Below, one piece after another: positions 1-64,000 of a stretch of DNA of 64,000 nucleotides. Every line of letters begins with the position of its first letter. The stretch's first letter is position 1. The notes under the pieces are model-generated. The model was not told where the DNA came from. It worked only from the letters and a program-made list of their open reading frames with translations, and did not search any database. Both the position numbers and the translations under genes were made by a program. Source of the DNA: Thalassolituus oleivorans MIL-1 (GTDB lineage: Bacteria; Pseudomonadota; Gammaproteobacteria; Pseudomonadales; Oceanobacteraceae); assembly GCF_000355675.1 (NCBI RefSeq), contig NC_020888.1, forward strand, positions 3,740,001 through 3,804,000. The letters run 5' to 3'.

Positions 1-559
1 CTAGACCCGGAATGCGCATTTTCAAACCTTTAAGATCGTCAACGCTGTTAATTTCTTTATTAAACCACCCACCCATTTGTACACCGGTATTACCACCCGA
101 CATCGGCAGGATATTAAAAGGCGCGTAAACTTCTTCCCACAATTGCTGACCGCCACCGTATTGGATCCAACCGTTCATTTCTTGGGCGGTTAAACCAAAG
201 GGAACAGAGGTGAAGAATTGCGCCGCTGCTGCTTTGCCTTTCCAGTAGTAAGCACCGCTATGACCCATCTCTGCCGTGCCTTGCGATACAGCATCAAATA
301 CCTGTAAAGCAGGCACCAATTCACCGGCACCGTATACATGGATTTTTAAACGGCCACCAGACAGCGCTTCGACTTCTTTGGCAAAGCGCTCAGGAGCCGT
401 ACCTAAACCTGGAAAGTTTTTCGGCCAAGACGTTACCAGCTTCCATTTATACGTTTGTTGTGGTGCTGCTTCACCGGCGGGTGTTTCACAATCCTTGTTA
501 CAGCCTGCTAGCATCAATGTCGTTGCCGCAGCGAGTAAAACAGTCATTAAACGTTTCAC
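1..559 (-). CDS. TRAP transporter substrate-binding protein, DctP family (3' end outside window)
   Basis: The first 186 residues are present; the rest lies beyond the left edge. The N-terminus is a lipoprotein signal (MKRLMTVLLAAATTLMLAGC) with a LAGC lipobox. It is followed by a DctP-type fold: KLVTSWPKNFPG, GRLKIHVYGAGELVPA and a GTAEMGHSGAYYWKGK stretch typical of the alpha-keto-acid/lactate subgroup of TRAP binding proteins. The protein should capture an organic acid for a DctQM-type permease, which is not visible here. I chose the GTG start at 559 because AGGAG lies 6 nt before it; the in-frame ATG four codons later has no such spacing. It begins 53 bp after the stop of uvrD on the same strand. 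Confidence 0.85.
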   Translation of the reverse strand, partial: MKRLMTVLLAAATTLMLAGCNKDCETPAGEAAPQQTYKWKLVTSWPKNFPGLGTAPERFAKEVEALSGGRLKIHVYGAGELVPALQVFDAVSQGTAEMGHSGAYYWKGKAAAAQFFTSVPFGLTAQEMNGWIQYGGGQQLWEEVYAPFNILPMSGGNTGVQMGGWFNKEINSVDDLKGLKMRIPGL

Positions 560-612
560 GTGCTTCTCCTGTTGTTATTGTTGGTTATTACATTACCCGC
601 ACTGAGTGCGAT

Positions 613-2823
613 TTATAAAGCTTCCAGTTTAGCAAAACTCGCGACCAGCCATTTACTGCCGGTGTCGTCAAAATTCACTTGCACACGCAATCCCGGCCCC
701 TGCCCTTCAAACTGCAATACCATGCCCTCACCAAACATCTCATGATAGACGCGCTGACCAAGACTAAATGGATATTGTGTCTGCACGAACGCAGGCTCAC
801 TCTGATAACTTGAGCCACCATAGTTATTGCGGTCTCGGGCCGTTAACGGACGACTTACGCTATTTTTTAAGCGCACTTCTTGAATCAAATCCGAAGGTAT
901 TTCACGAATAAAACGTGATGGCGTGCTGAAGTTCTCTTGGCCATATAAACGACGACTTTCAGCATGAGTAATAATCAGCTTTTCCATGGCGCGGGTTATA
1001 CCGACGTAAGCAAGACGGCGCTCTTCTTCAAGGCCATCGGCTTCATCCATCGACATCTTATGCGGGAATAAACCTTCTTCCACACCGGCTAATACCACCT
1101 GCGGAAATTCCAAGCCTTTGGCTGAGTGCAGCGTCATCAATTGCACCGCATCATCGTACTCATCCGCTTGTGCATCACCGGCATCCAGTGCCGCGCTATC
1201 AAGAAACACAGCAATAGGGGATAGATCATCGGCTTGCGGATCTTCAGCCTCAGCAGCGGATGGCTCAAATTGTTTAGCCGCATTAATTAACTCTTCAAGG
1301 TTATCAATGCGCGCTTGGCCTTTTTCGCCTTTTTCTTTGCGATGATGCTCAATTAATCCGCTATTAGTAATAACTTGATCCATCAATTCATGCAGAGGCA
1401 AGTCATTCATCCCGACACTGAGTTCGTCGATAAGATCGAGGAAACTTTGCACCGCTGCCGACGCACGCTTAGGCAATAAACCATGTTTAATCGCACCGGC
1501 TGCAGCCTGCCATAACGAGCAGCCATGATCGCGGGCAAAGCTGCGCAAAATATCAACGCTCTTTTCGCCGATGGCACGCGCAGGTACGTTAATGACACGC
1601 TCCATTGCCGCATCATCATCGCGCGTTAACATTAAACGCAAATACGATAACGCGTTCTTAATTTCTAGGCGCTCATAGAAACGCTGGCCACCATAAATAC
1701 GGTAAGGAATGCCCGCACGCAATAGCGCTTCCTCGAGTGTCCGCGACTGCGCATTAGAGCGATATAAAATCGCCATGTCAGTACGCGCACGACCGGCTTT
1801 AGCCCATTCGTCGACTAAATCAGCGATATAACGCGCTTCATCTTGTTCATTGAAGGCGCTGTAGAGAACTATTTTTTCGCCATCTTCATCATCGGTACGC
1901 AACTCTTTACCAAGACGACCTTGGTTATTCGCAATCACCGCATTGGCGGCCGCTAAGATATTCGCGGTAGAACGATAATTTTGCTCAAGCTTAATTAATT
2001 CCGCACCCGGAAAATCTTTTTGGAAATCACGAATATTACCGACATTAGCACCACGCCAACCGTAGATAGATTGATCATCATCACCAACGGCCATCACCGA
2101 GACTTTATTACCTGCTAATAAGCGTATCCATGCGTATTGGATATTGTTGGTATCTTGAAACTCGTCCACCAAAATATAGCGGAAACGCTGTTGATAGTGA
2201 GCTAATAGGTCAGGGTTATGCAGCCATAATTCGTGCGCACGCAATAATATTTCGCCGAAATCGACCAAGCCATTTTGTTGGCAATTTTCTTCGTAAATAT
2301 AATAAAAGTCGTGCAACTGTCGCCCGAAGGGATCACCTGATGGCATAACATGTGCGGCGCGTCGACCTTCGTCTTTTTGGCCGTTGATATACCACTGAAT
2401 TTGTTTCGGCGGATAACGTGTATCGTCAATGTTATGTGCTTTCATCAAGCGCTTAATCACACGCAGCTGATCATCGCTATCCAAAATTTGAAAATGCTGT
2501 GGCAGCTTGGCTTCTTGCCAATGCTGTTTTAGCAAGCGGTGCGCTAAGCCATGAAATGTGCCCACCCACAATCCATTTGAAGGAATGTTGAGTAAGTGCT
2601 CCAACCGGCCACGCATTTCTTTAGCGGCTTTATTGGTAAAGGTCACCGCCATCACGGCAAACGGTGACACGTTCTCAACCTGTAACAACCAAGCAATACG
2701 GTGCACCAGTACTCGAGTTTTACCCGAACCGGCACCAGCAAGCACCAATTGGTGCGGAGAACTGGCAGCCACAGCGTTGCGTTGGCCGTCGTTCAAAGAA
2801 TCTAAAAGCAATGAAATATCCAT
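613..2823 (-). CDS. uvrD: DNA helicase II (UvrD), 736 aa
   Basis: Superfamily 1A 3'-5' DNA helicase acting in nucleotide excision and mismatch repair. The N-terminus (MDISLLLDSLNDGQRNAVAA) is nearly that of E. coli UvrD. Walker A AGAGSGKT is at residues 29-36, Walker B VDEFQDTN at 219-226 and motif III GDDDQSIYGWRGA at 247-259. The conserved TLHSAKGLEF and EERRLAYVGITRA motifs follow. The C-terminus has the Tudor-like tail (FGEGMVLQFEGQGPGLRVQVNF) that separates UvrD from Rep. Length is close to E. coli UvrD (720). It is transcribed divergently from the HexR-like gene. Confidence 0.96.
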   Translation of the reverse strand: MDISLLLDSLNDGQRNAVAASSPHQLVLAGAGSGKTRVLVHRIAWLLQVENVSPFAVMAVTFTNKAAKEMRGRLEHLLNIPSNGLWVGTFHGLAHRLLKQHWQEAKLPQHFQILDSDDQLRVIKRLMKAHNIDDTRYPPKQIQWYINGQKDEGRRAAHVMPSGDPFGRQLHDFYYIYEENCQQNGLVDFGEILLRAHELWLHNPDLLAHYQQRFRYILVDEFQDTNNIQYAWIRLLAGNKVSVMAVGDDDQSIYGWRGANVGNIRDFQKDFPGAELIKLEQNYRSTANILAAANAVIANNQGRLGKELRTDDEDGEKIVLYSAFNEQDEARYIADLVDEWAKAGRARTDMAILYRSNAQSRTLEEALLRAGIPYRIYGGQRFYERLEIKNALSYLRLMLTRDDDAAMERVINVPARAIGEKSVDILRSFARDHGCSLWQAAAGAIKHGLLPKRASAAVQSFLDLIDELSVGMNDLPLHELMDQVITNSGLIEHHRKEKGEKGQARIDNLEELINAAKQFEPSAAEAEDPQADDLSPIAVFLDSAALDAGDAQADEYDDAVQLMTLHSAKGLEFPQVVLAGVEEGLFPHKMSMDEADGLEEERRLAYVGITRAMEKLIITHAESRRLYGQENFSTPSRFIREIPSDLIQEVRLKNSVSRPLTARDRNNYGGSSYQSEPAFVQTQYPFSLGQRVYHEMFGEGMVLQFEGQGPGLRVQVNFDDTGSKWLVASFAKLEAL

Positions 2824-3004
2824 GCGCGAAGTTTATCAGATTGGCGATTAAACCCAACGCATTACCTTAGGAGCAACCGAATAACGAAGCGGCCTACTGT
2901 CAGCACCGACTTATGCAGAGGCGAGCTTGGCTTAATACTCACGCAAGCCATTACATACTGTGTGGCGATTGGATTTTATCTAGAAGACTGCAAGCAAGGC
3001 TGCG

Positions 3005-3010
3005 TATAAT
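3005..3010 (+). promoter_or_regulatory. Candidate -10 box for the hexR-like gene
   Basis: A consensus TATAAT lies 32 bp before the GTG start of the RpiR-family gene, in the 219-bp divergent gap from uvrD. I see no convincing -35 at 16-18 bp, so the assignment rests on the -10 alone. Regulators of this family often repress their own promoter. Confidence 0.35.
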
Positions 3011-3042
3011 CGAGATCATTGCCTATTGGCTGAGATATTTGC

Positions 3043-3894
3043 GTGAAAAACAAACCTATATTGGCTGAAATCGCCAATGCCGTGCCTACGTTACGAAAGT
3101 CTGAAGTAAAAGTCGCCGAATACGTATTGGCCGCTCCTCAGCACGTCATGCATATGCGCATTGTCGATTTAGCTCAAGAAGCACAAGTGAGTGAACCCAC
3201 CATTGTGCGTTTCTGCCGCGCTATTGGTTGCAACGGCTTCCAAGAGTTTAAGGTGCGTATCGCCCAAGAAATCGCCATCACCAACAACATAGGTCAATTT
3301 GCCATCGTCGAAGACGATAGCATCGAAGATATTTGCAGCAAGATTGCCGACACGACTATTCAGCGGCTGCTACAAATTAAAACCCAGATGATCCCTATTC
3401 AAGTCGGCAAAGCAGCAAATGCCATCAGTACAGCACAACGCGTCGAGTTTTATGGCTTTGGCGCATCAGGGGCTGTTGCCATTGATGCTCAGCACAAATT
3501 CTTTCGTCTACAAGTTGCCACTGCCGCCTATAGCGATCCGCATATGCAGTCGATGTCGGCAGTGACATTAGGTGTCAATGACGTGGTGGTTGCGATATCA
3601 CAAAGCGGACGCACGAGAGACTTGCTGCATTCAGTGCAATTAGCCCAACACCAAGGCGCTAAAGTTGTTAGCTTAGCACCTGCCAACACCGCACTAAGTT
3701 TGGCTGCTGATCTCCCTATTCATATCAATATTGAAGAAGATACCGACCAATTTACGCCAATGACCTCGCGCATCGCTCACCTGATGGTGATCGATATGCT
3801 TGCTGTTGCGGTAACCCAACGACGAGGCCCAGAATTCGCCGCCCACCTCAATGCGATTAAACGCAGCATCAAATCGTTACGTCTTGATAACTAA
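3043..3894 (+). CDS. hexR: MurR/RpiR-family regulator, HexR-like, 283 aa
   Basis: Sugar-phosphate-sensing transcription factor. Residues about 1-75 form the RpiR-type helix-turn-helix (SEPTIVRFCRAIGCNGFQEF). Residues about 125-265 form a SIS phosphosugar-binding domain (VEFYGFGASGAVAIDAQHKF; VVVAISQSGRTRD). The HTH core is very close to HexR of Pseudomonas and Shewanella, which controls central carbon genes in response to 2-keto-3-deoxy-6-phosphogluconate. No zwf, edd or gap gene is adjacent, so the HexR name is by sequence pattern only; another RpiR regulator remains possible. The start is GTG. Confidence 0.8.
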   Translation: MKNKPILAEIANAVPTLRKSEVKVAEYVLAAPQHVMHMRIVDLAQEAQVSEPTIVRFCRAIGCNGFQEFKVRIAQEIAITNNIGQFAIVEDDSIEDICSKIADTTIQRLLQIKTQMIPIQVGKAANAISTAQRVEFYGFGASGAVAIDAQHKFFRLQVATAAYSDPHMQSMSAVTLGVNDVVVAISQSGRTRDLLHSVQLAQHQGAKVVSLAPANTALSLAADLPIHINIEEDTDQFTPMTSRIAHLMVIDMLAVAVTQRRGPEFAAHLNAIKRSIKSLRLDN

Positions 3895-4124
3895 ATAGAC
3901 GCAATACGCCATATTTTAAATATGCCTTAAGATACATTTTGAAACAATTCAGTAATTCTAATTAGCTTGCCTTTAAACCCTATAAATATAGGGACTTTTC
4001 GACTAATCGAACACCCATCTAGTAACCCGTAAGGTTGGATTTCCACTCCATTCCTGTCATCTTATTGCAAACAATAACAAGTAATATCACAGCCGGAAAT
4101 GTGATCCCAACCAGAGACGGATAT

Positions 4125-4301
4125 ATGGAACAGATGACTAAATCAGAGCAAGTAGAAGCTGTATCATTCGACCAAAATGGTAATGTTGTTGTTAATAAAG
4201 AGACATCCATGTCCAAAAAACTGGTTGCACGGCGTGCAATCGAAGCGCACTTAGAGAAGAAGCGTTTGGAGCAAGATTTAGAAGCGTATTCTTTTGAATA
4301 A
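4125..4301 (+). CDS. Small charged protein, 58 aa (possibly PA3496-like)
   Basis: The reading frame is open from 4035, but ATG 4125, preceded by AGAGACGG, is the likely start. The second half is rich in Lys, Arg and Glu (KKLVARRAIEAHLEKKRLEQ) and should be helical. It recalls the small PA3496-type putative envelope-integrity proteins of Pseudomonas, which share an RR-IE-LE-RRL pattern. That match is from memory and weak. There is no signal peptide or membrane segment. A strong terminator follows directly, supporting a real short transcript. Confidence 0.55.
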   Translation: MEQMTKSEQVEAVSFDQNGNVVVNKETSMSKKLVARRAIEAHLEKKRLEQDLEAYSFE

Positions 4302-4317
4302 TTAATAATTCACTTAA

Positions 4318-4349
4318 TAAAAAACCGGCTAGTGAGCCGGTTTTTTATT
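4318..4349 (+). terminator. Rho-independent terminator after the 58-aa gene
   Basis: The stem ACCGGCT / AGCCGGT with a short loop is flanked by A and T runs (TTTTTTATT on the plus side). It lies 17 nt after the stop codon of the 58-aa gene. Confidence 0.85.
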
Positions 4350-4382
4350 GTCTGTAAATTATGCTTTTTTTAAATTCAAGAC

Positions 4383-4417
4383 ATAAAAAAAGCCGGTCAT
4401 ATTGACCGGCTTTTTGT
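4383..4417 (-). terminator. Bidirectional terminator of the torF-glnK-amtB operon
   Basis: AAAGCCGGTCA, a 3-nt loop and TGACCGGCTTT form an 11-bp stem. There is an A run on the left and a T run on the right, so it can stop transcripts in both directions. It sits 15 nt beyond the amtB stop codon. Confidence 0.85.
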
Positions 4418-4431
4418 TACAGAGGCTTCAC

Positions 4432-5700
4432 TTATTTGTTAGTGAATTCTGGGTATGCTTCCATACCACACTCTGCCAAATCAACGCCTTCGTATTCTTC
4501 TTCTTCAGTAACACGCAGACCCATGATGACTTTCAACAAGCCCCATACTACTGCTGATGCTACGAATACCCATACGAAGATAGTGATTGCGCCAACTAGC
4601 TGACCACCAAACGTTGTATCACCGTTTGTTACTGGAACAACCATCAGACCAAACAAACCAACCACACCGTGTACAGAGATAGCGCCTACTGGATCGTCGA
4701 TTTTCAGTTTATCCAAAGTAAGGATAGACAGTACTACGATCACGCCACCCACCATACCGATCAAAGTCGCTACGAATGGAGTTGGAGTTGAAGGCTCTGC
4801 AGTGATTGCTACTAGACCAGCCAATGCGCCGTTAAGAGCCATGGTTAGATCTGCTTTACGGAACAATACGTAAGCTAGAAGTAGAGCACCGATAAGACCA
4901 CCAGCGGCCGCTGCGTTAGTGTTAGTGAATACAACAGCAACTGCGTTAGCGTTAGCGATATCGCCAAGCTTTAGAACAGAACCACCGTTGAAACCGAACC
5001 AACCCATCCACAGGATGAAAGTACCTAGAGTCGCTAGAGGAAGGTTAGCACCAGGGATAGCGCGAACTTCACCGTTAGGACCGTATTTACCTTTACGAGC
5101 ACCTAGCAACAGAACACCAGCCAATGCTGCAGCAGCACCTGCCATGTGAACGATACCAGAGCCTGCGAAGTCAGAGAAACCGAAGTCATCACCCAAAGAA
5201 TACAGACCAAAGACAGAACCGCCGCCCCAAGTCCAGTTACCTTCCATTGGGTAGATAAATGCAGTCATCACTACAGCGAAAGCCAAGAAAGCCCACAACT
5301 TCATGCGCTCAGCAACGGCACCAGAAACAATAGACATTGCAGTTGCAACGAATACTACTTGGAAGAAGAAGTCAGACGCACCAGAGTAGATAGATCCACC
5401 TTGGAAACCATCTTCACGTCCAGCAAAGTCAGCCAGAACAGATGCTGCATCAACTTCAGTGATACCGCTTAAGAAGTAACCACCGCCATACATGATTGCA
5501 TAACCACACACCATGTACATGGTGCAAGAAATTGCATACAAGGCGACGTTTTTGGTAAGAATTTCAGTCGTGTTTTTTGCGCGCACTAGGCCCGCTTCGA
5601 GCATGGCGAAACCAGCCGCCATCCACATTACTAACGCACCGCACACCAGAAAATAAAAGGTGTCCATGGCGTATTGAAGTTCGTATACGTTATTTTCCAT
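4432..5700 (-). CDS. amtB: Ammonium transporter AmtB, 422 aa
   Basis: Inner-membrane ammonium channel of the Amt/Mep/Rh family with 11 expected membrane helices. The twin pore histidines are His185 (SGIVHMAG) and His344 (ISVHGVVG), and Asp177 (SDFAG) is the recruitment-site aspartate. The N-terminal LVRAKNTTEILTKN segment is typical of the family. No cleaved signal peptide is evident, unlike E. coli AmtB. It lies 47 bp downstream of glnK on the same strand, the usual glnK-amtB pair in which uridylylation-controlled GlnK blocks the channel. It is expected to be read from the sigma-54 promoter before torF. Confidence 0.96.
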   Translation of the reverse strand: MENNVYELQYAMDTFYFLVCGALVMWMAAGFAMLEAGLVRAKNTTEILTKNVALYAISCTMYMVCGYAIMYGGGYFLSGITEVDAASVLADFAGREDGFQGGSIYSGASDFFFQVVFVATAMSIVSGAVAERMKLWAFLAFAVVMTAFIYPMEGNWTWGGGSVFGLYSLGDDFGFSDFAGSGIVHMAGAAAALAGVLLLGARKGKYGPNGEVRAIPGANLPLATLGTFILWMGWFGFNGGSVLKLGDIANANAVAVVFTNTNAAAAGGLIGALLLAYVLFRKADLTMALNGALAGLVAITAEPSTPTPFVATLIGMVGGVIVVLSILTLDKLKIDDPVGAISVHGVVGLFGLMVVPVTNGDTTFGGQLVGAITIFVWVFVASAVVWGLLKVIMGLRVTEEEEYEGVDLAECGMEAYPEFTNK

Positions 5701-5747
5701 TATAAGCCCCCCGCATCAGGCCTCTAATTCTTTTGAAGTGGACTAAA

Positions 5748-6098
<351 letters not shown>

Positions 6099-6126
6099 TT
6101 AATTAACACTTACTAGTTTCAGAAAT

Positions 6127-6148
6127 GGCCCGTGCGGGGGCACGGACC
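6127..6148 (-). promoter_or_regulatory. Intercistronic hairpin between torF and glnK
   Basis: GGCCCGTGC, four G and GCACGGACC form a 9-bp stem (one G-U pair) starting 12 nt after the torF stop. On the transcribed strand no T run follows, so it is more likely a stability or partial-termination element than a full terminator. It could lower glnK-amtB expression relative to torF. Confidence 0.5.
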
Positions 6149-6160
6149 ATTGTATGCTTT

Positions 6161-6889
6161 TTACATGCTGATAGGCAGGCTGTAAGACACAACAACTTTC
6201 ACGTCTTCATCAACATAGTTTTCGTCTTCTTCACTTGTAGCTGCATCATCAGCTTTCAAGCTCTGAGAAATCACTTTGCTCACAGTAAACGTCAAATTAT
6301 CGTTATAAGCATAAGACAAATCTAAGTGCATATAGTCTGAGTCGCTATAAACCGTCTCAGTTGTTTCGCCAACGTTAGCAACTCCACTAGCCATGCCTAA
6401 AGTGGCGCCGAAAGCACCAGCGGAGTACCCTAAAGTAATGTAGCTATAGTCTTCATCACCGGCTAAAGGCATGTAGTAGGAAAATGACGCACCCATGTAA
6501 CCTAAAGACAAGATCGCGTCAGTCAAGTTAAAAGTATTACCCCTTCCATTAGCAGCGTCGTCGCCAGGGTAAGAGTAAGTCCATACAGACAAGTCATAAG
6601 AAAAATCTTCTACTTCGCCGCCATAACCGATGTACAAGTCATACTCGTTTCCAGCAGCCGAATCACCGCTTGACGTCCAAACACCAGCGTATGCGCCAGC
6701 GATAGAAGCTGTTAGATCACCAGAAACAGCTGCAGCGCCGTTACCTAGATTTTGGCCGCGCCACAAGTACATGCTAGCAACGGTAGCAGAAGCTGAAACT
6801 TCAACTTCTTCAGCAAAGGTAGAAGTAGCAGCTGTCATACCAGCAGTCATAACACCAGCAAGAGCGATAGCTTTAGTTAACTTTTTCAT
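6161..6889 (-). CDS. TorF-family putative porin (TIGR02001 type), 242 aa
   Basis: Predicted outer-membrane beta-barrel. It has a clean Sec signal peptide (residues 1-26, ending TSTFA). The mature part is rich in Gly, Tyr, Asp and alternating hydrophobic strands, with the family start VSASATVASMYLWRGQNLG and a final aromatic-poor strand VVVSYSLPISM. The family is widespread in gammaproteobacteria and often found beside glnK-amtB; its substrate is not established. Here it is the first gene of the glnK-amtB transcript, behind a sigma-54 promoter. The inference is a nitrogen-stress outer-membrane channel. Confidence 0.82.
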   Translation of the reverse strand: MKKLTKAIALAGVMTAGMTAATSTFAEEVEVSASATVASMYLWRGQNLGNGAAAVSGDLTASIAGAYAGVWTSSGDSAAGNEYDLYIGYGGEVEDFSYDLSVWTYSYPGDDAANGRGNTFNLTDAILSLGYMGASFSYYMPLAGDEDYSYITLGYSAGAFGATLGMASGVANVGETTETVYSDSDYMHLDLSYAYNDNLTFTVSKVISQSLKADDAATSEEDENYVDEDVKVVVSYSLPISM

Positions 6890-6970
6890 AGTTCTTTTTC
6901 CTTCATTCGTTGTTCAAACAATTTTATGGTGTGTGCTTAGCGCACTGTTTTATTTCTGTGATAGTCCTAC

Positions 6971-6987
6971 AGCAGACGCTGTGCCAA
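6971..6987 (-). promoter_or_regulatory. Sigma-54 promoter of torF-glnK-amtB
   Basis: On the minus strand the sequence reads TTGGCACAGCGTCTGCT. It has the required GG-N10-GC spacing of the -24/-12 elements (TGGCAC, CTGCT). The predicted start is near 6960, leaving a leader of about 70 nt before torF. Confidence 0.85.
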
Positions 6988-7080
6988 CTTTAGAAATCCC
7001 TTTATAATCAGCAACTTAAAAGAAAATCGCGGGATTTAGTCACGATTCAGGACACCAAAATGACGCAAGCCTCATAGAAG

Positions 7081-7130
7081 GGCACCACGATAAAGCACGA
7101 CCACTCTCCAGCATGCACCACTTTATTGCA
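7081..7130 (-). promoter_or_regulatory. NtrC-like enhancer sites upstream of torF
   Basis: TGCACCACTTTATTGCA (7114-7130) has the 17-bp layout of an NtrC site with a good left half and a degenerate right half. GGCACCACGATAAAGCAC (7081-7098) is a weaker neighbour. They lie about 120-170 bp upstream of the predicted start, a normal enhancer distance. This 308-bp gap (6890-7197) also has to hold the ubiK promoter, which I could not place. Confidence 0.5.
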
Positions 7131-7197
7131 TTAACTAAGAAAGCTAGCAGATTGTAGCCGTGATACCATTTACGCGAATTAAAAATAGGAAGAACGG

Positions 7198-7443
7198 ATG
7201 AGCCCAGAATCCATCAAAAATCGTATCGAACAACTCTTACAACAAGGGCCACTGGCTGGCCTATCCGGCGATATTAAGTTAGCCCTGCAAGCACAGTTGC
7301 AAAGCCTACTAACCAGTGCAAATTTGGTAAGCCGTGAAGAGTTTGATATCCAAACAGATGTGCTACGTCGTACCCAAGTCCAGCTCACAGAACTGGAAAC
7401 TCGGGTAACCGCATTAGAAGCCGAAAGAAATAACGGCGATTAA
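7198..7443 (+). CDS. ubiK: Ubiquinone biosynthesis accessory factor UbiK (BMFP domain), 81 aa
   Basis: Small protein of the YqiC/BMFP family that helps the Ubi hydroxylation complex in E. coli. The N-terminal half is amphipathic (SPESIKNRIEQLL). The C-terminal half from about residue 45 is a coiled coil (TDVLRRTQVQLTELETRVTA) that mediates trimer formation. The length is typical. Its last bases overlap the last bases of the convergent urtE by 4 bp. AGGAAG before the ATG supports the start. Confidence 0.88.
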   Translation: MSPESIKNRIEQLLQQGPLAGLSGDIKLALQAQLQSLLTSANLVSREEFDIQTDVLRRTQVQLTELETRVTALEAERNNGD

Positions 7444-8138
7444 ATTGCGAGTAACTCGCGTGCTTCTTTTGAGTGCGCGAGCTCCTCTCCCGTGCCTGAA
7501 GCCACGACTCTACCGCGCTCAAGAATAATAAATTCATCGGCCAATTCCGTAGCAAAATCTAAATATTGCTCGACCAAGACAATCGCCATTTCACCGCGAT
7601 CTCGTAACAATTCAATCACGCGCTGAATATCCTTAATAATCGAAGGCTGGATCCCCTCTGTTGGCTCATCAAGAATCAATAATTTAGGTCTAAGTAACAG
7701 TGCTCTTGCAATCGCAAGCTGCTGTTGCTGCCCGCCGGATAAATCACCACCACGGCGATGCAGCATTTGCTGCAAAACTGGAAATAGCGAATAGATTTCT
7801 GGATCTATAGAACGCAGAGATTTAGGTAACGCCGAGAATGCCGTATAGAGATTCTCTTCTACCGTTAGCTGCGGGAAAATATCGCGTCCTTGTGGAACAT
7901 AAGCAATCCCATGACGAGCACGATCATAAGGTGCCATGTTTTTTATCGACGATTGCAGCCAAGTAATATCCCCAGAAAATGGCGTCAAGTGCCCGGAAAG
8001 AGCCTTCATTAACGTTGTTTTACCAACACCATTTCGTCCTAGAACGCAGGTCACTTTACCAACTTCTGCGCTCATCGAGACATCATAAAGTGCTTGGCTA
8101 GCACCATATGACACATTTACGTTTGATACTTCTAACAT
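7440..8138 (-). CDS. urtE: Urea ABC transporter ATPase UrtE, 232 aa
   Basis: LivF-type ATPase of the high-affinity urea importer. Walker A GRNGVGKTT is at residues 34-42, the ABC signature LSGGQQQ at 133-139 and Walker B LLILDEPT at 153-160. EPTEGIQPSII after Walker B is typical of UrtE. It is the last gene of urtABCDE, 27 bp after urtD. Confidence 0.95.
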   Translation of the reverse strand: MLEVSNVNVSYGASQALYDVSMSAEVGKVTCVLGRNGVGKTTLMKALSGHLTPFSGDITWLQSSIKNMAPYDRARHGIAYVPQGRDIFPQLTVEENLYTAFSALPKSLRSIDPEIYSLFPVLQQMLHRRGGDLSGGQQQQLAIARALLLRPKLLILDEPTEGIQPSIIKDIQRVIELLRDRGEMAIVLVEQYLDFATELADEFIILERGRVVASGTGEELAHSKEARELLAI

Positions 8139-8165
8139 AATATCCTCGCTAGAGTGCCTGAGGCC

Positions 8166-8933
8166 TTAACGGCCTAAGTACACCTCAATAACTTGTGGAT
8201 TTGCTTTTACCGTGGCCAAACTGCCTTCCGCGAGGACGTGCCCTTCGTGTAGCACAGTGACTTTGCAATCCAGCGCTTCGATAAAATCCATGTCGTGTTC
8301 TACTACCATGAGCGAATGCTTTTTCGCTAATGTTTTAAACAATTCCGCTGTTTTCATGGTTTCTTCATCGGTCATCCCGGCAGCGGGTTCATCAATTAAA
8401 AGCAACTGCGGCTCTTGACCCAATAGCATGCCAATTTCCAGCCATTGCTTTTGACCATGAGATAAATCACCCGCCAAATGATGAGTGCGATCGGATAAAT
8501 TCACCAGTTCGAGAATTTCATCTAGCTTTTCTTTTTGCGCACCACTCAAACGATGCATCAATGCCTGCCAAATAGAGCGCCCACCTTTTAACGACATTTC
8601 TAAGTTTTCAAATACCGTTAAACTTTCAATAACGCTCGGTTTTTGAAATTTTCGTCCCACTCCAAGATTGGCGACATCGGCTTCGTCATAGCGGGTAAGA
8701 TCATGCTGGTTGTTAAAAACAATTGTGCCGCTATCGGGACGAGTCTTACCCGTGATGACGTCCATCATGGTAGTTTTACCAGCACCATTAGGGCCAATAA
8801 TGGCTCGCATTTCTCCCGGCGCAATAAACATAGAAAGAGAATTCAGCGCTTTGAATCCATCGAAGCTTACGCTTACACCGTCCATATAGAGAACGCTAGG
8901 GGTATCGATATGGTGTTGCTTGCTAATACTCAT
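8166..8933 (-). CDS. urtD: Urea ABC transporter ATPase UrtD, 255 aa
   Basis: LivG-type ATPase subunit. Walker A GPNGAGKTT is at residues 47-55. The signature is the LivG/UrtD variant LSHGQKQ (157-163), and Walker B is LLLIDEP (177-183) with PAAGMTDEET after it. Its start codon overlaps the urtC stop (4 bp), so translation is probably coupled. Confidence 0.95.
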   Translation of the reverse strand: MSISKQHHIDTPSVLYMDGVSVSFDGFKALNSLSMFIAPGEMRAIIGPNGAGKTTMMDVITGKTRPDSGTIVFNNQHDLTRYDEADVANLGVGRKFQKPSVIESLTVFENLEMSLKGGRSIWQALMHRLSGAQKEKLDEILELVNLSDRTHHLAGDLSHGQKQWLEIGMLLGQEPQLLLIDEPAAGMTDEETMKTAELFKTLAKKHSLMVVEHDMDFIEALDCKVTVLHEGHVLAEGSLATVKANPQVIEVYLGR

Positions 8934-10093
8934 GCCTGATCTCCTTCGGCTTCTTTCATCGCGGCTTGTTGCTTGTTCTGCGCATGCTTATCTTTTAATT
9001 GGGCCCATAAGCCGACTACGCCTTTTGGCAGATAGAGGGTTGTCAATACAAACAGACCACCCAGCAGGAACAACCAAAGTTCAGCAAAAGCACCAGTGAA
9101 ATAGGTTTTTGCATAGTTAACTAAAATGGCGCCAATAACGGCACCAAAAAGCGTACCCCGTCCGCCGACCGCAACCCAAATAATCATCTCAATCGAGTTA
9201 ATTGGAGCAAATTCACCTGGGTTAATAATGCCGACTTGCGGAACATATAAAGCACCTGCGATACCCGCCAACATGGCAGACACGACAAATACAAATAACT
9301 TATAGTGCTCAACGCGATACCCTAAAAAACGCGCTCGCGATTCACTGTCGCGAATAGCCACCAACACGCGTCCCAGCTTAGAAGTAACGATAAAGCGGCT
9401 AATTAAATAGCCAAGAATCAAGGCTATGCCAGAGGCAAAAAATAGCGCAGCTCGAGTTGTATCTTGTTGCAGGTCATAACCGAGAATGTCTTTAAAATCG
9501 GTAAGACCGTTATTACCGCCAAAGCCCATGTCGTTGCGGAAAAAGGCGAGCAATAACGCGTAGGTTAATGCCTGAGTGATAATTGAAAGATATACGCCGG
9601 TCACCCGTGAACGGAACGCCAGCGCACCGAATACAAACGCCAACACACCTGGTACAACCAGCACCATTAACATGGCAAACCAAAACTGGTCAAAACCCTG
9701 CCAATACCACGGCAATTCAGTCCAGTTTAAGAACACCATAAAATCTGGTAATTCAGGATTTGAATACACACCACGATCACCGATCTGACGCATTAAATAC
9801 ATGCCCATGGCATAACCGCCCAGTGCGAAAAAGGCGCCATGTCCTAGGCTTAGTATTCCGCAATAGCCCCAGATAAGATCGACTGCTACCGCCAATAAGG
9901 CATAGCAAAGATACTTACCGAGAAGTGTCATCGCATAAGTCGACACATGAAAGAAAGAGCCTTCAGGTAGAAGTAAATTACTCAAAGGAATCACTATCGA
10001 CATTGCCAGCAATACGCTTAATAAATAGCGCCCAGCTTTATCATTCATCAATAGGGTCGCCAGCGGACCCAATTTTACGGTTTGATTCGTCAT
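8930..10093 (-). CDS. urtC: Urea ABC transporter permease UrtC, 387 aa
   Basis: LivM-type inner-membrane permease. It has about 8-10 hydrophobic helices, the family stretch DLIWGYCGILSLGHGAFFALGGYAMGMYL near residue 70-100 and the loop RARFLGYRVEHYKLF that contacts the ATPase. A hydrophilic 30-residue tail (KDKHAQNKQQAAMKEAEGDQ) ends the protein. It is 18 bp from urtB and overlaps urtD. Confidence 0.95.
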   Translation of the reverse strand: MTNQTVKLGPLATLLMNDKAGRYLLSVLLAMSIVIPLSNLLLPEGSFFHVSTYAMTLLGKYLCYALLAVAVDLIWGYCGILSLGHGAFFALGGYAMGMYLMRQIGDRGVYSNPELPDFMVFLNWTELPWYWQGFDQFWFAMLMVLVVPGVLAFVFGALAFRSRVTGVYLSIITQALTYALLLAFFRNDMGFGGNNGLTDFKDILGYDLQQDTTRAALFFASGIALILGYLISRFIVTSKLGRVLVAIRDSESRARFLGYRVEHYKLFVFVVSAMLAGIAGALYVPQVGIINPGEFAPINSIEMIIWVAVGGRGTLFGAVIGAILVNYAKTYFTGAFAELWLFLLGGLFVLTTLYLPKGVVGLWAQLKDKHAQNKQQAAMKEAEGDQA

Positions 10094-10111
10094 AATTCGT
10101 TACCTTATCCG

Positions 10112-11749
10112 TCAGCCGTTATCGGCTGCACGTCCTTTGAGAGCAAACAGTCCACGCGGACGTTTTTGGATAAACAAAATGATGAAAATAAGAATAAATA
10201 TCTTAGCTAATACTGCACCGGCAAAAGGTTCTACTAATTTATTAGCAATACCTAACGACATGGCGCCAACAAGCGTGCCCCACAAATTACCGACGCCACC
10301 AAATACCACCACCATGAACGAATCAATAATGTAGGCTTGACCGAGATTTGGCCCGACGTTAGTTAGCTGACTCAATGCCACACCGGCGATGCCTGCAATA
10401 CCGGAGCCTAAACCAAAGGTCAGTGCATCGACCCAACCGGTACGAATACCCATGGAACTCGCCATAGGACGATTCATCGTCACGGCACGCATTTGTAAAC
10501 CAAATAAAGTGCGCTTTAGTACCAAGGCCAATAAACCCAGCACCAATAAGCTGAAAATAATGATGTAGAGGCGATTAAAGGTAAGCTCTAATGCAGGGTT
10601 AATCATAAAGGTGCCCGCCATCCAATCGGGGGTAGCTACTTCACGATTGAGCGGACTAAATATTGAGCGGACGGCTTGTTGTAGTACTAAGCTCAAACCA
10701 AATGTCGCCAACAAGGTTTCCAATGGACGACCATATAGATGACGAATAACACCACGTTCAATTGCAACACCAACAGCACCACTCACCAAAAAAGCCGCTG
10801 GGATAGCAACAACAAGCGATAAGCCAATATGATCCGGCATTAATAGCTGCACCACGTAGGTAGTATAAGCACCCAGCATAATCATTTCGCCATGCGCCAT
10901 ATTAATCACGCCCATTACACCAAAGGTAATGGCAAGGCCAATCGCAGCGAGTAGCAATACCGCGCCAAGCGCTAAACCAAAATAGAGGTTTTCGATATAG
11001 CCATTAATTGTGACTAACTTTTCGATATCCGTAACAACGGCATTTGCTTTGGCTACTTCATTAGCGTGGCCTGCGGATTCAGAGCGAACAATAAACTGTG
11101 TCAGCGCAGCACGAACTTCAGGGTAAAGGGCCTTATCCAGAGCCTCTAGGCCTTGCATACGTATATCAGCGTCAGAGCTATCCAACTGTTGCATACCTAA
11201 GACTATCGCTAGAACTTCAGCAATATCGCGTTTTTCTTCCTTTTTAATAGCCTCTTTTAGTAGTGTGCTATCTAGATCGCTAGCCGATTTTAATAAGTTT
11301 CGTGCAGCAGCCATGCGTAATTGAGGGTCGCGCGCGGATATTTGTAAACGTGAAATTTCAGTGCGTAATACGCCGCGCAAACTATTATTGACGCCGATTT
11401 TTTTAGCATCGCGTGGGCTATCGAGCACCACCAAACTGCTAGTAAATAAGTCTTCAAACGAATCGTCATCATGAGAGATTAACAATTCATTGGTTTCTTT
11501 AAGATAGTACAACTGACCATCTAACAAGGTTTGTAATAGGGGTAAAGTTTTTGGGTCATCAACTGCAGCAATCGTGCTAGCCAACGCCTTTTTTTCTGAA
11601 TAATTTGCAGTAATTAATTGTTGGCCTAAAGATTCTAAAGAGGCCACCGTAACAATAGGTGAAGATGCACCTGAATCTTCAGCCATTGCCAAAGAGCCAC
11701 AGCACATCAAAGACAGTAGCAACATGGCCTGCCCGATGAAATTGCGCAT
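10112..11749 (-). CDS. urtB: Urea ABC transporter permease UrtB with periplasmic N-terminal region, 545 aa
   Basis: LivH-type permease. The first 23 residues are a signal peptide (ending SLAMA). Residues about 30-245 form a soluble helical region predicted to lie in the periplasm; the permease fold begins near residue 255 (NLYFGLALGAVLLLAAIGLA) with GVINMAHGEMIMLGAYTTYV. A long N-terminal region is normal for proteobacterial UrtB, and its job is not known to me. Separated from urtA by 93 bp carrying a perfect hairpin. Confidence 0.94.
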   Translation of the reverse strand: MRNFIGQAMLLLSLMCCGSLAMAEDSGASSPIVTVASLESLGQQLITANYSEKKALASTIAAVDDPKTLPLLQTLLDGQLYYLKETNELLISHDDDSFEDLFTSSLVVLDSPRDAKKIGVNNSLRGVLRTEISRLQISARDPQLRMAAARNLLKSASDLDSTLLKEAIKKEEKRDIAEVLAIVLGMQQLDSSDADIRMQGLEALDKALYPEVRAALTQFIVRSESAGHANEVAKANAVVTDIEKLVTINGYIENLYFGLALGAVLLLAAIGLAITFGVMGVINMAHGEMIMLGAYTTYVVQLLMPDHIGLSLVVAIPAAFLVSGAVGVAIERGVIRHLYGRPLETLLATFGLSLVLQQAVRSIFSPLNREVATPDWMAGTFMINPALELTFNRLYIIIFSLLVLGLLALVLKRTLFGLQMRAVTMNRPMASSMGIRTGWVDALTFGLGSGIAGIAGVALSQLTNVGPNLGQAYIIDSFMVVVFGGVGNLWGTLVGAMSLGIANKLVEPFAGAVLAKIFILIFIILFIQKRPRGLFALKGRAADNG

Positions 11750-11774
11750 GATATTTTTCCTGTATCTGAAATCG

Positions 11775-11800
11775 AGTAGGGCCTATCGCTAGGCCCTACT
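11775..11800 (-). promoter_or_regulatory. Perfect 11-bp hairpin between urtA and urtB
   Basis: AGTAGGGCCTA, loop TCGC, TAGGCCCTACT: a perfect inverted repeat 42 nt after the urtA stop. No T run follows in the direction of transcription. Such elements between binding-protein and permease genes usually protect the upstream mRNA or partially terminate, giving an excess of the binding protein. Confidence 0.7.
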
Positions 11801-11842
11801 TCCATCCGCCGCTAGAATTAACGACGAATAAATAGCGAGTAA

Positions 11843-13153
11843 TTACTCACCCGCTACCGACGAACCACCACACGTCTTAGTCACTGTGTTGTAGTTGCCG
11901 CAATTGATTGGAGCAGTCCAATCTGAGATCAGGTTTTTGCTTTCAGGTAGGAAGTCCGTCCATGCATCACCTTTTACTTCAGCATCCGTTGCCCATACGA
12001 TTTCAAACTGACCATCTTCTTGAATTTCACCGATTAATACCGGCTTCGACAAGTGATGGTTTTTATTCATAACCGCAGTACCGCCAGTTAGGTTCGGTAC
12101 TTCGATACCTATCATGGCAGCTTCTACTTTAGAGACATCGGTGGTACCCGCTTTTTCAACTGCTTTAGTCCACATATTGAAACCAATGTAAGTCGCTTCC
12201 ATTGGATCGTTAGTCACGCGCTTATCGTCTTTAGTAAAGGTGTGCCATTGCTTAATAAAGGCATCATTTTCTTTACTGTCAGCGCTCATGAAGTAGTTCC
12301 ATGCCGCCAAGTGGCCAACCAATGGCTTAGTGTCAAAACCAGAAAGCTCTTCTTCACCAACAGAGAATGCAACTACTGGGATGTCTTCTGCGCTAACGCC
12401 TTGGTTTGCTAACTCTTTGTAGAAAGGTACGTTAGCATCGCCGTTTACAGTCGATACAACTGCAGTCTTCTTACCGGCACTACCGAATTTCTTAATGTCA
12501 GAAACGATGGTCTGCCAATCGCTATGACCGAATGGTGTGTAATTCACCATGATATCGGCTTCAGCTACGCCTTTTGACTTCAGGTAGCTTTCAAGAATTT
12601 TGTTGGTAGTGCGTGGATATACGTAATCTGTACCCGCCAGAACCCAACGCTTAACACCAACATCATTCATCAAGTAATCGACCGCAGGAATTGCCTGTTG
12701 GTTTGGCGCTGCACCGGTATAAAACACGTTGTAAGAAGACTCTTCACCTTCGTACTGCACAGGGTAGAACAATAAACCGTTCAACTCTTCAATAACCGGC
12801 AGTACGGATTTACGAGATACCGATGTCCAGCAGCCGAAAATAACATCAACGTCGTCTTTAGAAATCAATTCGCGCGTTTTTTCTGCGAATAATGGCCAGT
12901 TAGAAGCAGGGTCAACCACAACGGCTTCTAGTTTCTTGCCAAGCAAACCGCCTTTCTTATTTTGCTCGTCAATCATCATTAACACAGTGTCTTTCAGCGT
13001 TGTTTCTGAAATAGCCATCGTGCCTGACAGTGAGTGCAATACGCCAACTTTAATTGTGTCACCAGCATTGGCTAAGTTAACGCCCGCCGCAAGTGCAGCG
13101 ATACCAAAAGCGGCCGTGGTTTTTGCTAGATATTTCATGCCCAGTTTTGTCAT
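11843..13153 (-). CDS. urtA: Urea ABC transporter substrate-binding protein UrtA, 436 aa
   Basis: Periplasmic urea-binding protein. The signal peptide is residues 1-30 (ending ANA), and the mature protein starts GDTIKVGVLHSLSGTMAI. Family landmarks are WTSVSRKSVLPVIEELNGL, LLFYPVQYEGEESS and YTGAAPNQQAIPA, which distinguish UrtA from branched-chain amino acid binding proteins. The ATG at 13153 has AGGAAAG 5 nt upstream. First gene of urtABCDE, behind its own sigma-54 promoter. Confidence 0.96.
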   Translation of the reverse strand: MTKLGMKYLAKTTAAFGIAALAAGVNLANAGDTIKVGVLHSLSGTMAISETTLKDTVLMMIDEQNKKGGLLGKKLEAVVVDPASNWPLFAEKTRELISKDDVDVIFGCWTSVSRKSVLPVIEELNGLLFYPVQYEGEESSYNVFYTGAAPNQQAIPAVDYLMNDVGVKRWVLAGTDYVYPRTTNKILESYLKSKGVAEADIMVNYTPFGHSDWQTIVSDIKKFGSAGKKTAVVSTVNGDANVPFYKELANQGVSAEDIPVVAFSVGEEELSGFDTKPLVGHLAAWNYFMSADSKENDAFIKQWHTFTKDDKRVTNDPMEATYIGFNMWTKAVEKAGTTDVSKVEAAMIGIEVPNLTGGTAVMNKNHHLSKPVLIGEIQEDGQFEIVWATDAEVKGDAWTDFLPESKNLISDWTAPINCGNYNTVTKTCGGSSVAGE

Positions 13154-13235
13154 CGTTTCTTTCCTTCAACAGTGATTAAACTTTATTTATTCGCACCATC
13201 ATTGGCGCTTTATATTTAAATTCCGCATTCACTAC

Positions 13236-13252
13236 AGCAAACCTCATACCAA
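13236..13252 (-). promoter_or_regulatory. Sigma-54 promoter of urtABCDE
   Basis: The minus strand reads TTGGTATGAGGTTTGCT, with GG-N10-GC spacing and a good -12 element (TTTGCT); the -24 element differs from TGGCAC at the C. Predicted start near 13224, about 70 nt before urtA. Confidence 0.75.
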
Positions 13253-13331
13253 CTTTAAAATAGATAAATATCCCTGAATTACAGCAATAGAAGGCCCTTA
13301 TCCTTAATAAAAAGAACGATTAAAATATACC

Positions 13332-13348
13332 TGCACCAATATAGACCG
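13332..13348 (-). promoter_or_regulatory. NtrC-like half site upstream of urtA
   Basis: TGCACCAATATAGACCG has a full left half; the first ten bases are identical to those of the site before glnA at 58132. The right half is poor. It lies about 110-125 bp upstream of the predicted start. Confidence 0.4.
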
Positions 13349-13379
13349 AGCAAAATCCTACGTGTTCTTATTTGGAGCA

Positions 13380-14072
13380 CTACGCACCAGAGTGATTCAT
13401 TTTTATATTTATGCTGTACTCGCTTTTTGCTGTTTGAATTCTGTGCAACGTGATCTCCCTGACCGTATTTTTACTGATTTCAATGTGCTCTTTCAGGGCG
13501 GCGACCGCTCGCTCTTCATTTCCTAAAAGTATTAAACCTAAAATATTTCCGTGCTCTTCATACGTCACATCAATACGGCTTACACGAGTAAAATCTAAAC
13601 GACGAATAATACGTAAGCGCTCACAAATTTGGCGATGAATAGCACTCATTTGCTGATTGCCATTCAGATCAACTAGTGAGAAATGAAAGTTTTCATCCAT
13701 TTCTGCAACCTGCGCACTGTCCCTGACTCTGTCACCTTCATCGCAACACCAGAGGTACAATAGTGGTGCTAACTTTTCCTCAACATCCGTGCTAGCAATT
13801 AATCGCCGTATTGACTCAACTTCGAGCAAAATTCGGACATCGTACAACTCTTCAAAATACTGAAAATCAAATGGTCTAACCTGCCAGCCATTACGAAACT
13901 GAACTTGCACATAACCGTCTCGCTCCAACCGATACAGAGCTTCTCGTACCGGAGTACGGCTTGCATTCATGCGTTTAGCCACCTCGGTTTCGCTAAACCG
14001 ATCTCCTGGCAGTAGCTGAAAATCAAATAACTCTTGGCGAAGCTGTTGATATATCTTTTCGGCTACGTTCAT
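13380..14072 (-). CDS. GntR-family regulator, FCD (FadR) subfamily, 230 aa
   Basis: Residues about 1-70 are a winged helix-turn-helix (SETEVAKRMNASRTPVREAL and the wing YVQVQFRNGWQV). Residues about 75-205 form an all-helical FCD ligand domain with candidate metal ligands in DENFHFSL and EEHGNIL. It is 58 bp downstream of allophanate hydrolase on the same strand and upstream of urtA, so it likely controls urea-related genes. A GntR-type palindrome lies on the allophanate hydrolase promoter. The effector is unknown; allophanate, urea or a related compound is a guess from context. Confidence 0.88.
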   Translation of the reverse strand: MNVAEKIYQQLRQELFDFQLLPGDRFSETEVAKRMNASRTPVREALYRLERDGYVQVQFRNGWQVRPFDFQYFEELYDVRILLEVESIRRLIASTDVEEKLAPLLYLWCCDEGDRVRDSAQVAEMDENFHFSLVDLNGNQQMSAIHRQICERLRIIRRLDFTRVSRIDVTYEEHGNILGLILLGNEERAVAALKEHIEISKNTVREITLHRIQTAKSEYSINIKMNHSGA

Positions 14073-14130
14073 TGCTCATCCACGCTGGCAGTAGGTATAA
14101 AAAATCCAGTGTTAAAACAATTCTAAAATA

Positions 14131-15963
14131 TTATTTGGTTGAATTAAGGTGCTTTATATAAGCACGCCAGCCGCCAAACTCACTGATATGGGTGGCACTT
14201 GCGACCGCCTCCGGTTCACAGATAAAGCCTTTTACTAAACGACCATCAGCCAACTCCAAAGTACCTATTCCTAGAGGCTGAGGAATTTCTGCTACAAAAC
14301 TACCGAACCCAGCCAAGTCGATACGCCATAATTCAACAATTAATTGATTTCCAAGCGTTGAATCTTGCGCCAAGGCGCTATCACTCACCCGAACTAAACC
14401 AGGTTTAGGCGGAACGGTATTGGCCAAAGCATATAACTGGTATTTATTGGCTGTGAGTGTTTGCTCTAACAAGGTTGCATAGCGGCTGGTTAATTGATGA
14501 TTTAATGGCATCCCAGTTAAATGCGCCCCAACAACCGCGACAACAATCGATTCGTCAGATTTATTACCAAGCAAAACGGGAGCTTCTGGTAATGTCATAA
14601 ACGCCTGCCAATGCGCAGCAAATTGTCCTAATGCTATTTCATGCCACGCAGGTGCAATTAAGGTAATACCAAATGGCAAACCATCGCTGCGTAATTTCGC
14701 GGGTAAGGCAATGGCACAAAGATCAGCTAAATTAACAAAATTCGTGTAAGTGCCGAGTTGGCTATTCACCAAAACTGGCTCAGCATTAACCTCCGTCATC
14801 GTCGGAAAGCGGGGAGTCGTAGGTACAAACAAGGCATCAATATCGGTAAATAATGCATCTATTTTTCGTACTAGATCTTTACGACGATATTCAGCTTTAA
14901 AAGCATCGACCGCTGTGCCGTTAATACCGCCTGCAACAATACTTTTGACCACAGGGTTAATGCCCGGTAAGTCTTGCGCTAGAAATTCGCCGACCGCAGC
15001 GTAACGCTCAGCAACCCAAGGCCCCTGATAAAGTAAATTAGCTAACTCAAATAACGGCGAAAAATCTGTTTTTACTAATTCGTAGCCCAACGCCTCGGCA
15101 TGTTCACATGCCTGCTCATAGGCAGCGGCTTGTGTGTCATCACCAAACCAAGGTGCCTCAGTAGGAATAGCCAAACGCTGAATGCGAGTATTGCGAATCA
15201 TAGTGCGCGAGCGAGAATAGGCATCGGTACGATCAAAGCGTCCTGCTACTTCAAACACGCGCTCAGCATCTAAGCTATTGAGCGCAAAAATAGAAACGCA
15301 ATCCAAACTGCGACACGCAGGTACAACGCCAGTGGTACTAATAGCACCGACGCTCGCCTTTAAACCAACAATATGATTAAAGCCAGCAGGGACACGACCG
15401 GACCCTGCCGTATCAGTGCCTAACGCAAAAGCAACATAACCCTTGGCCACAGCAACAGCAGACCCAGAGCTGGAACCACCACTGATGTAATCTGAATTAA
15501 AACTGTTTTTAACTGCACCATACGGTGAACGAGTGCCAACCAAACCCGTCGCGAATTGATCGAGATTAGTTTTACCGATCACAATCGCACCCGCTTGTTT
15601 CAACAAATGAACGGCGGTTGCATCTTCGGTTGGTTGATACGCAAATTCAGGACAGGCTGCAGTGGTTGAAAATCCAGCAACATCAATATTATCTTTAACA
15701 GCAAACGGGACGCCGTACAGGGGTAACGAGTCACCATTTGCTCGTTTCGCTTGCAGGTTCTCAATTTGCGCTAGCAGTTGTTGTTCAGTACCGAGCTGGA
15801 TCCATACAGAACTACCGGCATCGGCTTCCAATGCGGCAATCTGTTCTCGTAAAAGAGGCAATAGCTCGACAGGCTCAGATCCTTGTCGGTAGGCCGCGGC
15901 CCACTGCTTGATATTCCAACCTAATCCTGCTGTTTTTTGCTCGACACTCTTTGTTGCTGACAT
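14131..15963 (-). CDS. atzF: Allophanate hydrolase (AtzF-type), 610 aa
   Basis: Amidase-signature enzyme that hydrolyses allophanate to ammonia and CO2, the second step of the ATP-dependent urea amidolyase route. The catalytic triad is visible: Lys90 (FAVKDNIDVAG), cis-Ser164 (SGGSSSGSAVAVA) and Ser188 (GTDTAGSGRVPA), each one residue off the AtzF numbering. Residues from about 470 form the extra C-terminal domain of true allophanate hydrolases (VVAVVGAHLTGMPLN; GFICEPEA), absent from simple amidases. The first step, urea carboxylase, is not in the window. Own sigma-54 promoter and GntR-type operator upstream. Confidence 0.92.
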   Translation of the reverse strand: MSATKSVEQKTAGLGWNIKQWAAAYRQGSEPVELLPLLREQIAALEADAGSSVWIQLGTEQQLLAQIENLQAKRANGDSLPLYGVPFAVKDNIDVAGFSTTAACPEFAYQPTEDATAVHLLKQAGAIVIGKTNLDQFATGLVGTRSPYGAVKNSFNSDYISGGSSSGSAVAVAKGYVAFALGTDTAGSGRVPAGFNHIVGLKASVGAISTTGVVPACRSLDCVSIFALNSLDAERVFEVAGRFDRTDAYSRSRTMIRNTRIQRLAIPTEAPWFGDDTQAAAYEQACEHAEALGYELVKTDFSPLFELANLLYQGPWVAERYAAVGEFLAQDLPGINPVVKSIVAGGINGTAVDAFKAEYRRKDLVRKIDALFTDIDALFVPTTPRFPTMTEVNAEPVLVNSQLGTYTNFVNLADLCAIALPAKLRSDGLPFGITLIAPAWHEIALGQFAAHWQAFMTLPEAPVLLGNKSDESIVVAVVGAHLTGMPLNHQLTSRYATLLEQTLTANKYQLYALANTVPPKPGLVRVSDSALAQDSTLGNQLIVELWRIDLAGFGSFVAEIPQPLGIGTLELADGRLVKGFICEPEAVASATHISEFGGWRAYIKHLNSTK

Positions 15964-15986
15964 CCCACATTCCGCCTGAATTCAAT

Positions 15987-15998
15987 CTTGTATACAAG
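15987..15998. promoter_or_regulatory. GntR/FCD-type operator on the atzF start site
   Basis: CTTGTATACAAG is a perfect 12-bp palindrome with the TNGTATACNA core typical of FadR/FCD-subfamily operators. It is centred on the predicted transcription start of atzF (near 15993) and 24 bp before the ATG. The GntR gene two genes' distance away is the likely binder. I found no second copy at the urtA or gntR starts. Confidence 0.65.
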
Positions 15999-16003
15999 GC
16001 GTA

Positions 16004-16020
16004 AGCGACACTTGTGCCAA
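16004..16020 (-). promoter_or_regulatory. Sigma-54 promoter of atzF
   Basis: The minus strand reads TTGGCACAAGTGTCGCT with GG-N10-GC spacing; the -24 element is perfect and the -12 element has one change (TCGC for TTGC). A weak TGCACT half site is at 16145-16150. The rest of the 302-bp gap 15964-16265 holds the peroxidase terminator and nothing else I recognise. Confidence 0.7.
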
Positions 16021-16197
16021 CTTAGCGAAAACACAGAAAAGACGGACAACTTATTGATTTATATGATTTTTTATATGAAATATTCGGGCATTACAGCCGC
16101 TGAGTTCGTGCTAGCGCCCCGTTATGATGCTTAAAGCAAAGCATTGCACTGAAATAGACAGGACATCCACATCTAGATAACCTCGATCAGTTTTCAG

Positions 16198-16230
16198 ACA
16201 AAAAAAAGCCGGGAACAAGTCCCGGCTTCC
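16198..16230 (-). terminator. Terminator of the haem dioxygenase gene
   Basis: On the minus strand AAGCCGGGACTTGTTCCCGGCTTTTTTT: a GC-rich stem with a short loop followed by seven T. It lies 36 nt after the stop codon of the 919-aa gene. Confidence 0.85.
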
Positions 16231-16265
16231 TTCACGTCAATAGCAAACTGCTATCGACGTACTTC

Positions 16266-19025
16266 TTACTTATCTTCGTAACGCTGGTGCTTGAAGAACA
16301 CTCCAGAGTCACCAAACTGAGAAGCAGTAAAGTTAGAATCCATTACTAACTCACCTACTTTCACAGCACTGGCGCGACGTTCGTCAGCATAACGTTGTGA
16401 TGTTCTGCTCCAAATAGACGTTTTAATCTCTTTATCAGTAGCATAGACATCATACAACTTAGTACCTTCTGGCAAGCTCATAAGATCAGCACGGAAATCA
16501 TGCTCATCGCTAGAGAATAAGCCAGCCACTTCGGCACTTGGTACGAAGTACACTTGAGTTGGAGACTTAGGTGCTGCAACCGCAGAACCGTCAGAGTTAA
16601 CGCCGGCCATTGCATCAACCATTACTAACGTAGGCTTAGACGATACTAATGAGAACAAGGTGGTTGTGGCTAGAGTAATGTTCGACTCAACACGTACATA
16701 CTGAGATAGCTCATTAGCGAAGAAGTTGTAGTTATCTTCTTGACCAGACAAGGTATACAACGCAGATACGTTTTCTGATGGCTTACCATCGATAAACGTC
16801 TTCCACGCAAATCCTGGAGCAAAACCACGATCCGCTGGATCACCGGTTACAGATAAACGTAACAGTCCACATTCGTTACCTTTAAACACACCGGTATAAG
16901 GGTGGTTAGACGTTGCATTGAACGCGACCTTAGCCATAACACCGTGTGGGTGAATTGGCTTGGTATGACCAACAGGCGCTACGTCACCAACATAGTTTAC
17001 TTTGTCCCAAAGCACGCCATCGATTAAGCCGCCAATATCGATTGGTGGAATCGCTGGCAGTTCGCCTTCATCGTATTGAGTGCGCACGGCACCGTTAGTC
17101 CAAAGAAGATCTTGCTTAGTACATGCATCCCACGATTCATAGTTCTCAGGAAGATTTAGGCCCCAAGGTTTGAACGCGTTTTCAACACCCGTCAAAGACA
17201 CAGCCAACTCTGGGTTATGACGATTCAATACGTCAACCATAGTCGTGTTTTCAACCCAATCGTAACCTTCTTGGGTATACATTTCTGGAGTGTAATCCGA
17301 CGTTAGGAAACGGTCAGTAATGATGCGACGTGACGCATTCATGATGAAGATTTGAAATGCTGTCTCACCGAAAGCAAAGCCTTCAGGACGAACAGTCTCA
17401 CCTAACATCCCCACTAACACATCAATCTGTTCAACATCATCGTTATATACGCGACGGAGGTTCGCAACCGTTTCTGCATCATCAGTTAAGTCTTCAAACT
17501 TAGTGATTGGCTTCAAATTAATTTGACGACGGAACTCGTTATAACGCGGCACACCACGCTCACGGTCACGCAGAATATCAATGGTCGCAATGTCCATTTT
17601 ACCAACAACCGGCAAATCCAAATTACGCAGGAATTCAGGGAAGTTATTCAGTGTTAGTGAACCTGGGTTTGTAATACCGAACGAGTACCAAAGACGATCG
17701 ATACCTTGCTCATCAAGAATTGTTTCCGCATCGCCATCACGCGTGTCTACGACAGGAATCGACTCACGAACAATGTTTGAGCCAATGTCATACACATCGA
17801 TATTGTCGCGCATTAGAGGGTGCATACGGTAAACCGCCACAAACTCTTCGGTCAGAGTGAACGGCACACCAGCATTATCCGAATTACGAGCACCGGCCAA
17901 ACCAGTAACAGCCCACTCCAAAGCGGTACCATCATTAAGTGATTGTTCTAGATTTGAATCAACACCTAAAATAGTACGAACCCAAGAATCCGTTTTCGCC
18001 AAGTCTTCTGCTAGTTTCTCAAACTCGCCAGCATACTTATCACGCTCAGCCGTGTTGCCCACAAGGCCCCACCAGTTAGCGTACATAGCGCGTTCAGTTA
18101 CTGGGTTGGCGATGATTGCTGGAGTCCATTCAACAGTATGTATTTTAGCCATCAATGCCGAGTTAACTAAACGTGCTTTATCGTACAACCACTGATCATC
18201 TTTATCAGGATTGTTAGACGCTAGCATTTGCGCAATAGAGTTATGCTCTTGCACAAACAACTGGTGCAACATGCTTAGGCCAACCCACCAGTTGTCATTG
18301 AAACCAGTGACCGGGATGCCAGAGAAGAATTCTGTTGGTAAAGAACCATCGGAGTTAACCGTTAAACGACCGCCTTCGAATTCACGAATGCTATTCGATG
18401 TTGCCAAATCGCTACCGTAAATTTGCGAACCATCCCACCAGTGGGTATTCACGTTACGATAAGCTAACGGTAGGCCTTCTTCGTCGGCTGTGCGAGAAGT
18501 ATCGGCTTGAGTACGACGTACTGACATTACGCCAGGCCCCATCGCATCGTTTTCTGGTAGCTCTACCAAGATTGGATCATCCGCAGTATTTTCACCGTGG
18601 CTGAACCAGTCGTGGGTCATGAATTGAATCCATGCACCAGCAATAAAGTTAACGGATGTAGCGGGCTTAAAGTCATCGCCACGCGCCATTAAAGTGTTAC
18701 TAACTTCACGCGGGTTTGGCGTTAGCAACATACCAGATTCTTGTTCGGCGTATACCGCTTCAAGCTCTACGTTACGACCAAAGCGGCGATGCACAGAACC
18801 TTCAGAAGGATTTTCAAGATTGTTACAAGTACCATCTTCAGTACGAGCGCCCATGCTGCGTTCATCACAGCTCACTTCGGCGTTGTACTGCTCCCATTTT
18901 TCAAAATCGAATAGATTATTCTCAAAAAGCTCTTGGCGTTCCGCAGCTAAGGTTAACAACCCCGCGGTGATACCGAGCGTCCCGTATTTCACCAATGCTG
19001 GCCAGGTTACCCAGATACTACTCAT
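16266..19025 (-). CDS. Haem dioxygenase/peroxidase (alpha-DOX/cyclooxygenase type) with catalase-like C-terminal domain, 919 aa
   Basis: Residues about 50-640 are an animal-haem-peroxidase fold: RTEDGTCNNLENP (61-73), distal histidine His138 in FMTHDWFSH, NTHWWDGSQIYG (193-204), LHQLFVQEHNSIA (253-265) and proximal His402 in VYRMHPL. Tyr399, three before the proximal His, matches the catalytic Tyr of alpha-dioxygenase and cyclooxygenase, suggesting fatty-acid oxygenation rather than simple peroxidation. From about 640, HPHGVMAKVAF (692-702), TGVFKGNECGLLRLS (711-725), PGFAWKTFIDG (737-747) and NFFANELSQY (767-776) recall the catalase/allene-oxide-synthase superfamily. A catalase-type RxxxY haem ligand is not obvious. 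No clear signal peptide; a hydrophobic stretch lies at 9-28. AGGA precedes the ATG, and its leader contains two short inverted repeats (19055-19068, 19091-19102). Confidence 0.8.
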   Translation of the reverse strand: MSSIWVTWPALVKYGTLGITAGLLTLAAERQELFENNLFDFEKWEQYNAEVSCDERSMGARTEDGTCNNLENPSEGSVHRRFGRNVELEAVYAEQESGMLLTPNPREVSNTLMARGDDFKPATSVNFIAGAWIQFMTHDWFSHGENTADDPILVELPENDAMGPGVMSVRRTQADTSRTADEEGLPLAYRNVNTHWWDGSQIYGSDLATSNSIREFEGGRLTVNSDGSLPTEFFSGIPVTGFNDNWWVGLSMLHQLFVQEHNSIAQMLASNNPDKDDQWLYDKARLVNSALMAKIHTVEWTPAIIANPVTERAMYANWWGLVGNTAERDKYAGEFEKLAEDLAKTDSWVRTILGVDSNLEQSLNDGTALEWAVTGLAGARNSDNAGVPFTLTEEFVAVYRMHPLMRDNIDVYDIGSNIVRESIPVVDTRDGDAETILDEQGIDRLWYSFGITNPGSLTLNNFPEFLRNLDLPVVGKMDIATIDILRDRERGVPRYNEFRRQINLKPITKFEDLTDDAETVANLRRVYNDDVEQIDVLVGMLGETVRPEGFAFGETAFQIFIMNASRRIITDRFLTSDYTPEMYTQEGYDWVENTTMVDVLNRHNPELAVSLTGVENAFKPWGLNLPENYESWDACTKQDLLWTNGAVRTQYDEGELPAIPPIDIGGLIDGVLWDKVNYVGDVAPVGHTKPIHPHGVMAKVAFNATSNHPYTGVFKGNECGLLRLSVTGDPADRGFAPGFAWKTFIDGKPSENVSALYTLSGQEDNYNFFANELSQYVRVESNITLATTTLFSLVSSKPTLVMVDAMAGVNSDGSAVAAPKSPTQVYFVPSAEVAGLFSSDEHDFRADLMSLPEGTKLYDVYATDKEIKTSIWSRTSQRYADERRASAVKVGELVMDSNFTASQFGDSGVFFKHQRYEDK

Positions 19026-19195
19026 ATTTAAGTCCTATTTTATTGTTATAGATGACAAGCCATCTTGTTTTGCTTCACGCGTCGCATGTCCGACTAAAGT
19101 CGAAAGTTCAGGCATACGAAGTGAAGTAAAGTGAATCATCGATACAAGATCGAACGTGTGGCCAAATGAGTCTCAGGTTATAAAGAGATGCAAAA

Positions 19196-19339
19196 ATGAC
19201 AGATATTTACAAAAAACGGAGGACAGTACTTTTTCATGGGCGCATTTTACCTAACGCAAAACAGGCCATGAAAAATGCTTATAAATCAAACAGTAAGGAA
19301 CAATTGTTAGAGAAACTGAACTTATTGCGCCAAAGCTAA
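19196..19339 (+). CDS. Possible small basic protein, 47 aa
   Basis: The 389-bp gap between the dioxygenase and the exonuclease contains an open frame MTDIYKKRRTVLFHGRILPN... ending KLNLLRQS. It is Lys/Arg-rich, has AAAGAG 8 nt before the ATG, and lies opposite to both neighbours. I know no homologue and there is no terminator after it. It may be chance. Confidence 0.3.
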   Translation: MTDIYKKRRTVLFHGRILPNAKQAMKNAYKSNSKEQLLEKLNLLRQS

Positions 19340-19414
19340 GGACGGCACACACGTTCGAAATGGTCATAAAACAGACAAAGTAGTACTTTAGATGTAGAAA
19401 CTATGGCTGGAAAT

Positions 19415-19906
19415 TTACGCTTTTGTGACGCGTTGAAAAGTTTCTTGTAACACGCGAACATCGTTCGCAGCGCGATGGCGCTCAAGCCCAAAGTCGCTCC
19501 AGAGAGATTTTTTGGTATCGTGCCAGCGTTCCATTTCGGCAGGCTCCAGCAGCTTGTTGATCGTCTCGATACGGAAGCGCTGGACCAACTCCGCTTCGTC
19601 AAACAAGCGACCTATCCAAGAGCTATCAAAGCTCCAAGCATCGGAATACAGCGTTTGGCCGCGTAACTTTTCATTAAGAAGAAGGGCGACTTCCCTAGGA
19701 GTACTGCCTTCTTCCTGCAGATGCTCACGGGAAATACCGTGGATGAGTTCAGCTTTTGGATCCCAGTGATCCCAACCAAGCGCAGGTTTAATCAGATAGC
19801 TCTGCACCTCACGATCTTCCAGCGCGAATCCCACCTCAATCGGGTAACTGCCGCGGCCAAAGCCTGATGCTTCGACATCAATGATAGGTGGTATTTGGAT
19901 GGTCAC
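19415..19906 (-). CDS. DEDDh-type 3'-5' exonuclease-like protein, 163 aa
   Basis: Short single-domain exonuclease of the RNase T/DnaQ fold. Motif ExoI is IDVEASGFG (Asp10, Glu12), and the end motif HRAANDVRVL gives the His and last Asp of DEDDh. SYPIEVGFA after ExoI and the middle SDAWSFDSSW motif (ExoII-like) fit. The substrate cannot be told from sequence. Not clearly in an operon: 162 bp separate it from the GspE gene, with no feature I recognise there. Confidence 0.82.
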   Translation of the reverse strand: MTIQIPPIIDVEASGFGRGSYPIEVGFALEDREVQSYLIKPALGWDHWDPKAELIHGISREHLQEEGSTPREVALLLNEKLRGQTLYSDAWSFDSSWIGRLFDEAELVQRFRIETINKLLEPAEMERWHDTKKSLWSDFGLERHRAANDVRVLQETFQRVTKA

Positions 19907-20068
19907 TCGATTCCTACTTATGTTTGGACATTTTGTACAGTGTAGACAGAGTTTGCGTGGGGCTCTATGAATCAGCGCACACTCTTTAAATCCGCATCAG
20001 TAATTCAATTGGGACGCATTCTGAACGGTTAAGGGGTAATGTTCAATTTTACGCTGCAATTTTATGAT

Positions 20069-21859
20069 TCAATTATGACTCGTTAATTTTGCTGCGGGGG
20101 CAACACGCATAACTTCGGCCATTGTCGTTAAACCGGCGGCTACTTTATGCGCACCACTTAAACGCAAACTATGCATACCCTCTTTCATTGCCGCTTGGCG
20201 TAACTTTTGGTGATCCGTTTGCTCATGAATGAGAGGCTCTAACGACTCAGTCATCGGCATGACTTCATAGATCCCCATACGCCCTAAGTAGCCAGTACCG
20301 CGACATTCTAAACAGCCTTTAGCACCATAAACATGAGGCGGGGTTTTGACCAACCAAGGGGCAGTAAGTTGCTTCCAAATTTTCTCATCGACCGGTTCTT
20401 TTACTTTGCAGTGCGGACACAAAGTACGTACCAGTCGCTGCGCCATCACACCCAGCACACTGGTGCGAATCAAATAGGCGGGTAATCCCAATTCTTGTAG
20501 TCGAGTAAACGCCGAAGGCGCATCGTTGGTGTGCAAAGTAGAAAGCACTAAGTGCCCGGTTAATGCCGCCTGCACCGCTATCTCGGCGGTCTCTAAGTCT
20601 CGTACCTCACCGACCATGATAATGTCAGGGTCTTGGCGTAATAACGCACGTACACCGCTGGCAAACGTGAGATCAATACCCGGATGCACCTGCATCTGGT
20701 TGAACAGCGGCTCCACCATTTCAATCGGATCTTCAATGGTCGAAACGTTTACTTCTGGCGTCGCCAACTGACGTAGGGTCGAGTATAGCGTCGTGGTTTT
20801 ACCCGAGCCGGTTGGCCCAGTCACAAACACAATACCGTGATTGTTGGTGGTCATCTGATTCCAGCGACGACGATCTTCTTTGCCAAAGCCCATTTCCGAG
20901 AAGCTGCGCATGAGCACTTGCGGGTCGAACACACGCATCACCAACTTTTCGCCAAACGCAGTCGGCAATGTGGATAAGCGTAATTCAACTTCCTGGCCGT
21001 CTGGGGTTTTGGTTTTCAGACGGCTGTCTTGGGGTTTACGTTTTTCGGCAATGTTCATGCGCCCTAAGGATTTAATCCGCGCCACCACAGCCAAAGCCAC
21101 TTCTGCCGGTAATTCATAAACATTATGCAGCACACCATCAATGCGGAAACGCACATGACCGACTTCGCGCCGTGGCTCTAAATGAATATCGCTGGCACGC
21201 TGATCAAACGCGTATTGCAGCAGCCAATCCACAATATTAACGATGTGCTCGTCGTTAGCATCCGGCGCTTTAGCTTGGCCGAGCTCCAACATAGATTCGA
21301 GATTCTGCACTGCGCTCATGCCAGCGTGGTGCTTACGTGCTCGCGTCACGGAATTCGACAATTGATAAAATTCAACACGATAACGGCGAATATCCGCAGG
21401 CGATGTCAGCACGCATTTCACCTGACGACGGGTGACATGTTCTAAATCGACAACCCAGCTACGAACTTGCGGCTCTGCAGTAGCGACGACAACTTCATCG
21501 GTACTGACCTTAATCGCCAAAATTTGATGGCGATCAGAAAAAGCATAAGACATAACGTCGGTCACGGAGCTGACATTAATTTCGAGCGGATCAATTTGAT
21601 ACGACTCCATATTAAAGCGTTCAGCCAGCCACTCGACGATGGCATATTCGTTAAGGACGCGTGCTTTACTCGATCCTTGTACGCGCGCATCGGCATAGCC
21701 CTGGCGCGCCACTAAGGTAATAGGATGCAGGTGAGTTTCATCGTGCTGGCGACGAATCGACAACGACATCTGATGATCCTCATCATTCAGCAGACCATCT
21801 CGACGCATGTCTTCCAACAGGGTGAGCAATGCGATGGGGTGATCTGCCTTGGCTTGCAT
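20069..21859 (-). CDS. GspE/PulE-family secretion or pilus ATPase, orphan, 596 aa
   Basis: Hexameric ATPase of type II secretion/type IV pilus systems. The N-terminal MshEN-like domain (about 30-165) precedes the catalytic part. SDIHLEPR lies at 223-230, Walker A GPTGSGKTT at 348-356, and the Asp box and Walker B IIMVGEVRD at 413-421 with LSTLHTNDA at 439-447. A tetracysteine zinc module is at Cys481/484 and Cys516/519. No other gsp or pil gene is in the window, so the partner system is elsewhere or it serves another role. It follows the YgiF-type gene by only 12 bp. Confidence 0.9.
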   Translation of the reverse strand: MQAKADHPIALLTLLEDMRRDGLLNDEDHQMSLSIRRQHDETHLHPITLVARQGYADARVQGSSKARVLNEYAIVEWLAERFNMESYQIDPLEINVSSVTDVMSYAFSDRHQILAIKVSTDEVVVATAEPQVRSWVVDLEHVTRRQVKCVLTSPADIRRYRVEFYQLSNSVTRARKHHAGMSAVQNLESMLELGQAKAPDANDEHIVNIVDWLLQYAFDQRASDIHLEPRREVGHVRFRIDGVLHNVYELPAEVALAVVARIKSLGRMNIAEKRKPQDSRLKTKTPDGQEVELRLSTLPTAFGEKLVMRVFDPQVLMRSFSEMGFGKEDRRRWNQMTTNNHGIVFVTGPTGSGKTTTLYSTLRQLATPEVNVSTIEDPIEMVEPLFNQMQVHPGIDLTFASGVRALLRQDPDIIMVGEVRDLETAEIAVQAALTGHLVLSTLHTNDAPSAFTRLQELGLPAYLIRTSVLGVMAQRLVRTLCPHCKVKEPVDEKIWKQLTAPWLVKTPPHVYGAKGCLECRGTGYLGRMGIYEVMPMTESLEPLIHEQTDHQKLRQAAMKEGMHSLRLSGAHKVAAGLTTMAEVMRVAPAAKLTSHN

Positions 21860-21871
21860 AAGTTTGGTTCT

Positions 21872-23185
21872 CTACGCGGTTATCAAATGACGGAATTCGC
21901 TGGCCATTAAATTTAGGTCGTCAGCATTCGGCTCTTCATCGAACAAATAGCATTCAAGCATACCTGTTAATACCAAGCGAGTGGCAACCGCGGTCTTTAT
22001 CCAACCACTTTTCCGATCCGCCGCTTGGGCATAGCGGGTTATGACCAACATTTGCACAATGGCCTCATGCAGATCGGGCCAGTTATTAATGGCGCTGGCT
22101 TGTTCAAAGCGGCGCGCTAAATCGTCAGGTAGCCAATGGCGCAACAGAGCACGGCCGACATGACTGGAAGCTTCTTCAACTTCTGGCCAAGGTAACTCAT
22201 ACAAGGCACGCGAAGCATTTAATAAAGCGCTCGCCAGTGTTGAGTTTTGCTGCCACTTTGCGCATTCCGCCGACCAGCTAGAGTCTTCGAGTTGAGCTGC
22301 GTTTTTGGCCAATTCCCAAATAGCGAGTCGCAGGGTTTCGAGTGCTGTGCGCAATTCTTTCGTAGCACTGCGTTTCAGTGTACGACCGCTCCAAGACAAT
22401 ACTTGGCGTAAACCTTGGACATGCTGAATCGCGGCAACCGCAGCTTCTCGTTCTTCTGCCCAAATCGCCTGCTCTAACGTGCGTTGCAACGCATTCATCT
22501 CAGCGTTTAACCACTGCGGTAAAGCCTCGGCCATGCGTTGATCACAATACACTGGCAATTTGGCCTGCCACTGCGGCGCTAAGTCGGCCAAGCGATAGCC
22601 ACGTTCAGCTTTACTAATATCGCTGATCCATAAGGGCGCGACGCTTTGCATCTGTGCCACAAGGGTCCAGAGTAAATTGGCATTACCTTGCTTTAATTCC
22701 AACTCAACTTCTAATAATGACTGCTCTAATTCGCCCGCCACAATAAGGCCTTGATCAATCACCACTTCGATAGTCGTATCGCTACTCGCATCCGTCCAAA
22801 GCCAAGCTTGGCGTTCGAAGTGCGTACCGAAAACGACGGCTAACGTCTTAGCATCAACCCCTGCTGGCCACGCATCCTGAACTTCCGCTTGCTCAAATAA
22901 GCTTACATCCAGCGCCGGTGAACTTAACGGCCAGTTCCATTCACCACGAATTTGCAGTCCGGCCTGTGGTTGCCCACGAGTCTTTAACGTCTGCTCAGCT
23001 CCGCCTTCGGTATGACGAATACGCAACGCGGCTTTCGCCTTAGAAAGCGCGCAGGCAGGCGTATCGTAATAGTCATTTTTCAGCGTAGAATGATCGGCCG
23101 GCATCGCAACTTGGTTCAAAAAGTCGGTTAATGCCGGAAGGTTTGCCTCACTGAGGCGTACTTTGAGTTCGATTTCTTTAGTCAT
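21872..23185 (-). CDS. CYTH-CHAD inorganic triphosphatase, YgiF-like, 437 aa
   Basis: Residues about 1-200 form the CYTH tunnel fold with the ExExK signature (EIELKVRL) and the basic strand AALRIRH. YgiF of E. coli hydrolyses tripolyphosphate with such a domain. Residues about 225-437 form a CHAD helical domain, rich in conserved His/Arg and thought to bind polyphosphate. It is divergent from argE (45 bp) and upstream of the orphan GspE gene on the same transcript. Confidence 0.88.
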   Translation of the reverse strand: MTKEIELKVRLSEANLPALTDFLNQVAMPADHSTLKNDYYDTPACALSKAKAALRIRHTEGGAEQTLKTRGQPQAGLQIRGEWNWPLSSPALDVSLFEQAEVQDAWPAGVDAKTLAVVFGTHFERQAWLWTDASSDTTIEVVIDQGLIVAGELEQSLLEVELELKQGNANLLWTLVAQMQSVAPLWISDISKAERGYRLADLAPQWQAKLPVYCDQRMAEALPQWLNAEMNALQRTLEQAIWAEEREAAVAAIQHVQGLRQVLSWSGRTLKRSATKELRTALETLRLAIWELAKNAAQLEDSSWSAECAKWQQNSTLASALLNASRALYELPWPEVEEASSHVGRALLRHWLPDDLARRFEQASAINNWPDLHEAIVQMLVITRYAQAADRKSGWIKTAVATRLVLTGMLECYLFDEEPNADDLNLMASEFRHLITA

Positions 23186-23230
23186 GGCGCTATTGTCGTG
23201 AGCCGGTCCTTATAACGCAAGTAGAGGTGT

Positions 23231-24400
23231 GTGATGTCTGGTATTCAAATGCCTAATACGGTTGAAAAACTGCGGGCGCTTATTGCTGCAAATAGCATGA
23301 GTTCGGTACTGCCCGACTACGACAACAGCAACCTCGGCGTTATTGAATTACTGGCCAGCTGGTTTGGCGATCTCGGTTTTAAATGCGAAGTGATCGCCAT
23401 CGCCGACAACCCAGGAAAATACAATTTAATCGCCACCTTAGGCACAGGTACTGGCGGTCTCGTATTGAGCGGCCACACCGACACAGTGCCATGTAACCCT
23501 GAGCGCTGGGCCTCTGACCCATTCACTCTTACCGAGCGCAACAATCGCTTTTATGGATTGGGGACTTGCGATATGAAGGGGTTTTTCGCCTTGGTATTAG
23601 CCGCGGTAGAGAAATACCACACCCAGAGTTTTCATCAGCCTTTAATCGTACTCGCAACCGCTGATGAAGAAAGTTCGATGAGCGGTGCGCGTTCGCTAAG
23701 TAGCAGCCAGTTCTCCCAAGGGCGGTACGCTGTTGTGGGTGAACCCACTAGCCTGAAGCCGATTCGAATGCACAAAGGCATCATCATGGAAACGATTCGC
23801 CTAGTCGGTAAAGCTGGGCATTCGTCCGATCCAAGCCTCGGTGTTAGTGCAATGGATGCGATGCATAACGTCATGGGCGAATTGAAACAGCTACGCATTG
23901 ACCTCGCCAGTCGCTATCAAAACGCGCATTTCGCCGTTAATACGCCAACACTCAATTTGGGTTGCCTGCACGGTGGCGATAACCCCAACCGTATTTGTGG
24001 CAGCTGCGAACTGGCGTTCGATTTACGCGCCTTACCGGGAATGAGTAACGACGATTTACGCACTGAAATTCTGCAACGACTTAACCCCATTGCCGCTGAA
24101 AATCGCGTTGAGTTAACACTAGAGTCGTTATTCCCGGGCATTAATCCGTTTGCCGAAAGTGAAAATAGCGAACTCGTGCAAATTGCCGAGCGTCTAACGG
24201 CCAGTACCAGCAATGCTGTGAACTACGCAACGGAAGCGCCTTTCCTGCAAAACCTAGGAATGGAAACCATTATTCTTGGCCCAGGCAGTATTGATCAGGC
24301 GCACCAAGTGGATGAATTTATCGCACAGGATCAAATCGACCCTTGTGTAAACTTACTCAGCCAATTGATCGAACACTTTTGTTTAACGCCTCGCGGATAA
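23231..24400 (+). CDS. argE: Acetylornithine deacetylase ArgE, 389 aa
   Basis: M20 zinc peptidase-fold enzyme that frees ornithine from N-acetylornithine in the linear arginine pathway. Zinc-site motifs are LSGHTDTVPC, GLGTCDMKGFFALVL and ATADEESSMSGAR; GHSSDPSLGVSAMDAM starts the dimerisation lid. Length matches E. coli ArgE (383). The annotated start is ATG at 23234 or the preceding ATG 23231-region; the two differ by one codon. argA follows 87 bp downstream. Confidence 0.94.
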   Translation: MMSGIQMPNTVEKLRALIAANSMSSVLPDYDNSNLGVIELLASWFGDLGFKCEVIAIADNPGKYNLIATLGTGTGGLVLSGHTDTVPCNPERWASDPFTLTERNNRFYGLGTCDMKGFFALVLAAVEKYHTQSFHQPLIVLATADEESSMSGARSLSSSQFSQGRYAVVGEPTSLKPIRMHKGIIMETIRLVGKAGHSSDPSLGVSAMDAMHNVMGELKQLRIDLASRYQNAHFAVNTPTLNLGCLHGGDNPNRICGSCELAFDLRALPGMSNDDLRTEILQRLNPIAAENRVELTLESLFPGINPFAESENSELVQIAERLTASTSNAVNYATEAPFLQNLGMETIILGPGSIDQAHQVDEFIAQDQIDPCVNLLSQLIEHFCLTPRG

Positions 24401-24487
24401 CAAAAGCGAGCAAACAAGCCCAATACATTGGTTTAGCGCGCCTGTCGTGATTAAATCCAGATAGAACGCCGAGAAGAGAGCCCGACA

Positions 24488-25789
24488 GTGACAGCAGACA
24501 GCACCGAATACGTGCAATGGTTTCGTAATTCCTCCCCGTATATTAATGCGCATCGGAGAAAAACCTTCGTCATCATGTTTGATGGCGATGCCATCCTGCA
24601 CCCAAATTTCAACAGCATAGTGCAAGATATCGCCCTACTTACTAGCTTGGGTGTGCGTTTAGTATTAGTCCACGGTGCGCGTATGCAAATCGATACGGTG
24701 CTGCAGCGTTTAGACATCGAAAGTCAATTTCACAATGACTTACGCGTTACTGATGCCAATGCACTTAACGCCGTAAAAGCGGCTATTGGCATGGTTAAAG
24801 CGGATATCGAATCGCGTCTTTCTGTTGGTATACCCGGCTCCCCCATGCACGGCGCACGCATTCGCGTCGTGAGTGGTAATTTCGTCACAGCAAAGCCACT
24901 CGGTGTGATCGGCGGTGTCGACTTTCAACATACCGGCGAAGTACGGCGTATTGAGCACCAAGCGATTAGCAATTTATTAGATCAGCATAATATTGTGCTG
25001 CTGTCGTGCGCGGGCTATTCGCCATCGGGTGAAATGTTTAACCTCAGTGTTGAAGACGTTGCCCAACAAGCCGCCATTAGTTTACGTGCCGACAAACTGA
25101 TTATTCTGGGCGAAAGTGACGGTCTGCCAGATGATGGCGATACCCACACCGAAATCACCTGTCGCCAATTAGAGCAAATTTTGCACGAATTAACCGGCAG
25201 TGAACGTTGCCATGCCGACGCCGCACTTAAATGCGTACGCCAAGGTGTGCCTCGCGTACATATTTTAAGTTATCAAGTTGATGGCGCCTTGCTACAAGAG
25301 CTATTTACCCGCGAAGGTAGCGGCACGCTGATTACCCAAGAAGCCTACGATCAATTACGGCCTGCCAATATTGATGACGTAGCGGGTATTTTGCAGCTGT
25401 TACAGCCGCTAGAAGAACAAGGCATCTTAGTGCGGCGTTCGCGTGAATTATTAGAAACAGAAATTCATCGTTTTAATGTCATCGAACGCGACGGATTAAT
25501 CACGGCCTGCGCAGCGCTCTATCCTTATTCCGATGATCAAGCCGAACTGGCTTGCGTGGCGGTGCATAGCGATTATCGTGGTAGCAATCGTGGCAATCGT
25601 TTGCTGGAGCAAATTGAGCAAGAAGCACGGCGTCGTCAATACAAACAACTATTTGTATTAACAACGCGCACTGCGCATTGGTTTATTGAAAATGGCTTTG
25701 TTGCTGGGGCAGTAAGCGAATTACCGCAAGAACGCCAACGCTTGTACAATTTCCAACGTAATTCCAAAGTGTTTTTCAAAACCCTGTAA
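24488..25789 (+). CDS. argA: N-acetylglutamate synthase ArgA, 433 aa
   Basis: First enzyme of arginine biosynthesis. Residues about 20-285 form an amino-acid-kinase-like domain (LVHGARMQIDTVLQ; VLLSCAGYSPSGEMFNL) that binds the arginine inhibitor. Residues about 290-433 are the GNAT acetyltransferase domain with acetyl-CoA loop HSDYRGSNRGNRLLEQIE. The start is GTG with GAAGAGAG upstream. It sits directly after argE. Confidence 0.95.
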   Translation: MTADSTEYVQWFRNSSPYINAHRRKTFVIMFDGDAILHPNFNSIVQDIALLTSLGVRLVLVHGARMQIDTVLQRLDIESQFHNDLRVTDANALNAVKAAIGMVKADIESRLSVGIPGSPMHGARIRVVSGNFVTAKPLGVIGGVDFQHTGEVRRIEHQAISNLLDQHNIVLLSCAGYSPSGEMFNLSVEDVAQQAAISLRADKLIILGESDGLPDDGDTHTEITCRQLEQILHELTGSERCHADAALKCVRQGVPRVHILSYQVDGALLQELFTREGSGTLITQEAYDQLRPANIDDVAGILQLLQPLEEQGILVRRSRELLETEIHRFNVIERDGLITACAALYPYSDDQAELACVAVHSDYRGSNRGNRLLEQIEQEARRRQYKQLFVLTTRTAHWFIENGFVAGAVSELPQERQRLYNFQRNSKVFFKTL

Positions 25790-25807
25790 AACACAGGAAG
25801 CTCATCA

Positions 25808-26584
25808 TTGGATATTCTGGCACTGCCGCATTTAGGCAAAGAAGTACATCGGCGTTACGATGACTTAGGCATTATTCAAGTCTATGAAGACGGCAATAAA
25901 CGCTACCTAAGCTTCGGTACCGCCGATGAACAAAGCTGCCAGCTCAAAGCTAAACCAGGCCAGCCGCAACACGGTTATGCCCGTGCAATGATGGCCTCAC
26001 TCTGCCTATTAAAACCCGACCAAGCGGTGCAACAGGCCAGTGTACTCGGCACCGGCGGCGGACTCATGGCACGTTGTTTATTTGAACAGCTGCCAACCAC
26101 TCAGGTTCATACTGTTGATTTACGCCCCGCCGTTATTCAAATCGCTCATCAATATTTTGGTTTACCACGCGATAAGCGCTTAACCACACACGCCAAAAGT
26201 GCCATGGATTACCTCAATGCGTGCCCAACTAACAGCCAAGGTCTATTGCTCAGTGATTTGTATTTAGCCAACGGACTGGATACACGCCAACTAAAACCTG
26301 AGTTTGTTAGCGAATGCCGCCGCGTCGTACAAAATGATGGTTGGCTAGTATTGAATTTATGGAAAGAACACCGTGAAGATGGCCTATTTTTACCCCAGCT
26401 AAAAGCTCAATTTCAAACCGTTTTACACAGCACCACCAGCGACGGTAACTGGATTATTTGGGCCTGTCCGAACGCTAATGCCGCCCCCGACAAACGCGGT
26501 GCGCAGCTCATATGTAAGCGTTTATCCGAGCAAATGGGGTTTAATCTCTGGCAAGTGACAAAAGGCTTTTATCGATTTTTTTAG
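25808..26584 (+). CDS. Spermidine-synthase-like methyltransferase-fold protein, 258 aa
   Basis: The SAM-binding core starts VLGTGGGLMARCLFEQ, followed by the acidic HTVDLRPAV strand and the LLLSDLYLANGLDTRQL motif, as in short spermidine-synthase-like proteins. The aminopropyltransferase active-site tail is not clearly present, so polyamine synthesis is unproven. It starts with TTG 18 bp after argA, preceded by AGGAAG at good spacing, so it is probably co-transcribed with argA. Confidence 0.75.
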   Translation: MDILALPHLGKEVHRRYDDLGIIQVYEDGNKRYLSFGTADEQSCQLKAKPGQPQHGYARAMMASLCLLKPDQAVQQASVLGTGGGLMARCLFEQLPTTQVHTVDLRPAVIQIAHQYFGLPRDKRLTTHAKSAMDYLNACPTNSQGLLLSDLYLANGLDTRQLKPEFVSECRRVVQNDGWLVLNLWKEHREDGLFLPQLKAQFQTVLHSTTSDGNWIIWACPNANAAPDKRGAQLICKRLSEQMGFNLWQVTKGFYRFF

Positions 26585-26657
26585 CCTTGTATCAAATACC
26601 GCCTTACAGTAACGTCCTGTCTATTCTACTTTTTGACGACAATAATAAGAGCACTTC

Positions 26658-27542
26658 ATGTTTCATACACTTACCCAAGTTGGCCTGCCACTTGCCCTGA
26701 TATTAATTATGACCGGTGTAGGCCTTGGATTAACCCCTAGAGACTTCACACGCGTATTCGTAAAGCCTCGTGCTTTTTTGATTGGTGCTGTTTGCCAAAT
26801 GCTGTTGCTACCTTTAATCGCCGTTGGGATTATTGCCGCAACCGGTTTACATGGTGAGATTGCAATTGGCTTGTTTATACTCGCTCTCTGCCCAGGCGGA
26901 ACAACTTCAAATCTATTTAGCTTAATTTCCAAAGCCGATGTTGGACTCTCGGTATCACTCACCGCCGTAATTGGTTTCATTACCCCCTTCACCATTCCGT
27001 TGTTAGGTGCTTGGGCCATTGGCTATTACAGCGATGCAGGCACAGCCTTTGAACTACCGATATTGTCCACATGGATTAAGCTGATCGTCATTACCGTTAT
27101 TCCAGTCCTTATCGGTATGGGCATCCGCGCCAAATGGAAAGCCTTTGCCATCGCTGCCGAGCCTTATGTATCGCGCTTCTCTATTATCGTATTGGCACTA
27201 GTAATCGCCTCTATTTGCGTAAACCTAGGCGAGAAGTTAATCAGCTTTGCTGTTCAAGCTGGGCCTGCAGCATTGCTACTTAACATTAGTACCATGGCAC
27301 TTGGCTATTTCGCGGGACGTGCATTTCTACACATTGAAGCCCAAGCTCGCACCATTAGCCTCGAAGTTGGCTTACAAAATGGAACTCTGGCTCTGTTAGT
27401 GACTACAGGGATTTTGAACAGCCCTGAAATGTCGATCGCACCTAGCATATACAGCCTACTGATGTTTGTGACGGCAAGTGTGTTTACTATGCTGGTATTA
27501 CGCAAAGATCGTCATGCCCAAGCAACGCCGCAGTCGCGGTAA
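26658..27542 (+). CDS. Bile acid:sodium symporter (BASS) family transporter, 294 aa
   Basis: Integral membrane protein with about 9-10 helices and no signal peptide. Family landmarks are the unwound-helix motifs ALCPGGTTSNLFSLISKAD and EVGLQNGTLALLV, which form the sodium sites. Bacterial members carry organic acids such as pantoate or keto acids rather than bile salts; the substrate here is unknown. Monocistronic, with its own terminator. Confidence 0.9.
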   Translation: MFHTLTQVGLPLALILIMTGVGLGLTPRDFTRVFVKPRAFLIGAVCQMLLLPLIAVGIIAATGLHGEIAIGLFILALCPGGTTSNLFSLISKADVGLSVSLTAVIGFITPFTIPLLGAWAIGYYSDAGTAFELPILSTWIKLIVITVIPVLIGMGIRAKWKAFAIAAEPYVSRFSIIVLALVIASICVNLGEKLISFAVQAGPAALLLNISTMALGYFAGRAFLHIEAQARTISLEVGLQNGTLALLVTTGILNSPEMSIAPSIYSLLMFVTASVFTMLVLRKDRHAQATPQSR

Positions 27543-27563
27543 TAGCAGCAAACTGAATAGACG

Positions 27564-27590
27564 AAAGCGCCGCCAATGGCGCTTTTTTTG
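27564..27590 (+). terminator. Terminator of the BASS gene
   Basis: AAGCGCC, loop GCCAAT, GGCGCTT followed by seven T, 22 nt after the stop codon. Confidence 0.9.
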
Positions 27591-28027
27591 ACGCCATAAA
27601 TACCGCAGCATATGACCACACTTAAATTTCAACGCTAAAAGCAATAAATTTGGCGTAGTTTAGGCATGGTTAAGAACCTAAGTTAATTGTATCGTACACT
27701 TTGCCGAAAAAATGATGGCCTAAAAGAACAACCTATATAAAAAATGGACTAAATACGCGAGTTTACCGGTATATTATTCTACGGTTGTAAACACGATCAA
27801 TCTTATAAGTAGTTCAAAATATTCTAGCATTTGAAGTTTTAGGTAGTTTTTGCTCTAATCCGCCCGATACGATTCTCGCTACTTTTAGTTTTCACTGCGA
27901 AGTGATACGATCTAAAAAGAACGATTGTTAAATTATAAGAATAAAAATAATTCGTTAGTTATCTCATCAGGTACTAACAAGCCAATTCATTTCTTCTAAG
28001 AAAAAAACCAATAGGAAGAAAAGCTTT
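27591..28027. other. AT-rich gap before the MBOAT locus, no gene found
   Basis: About 440 bp, visibly richer in A and T than the flanks. I found no open frame with a ribosome site, no tRNA and no strong hairpin. It must hold the promoter of the MBOAT/SGNH operon, but no -35/-10 pair has acceptable spacing. Long leaders like this often carry binding sites for regulators of surface polysaccharide. Confidence 0.5.
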
Positions 28028-28102
28028 ATGGATCCCTTACAATCTAAGGCGCTTCGTGCCTGTATAAAACACCCGTACCGAGGGATCGCATATGATTTTT
28101 AA
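28028..28102 (+). CDS. Possible 24-aa leader peptide overlapping the MBOAT start
   Basis: An ATG with AGGAAG 10 nt upstream opens MDPLQSKALRACIKHPYRGI and stops 11 bp inside the MBOAT gene in another frame. Its translation would carry ribosomes across the MBOAT ribosome site (GAGGG), suggesting coupling. It may be chance. Confidence 0.3.
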   Translation: MDPLQSKALRACIKHPYRGIAYDF

Positions 28103-29504
28103 CTCTGCGATTTTCTTCTGGTTTTTTGCCTGCTTCTTTGTGCTCTTCAATTTTGTATTTGTTGATCGCAGAAAAATTATTTGGTTGTTAGTTATCAGCA
28201 GCCTTATCTTTTATGGCACTTGGAACTACAACTTTATTGCCTTGCTGGTCTTTAGTGCGCTCGCCGACTACCTAATAGCGCAGAAAGTAGAGGCCAACAA
28301 TCACGATCCAGTGATGAAAAAACGATGACTTATCGCGAGCATCACCCTCAACTTATCCATTCTGGCCATCTTTAAATACAATAATTTTATTTTGCAGAGC
28401 GTACAGGAATTCGTAAGCCTGTTCGGTGGGGATATTAGCGTCCCTATGCTAAGCATTATATTGCCGGTTGGTATTTCCTTTTATACCTTCCAGAGCATGA
28501 GCTACACCATTGACGTGTACCGTGGAGACATGAAAGCGCATCGTGGCTTTTTAGTATTTCTCGCCACACTTTCGTTCTTCCCTCAGCTTGTTGCTGGCCC
28601 GATTCTGCGTGCCAAAGAAATCCTACCCCAGCTAGTCAATATGCGAGTACCAACGGCGCTCAATATTCGTATAGGTTTGCTTTTGGTTCTCCTCGGGTTA
28701 CTTAAAAAGACAACCGCCGACCTGATGGCTGGCCCAGTTGGTGTCGCCTTTAATGGCCAAGCCGATGTCAGTACCTTTGAAACATGGATTGGTTTGCTCG
28801 CGTTTTCTGCTCAGCTATATGGCGATTTCAGTGGCTATTCTGACATTGCTATCGGTATTGCATTAATGCTCGGCGTCTACATCCCGATGAACTTTAACTT
28901 GCCGTATTTCTCCACGTCCCCAGTCGATTTCTGGCGACGCTGGCATATTTCATTATCGTCATGGTTACGAGACTACTTGTACATTTCGCTGGGCGGCAGT
29001 CGCAACGGCAAACGTGCACGTAACCAATTTATTACCATGTTGCTCGCCGGTTTGTGGCACGGCGCGTCGTGGACGTTCGTTGTCTGGGGCGCGTACATGG
29101 GTGTCATCGTTGTTGTTACTCAGTGGCTGAACGAAAGACCGGCATTAGCCAAATGGGTCAATAGTAAAAACTGGATATCCCTGATCATTAAAATTGTCGT
29201 TACTCATTACCTATTTGTATTGAGCTGGCCTTTATTCCGCGGCTCTAGCTTAGAAGCCGCGTGGACAATGATCGTTGACATGCACATCCCTCAAGAAACA
29301 GCGGTCACAGCCGGTGCCGGTATCGTGATGGCGCTGGTAGTAGCAGGGTTATTTTTAATGCATTTCGTTGATGCTTTACGTATTCGATACGGTGACGCGC
29401 TGGCCAATCGCCAATGGTTCTTCTGGCCGCTACTTGTGATTGGTTTTACTTTGTTCTTTACCGTAGGAGATTTTGGTCATGACTTCATCTACTTCCAATT
29501 CTAA
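28092..29504 (+). pseudogene. MBOAT O-acyltransferase (AlgI-like) interrupted by an in-frame TGA
   Basis: Two pieces in the same frame, 28092-28325 and 28329-29504, are split only by TGA at 28326-28328. Joined, they give about 470 residues, the normal AlgI/DltB-type length. The first piece has the family start (MIFNSAIFFWFFACFFVLF, SSLIFYGTWNYNF). The second has PVGISFYTFQSMSYTIDVYRG, FPQLVAGPI, the histidine motif FWRRWHISLSSWLRDYLY and catalytic His in GLWHGASW. The lost codon sits where relatives have a hydrophobic or Trp residue (KKR-x-LIASITLNL), consistent with TGG to TGA. Such proteins move acyl groups across the inner membrane for polysaccharide acetylation. A fresh nonsense mutation, a sequencing error or low-level readthrough are possible; the rest of the gene shows no decay. 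Confidence 0.85.
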
Positions 29505-30768
29505 GCCAAATAACTCTGCGCAGAGCGAAGCGTCTATCGAACGAGAAGAGGATATCCGCAACGCCCAAGGAAGACGAAAAATCGGTTTATATACCGTAAT
29601 TTGCGGCGGCCTAATGATTCTCGTCTCAATGGGATTAGTTAACATTGGTATCGCATCGTTGCGTTATTCTTCGTTGAATCCTTTTAGTATTGAACGGATT
29701 CAAGCGACCGGCGACAACTTAGGTGCAGCCCTCGAACTACCAGAAGATGATCCAAGAGAAGTGGTATACGTACTCGGCTCTTCGCTCATTCACTTTGGGT
29801 TTTCACCCGATCTATTCGATGAAGAATTGAATGCTGCGGGTGTACCGACCGTATCGTATAACTTTGGCTTCGGTAACGCTGATCCGTCAATCCACGCGAA
29901 ATTTGCCCGCAAATTAGCGCGTACCTTTGCTGATCACCCCGGTCGAATTGACCGCGTGATTTACGAGTTTGCGCCCCATGGTGCAACCCAGCGTCGTGCC
30001 GACACCAGTGGCCAGCTAAATCATGCAACCACGGCGATTCTTAGCAGTTGGGGCGACATAGGTCAGACCTTATTAGACGACCCAGAAGAGGCATTTGCCT
30101 TAGCCAATACCCGACTATTCCGCAGTGGCGTGCCGGCTGAAGCCATCACCCATATGCTAGCAACACCGATTACCATGGCAAAAATCAACGACACGGTTAA
30201 AGATCGACCAAAGCCAGTGCCTATGGATAACCTCGGCTGGGATCTATTCAATCAGCTACGAGAAGACTGGCCAGAAAGTATTCCATTTGGCGGTTGGTCA
30301 GCTCAATACCGTGGTGGCTTTCCACCCACGGCAAGCCCTAGAGCACTCGAACTTTCGGATCAAGTTATGCAGCGCATGCAAGATCCTGTGCGCATGGAAT
30401 CTGCACTACAACAGCGTATTTCATGCTGCGATATACTTGGGCTAGAAATGAGTCCAGAAATGATCGCGCATGTCATTGAAACGATTCGTTATGCGCAGTC
30501 TATCGCTAAAGACGTCGACATCGTTGTTATGCCGCAAAACCAAGATATCGTGCACGTATCGCCGCAAGGGGAAGAGAACTTCAAGAAGGCGTTGGCTGAA
30601 GTCGTTGCCGCCACCGGTGTGGATGTGGTCGATATCTACAAAGAACCATACCTAGGTATTGAATACTTCTTCGACGCCGATCACTACACCTTCTTTAAAG
30701 GCCGTAGCAAGGTCACTCAGATGATGGCTGATCACTATTTACCGCAAGAAGAAAAAGAAACTCATTAA
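29479..30768 (+). CDS. SGNH-like partner protein of the MBOAT acyltransferase, 429 aa
   Basis: Type II membrane protein: acidic N-terminus of about 33 residues, one membrane helix (about 37-58) and a periplasmic domain. Block I carries VVYVLGSSLIHFG, with a Ser of the GSS motif near residue 101; block V is FFDADHYTFF near residue 400 (D-x-x-H). This fits DltD/AlgJ/AlgX-type acyl-transfer partners of MBOAT proteins, though sequence similarity is low. The start is ATG 29479, eight bases after AGGAGA; it overlaps the MBOAT end by 26 bp. Which polymer is acylated is unknown. Confidence 0.7.
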   Translation: MTSSTSNSKPNNSAQSEASIEREEDIRNAQGRRKIGLYTVICGGLMILVSMGLVNIGIASLRYSSLNPFSIERIQATGDNLGAALELPEDDPREVVYVLGSSLIHFGFSPDLFDEELNAAGVPTVSYNFGFGNADPSIHAKFARKLARTFADHPGRIDRVIYEFAPHGATQRRADTSGQLNHATTAILSSWGDIGQTLLDDPEEAFALANTRLFRSGVPAEAITHMLATPITMAKINDTVKDRPKPVPMDNLGWDLFNQLREDWPESIPFGGWSAQYRGGFPPTASPRALELSDQVMQRMQDPVRMESALQQRISCCDILGLEMSPEMIAHVIETIRYAQSIAKDVDIVVMPQNQDIVHVSPQGEENFKKALAEVVAATGVDVVDIYKEPYLGIEYFFDADHYTFFKGRSKVTQMMADHYLPQEEKETH

Positions 30769-30784
30769 CATGAGTTTCTTTTTA
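30752..30784 (+). terminator. Terminator overlapping the SGNH-like stop codon
   Basis: AAGAAACTCAT, loop TAAC, ATGAGTTTCTT followed by T run; the TAA stop is inside the loop. Confidence 0.85.
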
Positions 30785-30885
30785 ACAGTGCAATGCTACT
30801 GATTTGAAACAAACGCTATCTCGATTGATCGTGCCCAACACATGGGCATGATCACATCACTTAATTCGCAACACCTTCACAGCAT

Positions 30886-31152
30886 TTAAGCCGATGCTTT
30901 CTTCACGAAAACTCGATCGGCAACAAACCCTAAAATCGCGATAAATAGAAAATACTTCCCAGATTCCGACGTACTTTGCACAGGCGAATTTAGCAGCATA
31001 TGTATGATAGGAATAGACAAAAAACCAACGAGCATTGCGCCTAAACGTAAGGCGGCTGCAGCAAGCTTACCTTCAACTCGACGTGCCATCAGAATGCCGC
31101 CGTATATGATAGAAAAACCGAAGAGAGAGATAATAAGAGCAGTGATATTCAT
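30886..31152 (-). CDS. Small membrane protein of unknown function, 88 aa
   Basis: Three hydrophobic segments (about 2-20, 32-56, 66-81) separated by a short basic loop (ARRVEGK). No motif I recognise. AGGAC lies before the ATG. It follows the RHS remnant on the same strand, the place where an immunity protein would stand in an RHS locus, but this is only positional. Confidence 0.6.
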   Translation of the reverse strand: MNITALIISLFGFSIIYGGILMARRVEGKLAAAALRLGAMLVGFLSIPIIHMLLNSPVQSTSESGKYFLFIAILGFVADRVFVKKASA

Positions 31153-31246
31153 ATAAAGTCCTTTTAAAGTGTTAGTTACGTCCGAATGAACTGATAGTAA
31201 CTAATAAGGACGATCATGAACATAACCATTTAGTTGATAATGCTTC

Positions 31247-31450
31247 TTAGCATGATAAGTACTTGCCAATAAAACAAACTTTAAGTAAATACGATGCCAG
31301 CATATTATTATCACCGCCATCAAAGCCTATTGGGTCTCGCGCTGTCCAGCGTCCGGTTTCTGGATCGTAGTCACGATACCTGAATCGAATCAAGCCGGTG
31401 TCGGTATCATAAAGCCCGCCTGAAGCAAGCTTTTGCAGGAAACGAACACG
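31247..31450 (-). pseudogene. RHS-repeat core remnant
   Basis: The frame reads [20 protein letters not shown] and then [19 protein letters not shown], the hyperconserved end of the RHS core. Then the usual LYGYV...DPxG motif is missing and the frame ends after 18 unrelated residues. There is no start codon or preceding repeats; it begins right after the stop codon of the 261-aa lipoprotein. It is a leftover of an RHS/polymorphic-toxin gene or an orphan tip. Confidence 0.75.
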
Positions 31451-31451
31451 C

Positions 31452-32237
31452 TCACTCGTTAACAACCGGAATCTGATTAAATACAAACGGATCATTGTCC
31501 GTCGGATACAAGCGAGTATAAGGCTGATCATCAATCAGTTTAAGATCATTACCACCGCTCGCCATTTCAGGAAAAGGCAGTGATGTGTCAGGGAGGCTTC
31601 TTCCATACTCGTAAAAAGGATCAAGCATATCGAGTAAGTCTAAATAGGAGGTAACAATAATAGACAAGTATGCATTTCCTTCGAAATACGGCACGAGTGG
31701 TAAAACATTCGACATCAAAAAACCATCTCGAAACGATAGTTTCAACTCATACACTGAATTGTCAGTTGTAGGCTCTTCGCCATTACGAGGAAGAATGTAC
31801 TTTATAGCAAGAGGATTTATTGGTGCTGTAAAATATTGCTGATACTCTTCATTACCTTCTGAGAAATCCCCATTGCTGGCGTATAAATACTCATTCACAT
31901 TGGTGCCTGACACAAGCAAGGTATAAGCACTATCACCATCCACTTTTTCATTAACAATTAGGGATCTAAAGCTCGCACTTAACAAGGTAGTATCGAGATT
32001 ACATGAACCTTTTATAGGATATGAATATACGACGTCAACATAGTTAGGATTTTCAACTTTAAGAACATTATAGAAACACCATTGATCGCCTGAATCATCT
32101 TCAAAGTATAAGGTGCGACCATACGTACCGTAATCGCTGAATTCAACTTCATGACTTAATAGGCTGTCAGGTTCATTTCTTTTTTCAGAGCAAGCTGAGA
32201 TCATCAAGATGGTAGTAATTAATAGGATATATTTCAT
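31452..32237 (-). CDS. Putative lipoprotein, unknown function, 261 aa
   Basis: Lipoprotein signal with lipobox ISAC (Cys16) after a short hydrophobic stretch. The mature part is acidic, Tyr- and Asp-rich with predicted beta strands; I recognise no family. It lies 3 bp after the 278-aa secreted protein on the same strand, so the two are probably one transcript. Base use is clearly richer in A/T than the housekeeping genes to the right. Confidence 0.65.
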
Positions 32238-32240
32238 GAT

Positions 32241-33077
32241 CTAGTTTTCATTAAAAGTTAAAGAATAATCAACGACTTCATCATCAGACGTCAAAATAGA
32301 AAAACTAAAATCATAGCCATCAAATCTCGGAAGTTGAACAAACGAATCAAGACCACTTTGATTCCAGATTAATTCGACGGCGGTAGTAGAGGTTCTGCCA
32401 TCTAGTAGTCGCTCTACTCGTTTAATACCTACAGGGCTCAAAAGGTACTGACTACCATTCAAGGTAATATCTAAATTGTCATCAAACGAAGCTGTATCAC
32501 TTAGCTTAACTCCCGTTATTTTCCTTTTATGACCAAGCAAATTTTCACCATCGAAGCGTTTAACAAGACCTTTAGGATGAAAACCATACTCGCCATAACC
32601 GAGCAATCGTCCATCATCTGAAAATGAGACAACCAACTCTCCAGTTACAATCTGCTTATCGGTACTCGATTCTTTGTAATAATTTTTCAGGCGATAACCA
32701 GAATCTGTAATTTCGATATCTGCAGCATCGCCATCTTTTAAATCTTCGTCAAAGTAGAACGAGAAAGGCCGATGATTAATAAAGTCATAGATGAATGTAT
32801 TATCTTCAAAACCTATCAACGCCCCTTCAAGCAACGCATAAACCCACGCAGTGGTTTTTACCTCTAATTTAGAAACCGTATAATCTGAGCCACTTACCGT
32901 TTCGTAATTCGCTACATCTTCTATCTTTAACAACCATACACCCGTGCGATATTCCATCGACGTGCCCGTGTGCGGCGGCGGTAATTCATTATCCAAAAAA
33001 TCTGAATCAATAGTATCAGCACTAGAGATAGTACTGCGGAGAAGCAATAATAAAAAAAACGATATTTTAACTAACAC
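32241..33077 (-). CDS. Secreted protein of unknown function, 278 aa
   Basis: Signal peptide of about 20 residues (LLLLLRSTISSA). The mature part is beta-rich and acidic (SDYTVSKLEVKTTAWVYALL; YGEYGFHPKGLVKRFDGENL), perhaps an exported barrel or sandwich. No family recognised. First of the pair with the lipoprotein, in the AT-rich island between the SGNH-like gene and the patatin. Confidence 0.65.
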   Translation of the reverse strand: MLVKISFFLLLLLRSTISSADTIDSDFLDNELPPPHTGTSMEYRTGVWLLKIEDVANYETVSGSDYTVSKLEVKTTAWVYALLEGALIGFEDNTFIYDFINHRPFSFYFDEDLKDGDAADIEITDSGYRLKNYYKESSTDKQIVTGELVVSFSDDGRLLGYGEYGFHPKGLVKRFDGENLLGHKRKITGVKLSDTASFDDNLDITLNGSQYLLSPVGIKRVERLLDGRTSTTAVELIWNQSGLDSFVQLPRFDGYDFSFSILTSDDEVVDYSLTFNEN

Positions 33078-33144
33078 CTTACTGTCCTTGTTTATAATTA
33101 TTCCAGATTAAAATACTCAACAATCACGCTGAGTAATAATCACA

Positions 33145-34218
33145 TCACCACGGCAACGGCTCTGCTACTTCCGCCCATTTTTGGCCATCATGCACCTCGG
33201 CTAATTCTTCACCCAGTCGCTCACACTTTTCCATTGCCTCATCCCAACGTTTTCTGCGGATGCTGTAATCAGGATATTCATAAAAATCATCTAAATCCGG
33301 AATACGCCCACCGGGCAAGGTAGCAGCAAACTCCCATGACGGCGCGATAATAATGGTGCGTTTGTAATATTCGCGCGACGCGACGCGCCAACGTAATTTT
33401 TTATCAAACCAGCCGCCTTTGGGGGCTTGGGCAAAATAATGCGGATACAGCACAAAGCCTTTTTCGGGCATAACAGGTAAATCAAATTGGTAGTCGGTTA
33501 CGCCGCCATCACGGTAGGTGCCTTTCGGCGCTCCGGGAATATTACGCACACCGGCAATCACTAATGGAATTGCACCGCTGGCTAAAATAGCCGGTTTTAA
33601 ATTCTCGGCGGTAAGTGCGACATGGCGCGCAGGTAAATGCGGAAAGTGATCAATGGGCGGTTTTTCTGGATGATGAAACATAACCCGTTCGATCCACGGG
33701 CGCATGGCTGCAGGAGAAACCAAATTAGCCGTCATGGCTCCAGCAATACCGAGCATTTGCACGTATTTTTGATCAATACCGGCGAGTCCTTTAAAGCGCG
33801 CCACAAGGGTGTGATAACGCACATTAGGATTATTAATAATTTCGGCAATGCCGTTATCGCCTAGAATCACATCTAATACATGGCGACATTCTGTTGCCAC
33901 TTCTTGCGCGGTAGGCTTTGCTGAATATTGTTGGCTTAAATAGGCTTCTTGAAAGCGTGCATGAGCCTCAAGGGGGTTTTGTTGAGCAAAGCAGGCCATG
34001 CGCCAAGCACCAGCGGATGTGCCCAGTACATGCAAAGGCTCGGTACGCTCGTTAAACCAATGAGTCAGGAGGTAGCGATCCATTGAGGCTAGGGCTAGCC
34101 ATTTAGGCCCACCAGACGCTGCCAGCAGCATTTCGATATCACTTGGCTGTAATCCATTCGCACGAATATGGGCGAGGGCTTCACTACCGGCAAAAATTTT
34201 TAAGGCGGGCGGGGTCAC
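33145..34218 (-). CDS. Patatin-like phospholipase, 357 aa
   Basis: Ser-Asp dyad hydrolase. The nucleophile elbow is GTSAG in VLGTSAGAWR (about residues 64-73), the oxyanion region is AASGGPKW, and the dyad Asp is in YRDGGVTDY (DGG). No signal peptide, so cytosolic. It shares a strand with folA-thyA-lgt but is 120 bp away. Substrate not inferable beyond an acyl lipid. Confidence 0.85.
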   Translation of the reverse strand: MTPPALKIFAGSEALAHIRANGLQPSDIEMLLAASGGPKWLALASMDRYLLTHWFNERTEPLHVLGTSAGAWRMACFAQQNPLEAHARFQEAYLSQQYSAKPTAQEVATECRHVLDVILGDNGIAEIINNPNVRYHTLVARFKGLAGIDQKYVQMLGIAGAMTANLVSPAAMRPWIERVMFHHPEKPPIDHFPHLPARHVALTAENLKPAILASGAIPLVIAGVRNIPGAPKGTYRDGGVTDYQFDLPVMPEKGFVLYPHYFAQAPKGGWFDKKLRWRVASREYYKRTIIIAPSWEFAATLPGGRIPDLDDFYEYPDYSIRRKRWDEAMEKCERLGEELAEVHDGQKWAEVAEPLPW

Positions 34219-34338
34219 GGTTTAACTCCTAAACGTTCAAGCTTTATATTGAGGCTTAGTTGTACCGTGAGCATCCTGCCGCTAAAAGAGTTAAAGACGC
34301 AATACTCAGAGTATTTTGGTCATTTATCGGAATGAATG

Positions 34339-34842
34339 TTATGCCGGTTCGTACACAACAAAGCTGTAGTCATATGGGTTAGGGCCGTCGGCGGCAAAGT
34401 CTTCACGTGCTACTTCTTGCCATGCGGCTTTGTCGTACTCTGGGAAAAAAGCATCCCCTTCCACATCAGCATGTACTTCGGTCAAATACAAACGATCACA
34501 ATGCGGCAAGGTTAATCCATAAATTTCTGCACCACCAATAATCATAGCTTCGTCTTGACCATTAACTAAGCAAATACTTTCGGCGAGTTCACGTGCCGCT
34601 TCAACCGTATGTACAACTTTAATGCCATCAGCGGTGAAATCAGGCTGGCGAGTAATAATGATATTGGTACGTCCCGGTAATGGCTTACCAATACTCTCGA
34701 AGGTTTTACGACCCATAATAATGGGTTTACCTAAGGTCGTTTTTTTAAAATACTTTAGGTCTTCTGGTAAGTACCAAGGCAATGCATTATTGCGGCCGAT
34801 CACACGGTTTTGGGCAACAGCGACCATTAACGATAATTTCAC
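34339..34842 (-). CDS. folA: Dihydrofolate reductase FolA, 167 aa
   Basis: Reduces dihydrofolate with NADPH. MKLSLMVAVAQNRVIGRNNA, catalytic acid in LPWYLPEDLKYF, NADPH-site MGRKTFESIGKPLPGR and the C-terminal YDYSFVVYE strand. It is 23 bp downstream of thyA, which produces its substrate. Confidence 0.95.
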   Translation of the reverse strand: MKLSLMVAVAQNRVIGRNNALPWYLPEDLKYFKKTTLGKPIIMGRKTFESIGKPLPGRTNIIITRQPDFTADGIKVVHTVEAARELAESICLVNGQDEAMIIGGAEIYGLTLPHCDRLYLTEVHADVEGDAFFPEYDKAAWQEVAREDFAADGPNPYDYSFVVYEPA

Positions 34843-34865
34843 AAATAATTCCTTACGCTACCCGT

Positions 34866-35660
34866 TTAAATCGCAACCGGCGCTTTAATATGCGCATGGG
34901 ATTCGTAACCTTCGATTACAAAGTCTTCGAATTTATAGTCGAATATACTGTCAGGTTTACGTGCAATTACGAGTTTAGCCAACGGTAGTGGCTCACGGCT
35001 TAGTTGTAAATCGGTTTGCTCTAAATGGTTCGAGTACAAATGCACATCGCCGCCAGTCCAAACAAAATCACCGACCTCTAAGTCGCATTGTTGCGCCATC
35101 ATATGCACCAGCAATGCATAACTAGCGATGTTAAACGGCACACCTAAAAATATATCCGCACTGCGCTGATATAACTGGCAAGACAATTTGCCATCGGCAA
35201 CGTAAAACTGAAAAAAAGCATGGCACGGTGGTAACGCCATGTTTTCGATTTCGCCCACGTTCCACGCACTAACAATTAAACGGCGCGAGTCTGGGTTACT
35301 TTTAATCTGCTCAACGATTTGGGTGATTTGGTCAATATGACGACCACCCGCCGCAGGCCAGCTGCGCCACTGCGAGCCATAAACAGGGCCGAGGTTACCG
35401 TCTTCATCAGCCCACTCATCCCAAATTTTGACGCCATTCTCTTTTAAATAGGAGATGTTGGTATCGCCACTCAAAAACCACAGTAGCTCGTGAATAATCG
35501 AGCGCAGGTGCAGTTTTTTGGTGGTCACCAAAGGAAAGCCTTTGCTTAAATCAAACCGCATTTGATAGCCAAAACAGCTGTACGTGCCCGTACCGGTACG
35601 ATCTTCTTTGAAGGTGCCGTTCTCACGCACATGACGCATCAAATCGAGATATTGTTTCAT
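34866..35660 (-). CDS. thyA: Thymidylate synthase ThyA, 264 aa
   Basis: Methylates dUMP using methylene-tetrahydrofolate. Catalytic Cys in [14 protein letters not shown], the [12 protein letters not shown] substrate region, and exactly the 264-residue length of E. coli ThyA. Its ATG overlaps the lgt stop by 4 bp, so the two are coupled. Confidence 0.97.
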
Positions 35661-36466
35661 GCTTTTTGTTCCTCGGTTTTCGGGCTGCGATAGGCCACCA
35701 CCAGCAAGATCGCGCCAATAATAATCATAGGTAAACTAAGCAGCTGGCCGCGGCTCATCCAACCAAATGCATCAAAACCAATTTGTGCATCGGGCTCGCG
35801 GAAAAATTCGGCAAAACTGCGGAAGATACCGTACCCCATTAAAAATACAGCACTCACCGCTTTTTGCGGGCGCGGACGTGACGAATAAAACCACAGAATA
35901 ACAAACAGTAAGAAGCCTTCCAACGCCGCCTGATAAAGCTGCGATGGGTGGCGCGGAACATCCCCACCGTGCGGAAACACCATGGCCCAAGGGACGACCG
36001 CAGGATCAGCCATACGACCCCATAATTCGCCGCCGATAAAATTACCGATACGACCAAACATTAAACCAAGCGGTACAAAGGGAACGCCGAAGTCAGCAAC
36101 ATCAAAGAAGCTGCGTTTGTACTTCCGACAGAAGTAGGCAATCGCCAGAGCAACACCCAACAAGCCACCATGAAACGACATACCCCCTTCCCAAACTCGT
36201 AACAGCCAGAGAGGGTCGTCTAAAAATTGTCCGAAGTTGTAAAACAATACGTAACCACAACGGCCACCTAAGATAACGCCCATAGCACCAAAAAAGATCA
36301 AGTCAGACACCTGCTGTGCATCCCAATTATTGCTGCTTTTTTTCGCGCGATAATTAGCTAACCCCCAGGCGGTGCCAAATGCCAATAAATACATGATGCC
36401 GTACCAATGCACTTTCAGCGGCCCAAGCTCAATGGCGATGGGATTGATTTCTGGATATGTAAGCAT
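35657..36466 (-). CDS. lgt: Prolipoprotein diacylglyceryl transferase Lgt, 269 aa
   Basis: Inner-membrane enzyme that lipidates the lipobox cysteine of prolipoproteins. The family signature [14 protein letters not shown] is present, with HGGLLGV and a [11 protein letters not shown] helix; seven membrane helices are expected. I chose ATG 36466 ([15 protein letters not shown]) because CAGGGAAC precedes it; an upstream in-frame TTG adds nine residues without support. Upstream of thyA. Confidence 0.95.
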
Positions 36467-36568
36467 AACGAGTTCCCTGCAACGAGACGTCAAATGGGCA
36501 ATAAGCTTGCCGGAGCAAGATGACGAATCGACGAATATATAAGTAAAAATCGCACCTGACGCTGGGCC

Positions 36569-37351
36569 TTAAAAAGCCAAGAAGCGAATTCCGACGACGA
36601 AGAGTAACACGGCAAACGCTTTTTTTAGCAGCACCGCATCGAGGCGATGCGCTAAGCGCGCACCGACTCTAGCAAACGGGACACTGGTAATGGCAATACC
36701 TAGGATGGCGGGCCAAAACAAGAAGCCCGTTGTCCACTCCGGCAAATCAGCATGACCCCACCCCGTTAAGACATTACTAACAGCGCCAGTCAGTGCAATC
36801 GGAATACCGCATGCTGCCGATGTGGCAACCGCCTGACGCATAGGAAATCGCATCCAGCTCAAATAAGGCACTGTGAAGGTACCGCCACCAATACCAAACC
36901 ATGACGAGCCAAAGCCAATCACACCACCAGCACTCATTAAACCAGCCGCACTTGGACGCTTGCCGGTACTGCCAGGTTCAATATTGAAGTACATCTTAAT
37001 AGAAAGCAGTAATGCGAACACACCGATGATGTTTTGCAATACCGGCCCCGGCACTGAGGTAATTAGCAACACGCCTACGAATGTGCCGCCAACAATACCC
37101 GCCGTCATGGCTTTTACGATGCTCCAGTCAATTGCACCATTGCGATGATGTTCCCAGACCGAACTCATAGACGTAAATACAATCGTCGCCAACGAGGTCG
37201 CTACCGCCATATGAGTAGCCACCGAATCGCTAACACCTTGAGCTGCAAAGGTAAAAATAAGTACTGGCACGATCACCATGCCACCGCCAACACCAAACAA
37301 TCCTGCCAACACGCCAGCGATTGCGCCAACGATGAGATACAGCAAAAACAT
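36569..37351 (-). CDS. TauE/SafE-family sulfite/organosulfonate exporter, 260 aa
   Basis: Eight predicted membrane helices. Two family repeats are visible: GLFGVGGGMVIVPVL near residue 18 and FGIGGGTFTVPYLSW near 152. The transported anion is unknown. Gene order with lgt and thyA is like that in Pseudomonas. Divergent from the NRDE gene. Confidence 0.88.
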   Translation of the reverse strand: MFLLYLIVGAIAGVLAGLFGVGGGMVIVPVLIFTFAAQGVSDSVATHMAVATSLATIVFTSMSSVWEHHRNGAIDWSIVKAMTAGIVGGTFVGVLLITSVPGPVLQNIIGVFALLLSIKMYFNIEPGSTGKRPSAAGLMSAGGVIGFGSSWFGIGGGTFTVPYLSWMRFPMRQAVATSAACGIPIALTGAVSNVLTGWGHADLPEWTTGFLFWPAILGIAITSVPFARVGARLAHRLDAVLLKKAFAVLLFVVGIRFLAF

Positions 37352-37467
37352 GCGGCAAAACTCAGTAATTTAATAGGGCGGGCATTATGGCGCAAAACGG
37401 GCTGGTGTACGAACCTCACCGCTACGCCAAGCAGGCTAAAAAACCAGTTTTTGGGTACACTAGCGGC

Positions 37468-38235
37468 ATGTGTTTAATCGTCTTCGACTGGCAACCCAAG
37501 CAATCACAATGGCTAACCTTAAGTGCCAACCGTGATGAGTTTTTTCAGCGGCCTGCGTTACCACTAGCCGAGTGGGACGATGCGTCGGGGGTTATCGCTG
37601 GCCGGGATTTAGAGCAAGGTGGCACTTGGCTGGGCATTAGTCGCTCGGGACGCTTTGCTGCGTTAACCAACATACGTGTGATGAATGCTGGCCCAGAACA
37701 CCCCGTATCACGCGGACATCTTGTGCTTGATTACCTGAAGTCTAATCTAGCCCCAGAAGCTTGGCTAAATAGCTTAACAACCAGCGCATATGCGCCATTC
37801 AATCTCATCGTCGGCACCACAGATTCACTTTTCTATCTGCGCAATCACCCAGACCGCTATCAAACCGAGCTAAAGCCCGGACTCTATGTGGTCAGCAATG
37901 CGCAACTCGATACGCCTTGGCCAAAAGCCATATTAGCCAAACAACAATTGGCAACTTGGCGAGAACAGCAGAGCCAAGACTCAACCATACCTTTGAGCAG
38001 TCTCACCAAACTATTATCTCGTCATGAGATCTACCCAGACCACGAACTCCCTAATACTGGCGTACCACTTGCTTGGGAGCGGTTATTATCAGCACAGTTT
38101 ATTCAAGCGCCGGGCTATGGAACCCGTTCTAGCACCGCACTTGTCGGCCAAAAGAATACACTGCATGTAGCCGAAACAACGTGGAATGCCAAAGGCAACG
38201 AGCAACAAACGGAACAATTCAGCGTCATCTTGTAA
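37468..38235 (+). CDS. NRDE (TANGO2) family protein, 255 aa
   Basis: The frame is open from 37387, but the true start is ATG 37468: the family begins Met-Cys and needs Cys2 ([10 protein letters not shown]) as the presumed N-terminal nucleophile. The name-giving NRDEF motif is at residues 23-27 ([11 protein letters not shown]), followed by [18 protein letters not shown]. Related to the Ntn-hydrolase fold; bacterial role unclear. Confidence 0.88.
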
Positions 38236-38350
38236 CGATTCCTTTACCTCACGGGCGCGGCGCAACAGAAGCCAACATCTGGTTACAAATCATTGCGATG
38301 AAATAGCGATCTGAATCACATTTTTTAAAATCTCTGTCCATACTCAATGT

Positions 38351-40150
38351 ATGAGATACGACACACACTACCGCATGACGAGCACGCCTCGTTCAAATAA
38401 ACATCTAGCGATCCCTGCCGTGATCGGGCTGCTGTGCGTCGGTCTTTTATTCGCTGCACTGGCAGCAAGTGTGAACACCAAGCCTTACATGCCACCGAAT
38501 GTGGCGCAAAAGTATATGGAAGAATGGCTAATAGAATCGTCGCGCCATGTTGCCGGTGAAGTTCGTTTAAAGCACATTCAAAACATTGAACCTTTCTATC
38601 TACACCGCGACTATCAACCGGTATGGATGGACAGCTATGAGTTAAAACCTGCGGCTAAAGAACTGATTCAAGTGCTGCGCGAAACCGCAGGCGACGATTG
38701 GCGTAACTATGGCTACGCTCTGCCAACGTTAGAGCGTGAAACCAACCGTCTATCGAATGTACCGAAGCAAGCAACTGCGGTAGATATTCTGCTCACCGAT
38801 GCCTTCATTACTTATGCTCAACAATCACTAAACTCAGAGCTTATTCCCGACACGGGCGAACTCGACCACCCGATTCGCAAAGTATCGTCGGAGCAACCTT
38901 TATCGAGCATCACCACTGAGGATGTGGTGCGCTTGCTACAAAAATCGGTTGAAGACGACAATCTTGACGAACTATTGACCCAGCTAACTCCAAACCAACC
39001 TGGCTATCTCAAACTACGTGAACAGCTGAATCGTTATCGATCTATTGATGCAACGGGTCTTTGGGAAGAGTTGCCGGCAGATATGCAAGTAAGTGAAGGT
39101 CAGCGTCATAAAATGATGCCTTATCTGCGTTGGGTGCTAGGTCAGTATGGCGACATGCCTAAAGGGGCTTTGTCTTGGCTCTTCAAGGAGAAAGAAAGCC
39201 ACAGCCAATGGCCGCTGGAAGGTGAAGAGATCAATATGGAAGAACCACGCTTCTTATTTGACGAACCCTTAAAAGAAGCCGTAATGCACTTTCAAAAACG
39301 TCACAAATTAGAAGTCACTGGCGAGTTAAACGATGAAACCCGCTTACAACTAAATATTCCGCCGTACCAGATCGCACAGCGTATCGCTCTGAACATGAAG
39401 CGCTGGCGTCACCTGCCACGCGAACTTGGGCAGCGCCATATCATGGTCAACATGGCTGACTTCCGTTTACGCTTGATGGATGGCAATACGCCAACACTCG
39501 ATATGAAAGTCGTGATCGGTAATTTACAACGCCGTACGCCCGTCATGAGCGAAATGATGAGCACGATAGAAATTTCGCCCACTTGGACTGTGCCAGCTCG
39601 CATTGCTGCTACTAGCCTATTGCCACAAATTAAACGTAATCCAGCCTACCTCGAACAAAAAGGCTTTAGAGTTATCACGTACCAAGATGGCGCGCCTAAA
39701 TATGTATCGACCAAAGACATCAACTGGAATAAATACAGCAGCAAGTATTTCCCATATACCTTAGTGCAACAGCCGGGACCTGATAATGCACTAGGAACCG
39801 TTAAATTCCTATTTCCAAACCTACAAGACATCTACCTTCACGATACGTCACATCGCGAGCTATTTGCTTTGGAAAAGCGAGCACTCAGTTCTGGCTGCGT
39901 TCGTGTAGAACAACCGCGATTACTGGCGGAGAAACTTCTCGCACGTCAAACAGGCTGGCAGCGCTCTAACATTGATGCTGCTATTGATCAAAACCGCACG
40001 TCACGTATTCGCTTAGAGCAACCCGTACCAGTCTACTTAATGTATTGGACTACTTGGGTCGATGACGATGGTGTCCTGCAAGTTCGCGAAGATGTTTATC
40101 AGCGCGATTTAACCGCCGGTATGGCCTCGCATCGCCAAGCAAGTCTGTAA
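38351..40150 (+). CDS. ldtD: L,D-transpeptidase YcbB/LdtD-like, 599 aa
   Basis: Peptidoglycan 3-3 cross-linking enzyme. A membrane anchor is at about 20-40, a scaffold region follows, and a PG-binding domain lies at about 310-345 (LKEAVMHFQKRHKLEVTGEL). The YkuD domain carries HDTSHRELF and catalytic Cys516 in SSGCVRVEQP, with the long lid insertion typical of YcbB. Length close to E. coli LdtD (615). The MepK gene downstream repeats the ycbB-ycbK pair of E. coli. Confidence 0.9.
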   Translation: MRYDTHYRMTSTPRSNKHLAIPAVIGLLCVGLLFAALAASVNTKPYMPPNVAQKYMEEWLIESSRHVAGEVRLKHIQNIEPFYLHRDYQPVWMDSYELKPAAKELIQVLRETAGDDWRNYGYALPTLERETNRLSNVPKQATAVDILLTDAFITYAQQSLNSELIPDTGELDHPIRKVSSEQPLSSITTEDVVRLLQKSVEDDNLDELLTQLTPNQPGYLKLREQLNRYRSIDATGLWEELPADMQVSEGQRHKMMPYLRWVLGQYGDMPKGALSWLFKEKESHSQWPLEGEEINMEEPRFLFDEPLKEAVMHFQKRHKLEVTGELNDETRLQLNIPPYQIAQRIALNMKRWRHLPRELGQRHIMVNMADFRLRLMDGNTPTLDMKVVIGNLQRRTPVMSEMMSTIEISPTWTVPARIAATSLLPQIKRNPAYLEQKGFRVITYQDGAPKYVSTKDINWNKYSSKYFPYTLVQQPGPDNALGTVKFLFPNLQDIYLHDTSHRELFALEKRALSSGCVRVEQPRLLAEKLLARQTGWQRSNIDAAIDQNRTSRIRLEQPVPVYLMYWTTWVDDDGVLQVREDVYQRDLTAGMASHRQASL

Positions 40151-40329
40151 TCTTTATTTCGCACGCCGTAATCATGCCTAAGGCGGGCTTAACCGAGCGT
40201 GGTTACACTAATCATCCTGACATAACTGTCCTTAGCGACTATCAATACCTGCTCAAATGCGCCAGAGCGGCAATCCTTTGGCATACTGACGACTTCTTGT
40301 AACCGAACTGTAACTGAGGTGTCCTTGGT

Positions 40330-40872
40330 ATGCTGGATCGTCGTCGTTTTCTTCAACAGGCCGCACTAGTCGGAACTGCCGGATTGGTTGGTATTAGCCC
40401 ATTGGCCAATGCCGCAAGCCAAGAAGAAAAAACACTGCGTCTATACAACATACACACTGGCGAATCCTTAAAAGCGACGTTTTGGGCAGATGGCGGCTTC
40501 ATTGACAGTGAAGTGCAAGACATTGACCTGTTAATGCGTGACCACCGCGCTAATCAAGCCTTAGCGATGCAACGCGATCTTTATCTAAATCTATATCGGC
40601 TACAGCAAGCGCTGAATCCTAATCAGCCAATTCAAATCATCTCCGGCTATCGTTCACCACAAACCAATCAAATGCTGCGCGCTGCAAGCAATGGTGTTGC
40701 TAAACACAGTTTACACATGGAAGGCCGAGCCTTAGATATTCGTTTCCCTGGAATTTCTTGCCGCGACCTGCAAAAAGCAGCGCTGCAAATGAGAAAGGGT
40801 GGAGTTGGTTATTATCCGCAGAGTGGATTCGTACATATAGATACTGGCCGCGTACGCCAGTGGACAGCCTAA
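40330..40872 (+). CDS. mepK: Murein endopeptidase MepK-like (YcbK/DUF882), 180 aa
   Basis: Twin-arginine signal (RRRFLQQAALVG) and cleavage near ANA, so exported by Tat. The peptidase M15-like core has ISGYRSPQTNQML, zinc ligands in KHSLHMEGRALDIRF and a final HIDTGRVR. E. coli MepK cuts 3-3 cross-links, which the upstream LdtD makes, so the pair makes and opens the same bond. Confidence 0.88.
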   Translation: MLDRRRFLQQAALVGTAGLVGISPLANAASQEEKTLRLYNIHTGESLKATFWADGGFIDSEVQDIDLLMRDHRANQALAMQRDLYLNLYRLQQALNPNQPIQIISGYRSPQTNQMLRAASNGVAKHSLHMEGRALDIRFPGISCRDLQKAALQMRKGGVGYYPQSGFVHIDTGRVRQWTA

Positions 40873-40914
40873 CGACTAGACAGCCCTTCACGAGTAAGTA
40901 TTGCGCCTACTCGT

Positions 40915-43197
40915 TTAGCCTTTCGACAATGGACCAATAATGCGTCCGAAGCCCGCCTTCTCCAGTACCAGCTGAATGGTTGAAGCGATAACCTGACCAC
41001 TTTCCATCGTTAACACTTCTGCCAATAAGTTATCCGCCCATTCACGGCTAATACCGCGAATCACCGACTTCACTTTCGGTAAGTTGGTTGAGTTCATGGA
41101 TAGCACGTCATAACCCATCGCCATCAACAATACAGCCCCCATAGGGTTTCCCGCCAACTCACCACAAACACTGACTGGCTTATTCTCGGCATGAGCGCCA
41201 TCTACAATAAGCTTTAGAGCGTGCAAAACCGCAGGATGAAAGGCTTGATACAAGTCGGCAACACGCGGGTTATTGCGATCCACTGCAAGCAAATATTGCG
41301 TTAAGTCGTTACTGCCTACAGACAGGAAATCAACCCGCTGTGCTAACTCGCGAATTTGATAAACCGCAGCTGGGACTTCAATCATGACGCCAATTTCTGG
41401 CATCTCGACATCGAAGCCTTCTTCTAACGTTTCAACGTGAGCTCGATAGATAAGATGCAACGCTTCATCAACTTCGGTGACGTTACTCACCATAGGTAAC
41501 ATGATTCGCAGGTTATTTAAGCCTTCACTCGCCTTCATCATGGCGCGCACTTGCACCAAAAAGATTTCAGGATGATCTAAGGTCACACGAATGCCACGCC
41601 AGCCTAAAAAGGGGTTGGCTTCGTTGATCGGAAAATAGGTTAACGATTTATCGCCGCCAATATCCAAAGTACGCATAGTCACTAACGCAGGGCTAAAGGT
41701 CTCTAGCTGCTCACGATACGTTTTTTGCTGCTCGCTTTCACTTGGGAAGCGATCCTTCATCATAAAAGGCACTTCAGTACGATATAAACCCACGCCTTCA
41801 GCACCACGATCAAGGCTGCGCAAGGCATCGGTAATCAAACCAGTGTTAACCCATAACGGCATACGATGGCCATCGAGGGTTTCGGCAGGCAAGCCGCGCA
41901 GACCTTCAAGATCGGCAGTGAGCGCTAACTCTTCTTCAAAAATTGCTTGGTATTGCTCGCGCAGCTCGTCTCCCGGATTGGAGAAGATCAAGCCACGATA
42001 ACCATCAACAATCAGCTCCATACCCTGAAGCTGTGCATAAGGCACATCGACCACACCCATGACGGTAGGAATACCCATTGCCCGCGCTAAAATCGCTACG
42101 TGAGAGTTAGACGAACCTTTGACTGAAACCAAACCACGTAACTTGCTGGTCGGCACTTCACCCAACATAGCAGGCGTTAATTCCTCACTCACCAAGATGG
42201 TATTCGCCGGGTAATCGTCTTCGTTGGTCTCAATTTCAGCGCCTTCAAGGTGAGCTAAAATACGAGTACCTAAATCCATAATGTCAGTTGCGCGTTCGCG
42301 CAAATACGCATCTTCCATCAATTGGAAATGGCCGACATATTCCATCACCACACTGCGCAAAGCGCCTTGCGCCCAGTTGCCTTTATGAATGGCAGTTTTG
42401 ACTTCGGCACCCAAGGCATTGTCATCAAGCATGTTGAGATAAACATCGAACAAGGCCATTTCTTCGGGGCGTAATTCACCACGCAGTTGCCCGCCGAGCT
42501 TACGAATTTCATTTCGAGCAGCATCCAAGGCAATATCGAAGCGTTCGATTTCCTCAGCAATAGAATCGGGAATACGATCGACAACACTACCAAGATCGGC
42601 GGCAGGTGTGATTACAACGGCTTCACCTAGGCCAACGCCAGGCGCACCCGGTGCGCCGCCGAATTTAGCACTTTTCTTTTTTTCGTTAGCTTCGGTTGGT
42701 AAGTGAAGAATATTGCCGGTGGCTTCTGCATGAGCAATAACGCCGGCCAACTGAGCCGACATAGTGACAAGAAACGCTTCTTCACTTTCATCAAACTGAC
42801 GGCTATCGCGTTGCTGCACCACCATAACGCCCATTAAGCGTTTGTGGTGAATAATAGGCACGCCTAAGAATGACAAAAATGGATCTTCGCCAGTCTCAGG
42901 TAAAAATTGGAAACGAGGATGTGCTGGAGCGTTATCAATGTTGAGCGGTTCTTCACGCGTACCAACAAGACCAACCAAGCCCTGCGAGCTCATTAGACTC
43001 ACTTTGCCTACTGCATCTTGATTAAGACCCTCGGTCGCCATCAAGACATAACGCTTAGATTCTGGGTCGTACAAATATACCGAGCACACTTCGGTGTGCA
43101 TCGCCTCGCGAATACGGGCAACCACAACCTTGAGGGCATCACTCAGATCTGTAGCTGAGCTGACCTCCTGTACTATGCGTCTCAATATATCGAGCAT
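40915..43197 (-). CDS. ptsP: PTS-Ntr enzyme I PtsP, 760 aa
   Basis: Phosphoenolpyruvate-protein phosphotransferase of the nitrogen-related PTS. Residues about 1-165 form a GAF sensor domain. From about 170 the enzyme I part follows, with active His near 365 (SNSHVAILARAMGIP), the TIM barrel (TMRTLDIGGDKSL; FLSVGSNDLTQYLLAVDRNN) and Cys in VCGELAGNP. The GAF domain separates it from sugar enzyme I; E. coli PtsP responds to glutamine and 2-oxoglutarate. 6 bp after rppH. Confidence 0.96.
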   Translation of the reverse strand: MLDILRRIVQEVSSATDLSDALKVVVARIREAMHTEVCSVYLYDPESKRYVLMATEGLNQDAVGKVSLMSSQGLVGLVGTREEPLNIDNAPAHPRFQFLPETGEDPFLSFLGVPIIHHKRLMGVMVVQQRDSRQFDESEEAFLVTMSAQLAGVIAHAEATGNILHLPTEANEKKKSAKFGGAPGAPGVGLGEAVVITPAADLGSVVDRIPDSIAEEIERFDIALDAARNEIRKLGGQLRGELRPEEMALFDVYLNMLDDNALGAEVKTAIHKGNWAQGALRSVVMEYVGHFQLMEDAYLRERATDIMDLGTRILAHLEGAEIETNEDDYPANTILVSEELTPAMLGEVPTSKLRGLVSVKGSSNSHVAILARAMGIPTVMGVVDVPYAQLQGMELIVDGYRGLIFSNPGDELREQYQAIFEEELALTADLEGLRGLPAETLDGHRMPLWVNTGLITDALRSLDRGAEGVGLYRTEVPFMMKDRFPSESEQQKTYREQLETFSPALVTMRTLDIGGDKSLTYFPINEANPFLGWRGIRVTLDHPEIFLVQVRAMMKASEGLNNLRIMLPMVSNVTEVDEALHLIYRAHVETLEEGFDVEMPEIGVMIEVPAAVYQIRELAQRVDFLSVGSNDLTQYLLAVDRNNPRVADLYQAFHPAVLHALKLIVDGAHAENKPVSVCGELAGNPMGAVLLMAMGYDVLSMNSTNLPKVKSVIRGISREWADNLLAEVLTMESGQVIASTIQLVLEKAGFGRIIGPLSKG

Positions 43198-43203
43198 ACG
43201 TCC

Positions 43204-43695
43204 TCATCCGGTTTTTCGTTGCAATCTGGCTATCCGGGGCGCCAGCTCCGTCAATGCTCGACGGTAAACGTCGCGTTTAAACGCAACAACCTCTCCAAGC
43301 GGAAACCAGTAACTTACCCAGTTCCAGCCATCAAACTCTGGTTTTGCCGTTGCTGCAACATTAATCAGAGCATCTTCTCCAACCAAGCGCAGCAAGTACC
43401 ATTTTTGTTTTTGTCCTACACACACAGGGTGACTGTCGTGACGTACCATGCGTTTAGGCAAACGATACCTCAGCCAGCCACGCGTGCAACCTATAATCTG
43501 CACGTGCTCTGGCCCCAGCCCTACTTCTTCCGCAAGTTCGCGGTAAAGGGCTTTTTCTGGCGATTCACCTTGTTTGATCCCTCCCTGAGGGAACTGCCAG
43601 GCATCTTGACCAATCCGCCGTGCCCAAAGTACCTGTCCATTGCCGTTGCAAAGGATGATACCGACGTTGGGGCGGTAACCGTGTTCATCAATCAC
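43204..43695 (-). CDS. rppH: RNA pyrophosphohydrolase RppH, 163 aa
   Basis: Nudix enzyme that removes pyrophosphate from 5' triphosphate RNA and starts mRNA decay. The Nudix box is [20 protein letters not shown] plus [16 protein letters not shown] and [10 protein letters not shown] are family stretches. I favour the GTG at 43695, which gives [13 protein letters not shown] as in E. coli; an ATG four codons earlier is the alternative. The rppH-ptsP order is conserved in gammaproteobacteria. Confidence 0.95.
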
Positions 43696-43984
43696 AATGC
43701 CATCCAAATCGTTTTATCTGCTTCCAAAATTTGCTGATTTCGAGACAAAGGTCAAGTCTCAACAGGACTAACCATAAGCTAGCTGGAGTTTGACTTGCGA
43801 AACAGCGTTGGAACCATTCATATACGGATGCGAAATACAGAGGTAAAAACGCACCATCTGCCGCACAATTTTGAGGAAAGTATGCGCTGATCCCCGTAGA
43901 ATAGCGATATATTTTGTAATCTCTGCGCCCAGCTGGACCCCCTCTCGACGCCCACTGGCTGCGCCCCGACATGGCTGAAAAACA

Positions 43985-44647
43985 TTGGCACTCGCGATAT
44001 TTGACCTCGACCACACCCTACTCTCTGGCGATAGTGATCACGCTTGGGGTCAATACCTTGTTGACCGCGGTTTAGTCGATCCCGCTATACACCAACAGCG
44101 CAACGATCATTTCTATGAGCAGTACAAATCAGGCTCACTGGATATTCACGAATATCTCGAATTTGCTATGCGCCCACTTACGCAATACGACATTGAGCAG
44201 ATGCTGGCTGAACGGGAACGCTTTTTAATCGAGCGCATTGACCCACTGATTACCCAACATGCCCGCGACTTGATTGAAAAGCATCGCGCCGCAGGCGATG
44301 TACTCCTCATCATTACTGCCACCAATGGTTTCGTGACCTATCCGATTGCAGCGCGTCTCGATATCGAACACATCATCGCACCGCATCCTGAAGTCGTGGA
44401 TGGACGCTATACCGGCAAAACCGTTGGCATTCCAAGCTTTCAGGGCGGCAAAGTCACTCGTCTAAACGACTGGATTGCGGAACACCAGCATTCTCTTGAA
44501 GGCAGTTACTTCTACAGCGACTCGCATAATGATTTACCGTTACTGCGCATTGTCGATCATCCTGTGGCTGTCGATCCTGACGATACTTTAAAAGCAGCGG
44601 CAGAAGCGGCAGGCTGGCCTATTATTAGTTTGCGAGTGGCGGAGTAA
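43985..44647 (+). CDS. HAD-IB family phosphatase, 220 aa
   Basis: SerB-like HAD hydrolase. Motif I FDLDHTLLSGD (Asp7, Asp9), motif II ITATNG, motif III Lys in GGKVTRL and motif IV YSDSHNDLPLL. Homologues stand beside rppH-ptsP in Pseudomonas; some act on histidinol phosphate or phosphoserine, so substrate is open. The start must be TTG 43985, since motif I is only six residues in; the upstream ATG is out of frame. The 277-bp gap to rppH shows nothing else. Confidence 0.88.
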   Translation: MALAIFDLDHTLLSGDSDHAWGQYLVDRGLVDPAIHQQRNDHFYEQYKSGSLDIHEYLEFAMRPLTQYDIEQMLAERERFLIERIDPLITQHARDLIEKHRAAGDVLLIITATNGFVTYPIAARLDIEHIIAPHPEVVDGRYTGKTVGIPSFQGGKVTRLNDWIAEHQHSLEGSYFYSDSHNDLPLLRIVDHPVAVDPDDTLKAAAEAAGWPIISLRVAE

Positions 44648-44650
44648 TTC

Positions 44651-45874
44651 ATGGCGGTTCGCACCCTGCAACGCATAATGCTTTCTATTGGTACGGCCAT
44701 ACTGTTAGCGGCTTGTGATACTACCGAGGCACCAAAAGTAGAATTAGCGCCTGCGCTAAAACAACTTGAAACTCCGGCGCAAATTCCCGAGGCGACTCTA
44801 TACGCTGAACACATAAGTTTGAGTGCTTATCAGGCGCTAACCGATGCATTAGAACAGGCCACTGAACTAGAAAGCCGCATCGTTAACCTGTTAGAGCAGC
44901 CAAACGACGAAAATCTGCACTTAGCGCAAGATCAGTGGCGTTCGGCCTACTCCAGTTATTTATCGTCACTCGCCTCAACCCGCATTCCCGTGAACGATCC
45001 GCCAGAATGGGTGCAGGCCAACTTAAGCTACCGAGATGTCGAGGCATTACTGGATAGCTGGCCAATCGAAGGTGGCTATATTGATTACGTGCCGGGTTAT
45101 GCCTTGAGTGGCATTGTTAATGATTTAACCCTGACGATCAGTGCCGAAACCCTGCTGGACCAACACGGATTTTCGGATCCAAGCTATGCCAGCGTGGGCT
45201 ATCACCCGCTCGAATTCATGCTTTGGGGTGAAGATGGGCTACGCCTAGCAACTGACTTTGACGATAAAAAAGATGCGCGCGCCGATGTCACTCATAACAA
45301 TAGTGATGACACTGCCGATAGCCATGCAATGGAATATCAAAACCTAGAGGATGGTGCCAGTAATCATCAGCGCCGCCGCAATTACCTGTTACTCGCCAGC
45401 CAACTTCTACAGCAACATTTGCAACGATTGCAGCGCCGCTGGGAACCCGCCAATGGCTATTACGCTAGCGTAGTACAAGCGACTACCGCCGAAAAAGTAC
45501 TACAGGCATCACTGCTTGCTGGGCAAAATTTACTTCGTAATGAAGTACTGCAGCGTCGCCTTACGGATTACAGCAGCCCCTACAGCCAATCAACACCTGC
45601 GGATGTTGCGGCCGTTATTAATGGCTTGAAGCAGTTGTATTTCCCCGCGACTGAAGGTTCAGGGTTAAACATGTTGCTAGGCGATCACGCCGACCTGATG
45701 GCCAACTGGAATAGCAGCTGGGATAACATCGACACCTGCGTAGTGCAATGGCATGACCACCTACCAAACGAAGATGAAGCGCGCCAGCTATGTCGCCAGC
45801 GCGTTATCGAACTCATGGCCGTACTCGAACGTTCAGCACGGACATTAGGCGTAAAACTACCCGCTAACGGGTAG
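44651..45874 (+). CDS. Imelysin-family (M75) lipoprotein, 407 aa
   Basis: Lipobox LLAAC with Cys22. The imelysin signature YHPLEFMLWGED is near residue 190; helical halves with YRDVEALLDSWPIEGGYIDY precede it. Relatives are iron-regulated periplasmic proteins linked to iron uptake; peptidase activity is disputed. A 35-residue acidic insert follows the motif. It begins 3 bp after the HAD gene. Confidence 0.85.
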   Translation: MAVRTLQRIMLSIGTAILLAACDTTEAPKVELAPALKQLETPAQIPEATLYAEHISLSAYQALTDALEQATELESRIVNLLEQPNDENLHLAQDQWRSAYSSYLSSLASTRIPVNDPPEWVQANLSYRDVEALLDSWPIEGGYIDYVPGYALSGIVNDLTLTISAETLLDQHGFSDPSYASVGYHPLEFMLWGEDGLRLATDFDDKKDARADVTHNNSDDTADSHAMEYQNLEDGASNHQRRRNYLLLASQLLQQHLQRLQRRWEPANGYYASVVQATTAEKVLQASLLAGQNLLRNEVLQRRLTDYSSPYSQSTPADVAAVINGLKQLYFPATEGSGLNMLLGDHADLMANWNSSWDNIDTCVVQWHDHLPNEDEARQLCRQRVIELMAVLERSARTLGVKLPANG

Positions 45875-47060
45875 GTAATACGCGCGCAAAAACAGCCTTC
45901 AAATAACGTGTTTCTGGAATCGCTGGAATCACAGGGTGATCCGCACCCTGTGAGCCAACATGCTGAATCATGACTTCTCGATCCAGCTCACGACCTAAGA
46001 TACGAATCATGTCCGGTAAGCGATCTTCAGCTAAATGCATAGAACAAGATGCACTGACCAAAATACCGTCCTTGTTCAACAAACGCATCGCCATTTGATT
46101 CAAACGACGATAAGCCAACTCACCGGCTTTAATATCCTTACGACGTGGGATAAAGGCTGGCGGATCAACGACTACCACATCGAAACGCTCGCCGTTATCT
46201 TTTAGCTGACGCAATGCTTCAAAGGCATCGCCTTCCCAGCAATGCAGCTTGTCGGCCACACCGTTCAACATGGCGTTCTGTTCGACCCAGTCTAGGGCTT
46301 GCGCAGATGCATCCACACAATGCACTTCTGCCGCGCCATGATTCGCGGCTTGAATTCCCCAACCGCCCACGTAACTAAACACATCCAGTACGCGCTTACC
46401 TTTTACCAAGCGATTCAGCTGGGCGCGGTTCTCGCGATGATCATAAAACCAACCCGTCTTTTGCCCATGAATCACTGGCGCCATGAAGTTAGTGTCGTTT
46501 TCTATCAGCGGTGCACAATCATCCACCAGCTCGCCATGCACAATTTCTACGTACTCAGGTAAACCTTCAACGGCGCGCAACTTACCGTCGTTCTTCAGCA
46601 CGATAGTCTTTGGCTTAGCAACTTTGTGGATCGCATCAATAATCTCTTGGCGATGCATTTCCATCGTGATGCTCGAAATCTGCACCACAGCCACATCACC
46701 AAAGCGGTCGATTACTAGGCCAGGCAAACCATCGCTGTCGCCATATACCCAGCGGTAACATTGGTGCGGATACCACAAATCGCGACCACTCATCGCCACT
46801 TGCAAACGATGCACAATAAGCGATGCATCTAGAAATTGCTGCGGATTACGGCTGATCAATCGCGCACAAATAAGCTGCTCAGGACTGACAACAGCAACTC
46901 CCAATGGCTTACCATTAGCCATTTCAACCACGACTTGAGAGCCTGGCTCCATCAGTTTTAACGGTGTGGTTACCGTATCCACTTCATTGCTGTATATCCA
47001 AAGATGTCCGCCTTTTAGGCGGCGCTCTGCCTTGGCGTTTAATCTCAAGGTGCTGTGCAT
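45864..47060 (-). CDS. rlmI: 23S rRNA m5C methyltransferase RlmI-like, 398 aa
   Basis: PUA domain at the N-terminus (LKGGHLWIYSNEV) followed by a class I SAM-dependent methyltransferase (VLDVFSYVGGWGIQA; FDVVVVDPPAFIPRR; VSASCSMHL). E. coli RlmI (396 aa) makes m5C1962. The frame is open to 47276, but ATG 47060 with GAGGT upstream fits the family start. Tail overlaps the imelysin end (convergent) by 11 bp. Confidence 0.92.
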   Translation of the reverse strand: MHSTLRLNAKAERRLKGGHLWIYSNEVDTVTTPLKLMEPGSQVVVEMANGKPLGVAVVSPEQLICARLISRNPQQFLDASLIVHRLQVAMSGRDLWYPHQCYRWVYGDSDGLPGLVIDRFGDVAVVQISSITMEMHRQEIIDAIHKVAKPKTIVLKNDGKLRAVEGLPEYVEIVHGELVDDCAPLIENDTNFMAPVIHGQKTGWFYDHRENRAQLNRLVKGKRVLDVFSYVGGWGIQAANHGAAEVHCVDASAQALDWVEQNAMLNGVADKLHCWEGDAFEALRQLKDNGERFDVVVVDPPAFIPRRKDIKAGELAYRRLNQMAMRLLNKDGILVSASCSMHLAEDRLPDMIRILGRELDREVMIQHVGSQGADHPVIPAIPETRYLKAVFARVLPTR

Positions 47061-47210
47061 GGAAACCTCAGTACAGATACCGCCCGAAACACTCGGATGG
47101 TCATTGATTACAAAATTACCGACATTATACCCACGAGTTGCGCAACTTACTCGGTAACAATCCATAAGCTCATCTACACTATTAGAACTTCTTATTCCAT
47201 TGGGCGGATC

Positions 47211-48089
47211 ATGGCTGAAGATCTCACCGAAGAACAAATAATGGCTGTCATGCAGGGCATACGCATTCCACCGCAACCACAGATTCTTGTCGATTTGCAG
47301 ATGGAACAGTTTGCGCCCGCCCCTGACATCAAACGCATTTCACAACTCATCGGCCAAGATGTTGGCTTGAGTGGTACCGTGCTGAAAGTAGTGAACTCAC
47401 CGCTATATTCACTCCCCAATGAGATCACCTCAGTGAGTCAGGCCGTGAGTCTAATCGGCTTAAACAGTGTGATTAACGTTATCAATGGCCTCGCCATTAA
47501 AAGCCAACTGAGTGATGACAAAATCACACAACTCAATCGCTTTTGGGATACCGCTACCGATATCGCTCACCTATCCGCATCGCTGGCCAATCAATTAAAT
47601 TTTAGCCGCCAAGATCTCGCCTACCTGCTAGGGCTATTCCACAATTGTGGCATCCCATTACTAATGATGCGTTTTGATAACTATTTTGATGTGATGGAAA
47701 TGTCGTATGCCGATCCCGAATTACGAGTCGTCGATATCGAAAACAGAGAACTCAACACCAATCATGCGGTGATTGGCTACTACACAGCAAAATCATGGCG
47801 TCTGCCACGTATCTTGTGTGATGTCATTGCCGAGCATCACAATGCCACGCGCTACTTCAATACCGCCAACCAGCAAGATAGCGACGAGAAAACCCTTTTG
47901 GCGATTTTAAAAGTCGCCGAGCATATCTGTGGTAATTATCGGATTTTAGGTCGTCAGAGCGAAGACCTTGAATGGCAAGCCTGCGGGCAAGAAGTACTCG
48001 CCTATTTAGGTATAGGCGAATTTGACCTTGAGCTATTACAAGACAGCTATGCAGAAAATGGCATTGGGCTGCAAAACTATCGCCACTAA
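47211..48089 (+). CDS. HDOD domain protein, 292 aa
   Basis: HD-related output domain: residues about 20-215 with IPPQPQILVDLQME, VNSPLYSLPNEITSVSQAVSLIGLNSV and LGLFHNCGIPLL. Such proteins act in signal transduction without the full HD metal site. ATG 47211 (MAEDLTEEQ) is the likely start; the longer frame from 47055 lies over the rlmI start. No receiver or GGDEF domain attached. Confidence 0.88.
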   Translation: MAEDLTEEQIMAVMQGIRIPPQPQILVDLQMEQFAPAPDIKRISQLIGQDVGLSGTVLKVVNSPLYSLPNEITSVSQAVSLIGLNSVINVINGLAIKSQLSDDKITQLNRFWDTATDIAHLSASLANQLNFSRQDLAYLLGLFHNCGIPLLMMRFDNYFDVMEMSYADPELRVVDIENRELNTNHAVIGYYTAKSWRLPRILCDVIAEHHNATRYFNTANQQDSDEKTLLAILKVAEHICGNYRILGRQSEDLEWQACGQEVLAYLGIGEFDLELLQDSYAENGIGLQNYRH

Positions 48090-48115
48090 AACGCTCCCCT
48101 GAAAGACATCTCGCG

Positions 48116-49330
48116 TTAGAGTCGATCCAACCCCATCGCTTTCATGACGACATGCTGCTTAACCGGTAACCAACGATCAAACAAGCGCATACCTTCGTTA
48201 CGTAACCAACGAACCATGGGCATATCAGCGGCAAATAAGCGTTTGAAGCCCTCCATCGCCGCCATCGTTGCGAGATTATCGGCCTGACGACGGCGCTGAT
48301 AACGCGATAGTACTGCATCTGTACCTGGTGAAATTCCGCGCTTTAGCGCACGCACAATCTCTTCGCTTAGCACTGCCGCATCTTTGAAGCCAAGATTCAC
48401 CCCTTGGCCAGCCAGCGGGTGAATGGTGTGCGCCGCATCTCCCGCCAGCACAATCCCGCGACAAAAATAATCGCGCGCATGACGTTGACGAAGCGGAAAA
48501 CTTGCACGTTTAGATACCGCTATCACTGCACCTAGGCGATGCTCAAACGCAGTGCTTAATGCTTGGCAAAACGCCTCATCATCCAGCGCTAAAAGTTCTT
48601 TCGCTTCGGCTGGAGAGGTCGACCAAACAATCGACGCCAAATGCGGATGATGAGCTACCGGTAAAAAGGCCAATGGGCCTTCGGGGCGAAAGCGTTGCCA
48701 TGCCGTTGCCGCTATCGACTGTTCACATTCGACCGTGGCAACGATGGCGTGATGATCGTAATCCCACTCATTAGTTGAAAGTCCGGCCCATTGACGCGCG
48801 CGCGACAAAGCACCATCAGCACCAACAACTAACTTAGCGTTCAGAGTTTTACCCGTTTCCAACACCACAGGCACAAATCCATCACTATCTGGGTTATCAC
48901 AATAACGAACCGCTACGGGGAAAACATCAATACTCTCTGCAGCGTTCACAACCTGCTGCAATGCCCACAACGTTTGACGGTTTTCAACGATGTGGCCTAA
49001 ACAAGGAACATGCAGTTCAGCTGCATCGAAAGTGACGGAGCCCGTACCTTCGGCATCCCAAACATGCATCCCCGTGTAAGGGCTCAACGCAGCACGAGGA
49101 AGATGTTGCCATGCACCCACTTGGGTTAAAAATTCTTGAGTTTGAGCGGTCAATGCACTTACCCGTATATCGACGGTTTGCAAAGAGGTTGTTAGCGCAG
49201 GAGCGTCGGGGTTGTAACTCGGATCCACCAGCGCAATTCGCACAGCTTTATTCCCCATACCTTTTACTAAGGCAGCAGCCACCGCTTGCCCTACTAAACC
49301 GGCTCCGATTATCACTACATCGTATTGCAT
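48116..49330 (-). CDS. ubiI: Ubiquinone hydroxylase UbiI-like, 404 aa
   Basis: FAD aromatic hydroxylase. The dinucleotide fold is VVIIGAGLVGQAVAAAL, the second FAD motif is VGADGALSRAR, and GDAAHTIHPLAGQGVNLGF matches UbiI (C5 hydroxylation). It follows ubiH by 65 bp, the same ygfB-pepP-ubiH-ubiI order as E. coli. UbiF or UbiM activity is possible. Confidence 0.88.
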   Translation of the reverse strand: MQYDVVIIGAGLVGQAVAAALVKGMGNKAVRIALVDPSYNPDAPALTTSLQTVDIRVSALTAQTQEFLTQVGAWQHLPRAALSPYTGMHVWDAEGTGSVTFDAAELHVPCLGHIVENRQTLWALQQVVNAAESIDVFPVAVRYCDNPDSDGFVPVVLETGKTLNAKLVVGADGALSRARQWAGLSTNEWDYDHHAIVATVECEQSIAATAWQRFRPEGPLAFLPVAHHPHLASIVWSTSPAEAKELLALDDEAFCQALSTAFEHRLGAVIAVSKRASFPLRQRHARDYFCRGIVLAGDAAHTIHPLAGQGVNLGFKDAAVLSEEIVRALKRGISPGTDAVLSRYQRRRQADNLATMAAMEGFKRLFAADMPMVRWLRNEGMRLFDRWLPVKQHVVMKAMGLDRL

Positions 49331-49395
49331 ACTGATTCCCTAACGCTCTTTACTACGAGAAAGACTGCTGACTGTTCAACCAGAGTATTCGAACA

Positions 49396-50619
49396 CTAAC
49401 CGATACGTGCTGCACGCTGACCTTGCCCCATAGCATGACGAGCAAATAAACGCCGTGCAGTGGGCATCGCGGCTAGCGCCAATAGGCCGCCATCACGAGC
49501 GCAAGCTACCAAGGCATTCGGCTGTGCAAATAGTCGCGGCAGCCAATCACTGGCGGTGACGGTATTGCGCTGATCAGTAACCTGCTGCTTTAAGTACCGC
49601 TCTAATACATTCAAATCACCCGGATTTAATCCGTCTAGTGCCGCTTTATTCAGATGCTCGGCCAAACTCGCGGCATCGCGCAAGGTTAGATTAAATCCTT
49701 GGCCAGCCACTGGATGTAAGCTATGCGCTGCATTCCCTAACAACACCAGAGAACGACGTACTTGTTCGGAAGCTTTGACCAAGGCCAGAGGGTAACTAAC
49801 ACGCGAGCCAATACGGGTGAGACGCCCAACCCGATGACCAATCCGTTGTTGCAGCTTGGCGAGCAAGGTCGCTTCATCTAATGCCAGCATGGCGTCGATC
49901 ACGTCGGCATCAAGCGTCCACACCACGGCATACTGATTTTTATGCAAAGGTAAAAAAGCGATAGGGCCATCTTGGCTAAAACGTTCGTAAGCCCAATTGT
50001 TGTGGGGCTGATCACACTCAACCTGGGTTACCAAAGCATGCGTACCGTAATCGTTACGCTTAGATTGAATACCCAACTGCGTCATCAAAGGTGAACGTCC
50101 GCCATCCGCCATAATCAAGAGGCGCGTTTGCAACTTTCGACCATCACTTAATTGCAGCAAAGCGCCGTCGGCGTTCATTTTTACTTGCTCAACACTAAGT
50201 GGGGTTAACTGCAACAGATCGTCGGCATTGACGATATCACGCAGCAAGGCTTGGCCGAGCTGGTGATTTTCGATGATGTAACCGAGCGCAGGCGTACCTT
50301 GCTCAGTGGCATGCAAATGCGCCTGCCCAAAACGTCCTTCATCGCTCACTTGAATATGTTCGATCGGGCAAGCGTGAGACGCAATGGCATCCCATAAACC
50401 CAATTGATTGAGAATCTCTCGAGTGCCAAAGGATAGCGCCGTGGCACGACCATCAAAGCTGGGCGGGCGGGCATCACTGTCGTCTTGCCATTGCAGCGGT
50501 TGACGATCAATTAACGCAACCGACATACCAGCAGCGCGCGCGGGAGCAAGCAAATGCACCAAGCTGGCACCGGCCATTCCAGCACCAATGATCGTTATGT
50601 CGGCAGTTAGTGTCGTCAT
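49396..50619 (-). CDS. ubiH: 2-octaprenyl-6-methoxyphenol hydroxylase UbiH, 407 aa
   Basis: FAD monooxygenase for C1 hydroxylation of the ubiquinone ring. Rossmann motif IIGAGMAGASLVHLL, second FAD motif MADGGRSPL, and LLGNAAHSLHPVAGQGFNL, where Asn replaces the usual Asp as in E. coli UbiH. 10 bp after pepP. Confidence 0.93.
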   Translation of the reverse strand: MTTLTADITIIGAGMAGASLVHLLAPARAAGMSVALIDRQPLQWQDDSDARPPSFDGRATALSFGTREILNQLGLWDAIASHACPIEHIQVSDEGRFGQAHLHATEQGTPALGYIIENHQLGQALLRDIVNADDLLQLTPLSVEQVKMNADGALLQLSDGRKLQTRLLIMADGGRSPLMTQLGIQSKRNDYGTHALVTQVECDQPHNNWAYERFSQDGPIAFLPLHKNQYAVVWTLDADVIDAMLALDEATLLAKLQQRIGHRVGRLTRIGSRVSYPLALVKASEQVRRSLVLLGNAAHSLHPVAGQGFNLTLRDAASLAEHLNKAALDGLNPGDLNVLERYLKQQVTDQRNTVTASDWLPRLFAQPNALVACARDGGLLALAAMPTARRLFARHAMGQGQRAARIG

Positions 50620-50629
50620 CAGTTACCTA

Positions 50630-51946
50630 TTAACCTGCAATTACGCGTTCAATATCGGCGATTTCTTTCACTATTCCAGAGGTCAGAACATGACATCCTG
50701 TTTTGGTCACCACCACATCGTCTTCGATACGAATGCCAATACCGCGCCACTTGGCATCAACGCTGTCGTCATCAGGGGCAATATAAAGACCCGGCTCAAC
50801 GGTCATAACCATGCCCGGCTCTTGGATGCGCCATTCGCCATCAATGCGGTATTCACCCACGTCGTGCACATCCATACCCAACCAATGCCCAGTCTTGTGC
50901 ATATAAAATTGGCGATAGGCGAGTGACTCGATATTCTCTTCGACTGTGCCTTCAAGCAAGCCCAGCTCGATCAAGCCTGTCACTAACACCTTCACCGCTG
51001 CTTCGTGTGGTTGATTCCAATGATTGCCTGCTTTCACTTCTGCAATAGCGGCGTATTGAGAATCCAACACCAACTGATAGAGAGCGCGCTGTTCATCGCT
51101 AAAACGCCCGTTAGCTGGAAAGGTACGGGTAATATCCGAGGCGTAGTAATCCAGCTCGCAACCCGCATCAATCAAAATCAAATCACCATCGGCAATCATC
51201 TGGTTGTTTTGGGTGTAATGCAGGATACAAGCATTGTCACCCGCACCGACGATTGATGGATATGCGGGCCAACGACTGCCCGCCGCCATAAAGGTACGCA
51301 TGATTTCAGCTTCTAACTGATATTCCATCATTCCCGGCTTAACCATTTGCATCGCCCGCGTGTGTGCCTCGGCACTGATGTCGGCTGCGGCTTGCATCAC
51401 AGCAACTTCAGCGGGTGATTTTATCAAACGCATTTCGTGTAAAAGATGATCTAGCGCAGAGAACTCATGTGGAGGAGTCGCACCATTACGCACCTGAGTT
51501 TTAATGTGGTTCACCCACTGCATTAGCTGGCGATCAAAATCAGGGCTAACGCCAAGACTGGCGTAAATACGATCTTTGCCTTCAATAAGACCCGGCAAAA
51601 TATCGTCGATATCGGTTACGGGAAAAGCATCGTCTGCACCAAGTACTTCGGGTGCGGCCTCAGGACCAACACGGCGACCAGTCCAAATTTCTTGTTCTTT
51701 GATTTTTTCTTGGCAAAAAATCACATATTCGCCGTGCTCACGTCCGGGAATAAGCACCAAGGCGGCATGTTCTTCAGCAAAGCCACTGAGGTAATAAAAA
51801 TCACTATCTTGGCGAAAAGGATGCTCAACATCGCGATTACGCACCGTCACAGGAGCCGACGGAATAATCGCAATGCTATTTGGGCTCATTAAATCCATCA
51901 ATTGACGGCGACGACGAGCGTATTCTTGCGGATCCAGTTTCACCAT
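50630..51946 (-). CDS. pepP: Xaa-Pro aminopeptidase PepP, 438 aa
   Basis: M24B metallopeptidase. Metal ligands are visible in LILIDAGCELDYYASDITR (two Asp), HKTGHWLGMDVHD (His), TVEPGLYI and GIGIRIEDD (Glu). ATG 51946 (MVKLDPQEYARRRRQL) with AAGGGG upstream is the start; it is 10 bp after the ygfB stop. Cuts N-terminal residues before proline. Confidence 0.94.
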   Translation of the reverse strand: MVKLDPQEYARRRRQLMDLMSPNSIAIIPSAPVTVRNRDVEHPFRQDSDFYYLSGFAEEHAALVLIPGREHGEYVIFCQEKIKEQEIWTGRRVGPEAAPEVLGADDAFPVTDIDDILPGLIEGKDRIYASLGVSPDFDRQLMQWVNHIKTQVRNGATPPHEFSALDHLLHEMRLIKSPAEVAVMQAAADISAEAHTRAMQMVKPGMMEYQLEAEIMRTFMAAGSRWPAYPSIVGAGDNACILHYTQNNQMIADGDLILIDAGCELDYYASDITRTFPANGRFSDEQRALYQLVLDSQYAAIAEVKAGNHWNQPHEAAVKVLVTGLIELGLLEGTVEENIESLAYRQFYMHKTGHWLGMDVHDVGEYRIDGEWRIQEPGMVMTVEPGLYIAPDDDSVDAKWRGIGIRIEDDVVVTKTGCHVLTSGIVKEIADIERVIAG

Positions 51947-51956
51947 ATCAATCCCC

Positions 51957-52511
51957 TTAGTGAACAATGCCCGGCGCTGACTCTGCCGGTTTGTTAAAAG
52001 CATAAAACACGGTTAACGCAGCGACACGGGCATGTTCGGTCAAGGCTAAATAAAGCTGCGGATTTTGCGGGTCTTGAGGGTCATCAATCGTTGCTTGAGA
52101 AAACGCATCAAGATCGCGTAATACTTCGACGACATCGTCCGGTAACTTACCGGATGCCAATCCAGAGGCACCGAAACCATCAAGAAAGCCCTTACTCCAC
52201 TCAGCTAAACAATCAACTTGCTCATCAACATCGGCGTCGTCGTCTTCGGGCAGTAACGGCTGGAAGGTCATATCTTCGGCGCTTAGTGACGCTAACATTT
52301 CTTCATACATAGTAAGCAACAATGCCGCTAGAGCCGGGTCTGCGTTTTCTTCTAATTCAAGATAATCTTGAGCCTCACCAATCCATGCTTCCGCTGTTAA
52401 ACGAGCACCGCTAGCGAGAAATCCCGCTAACCAGCCATGCAAGGCAGATGGAGTTTGGTAACAACGTGATTCCAGCCACTGGTCGGCAGCGCTGGCAAAT
52501 TCGATGGTCAT
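51957..52511 (-). CDS. ygfB: UPF0149 protein YgfB-like, 184 aa
   Basis: YecA/YgfB family: helical protein with LHGWLAGFLASGARLTAEAW near the N-terminus and LAEWSKGFLDGFGAS. No zinc-binding tail. First gene of the ygfB-pepP-ubiH-ubiI transcript. Confidence 0.88.
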   Translation of the reverse strand: MTIEFASAADQWLESRCYQTPSALHGWLAGFLASGARLTAEAWIGEAQDYLELEENADPALAALLLTMYEEMLASLSAEDMTFQPLLPEDDDADVDEQVDCLAEWSKGFLDGFGASGLASGKLPDDVVEVLRDLDAFSQATIDDPQDPQNPQLYLALTEHARVAALTVFYAFNKPAESAPGIVH

Positions 52512-52705
52512 AATGGCCCCTAGAGCTTTGAAAACGTTTTAATTCTACCACTGCCAGCCGCAAAGACAGTTAATATTGCGCAGAAAACTGAACTTCATTA
52601 TCGCTATCAACGTCATATACTTGCGCAGTGTCTTCTAACTCCATTGACCTCGCCAGCATGCCACTCTTATAGTAGGTACAGTTTTCATAACCCTGTCGAA
52701 TAGCG

Positions 52706-52918
52706 ATGCAAGAATCAGAACTAAAAAAACTGCAGCGCAAAATTGAAAAGCTGCTAGCAATACACGACTCATTACGTGAGCAAAATCGTGCTATGCGTAT
52801 TTCCGAAGCAAGCTGGCAAGCTGAACGCGCCAAGCTAGTACAGCAAAATGAAATGGCTCGCCGCAAGGTGAACGAAATGATTACCCGCCTGCAAACGCTG
52901 GAGCGCAATAGTGGCTAA
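52706..52918 (+). CDS. TIGR02449-type coiled-coil protein, 70 aa
   Basis: Almost wholly coiled coil (ELKKLQRKIEKLLAIHDSLR; MARRKVNEMITRLQTLE). Regularly found just upstream of zapA in this lineage; probably a division accessory. Its end overlaps the zapA start by 8 bp. Confidence 0.85.
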   Translation: MQESELKKLQRKIEKLLAIHDSLREQNRAMRISEASWQAERAKLVQQNEMARRKVNEMITRLQTLERNSG

Positions 52919-53225
52919 CGCACCGAAAACATTGGCACTAACGATTATGGAACGCGAATATCGCGTAAATTGCCCTGCGGGTGCCGAAGAAGAGCTGCGC
53001 AATGCCGCACGCCATCTCAATGATAAAATGGAAGAAATTAAGAATGCGAGTTCAGCAGCCGGTAAAGTCATCGGTACCGACCGCATTGCAGTTATTGCTG
53101 CACTCAATATTACTCACCATATGCTTGAGATAGAAACTCAGCAAAATACTATTGATACCGAGCTGAAGAAATTACATGCCAGTATTGATGCCGCTCTCGA
53201 TCAGGATGTTCAACTCGAACTTTAG
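52911..53225 (+). CDS. zapA: Cell division protein ZapA, 104 aa
   Basis: Bundles FtsZ filaments. The globular head MEREYRVNCPAGAEEELRNA is followed by the coiled-coil tail (MLEIETQQNTIDTELKKLH). GTG start inside the preceding gene. Upstream of 6S RNA and ygfA as in E. coli. Confidence 0.93.
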   Translation: MANAPKTLALTIMEREYRVNCPAGAEEELRNAARHLNDKMEEIKNASSAAGKVIGTDRIAVIAALNITHHMLEIETQQNTIDTELKKLHASIDAALDQDVQLEL

Positions 53226-53293
53226 TGATGAACGTTCGCGGCATACTGATCAGCGAATAACCAAGCTAAATTTTTCCGTTTCAATTCGTTAAC

Positions 53294-53320
53294 AAGGCTG
53301 CCCGAAATAGGGGCGGCTTT
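53294..53320 (+). terminator. Hairpin after zapA
   Basis: AAGGCTGCCC, loop GAAATA, GGGGCGGCTTT: about 10 bp with wobble pairs and only three T. It ends just before the 6S promoter box, so it probably separates the two transcripts. Confidence 0.5.
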
Positions 53321-53322
53321 GC

Positions 53323-53328
53323 TATACT
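53323..53328 (+). promoter_or_regulatory. -10 box of 6S RNA
   Basis: TATACT six bases before the expected 5' end of 6S RNA. No clear -35. Confidence 0.5.
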
Positions 53329-53333
53329 AGTTC

Positions 53334-53514
53334 AGCTCCCTGGGGTGTTGGCCAGTCGATAAAGACCTCGAGCCGATGCGTACTACCCTGGAGGGTTCTG
53401 CTCGCTGTTGTTGCGCATGTCCGGTTTCCGGAAAGCCTTATTCAGTGTCGAACCCGCCACCTTGAACCTCTGGGTTCAAGGCCTTTTTAGACAGCGGCAC
53501 AGTGGGGAGCTCCC
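53334..53514 (+). ncRNA. ssrS: 6S RNA (SsrS), about 181 nt
   Basis: Closing stem AGCTCCC (53334-53340) with GGGAGCT (53505-53511). Conserved pieces match E. coli 6S: GGCCAGTC, CCTCGAGCCGAT, GCGCATGTCCGGTTTCCGGA with AAAGCCTTA, and CACCTTGAACCTCTGGGTTC with AAGGCC. The long irregular hairpin mimics an open promoter and binds RNA polymerase with sigma-70. Position between zapA and ygfA is the usual one. Ends are approximate. Confidence 0.92.
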
Positions 53515-53533
53515 TTTTCATATCGGCCTTTCG

Positions 53534-54136
53534 ATGAATAAATCTGAATTACGTAAACTGATTCGCCAGCAACGTCGCAGCTTATCAAAAGCGCAACGCC
53601 AAAGCGCTAGTCGTGGATTACTGCGCCAACTGCGCTCCGCGCCAGAATACCTGACCGCTAAGCGCGTAGCCGTGTATCTCACCAATGATGGTGAAATTGA
53701 TACTCAGTGGTTAATTCAAGATTTGCATCAGCGCCGCAGAGAGATTTATTTGCCGGTTCTTCACCCATTGCGCAAAGGACATTTGGCATTTATTCGCTAT
53801 CAGAAGAACACCGTAATGAGCCGCAACCGCTTCGGTATTTCGGAGCCAAGTTTTAGCCGCAATAAAGCCGTATCAGCGCGCTTTATACGCTTAATCTGCC
53901 TACCGTTAGTTGCTTTCGATGATCGCGGAAATCGCTTGGGAATGGGCGGTGGTTTTTATGATCGAACGCTGGAATTTGTGCACGAAAAAGGTAAAACGCC
54001 TTTATTAGTTGGCTGCGCCTATGACTTCCAACGAATTTCCATGCTGCCAGCAGAGTCGTGGGATATCCCACTAAAACTGATCGCTACCGATGCATCCCTG
54101 CATCGCTTGTTAACATTTACGACACCCGCCGACTAA
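53534..54136 (+). CDS. ygfA: 5-formyltetrahydrofolate cyclo-ligase YgfA, 200 aa
   Basis: Converts 5-formyl-THF to 5,10-methenyl-THF using ATP. MNKSELRKLIRQQRRSLS start, nucleotide site LPLVAFDDRGNRLGMGGGFYDR. The frame is open back to 53408 but that part is 6S RNA; ATG 53534 is right. Confidence 0.93.
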   Translation: MNKSELRKLIRQQRRSLSKAQRQSASRGLLRQLRSAPEYLTAKRVAVYLTNDGEIDTQWLIQDLHQRRREIYLPVLHPLRKGHLAFIRYQKNTVMSRNRFGISEPSFSRNKAVSARFIRLICLPLVAFDDRGNRLGMGGGFYDRTLEFVHEKGKTPLLVGCAYDFQRISMLPAESWDIPLKLIATDASLHRLLTFTTPAD

Positions 54137-54153
54137 TAGTTAGATGTTAGCGA

Positions 54154-54279
54154 CTATCGAATACTGTACTCCGACGCCAGCACCGTTGGAGACTTACGCT
54201 CCTCACTTGCCATACCGGTAATAGCCGACCCCAATGCGACCACAATCGCCAGAAAAAGTAATACATCTGGTTTTTTCAT
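54154..54279 (-). CDS. Small single-helix protein, 41 aa
   Basis: In the 326-bp gap between ygfA and the EVE gene, minus strand: MKKPDVLLFLAIVVALGSAI then TGMASEERKSPTVLASEYSIR. GAGGACG stands right before the ATG. A 17-residue hydrophobic segment and polar tail suggest a small membrane or exported peptide. No family recognised. The rest of the gap shows nothing. Confidence 0.5.
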   Translation of the reverse strand: MKKPDVLLFLAIVVALGSAITGMASEERKSPTVLASEYSIR

Positions 54280-54462
54280 CGTCCTCAACAACCCCAAAAT
54301 AGAAAACGGTTACTCTTATTTCAGAAACGCCCCTAAGCCCCAAGCATAGAGTCGCTCTGTCGTTATTATTTGTGCGGCTTACACACGCATTCCCAATAAA
54401 AAGCTAAGCCGCTATTATTCCCAGACTTCCTAGCAACGACTAGACCAATCTAAGGTTTTATT

Positions 54463-54918
54463 ATGAATTATTGGTTACTGAAATCAGAACCCGATAGCTT
54501 CAGCTTTAACGATTTGGAACGCGCACTTAATAAGCGCACAGTATGGGACGGCGTGCGTAATTATCAAGCACGAAATATCATGCGTGATGACATGCAGGTA
54601 GGTGATTTAGTATTTTTTTATCACTCTAGTTGTCCCATTCCCGGCATTGCCGGAATTTGTCGCGTCACTCAGACCGACATTATCGATCCAAGTTCACTTG
54701 ATCCATCATCAAAATATTTTGACCCAAAGTCGAGTCTAGAAAAGCCACGGTGGATCACCATTGAAGTAGAGGCGGTCGAGGCATTACCTAAGATCATTCC
54801 ACTGAAAGAGATGCACCAGCACGAGGCATTGGCCAATATGGTGTTATTAAACCGTAGTCGATTATCCGTACAGCCAGTGAGGGCGGACGAGTGGCATTAC
54901 TTATTAAATAATATGTAA
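54463..54918 (+). CDS. EVE (PUA-like) domain protein, 151 aa
   Basis: Whole-length EVE domain: YWLLKSEPDSFSFNDLE, TVWDGVRNYQARNIMRDDM, VGDLVFFYHS and the IPGIAGI strand. EVE proteins have an aromatic cage that binds modified bases; role in bacteria open. Usually found near ygfA. Confidence 0.92.
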   Translation: MNYWLLKSEPDSFSFNDLERALNKRTVWDGVRNYQARNIMRDDMQVGDLVFFYHSSCPIPGIAGICRVTQTDIIDPSSLDPSSKYFDPKSSLEKPRWITIEVEAVEALPKIIPLKEMHQHEALANMVLLNRSRLSVQPVRADEWHYLLNNM

Positions 54919-54943
54919 TGCACACTCAGACAAAAGAATTTAA

Positions 54944-55372
54944 TTAAGCAGTAAAACGGACACTAGAGCGCTGAATATGACGTGCTAGTTCAGCAGTATC
55001 AAGTTGTGATTGCCCATCCACAATCTGGCCACGAGCAATACTCCAAAACGTCACCGCGCTTAACGATAATAACCGATCACTGGGTTCAAAACCCAATAAG
55101 GGGCGCACCAACGTACCGGTGAATGTACTTTGAGTAACGACTCTATCTCCCTCGGCTAAAATCTCTTCAACAGAGACCGAAAAATCGTCCATGGCTGCCT
55201 TGATGGTATTGATGAGAGCAACCATACCATCAAAATCCATTGGCTCGTCAATCATACTGGCGTGATAGGTAAAGTCTCGACGTAGCAAAGATCTAGCTAT
55301 GCTATGGCGACCTTGATTCCAAGTGAGATCTATAAAATGACGAACGAGTCGTTTGTTATCCATTAGCTGCAA
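54944..55372 (-). CDS. SnoaL-like/NTF2-fold protein, 142 aa
   Basis: Cone-shaped alpha+beta fold of the polyketide cyclase SnoaL type: RHFIDLTWNQGRHSIARSLL, MVALINTIKAAMDDFSVSVE and VVTQSTFTGT. A substrate cannot be named. Convergent with the EVE gene. Confidence 0.8.
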   Translation of the reverse strand: MQLMDNKRLVRHFIDLTWNQGRHSIARSLLRRDFTYHASMIDEPMDFDGMVALINTIKAAMDDFSVSVEEILAEGDRVVTQSTFTGTLVRPLLGFEPSDRLLSLSAVTFWSIARGQIVDGQSQLDTAELARHIQRSSVRFTA

Positions 55373-55502
55373 TCCCTGTTAACGAGAGCATGACAATAAC
55401 TGTCATAGCATATCGATCATCCCTGCAAAATCCGTAGCGATCTGCACGACCAAACAAGCCAACACCATTGATTGGCTCAAGCAGTTACAAGTTTAGCGTA
55501 AA

Positions 55503-56456
55503 TTAACGATTCAGCCAGTCCGCAATCTGGCCATAGGCGATCGCGCGCTGAGGTAGCGACTCATTGACTAAATGATGACGTCCGTCGGGCAAAATAAAGA
55601 CCTCAGCCTTGGGGAATTTTTCAGCCAAAACCTCAAGGTTGTGCTTCCACTCCACCGTACCATCGTTATCACCTTGGATAATCAATAGCGGCAAATCCAA
55701 TGGTGATTGTGCCTCAATAAATGGCACCCACTGACGTAATGCCCCAACCCACTGAACGCTCAGATAAAGCGACTGCAGTGGATCTTGGGTACGGACAAAA
55801 TTTAAGAAGTCAGGATCTGATGACGAGTCTCCATGCTTTCTCTTCACTCGACTAATAAACATGCTCACAACGGAATGCAACAATTGCCCTTTCTGCCAAC
55901 CGGTTGGTCGCACTAGCGGAGCCAATAACACGATTTTTTCGAATGGCGATTGCGCCGCGGTTAACTGTCGCTTCAATAAATAATTGATAAGAATCGCGCC
56001 ACCGGTACTCTGGCCAAACGCATACAAGGGACTAGAGTCGTGAGCTTGAACCAGCTGCAACAAATGACTAAAAACATCGTCATATTCTTGGAAATTAGAA
56101 ATCGCCGCCTGCTCGCCACTCGATAAGCCATGCCCTGGCAGATCGAAAACAATGACGTTGAATTGCTGACGCAAACAGAAATCGATCAAGCTGGCGTAAA
56201 GCCCAATATGATCATAGTAACCATGAACCAGAATCGCAGTTCCTCGAGCCTCAGGCTGGCGCCAACTCTGAACCGCGATACTAAATCCTGCAAGCGATAC
56301 CAATCCGGCCGTATACTGCAAAGCTAGGCCAGTATCGTCAAAATTCAGCTTATAGTGACGACAATAAGCGGCCAAGTTAGGGCTTAGTTCTGTCGTCTTA
56401 AACGACCAGTCAAACTCTCGCAGTTCTTCCAACAGCGCTTGGCGATCCCAGTTCAC
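55503..56456 (-). CDS. Alpha/beta hydrolase (monoacylglycerol-lipase-like), 317 aa
   Basis: Nucleophile elbow FGQSTGGAI (GxSxG), oxyanion region VHGYYDHIGLY, acid in IQGDNDGTVEW and His in DGRHHLVNE. Cytosolic, no signal peptide. 92 bp downstream of glnA beyond its terminator; ntrBC, often found here, are absent. Confidence 0.85.
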   Translation of the reverse strand: MNWDRQALLEELREFDWSFKTTELSPNLAAYCRHYKLNFDDTGLALQYTAGLVSLAGFSIAVQSWRQPEARGTAILVHGYYDHIGLYASLIDFCLRQQFNVIVFDLPGHGLSSGEQAAISNFQEYDDVFSHLLQLVQAHDSSPLYAFGQSTGGAILINYLLKRQLTAAQSPFEKIVLLAPLVRPTGWQKGQLLHSVVSMFISRVKRKHGDSSSDPDFLNFVRTQDPLQSLYLSVQWVGALRQWVPFIEAQSPLDLPLLIIQGDNDGTVEWKHNLEVLAEKFPKAEVFILPDGRHHLVNESLPQRAIAYGQIADWLNR

Positions 56457-56502
56457 ACAACAACCTCATGGTGATAACCGCTCTATAGTAGCAGTTAGAC
56501 AA

Positions 56503-56531
56503 TAAAAAAGGGCTCCGAAGAGCCCCTTTTC
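56503..56531 (-). terminator. Terminator of glnA
   Basis: GGGCTC, loop CGAA, GAGCCC with a T run on the minus strand, 19 nt after the glnA stop. Confidence 0.88.
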
Positions 56532-56548
56532 ATTAGCAATGTAGAGTA

Positions 56549-57955
56549 TTACACGCTGTAGTACAGATCGAACTCAACAGGGTGAGTCGTCTGTTCAACA
56601 CGGTAAACTTCTTCCATCTTCAGATTGATATACGCTTCGATCATGTCAGGCGTGAAAACACCACCTTCAGTCAAGTAAGCGTGGTCAGCTTTCAAGCTGT
56701 CCATTGCTTCGCGCAAGCTACCACAAACTTGTGGGATCTTAGCCGCTTCTTCTGGCTCTAGATCGTACAAGTCTTTATCAGCTGCATCGCCAGGGTGAAT
56801 CTTGTTCTTAACACCGTCGATACCAGCCATCAACATAGCAGCGAATGCTAGGTATGGGTTAGCAATTGGATCAGGGAAACGCGCTTCGATACGCTTGCCT
56901 TTTGGCGACGCTACGTAAGGAATACGGATAGACGCTGAACGGTTACGCGCAGAGTAAGCCAACATTACTGGAGCTTCGAAACCTGGAACCAAACGCTTGT
57001 AAGAGTTAGTACCTGGGTTAGTGAAAGCGTTCAGTGATTTAGCGTGCTTGATGATACCACCGATGTAGAACAGGGCAGTTTCAGACAAACCAGCATACAA
57101 ATCACCAGCAAATTGGTTTACGCCGTCTTTCCAGAAAGACTGGTGAACGTGCATACCAGAACCGTTGTCACCAACGATTGGCTTAGGCATGAAAGTCGCA
57201 GTTTTGCCGTAAGCAGCCGCTACGTTATGAATAACGTATTTGTACATTTGAACTTCGTCAGCTTTTTTAACCAGTGTGTTGAAACGCACACCAATTTCGT
57301 TCTGACCAGCGTTCGCCACTTCGTGATGGTGAACTTCTACGTCCAAACCAATGGCCATCATAGTGTTACACATAGCAGCACGGATATCGTGATGGCTATC
57401 AACTGGTGGCACTGGGAAGTAACCGCCCTTAACGCGTGGACGGTGACCTAAGTTGCCGCCTTCCATCACTGCTGCAGTATTCCAAGCAGCTTCGTCAGAG
57501 TTGATTTTGCAGAAAGAGCCAGACATGTCTGCGCCCCAACGTACATCGTCAAACATAAAGAATTCTGGTTCTGGACCGAAGAATGCTGTATCGCCCAAAC
57601 CAGTAGATGCTAGGAACTGCTCAGCACGTAGAGCAACAGAGCGTGGATCGCGCTCGTAACCTTGCATAGTTGAAGGTTCAACAATATTACAACGCAATAC
57701 TAAGGTAGCGTCTTCAGTGAACGGATCAAGGAATGACGTGTCGTCATCTGGCATCAGGATCATGTCTGATTCGTTAATGCCTTTCCAACCAGCGATGGAA
57801 GAACCATCGAACATCTGGCCAGTTTCGAAGAATTCTTCGTTCACATAGCTCGCTGGGATAGTTACGTGCTGCTCTTTACCTTTAAAGTCAGTAAAACGCA
57901 GGTCAACCCAACGTACATCATTTTCTTTGATCAAATTCAGAGTGTTCTCTGACAT
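56549..57955 (-). CDS. glnA: Glutamine synthetase type I GlnA, 468 aa
   Basis: Dodecameric ammonium-assimilating enzyme. [25 protein letters not shown] and [12 protein letters not shown] are active-site stretches; [10 protein letters not shown] carries the adenylylated tyrosine of the GSI-beta type. Length is one less than E. coli. Expressed from the sigma-54 promoter at 58024. Confidence 0.98.
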
Positions 57956-58023
57956 CTTAACGTCTCCAGATGCTGGTTCAATTTCATTCGGGACTAAACC
58001 CGGCTTGCCATGCCCTTTCGCTG

Positions 58024-58040
58024 AGCAAGTAGTGTGCCAT
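58024..58040 (-). promoter_or_regulatory. Sigma-54 promoter of glnA
   Basis: Minus strand ATGGCACACTACTTGCT: perfect TGGCAC-N5-TTGCT. Predicted start near 58013, about 57 nt before glnA. Confidence 0.9.
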
Positions 58041-58131
58041 TGCCATCAATCTAAAGACCCGCGTAAATACTGGGTTTTTAACGACCACTCATCACCACTT
58101 TGTTCCAAATTAGAGCACAAATGAGCGATCA

Positions 58132-58148
58132 TGCACCAATAAGATGCA
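58132..58148 (-). promoter_or_regulatory. NtrC-like enhancer site upstream of glnA
   Basis: TGCACCAATAAGATGCA has TGCACC-N5 and a right half GATGCA, one base from GGTGCA. It lies about 120-135 bp upstream of the predicted start, the usual NtrC position. Confidence 0.65.
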
Positions 58149-58381
58149 AATAAGGCTCTTATATGCGTAACGCGATACAAGCCCGCACATTATAGGTTCA
58201 CAACGTACCGTCAGTACATGAAAATCGGCACAAAAAAAGCGCTTTCCTCTTACAAAAATTGATATCCCGTAAAGGCTCAACTTCAGGTATAATCCGGCCT
58301 CGATTTTTGAACTGACACCGGACCCTGATACCTTCCAATTACGTGACGGCGTCAGACACTCCCATCACGAAGGCTACTGTT

Positions 58382-60199
58382 GTGAGCAACATTCCAAGAA
58401 ACATCGCCATTATTGCCCACGTTGACCATGGTAAAACTACTCTGGTAGACAAACTTTTAGAGCAATCTGGCACCCTAGATCGTAAAGATCAGGGCGGCGA
58501 GCGAGTCATGGACTCGAACGACCAAGAAAAAGAACGCGGTATTACCATTTTGGCGAAAAACACCGCCATTCGTTGGAATGATTACCCAATCAACATCGTA
58601 GACACCCCTGGACACGCCGACTTCGGTGGCGAAGTTGAGCGTGTTATGTCGATGGTTGACTCAGTATGTTTGTTGGTTGATGCCGTTGACGGTCCAATGC
58701 CACAAACTCGTTTCGTAACTCAAAAAGCGTTTGAGCGCGGCCTGCGTCCTATTGTTGTTATCAACAAGATTGACCGCCCTGGTGCTCGCCCTGATTGGGT
58801 TATGGATGAAATCTTCGATCTTTTCGACCGTCTTGGCGCGACCGAAGAGCAATTAGACTTCCCTGTTGTATATGCATCTGCGTTAAACGGTATTGCAGGT
58901 CTAGATCCAGAAGCAATGGCTGATGACATGACGCCACTGTTCCAAATGATCGTCGATCACGTAACTCCGCCAGAATTGGATCGCGAAGGTCCATTCCAAA
59001 TGCAAATTTCTGCATTGGATTATGATAGCTTCGTTGGTGTTATCGGGGTTGGCCGTATCTCTCGCGGTACATTAAAGCCGGGCACTGACATTCAGCTAAT
59101 CACTGCTGAAGGCGATGTGCGCAAAGGTCGTATCCAGCAAGTGAAAGGTTTCCACGGCCTAACACGCGTTGATGTTCCTGAAGCACACGCTGGTGACATC
59201 GTATGTATCTCTGGTATCGATGGCTTAAACATCTCTGACACGCTATGTGCCGTTGGTCATGTTGAAGCATTACCACAACTAAGCGTTGATGAGCCAACTG
59301 TTAGCATGACCTTCCAGGTAAACGATTCACCGTTTGCTGGTCGTGAAGGTAAATATGTTACTAGCCGCAACATCAAAGACCGTTTAGACAAAGAACTGAT
59401 CCACAACGTGGCATTGCGCGTTGAACCCGGCGACTCGCCAGAGAAATTTAAAGTATCTGGCCGCGGTGAATTGCACTTATCAGTATTAATTGAATCCATG
59501 CGTCGCGAAGGCTTCGAAATGGGTATTTCAAAACCTGAAGTTGTGCAAAAAATCGTTGATGGCGAAGTTCAAGAACCGTACGAACAAGTTGTTATCGACA
59601 TCGAAGAAGAGCACCAAGGTTCGATCATGGAAGAGATGGGTAACCGTCGCGCTGAAATGACCAACATGGTTCCAGATGGTAAAGGCCGTGTGCGCCTTGA
59701 GTTCATCATGCCTGCACGTGGCTTGATCGGCTTCCGTGGCTTGTTTATGACCATGACTTCTGGCTCAGGCATCCTGACCAACATCTTCGATCATTACGGC
59801 CCAGTACAATCTGGACTAGGTTCTACTCGCCACAACGGCGTACTGGTATCAATGGTTCCAGGTAAAATCTTAGGTTATGCCTTGTTCACTCTGCAGGAAC
59901 GTGGTCGCTTATTTGTAGCGCCAGGTTTAGAAGTGTACGAAGGTATGATTGTTGGCTTACACAGCCGCGATAACGACCTAACGGTTAACCCAACCAAAGC
60001 GAAGCAGCTGACCAACGTTCGTGCATCAGGCACAGACGAAGCGATCAACTTGACGCCACCAGTGAAACACACCCTAGAACAAGCGTTGGAATTTATCGAA
60101 GACGACGAGCTAGTAGAAGTAACACCTACCAGCATTCGTTTACGTAAGAAGTTCTTAACTGAGAACGAGCGTAAGCGTTCGAAGACTAAGAAGAGCTAA
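58382..60199 (+). CDS. typA: Translational GTPase TypA/BipA, 605 aa
   Basis: Ribosome-binding GTPase for stress and ribosome assembly. G1 [10 protein letters not shown]3 [16 protein letters not shown]4 NKIDRP, then EF-G-like domains III and V and the BipA-only C-terminal domain ([19 protein letters not shown]). GTG 58382 ([11 protein letters not shown]) with GAAGG at good spacing is preferred to the GTG 13 codons earlier; it gives the E. coli length (607). A TATAAT at 58288 may be its -10. Confidence 0.96.
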
Positions 60200-60242
60200 G
60201 GTGACGCTGATCAGTCCCTAGGATTGATCACCTTACCAGCCA

Positions 60243-60269
60243 AACGGGCCTTTATGGCCCGTTTTTTTA
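60243..60269 (+). terminator. Terminator of typA
   Basis: AACGGGCC, loop TTTAT, GGCCCGTT plus seven T, 43 nt after the stop. Confidence 0.9.
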
Positions 60270-60336
60270 TTTCCTTCTACCTCAATATCGCTACATTGAT
60301 CTATGATCATTAAGAAGTCTTAACGAAGCTTAGCCA

Positions 60337-61107
60337 ATGCGTATCCCAGTCTCTTTTATCGCAACATTAGCCGCACTTTTCTTGTATCCAGCGCAAGCGG
60401 ACGTGGTCGTGCATGTTGGTACTAGCTTATCAATACCTCCGTACGTTATTCCCCACAACAATAGTGGCATCACCCTAGACCTAACAAGTGAAGCGCTGGC
60501 TGCGAGCGGTTTGGACAGCGACGTTCATTACAGTAGCAATGCCGAGAACGTTGACGATTTCAATCTAGGAAAATTGAACGCATTGTTAGTAACTCAACCA
60601 CAACTAACACCCAAAGCATTTTTTTCAAGCGAACCCGTGATGATCTTCCATAACGTCATCATTACCTTAAAAGACGCAGGCTATAACATTGAAAAAGTAA
60701 GTGATCTAAGCGATCTGCGCATAGGGGCTTTTAGCCTAGCCAAACAGTTGCTACCGAAACCCTTCGCCATCACCGCGGATTTGGCGCCCAGCTATATAGA
60801 ATACACACAGCAAATCGAACAAGTAGAAGCGCTTTACAATGGGGATTGCGATGCCATTATTATGGATCGTCTTATTTTCCGTTATTACCTCAGCAAATTA
60901 CGTCATAGAAATCCGCCAGATATGCGCTATCAAGCTTCTTATACGGCGGTAGAGCTGTTTGAACCTAGTGAATATTTTATGGCGTTCAGTAACGAAGAAT
61001 ACCGCAATGCCTTCGACGAAGGCATTGCTACGCTGCGTAGCAATGGACGCTATGAGAATATTATTAATAGCTACGAACAAACGCTGTCGCGGTACCTGAT
61101 TCAGTAA
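60337..61107 (+). CDS. Periplasmic solute-binding protein (PBP2/SBP_bac_3 type), 256 aa
   Basis: Signal peptide of about 21 residues (LFLYPAQA). The mature part has the amino-acid-binding-protein pattern: VGTSLSIPPYVI, the hinge DLRIGAFSLAKQLLP and CDAIIMDRLIFRYYL. No ABC permease or ATPase nearby, so it may serve a distant transporter or be a sensor-like orphan. Confidence 0.82.
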   Translation: MRIPVSFIATLAALFLYPAQADVVVHVGTSLSIPPYVIPHNNSGITLDLTSEALAASGLDSDVHYSSNAENVDDFNLGKLNALLVTQPQLTPKAFFSSEPVMIFHNVIITLKDAGYNIEKVSDLSDLRIGAFSLAKQLLPKPFAITADLAPSYIEYTQQIEQVEALYNGDCDAIIMDRLIFRYYLSKLRHRNPPDMRYQASYTAVELFEPSEYFMAFSNEEYRNAFDEGIATLRSNGRYENIINSYEQTLSRYLIQ

Positions 61108-61128
61108 ACACCTAGCGAATAGCAGACA

Positions 61129-61158
61129 TAAAAAAACCGGCCGAAGCCGGTTTTTTTA
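61129..61158. terminator. Bidirectional terminator between the binding protein and malic enzyme
   Basis: ACCGGC, loop CGAA, GCCGGT with A run left and T run right; serves both convergent genes. Confidence 0.85.
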
Positions 61159-61169
61159 TTTAACAGCTA

Positions 61170-62432
61170 TTAGATATCTGCCAAAGTTTTCAGTGGGTAG
61201 TTTGCTGGGTAAGGCTTTGATGCCACCCCAGTATCAACTGCTGCTTTAGCAACAGCCGAAGAAACCACACCCAACAAGCGAGTATCAACCGCTTTAGGAA
61301 TGATGTATTCGCGGCCGAATTCTAAAGATTCTAAGCCATAGGCATCCAACACTTCCTGAGCTACTGGTTCTTTCGCCAAACCAGCCAATGCTTTTGCTGC
61401 AGCCAACTTCATCTCTTCGTTAATACGCTTAGCACGCACGTCTAATGCACCACGGAAGATGAATGGGAAGCCAAGAACGTTGTTAACCTGGTTCGGGTAG
61501 TCTGAACGACCAGTTGCCATAATCGCATCTGGACGAACTTCGCTCACGATTTCAGGCATGATTTCTGGAACTGGGTTTGCGCAAGCAAAGATGATTGGAT
61601 CTTTAGCCATTGCTTTGATCTGTTCGCCAGTCACCATGTTAGGGCCAGATAAACCCAAAAAGATGTCTGCACCTTCAAGTGCATCATCCACTGTGCGCTT
61701 GTCAGTCTCAACCGCGAAACCGGCTTTATATTGGTTCAAATCAGTACGGCCAGAATGGATCACGCCATTACGGTCACACATGAAGATGTTCTCTGGCTTC
61801 ATACCCGCCAAAATCATCAATTTAGAGCAAGAAATTGCGGCAGCACCGGCACCAAGTACGCACATTTTTGCGTCTTCGATCTTTTTGCCAACAATTTCCA
61901 GTGCATTCATAGCACCGGCAACGGTTACGATAGCCGTACCGTGTTGGTCATCATGGAATACTGGGATGTCGCATTGTTCGATCAAAGTGCGTTCAATTTC
62001 AAAACACTCAGGCGCCTTGATATCTTCAAGGTTAATGCCGCCAAAAGTATTGGCAATACGACGAACGGTGTCGATGAAAGCTTGTGGGCTTTCTGATTCA
62101 ACTTCAATATCGATTGAGTCAACACCAGCAAAACGCTTGAACAGAAGACTCTTGCCTTCCATTACTGGTTTGGAAGCCAATGGACCTAAGTTACCCAAAC
62201 CAAGAATCGCCGTACCATCAGTAATAACAGCAACCAAGTTACCTTTCGCTGTATAACGGTAAGCATTTTCAGGATCGGCAGCAATTGCCTTCACTGGCTC
62301 TGCCACACCTGGGCTGTAGGCCAACGACAAATCGCGTGAGGTTTGAGCTGGCGTAGTCAGTTCAATACTGATTTTGCCTGGCTTTGGAAACTCATGATAA
62401 TCCAACGCCGCTTGTTTGAAATCTTCTGACAT
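61170..62432 (-). CDS. Malic enzyme (short form), 420 aa
   Basis: Oxidative decarboxylation of malate to pyruvate. SLAYSPGVAEPVKAI, GNLVAVITDGTAILGLGNLG, FHDDQHGTAIV and the nucleotide-binding CVLGAGAAAISCSKLM. It corresponds to the catalytic part of MaeB and lacks the C-terminal phosphotransacetylase-like domain. ATG 62432 (MSEDFKQAALDYHEFP) is the family start; the longer frame is spurious. NAD versus NADP use is not decided. Confidence 0.93.
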   Translation of the reverse strand: MSEDFKQAALDYHEFPKPGKISIELTTPAQTSRDLSLAYSPGVAEPVKAIAADPENAYRYTAKGNLVAVITDGTAILGLGNLGPLASKPVMEGKSLLFKRFAGVDSIDIEVESESPQAFIDTVRRIANTFGGINLEDIKAPECFEIERTLIEQCDIPVFHDDQHGTAIVTVAGAMNALEIVGKKIEDAKMCVLGAGAAAISCSKLMILAGMKPENIFMCDRNGVIHSGRTDLNQYKAGFAVETDKRTVDDALEGADIFLGLSGPNMVTGEQIKAMAKDPIIFACANPVPEIMPEIVSEVRPDAIMATGRSDYPNQVNNVLGFPFIFRGALDVRAKRINEEMKLAAAKALAGLAKEPVAQEVLDAYGLESLEFGREYIIPKAVDTRLLGVVSSAVAKAAVDTGVASKPYPANYPLKTLADI

Positions 62433-62559
62433 AGTGCTTGTCCAGTTCCATCGCAATGAGTGTTGTATGCCGACCGCACCAGAACTACCAAGCGGGCACA
62501 GAGGCAAAGGGCCGAGAGTTATAACAAAAAGCGCTACCAAATTCTATACAAATAAGGTA

Positions 62560-63897
62560 TTAGGCCTCTGAAAAGATGATCGGTATCACTAAACTGACAG
62601 ATAAACCTGGCATGGCATTCGTTGCAATTACTCGCCCACCGTGCAGCTCAGCAATGCGCTTAACCAATGCCAAGCCAATACCATAGCCACCCGCTGCGTG
62701 GTCTCGAGCGGTATCAACTTGAGTGAAGGCATCAAAGATACGAGTTAACTGATCATCTGGCACACCGGGACCGCGATCTCGAATATTAATCACTAACTCA
62801 TCTTGTTGGTGCTGCAGGCTAATCGTGAGTGCACTTCCTTCTGGTGCAAAGCGAATAGCATTGCGCAATAAGTTATCGAATGCCCGCTCAATCAACAACC
62901 AATCCCACATCGCCGATATGGGCTCTGCAGGCCAGTTAATCGCAGCACTTACTTGTCGCGCCGCCATCTCTAAATCCGCATCGGCTAGCCATTGCTCGAG
63001 ATGCTCCTGCACCACACCATCACTGAGCTGTAGCTGATGTTGATCTTGCTCTTGCAGGCGCGCTAAATCCAACATCTGACCAATTAAGCTATCAACTTGA
63101 GTAACCGCCCGCTCAATACGAGCATGCTCTGCTCCAAGTCGATTTTCAGTGTCTTTTTTACGAGCAATACCGAGCGCGATCTGCAGGCGCGTTAATGGTG
63201 AACGTAATTCATGAGAGACATCACGCAGCAGCTGCTGATGACTGTGCAGCAAGCGCTGTAATGACGCAGCCATATCGACAACTTCATTAGTTAACGCGCC
63301 AATTTCATCGCGACGCCGACCATCAACCTTCAATGCCGACATATCAAAATCGCCGCCTCCGAGCTGTTTTACCGCATACTGCAGGCGCCGAATTGGACGA
63401 GTTAAGCTCCAAGCGAGTACAAAGCATAATATGGTCACCACCAGCACCATTGCTGCGGGTAGCATCCAACGCTCCTCATCTTCTAGGATGCTTTGCCAGC
63501 CAATGCGTGAAACGGCCACATATAGATAATCGCCACGGCGAATAGGCCCAACCAATAACCAACCGTCATTTTGCCCGCGCAAAACCTGACTGCGATCAGC
63601 CGCCTCATCAACAAACTCTTCAAGGTCGTGTGGGAGCTGGCTCACCATATCCATTGGCGCGGCAACAAGATTCCAGCCGGGGCGAATACGTCGCCACAAT
63701 TTACGATCTTCAACCATGACTGGGCGCTGGCGCTCGATCATGCGCACCAACAGAAGGGTTTCGTTTGGAGTGGCTTGGCGTAAGTAATCATCCTCGATCC
63801 ACAAGCCAGTGAGAACCGCTGTAAACATAGCGATAAACACCACACTCCAGAACCAAAGAAAGATGCGCAAGAACAACGAACGATACCAGCGCACCAT
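62560..63897 (-). CDS. CpxA-like sensor histidine kinase, 445 aa
   Basis: Two membrane helices (about 10-32 and 146-166) flank a periplasmic domain of about 110 residues; HAMP at 163-217, then the phosphoacceptor His229 in DVSHELRSPLTRLQ and HATPase motifs NLLRNAIRFAPEG, DRGPGVP and GGYGIGLALVK. The pattern is nearest to CpxA-type envelope-stress kinases; no cpxP seen. The response regulator gene lies 43 bp upstream and is cut by the window edge. Confidence 0.88.
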   Translation of the reverse strand: MVRWYRSLFLRIFLWFWSVVFIAMFTAVLTGLWIEDDYLRQATPNETLLLVRMIERQRPVMVEDRKLWRRIRPGWNLVAAPMDMVSQLPHDLEEFVDEAADRSQVLRGQNDGWLLVGPIRRGDYLYVAVSRIGWQSILEDEERWMLPAAMVLVVTILCFVLAWSLTRPIRRLQYAVKQLGGGDFDMSALKVDGRRRDEIGALTNEVVDMAASLQRLLHSHQQLLRDVSHELRSPLTRLQIALGIARKKDTENRLGAEHARIERAVTQVDSLIGQMLDLARLQEQDQHQLQLSDGVVQEHLEQWLADADLEMAARQVSAAINWPAEPISAMWDWLLIERAFDNLLRNAIRFAPEGSALTISLQHQQDELVINIRDRGPGVPDDQLTRIFDAFTQVDTARDHAAGGYGIGLALVKRIAELHGGRVIATNAMPGLSVSLVIPIIFSEA

Positions 63898-63940
63898 TTA
63901 GAAAGACCTCTTTAACTCAGTGTAGTTCTTACAATTGCCG

Positions 63941-64000
63941 TTAAACATTAACAAGGAGATAGCCACGGCTGCGCACGGTTTTGATCCAATCAGAATCATC
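63941..64000 (-). CDS. OmpR/PhoB-type response regulator, C-terminal fragment
   Basis: Only the last 19 residues are present: DDSDWIKTVRSRGYLLVNV, ending in the winged-helix VRSRGYLL typical of OmpR-family regulators. The rest is beyond the right edge. Partner of the CpxA-like kinase. Confidence 0.8.
   Translation of the reverse strand, partial: DDSDWIKTVRSRGYLLVNV

Follow-up and report, generated by a model that had tools for sequence, protein, structure and literature searches.

Gene and domain layout

The locus at positions 16266-19025 of the window (the whole 64,000-nucleotide stretch of the Thalassolituus oleivorans MIL-1 genome that was analysed) raises the question of whether a single polypeptide joins a haem fatty-acid dioxygenase to a domain of catalase type, as the initial annotation had proposed, and of what the second domain might do. 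The open reading frame is a genuine gene. It has an ATG start and a conserved fused architecture, while the plus-strand reading of the same interval contains many stops. The full-length model of the 919-residue product is of middling quality (pLDDT 72.4, pTM 0.77). The features discussed below are as follows.

16266..19025, minus strand: fused gene, 919 aa, alpha-dioxygenase plus catalase-like barrel domain (open reading frame with ATG start, conserved fused architecture)
18915..19016, minus strand: hydrophobic N-terminal helix, residues 4-37, possible membrane anchor or export signal (model helix of low pLDDT, conservation, hydrophobicity)
17202..18845, minus strand: putative haem alpha-dioxygenase domain (PF03098), residues 61-608 (Pfam E 7.1e-110; PDB sequence and fold matches)
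18612..18614, minus strand: His138 (in FMTHDWFSH), distal haem His by alignment
17829..17831, minus strand: Tyr399 (in VYRMHPL), catalytic Tyr by alignment
17820..17822, minus strand: His402 (in VYRMHPL), proximal haem His by alignment
16269..17162, minus strand: partner domain, residues 622-919, putative catalase-like barrel without the proximal Tyr helix; no Pfam or NCBIfam family (searches, models, profile alignment)
16950..16952, minus strand: His692, equivalent of the catalase distal His in HxxG (66/66 rows)
16851..16859, minus strand: Arg723-x-Ser725, equivalent of catalase RxS (66/66 rows each)
16287..16289, minus strand: His913 (in the terminal FFKHQ), near-invariant, perhaps an alternative ligand or part of the active site (65/66 rows)

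The N-terminal half is an alpha-dioxygenase

Residues 61-608 are identified by alignment as a fatty-acid alpha-dioxygenase (alpha-DOX), a type of fatty-acid-oxidising enzyme best known from plants. His138 and Tyr399-x-x-His402, from which a haem fatty-acid dioxygenase had been proposed at the outset, lie where the initial annotation placed them and align with alpha-DOX residues. Within the animal haem peroxidases (PF03098), the domain is closest to alpha-DOX. The top PDB sequence matches are 4kvj, 4kvl and 4hhr, well above cyclooxygenases and other peroxidases, and the top fold matches are 4kvl, 4kvj and 4hhs; with P0006, an alpha-DOX-like protein of Calothrix, the domain shares 45% identity. 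Six residues (H138, H296, T301, Y399, H402 and R566) are invariant in all 56 fused rows and in 15 of 15 diverse rows. Three of them, H296, T301 and R566, align with sites of 4kvj that we take to be the carboxylate-site His, Thr and Arg of alpha-DOX.

The plant enzymes AtDOX and OsDOX and the cyanobacterial CalDOX, LepDOX and CsDOX share the family, the fold and the six checked haem, tyrosine and carboxylate-site residues. To the 621-652 residues of the solved plant chains, the fused protein adds an N-terminal hydrophobic helix, a Cys53/Cys67 pair (kept in 56/56 fused rows) and a 298-residue domain. Activity of bacterial alpha-DOX has been published, with an alignment from which C-terminal extensions were trimmed off (PMC8720084); the words “catalase” and “fusion” do not occur in its main text.

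Within the N-terminal helix, W5, V6, W8, P9, K13, G15, G18 and R30 are invariant in 56 rows, and the fused form may be placed in the envelope. Sequence also supports signal-like or lipobox N-termini in the Bdellovibrionota, where the two parts are separate genes: the lipobox pattern occurs in 18 of 25 paired alpha-DOX proteins, and standalone partners have hydrophobic N-termini, export being judged by eye and hydrophobicity. The Calothrix pair has neither an export signal nor the Cys pair.

The C-terminal domain resembles a catalase barrel without its proximal helix

The partner domain has no family in the libraries searched (Pfam and NCBIfam). For residues 622-919, single-sequence and profile searches of Pfam, NCBIfam and PDB gave no convincing match, so that separate searches of the two halves, a check that the initial annotation had suggested, returned PF03098 for the first and nothing convincing for the second. 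Weak Pfam matches (best E 0.067) were judged to be chance, as was a PDB profile match to 6,7-dimethyl-8-ribityllumazine/riboflavin synthase (E 0.0058), which covers 87 profile positions and is not a catalase barrel. The catalase family PF00199 has no match in the domain, nor any at E 1 in the T. oleivorans MIL-1 genome.

The likeness to catalase therefore depends on a comparison of folds and on a profile alignment that is collinear but weak. The AlphaFold2 model of the domain (pLDDT 89.8) was compared with the PDB by Foldseek, and the first two matches were 3e4y and 3e4w (E 1e-4 and 3.5e-4, probability 1.00), but with a TM score of 0.38 and an rmsd of 10.6; the structural check proposed initially put a catalase-related protein first. 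Both entries are MAP-2744c, a 33-kDa mycobacterial catalase-related protein, which presumably holds haem. The models of the partner domain have a strand order of 4 + 4 with a helical insert, and the collinear elements HxxG, RxS, GxAxK and the terminal strands are common to MAP-2744c and the partner family. Aligned by hhalign with 3e4w plus L222, the partner profile scored 29.2, whereas none of 200 valid shuffles exceeded 23.7. Its match to nine true catalases (E 0.092) was set aside: 8 of 200 shuffles reached its score, and the reversed profile outscored the true one (26.9 vs 22.0). Taken with the models, the alignment supports a catalase-like barrel, and descent from the catalase barrel is probable.

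The five motifs on which the likeness had first been noticed (HPHGV, TGVFKG, LLRLS, PGFAWKTFIDG and NFFAN) are present in that order within residues 692-771, and the putative distal residues His692, Arg723 and Ser725 among them are invariant. N752 is found in 64/66 rows, its register against the catalase distal Asn being unsure. C635 and C719 behave as a disulfide-like pair, both present in 48 rows, both absent in 18 and single in none, a pattern that would fit a location in the envelope.

What is missing is the proximal R-x-x-x-Y helix of catalase and allene oxide synthase (AOS), absent from the 66 tails of the family. Partner chains stop 4 to 15 residues past the last barrel strand, before the position of the helix that carries the haem Tyr in catalase, whereas MAP-2744c has the proximal motif R-T-L-V-Y after its last strand. 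An R-x-x-x-Y string does occur in 3/66 tails, each time within a terminal ...RHxRY, and so does not represent the proximal helix. Since the distal His, Arg and Ser are invariant and the chain ends before the Tyr helix, a barrel is supported and a second haem, as originally envisaged, is not.

The comparison with AOS can be taken further. An allene oxide can form only where a double bond adjoins the hydroperoxide group, and in a saturated acid the 2-hydroperoxide has no such neighbour. A Thr before the distal His is the mark that sets AOS apart. In the 66 partner rows this position is occupied by Ile (32), Leu (31), Met (2) or Val (1), and never by Thr. In the coral enzyme it is Thr66, and the coral catalase-type domain binds haem through Tyr353 (PMC5617202). 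Without the proximal helix, the Thr or an adjacent double bond, an AOS-like haem domain, and with it allene-oxide chemistry, is unlikely. Transformation of a hydroperoxide by this domain is still conceivable.

Fused and separate genes

Six peptide patterns served to find relatives of the locus, four of them taken from the dioxygenase half and the other two from the partner. Among the best 80 of 83 stretches, a choice that together with the patterns biases the search to close, full-length relatives, both halves lie in one gene at 73 of 77 loci. Hosts of the fusion include Thalassolituus, Oleispira, Alcanivorax, Marinobacter and Pseudomonas. In an alpha-DOX tree of 31 rows, the ten fused rows form one clade (support 100/100), which supports a single fusion event. 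Viral contigs gave 89 pattern matches and no relatives, and phage records gave no match.

In Bdellovibrionota, alpha-DOX and partner are separate genes that adjoin in 23 of 34 stretches. These 34, with a partner gene above 150 bits, come from 40 stretches read, mostly best-scoring, so that low scorers are thinly represented; in addition, some contigs stop close to the gene. A similar arrangement is seen on a Calothrix plasmid (cyanobacterial coverage consisting of plasmid records), where a cassette contains alpha-DOX, partner, a GMC oxidoreductase and a patatin; the partner, P0004, is CAL6303_RS27745, with alpha-DOX ~1.5 kb upstream. Among 290 genomes, a partner match was found in 31 of the 33 with alpha-DOX. 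A 220-bit threshold was chosen after the scores were seen; the genomes are related, and Fisher values for the association are therefore not true probabilities. The trees of the two parts are modestly congruent (r 0.43 over 22 pairs; maximum 0.36 in 2000 permutations).

The association is not strict in either direction. The partner match is absent from two of the 33 alpha-DOX genomes and from the genomes behind L103, L104 and L019, so alpha-DOX does not need the partner. Conversely, the partner family was matched in 59 genomes, of which 28 lack alpha-DOX at E 1e-40, and on two Pseudomonas veronii plasmids a relative occurs with no alpha-DOX within the 16.8 kb read, which indicates that some members of the family have another function.

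Other neighbours offer some lipid context: an Mpo1-like gene occurs in 5 stretches. A link between the partner and Mpo1-like genes in Pseudomonadales was dropped, as these occur in 35/55 relatives, with and without the fusion. The orfX gene adjacent to orfV of P. alcaligenes could, we presume, be this fused gene. OrfV, a neighbour of the fused gene, is treated in PMC4589675.

Because the two parts are in many cases separate neighbouring genes in other bacteria, they very probably work together. That the halves belong together, as first suggested from one gene, is borne out by the fusion, the gene neighbourhoods and the co-occurrence alike.

Comparison with known dioxygenase partnerships

The Nostoc pair, whose catalase-related hydroperoxide lyase reportedly contains haem, is likewise a bacterial dioxygenase of the cyclooxygenase family with a catalase-related partner. 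In Nostoc punctiforme these are a linoleate 10S-dioxygenase and a catalase-related 10S-hydroperoxide lyase (Brash 2014, via PMC13049297); unlike the present protein, they are encoded by separate genes, with 10S oxygenation and a partner of demonstrated lyase activity. The genome-linked arrangement of this 10S-DOX-type tandem is matched here, and catalase descent of the partner is likely. Fusions of a dioxygenase to a catalase-type domain are described for coral AOS-LOX and HPL-LOX and for cyanobacterial catalase-LOX (PMC5617202, PMC11719350), but there the dioxygenase is a lipoxygenase rather than an alpha-DOX. Fungal DOX-P450 proteins combine a haem dioxygenase and a hydroperoxide-transforming domain in one chain (PMC13049297), the partner being a P450 instead of a catalase-like barrel. 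In the open-licence literature searched, no paper on an alpha-DOX/catalase fusion was found.

Proposed function and alternatives

We are moderately confident that the protein is an envelope enzyme of fatty-acid alpha-oxidation, in which the partner barrel receives the 2-hydroperoxy acid and steers its fate. The haem domain would add O2 to a free fatty acid at C2 via a Tyr399 tyrosyl radical, yielding the (R)-2-hydroperoxy acid. The barrel, having apparently kept the distal pocket (His692, Arg723, Ser725) and lost the helix carrying the axial haem Tyr, would take this unstable product on to the 2-hydroxy acid or the Cn-1 aldehyde before it could decompose unassisted. The substrate, the location of the fused form, the contact between the domains and the barrel's effect on the hydroperoxide are what we infer here.

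A rather unlikely alternative, though the most serious one, is a barrel that catalyses nothing and acts as a lipid-binding or chaperone-like domain, delivering the fatty acid, taking up the product or shielding the tyrosyl-radical enzyme from peroxide. The lost proximal haem helix, the disulfide-like Cys pair and the barrel fold itself would suit such a role, but the His, Arg and Ser of the old active site are kept in 66/66 rows, which exceeds what a scaffold needs. The same invariant residues, together with His913 in 65/66 rows, could instead point to a bifunctional enzyme with two haems, whose barrel would act as a hydroperoxide lyase, peroxidase or isomerase around a haem of its own, with an axial ligand such as His913. 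Its nearest fold is a catalase-related protein that we assume to be a haem protein, although we know of no described case of the axial Tyr of a catalase being exchanged for His. The Nostoc pair offers a known precedent of a haem dioxygenase with a catalase-related lyase (PMC13049297). Against this, R-x-x-x-Y is lacking and the chain stops where the wrapping loop would start, and we regard a second haem as doubtful. Finally, the fusion could be a chance event between two unrelated domains, inherited since then without functional meaning, as the single clade and single event of the fused rows would allow; the neighbouring genes in Bdellovibrionota and a cyanobacterium and the co-occurrence in 31/33 genomes make this very improbable.

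Implications

We know of no established use of alpha-DOX in bacteria; the enzymes have been studied for making fatty aldehydes. With a partner fused to or beside alpha-DOX, spontaneous breakdown is probably not the fate of the unstable 2-hydroperoxide. As a bolder and quite tentative extension of the favoured steering role, residues 622-919 may represent a bacterial family that is both new and widespread: a barrel of catalase type, minus its axial ligand but still with the distal catalytic residues, that would act on fatty-acid 2-hydroperoxides either haem-free or with haem held unlike in catalases. It would then be a dedicated second enzyme of alpha-oxidation, part of a single chain in gammaproteobacteria, oil degraders among them, and encoded by a gene of its own in Bdellovibrionota and a cyanobacterium. 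Calothrix P0004 and the alpha-DOX of the same plasmid would provide a cheap system in which to follow the partner's effect on the product, and the capacities of the distal pocket by itself could be studied in a catalase-type fold that lacks the proximal ligand.

A fatty-acid alpha-dioxygenase with a second domain

As the initial annotation had it, the gene is one uninterrupted reading frame, and it is present in a single copy in the window genome (3.92 Mb, single contig):

16266-19025, minus strand: fused gene, single ORF of 919 aa

Thalassolituus records are among the nearest named relatives in the matches listed (74-75% identity). The proposal that its N-terminal half is a haem fatty-acid dioxygenase holds and can be narrowed. 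Residues 61-608 match PF03098 (Pfam, E 7.1e-110), and plant fatty-acid alpha-dioxygenases (alpha-DOX) are the top three PDB chains by sequence (E 5e-107 to 4e-100; the next chain, 8s6c, has E 5e-27) and likewise by fold search. All 56 fused rows and all 15 diverse rows, from Calothrix, Cellulomonas, Halobacteriovorax and others, share H138, H296, T301, Y399, H402 and R566; H296, T301 and R566 we take, after plant structures, to be the carboxylate-binding residues. Because of these matches and the six invariant residues, the first half is, as judged from its sequence, an alpha-DOX and not a linoleate- or cyclooxygenase-type enzyme. It also carries a conserved hydrophobic N-terminal helix.

A probable catalase-like barrel without the axial helix

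Residues 622-919 matched no Pfam or NCBIfam family. Neither did the standalone relatives P0002 (Halobacteriovorax; NCBIfam, and Pfam as a row of alignment A2), P0004 (Calothrix) and P0005, and PDB sequence searches with residues 622-919 gave nothing credible. The AlphaFold2 model of this half (42 related rows; pLDDT 89.8, pTM 0.90) consists of four strands, helices and four further strands, arranged as in the catalase barrel; for the full-length protein the model is poorer (pLDDT 72.4, pTM 0.77). Among 350,542 PDB chains, Foldseek ranked first and second two entries of the 33-kDa catalase-related protein of Mycobacterium avium, presumably MAP-2744c (E 1e-4 and 3.5e-4), ahead of a third match at E 0.06. 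A protein of the fold expected from the initial annotation came out first, but at a TM-score of 0.38 and an rmsd above 10.

The partner profile is collinear throughout with this protein and L222, which we take to be an SrpA-like sequence, sharing the distal HxxG, RxS, GxAxK, DG and a last strand with FF. Its score of 29.2 lies above all 200 column shuffles (highest 23.7) and above the reversed profile (13.0). When the partner profile is compared with nine true catalases the score is 22.0, which 8 of 200 shuffles reach and the reversed profile surpasses. Shared descent with the catalase-related barrel is likely, not proven.

All 66 partner rows, fused and standalone (65 distinct), have K637, W642, H692, R723, S725, K742, S750, F769, R845, S902 and D906 in common; H913 is found in 65 of them. 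The chain after the F911 column of the last strand runs for 4 to 15 residues (median 8), and the R-x-x-x-Y helix of the axial haem tyrosine is absent, the three tails that match the motif each doing so via a final ...RHxRY. In 3e4w, by contrast, R-T-L-V-Y follows the last strand. A catalase-like C-terminal barrel, as initially annotated, is thus likely, and a second haem domain is not supported. Cys635 and Cys719 occur together or not at all (48 rows with the pair, 18 with neither), which suggests a disulfide and hence an oxidising compartment.

In the relatives' catalase-like proteins L223, L225, L226 and L227, a Met apparently occupies the proximal-Tyr position of R-x-x-x-Y. A search for PF00199 catalase with an E limit of 1 found no match in the window genome (G000) or the eight same-genus relatives examined.

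Distribution of fused and separate genes

Among the best 80 of 83 stretches, the halves form a single gene in 73 of 77 loci, a few of these genes being cut by contig ends or frame breaks. A full-length fused gene occurs in 17 of 55 genomes, window genome included, and one more has it split over two contig pieces. The partner profile matched 25 of 390 genomes of the window organism's order: 23 have frames of 921 aa or more in which the alpha-DOX part is present too (one of these genomes, G850, has an additional distant member), G1007 has a distant member only, and G750 a weak fragment. In an alpha-DOX tree of 31 rows the ten fused ones group in one clade (support 100/100), so a single origin of the fusion is probable. 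The halves are separate genes in two Halobacteriovorax loci, adjacent in L105 and about 1.1 kb apart in L106; L103 (Pseudobacteriovorax) and L104 (Cellulomonas) have alpha-DOX only, with no partner match anywhere in the genomes behind them.

In the phylum to which Halobacteriovorax belongs (Bdellovibrionota by record labels), 290 genomes gave a partner match in 59 (E 1e-3) and alpha-DOX in 33 (E 1e-40); 31 have both, 2 alpha-DOX only and 28 a partner-family match only. Above 220 bits, a threshold set after the fact, partners occur in 33 genomes, 31 again shared with alpha-DOX. Around partners above 150 bits, alpha-DOX lies within 1.3 kb of the standalone partner in 23 of 34 stretches read; of the 11 unpaired, six have it elsewhere in the genome (G567, G680, G740, G559, G484, G600) and five come from genomes without it (G609, G742, G719, G639, G607). 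The 25 pairs (these 23, L105 and Calothrix) comprise 17 divergent, 7 same-strand and 1 convergent. A lipobox pattern is found in 18 of the 25 paired alpha-DOX proteins, near-duplicates included, and three more (L177, L184, L186) have by eye a suitable Cys that the pattern missed. The lower-scoring partner branch and P. veronii plasmid proteins showed no link to alpha-DOX within the stretches read.

A distant relative family of the partner (426-465 aa) aligns along the length of the partner domain (hhalign E 1.3e-31), with signal-like N-termini by eye and an FVQHT/FFxH-type last strand close to the C-terminus; alpha-DOX was not found in these five stretches:

L191:6809-8089, distant family member
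L207:6472-7869, distant family member
L208:6133-7431, distant family member
L209:5715-7088, distant family member
L210:6122-7480, distant family member

Genomic surroundings

Among the matches listed, 49 of 72 fused loci have a LuxR-family ATPase regulator within 800 nt upstream, 43 on the same strand (Pfam run on three members, of which one gave a sub-threshold MalT-type TPR match). Of the 72 loci, 21, all from Pseudomonas or Atopomonas, are flanked by GspC, GspD and GspE of type II secretion (assigned by Pfam for members from L040 and L046). In 17 Pseudomonas loci, L040, L046 and L047 among them, gspD and gspE enclose the fused gene, which usually comes directly after the regulator; in L036, L037, L044 and L087 it stands beside the cluster. 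A passage of PMC4589675 names OrfV, a LAL-type regulator of P. alcaligenes, with cited work on Xcp machinery and lipase. OrfV may be the regulator beside the fused gene, and the fused gene may be linked to secreted lipases, which release fatty acids. Within window positions 10000-26000, no regulator of this kind and no GspC or GspD gene was seen; the neighbours are an MshE-type ATPase and allophanate hydrolase and, by eye, an exonuclease-like gene (no Pfam match) and urea ABC transport-like genes.

On plasmid pCAL6303.01 of Calothrix sp. PCC 6303 an AraC-type regulator is followed by the alpha-DOX (P0006, annotated as a peroxidase family protein), a small ORF, a transposase, the partner (P0004), a GMC oxidoreductase and a patatin-like phospholipase. 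P0006 may be CalDOX (MZ522724), which PMC8720084 describes as a characterised C. parietina alpha-DOX active on C10-C14 acids. A metallo-beta-lactamase-fold gene recurs in 17 of 36 surveyed neighbour loci (Pfam-checked in two). In the same survey a lipoprotein-like family of the LSGTYLGVADYK type, without Pfam match in the one member checked, is frequent beside the pair, and Mpo1-like genes (PF06127, 2-hydroxypalmitate dioxygenase family) lie near it in five Bdellovibrionota stretches; by family name, the latter hint at a 2-hydroxy acid product.

L105:11954-13159, lipoprotein-like family, next to the pair (as are others)
L172:5413-6486, lipoprotein-like family, next to the pair
L174:5550-6608, lipoprotein-like family, next to the pair
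L187:11321-11773, Mpo1-like, Pfam-checked
L188:7287-7745, Mpo1-like, Pfam-checked
L192:6041-6466, Mpo1-like, Pfam-checked
L195:3748-4191, Mpo1-like, Pfam-checked
L189:8005-8445, Mpo1-like, by similarity

A possible role for the barrel

Already known are a COX-family dioxygenase that acts together with a catalase-related protein (Nostoc 10S-DOX; PMC13049297) and catalase-LOX fusions (PMC5617202 and PMC11719350). Within the literature searched, what appears new is an alpha-DOX member of this kind, fused and widely conserved, and a partner family that, by its alignment, would lack the axial ligand.

In the best-supported mechanism, the first domain would oxygenate a fatty acid at C2 and the barrel would take over the unstable 2-hydroperoxide. 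That the barrel steers the fate of the hydroperoxide is rather probable, whichever of three modes holds. Taken singly, each mode is less likely than not: catalysis without haem in the usual way ranks slightly ahead, a barrel that only binds comes close behind it, and one that holds haem through another ligand is the least likely. These gradings are rough and overlap with that of the overall explanation, in which the barrel steers the hydroperoxide. According to PMC9305512 and PMC8720084, 2-hydroperoxides from alpha-DOX yield the Cn-1 aldehyde and partly the 2-hydroxy acid, and the decarboxylation is regarded as spontaneous. A dedicated partner would bring this under control.
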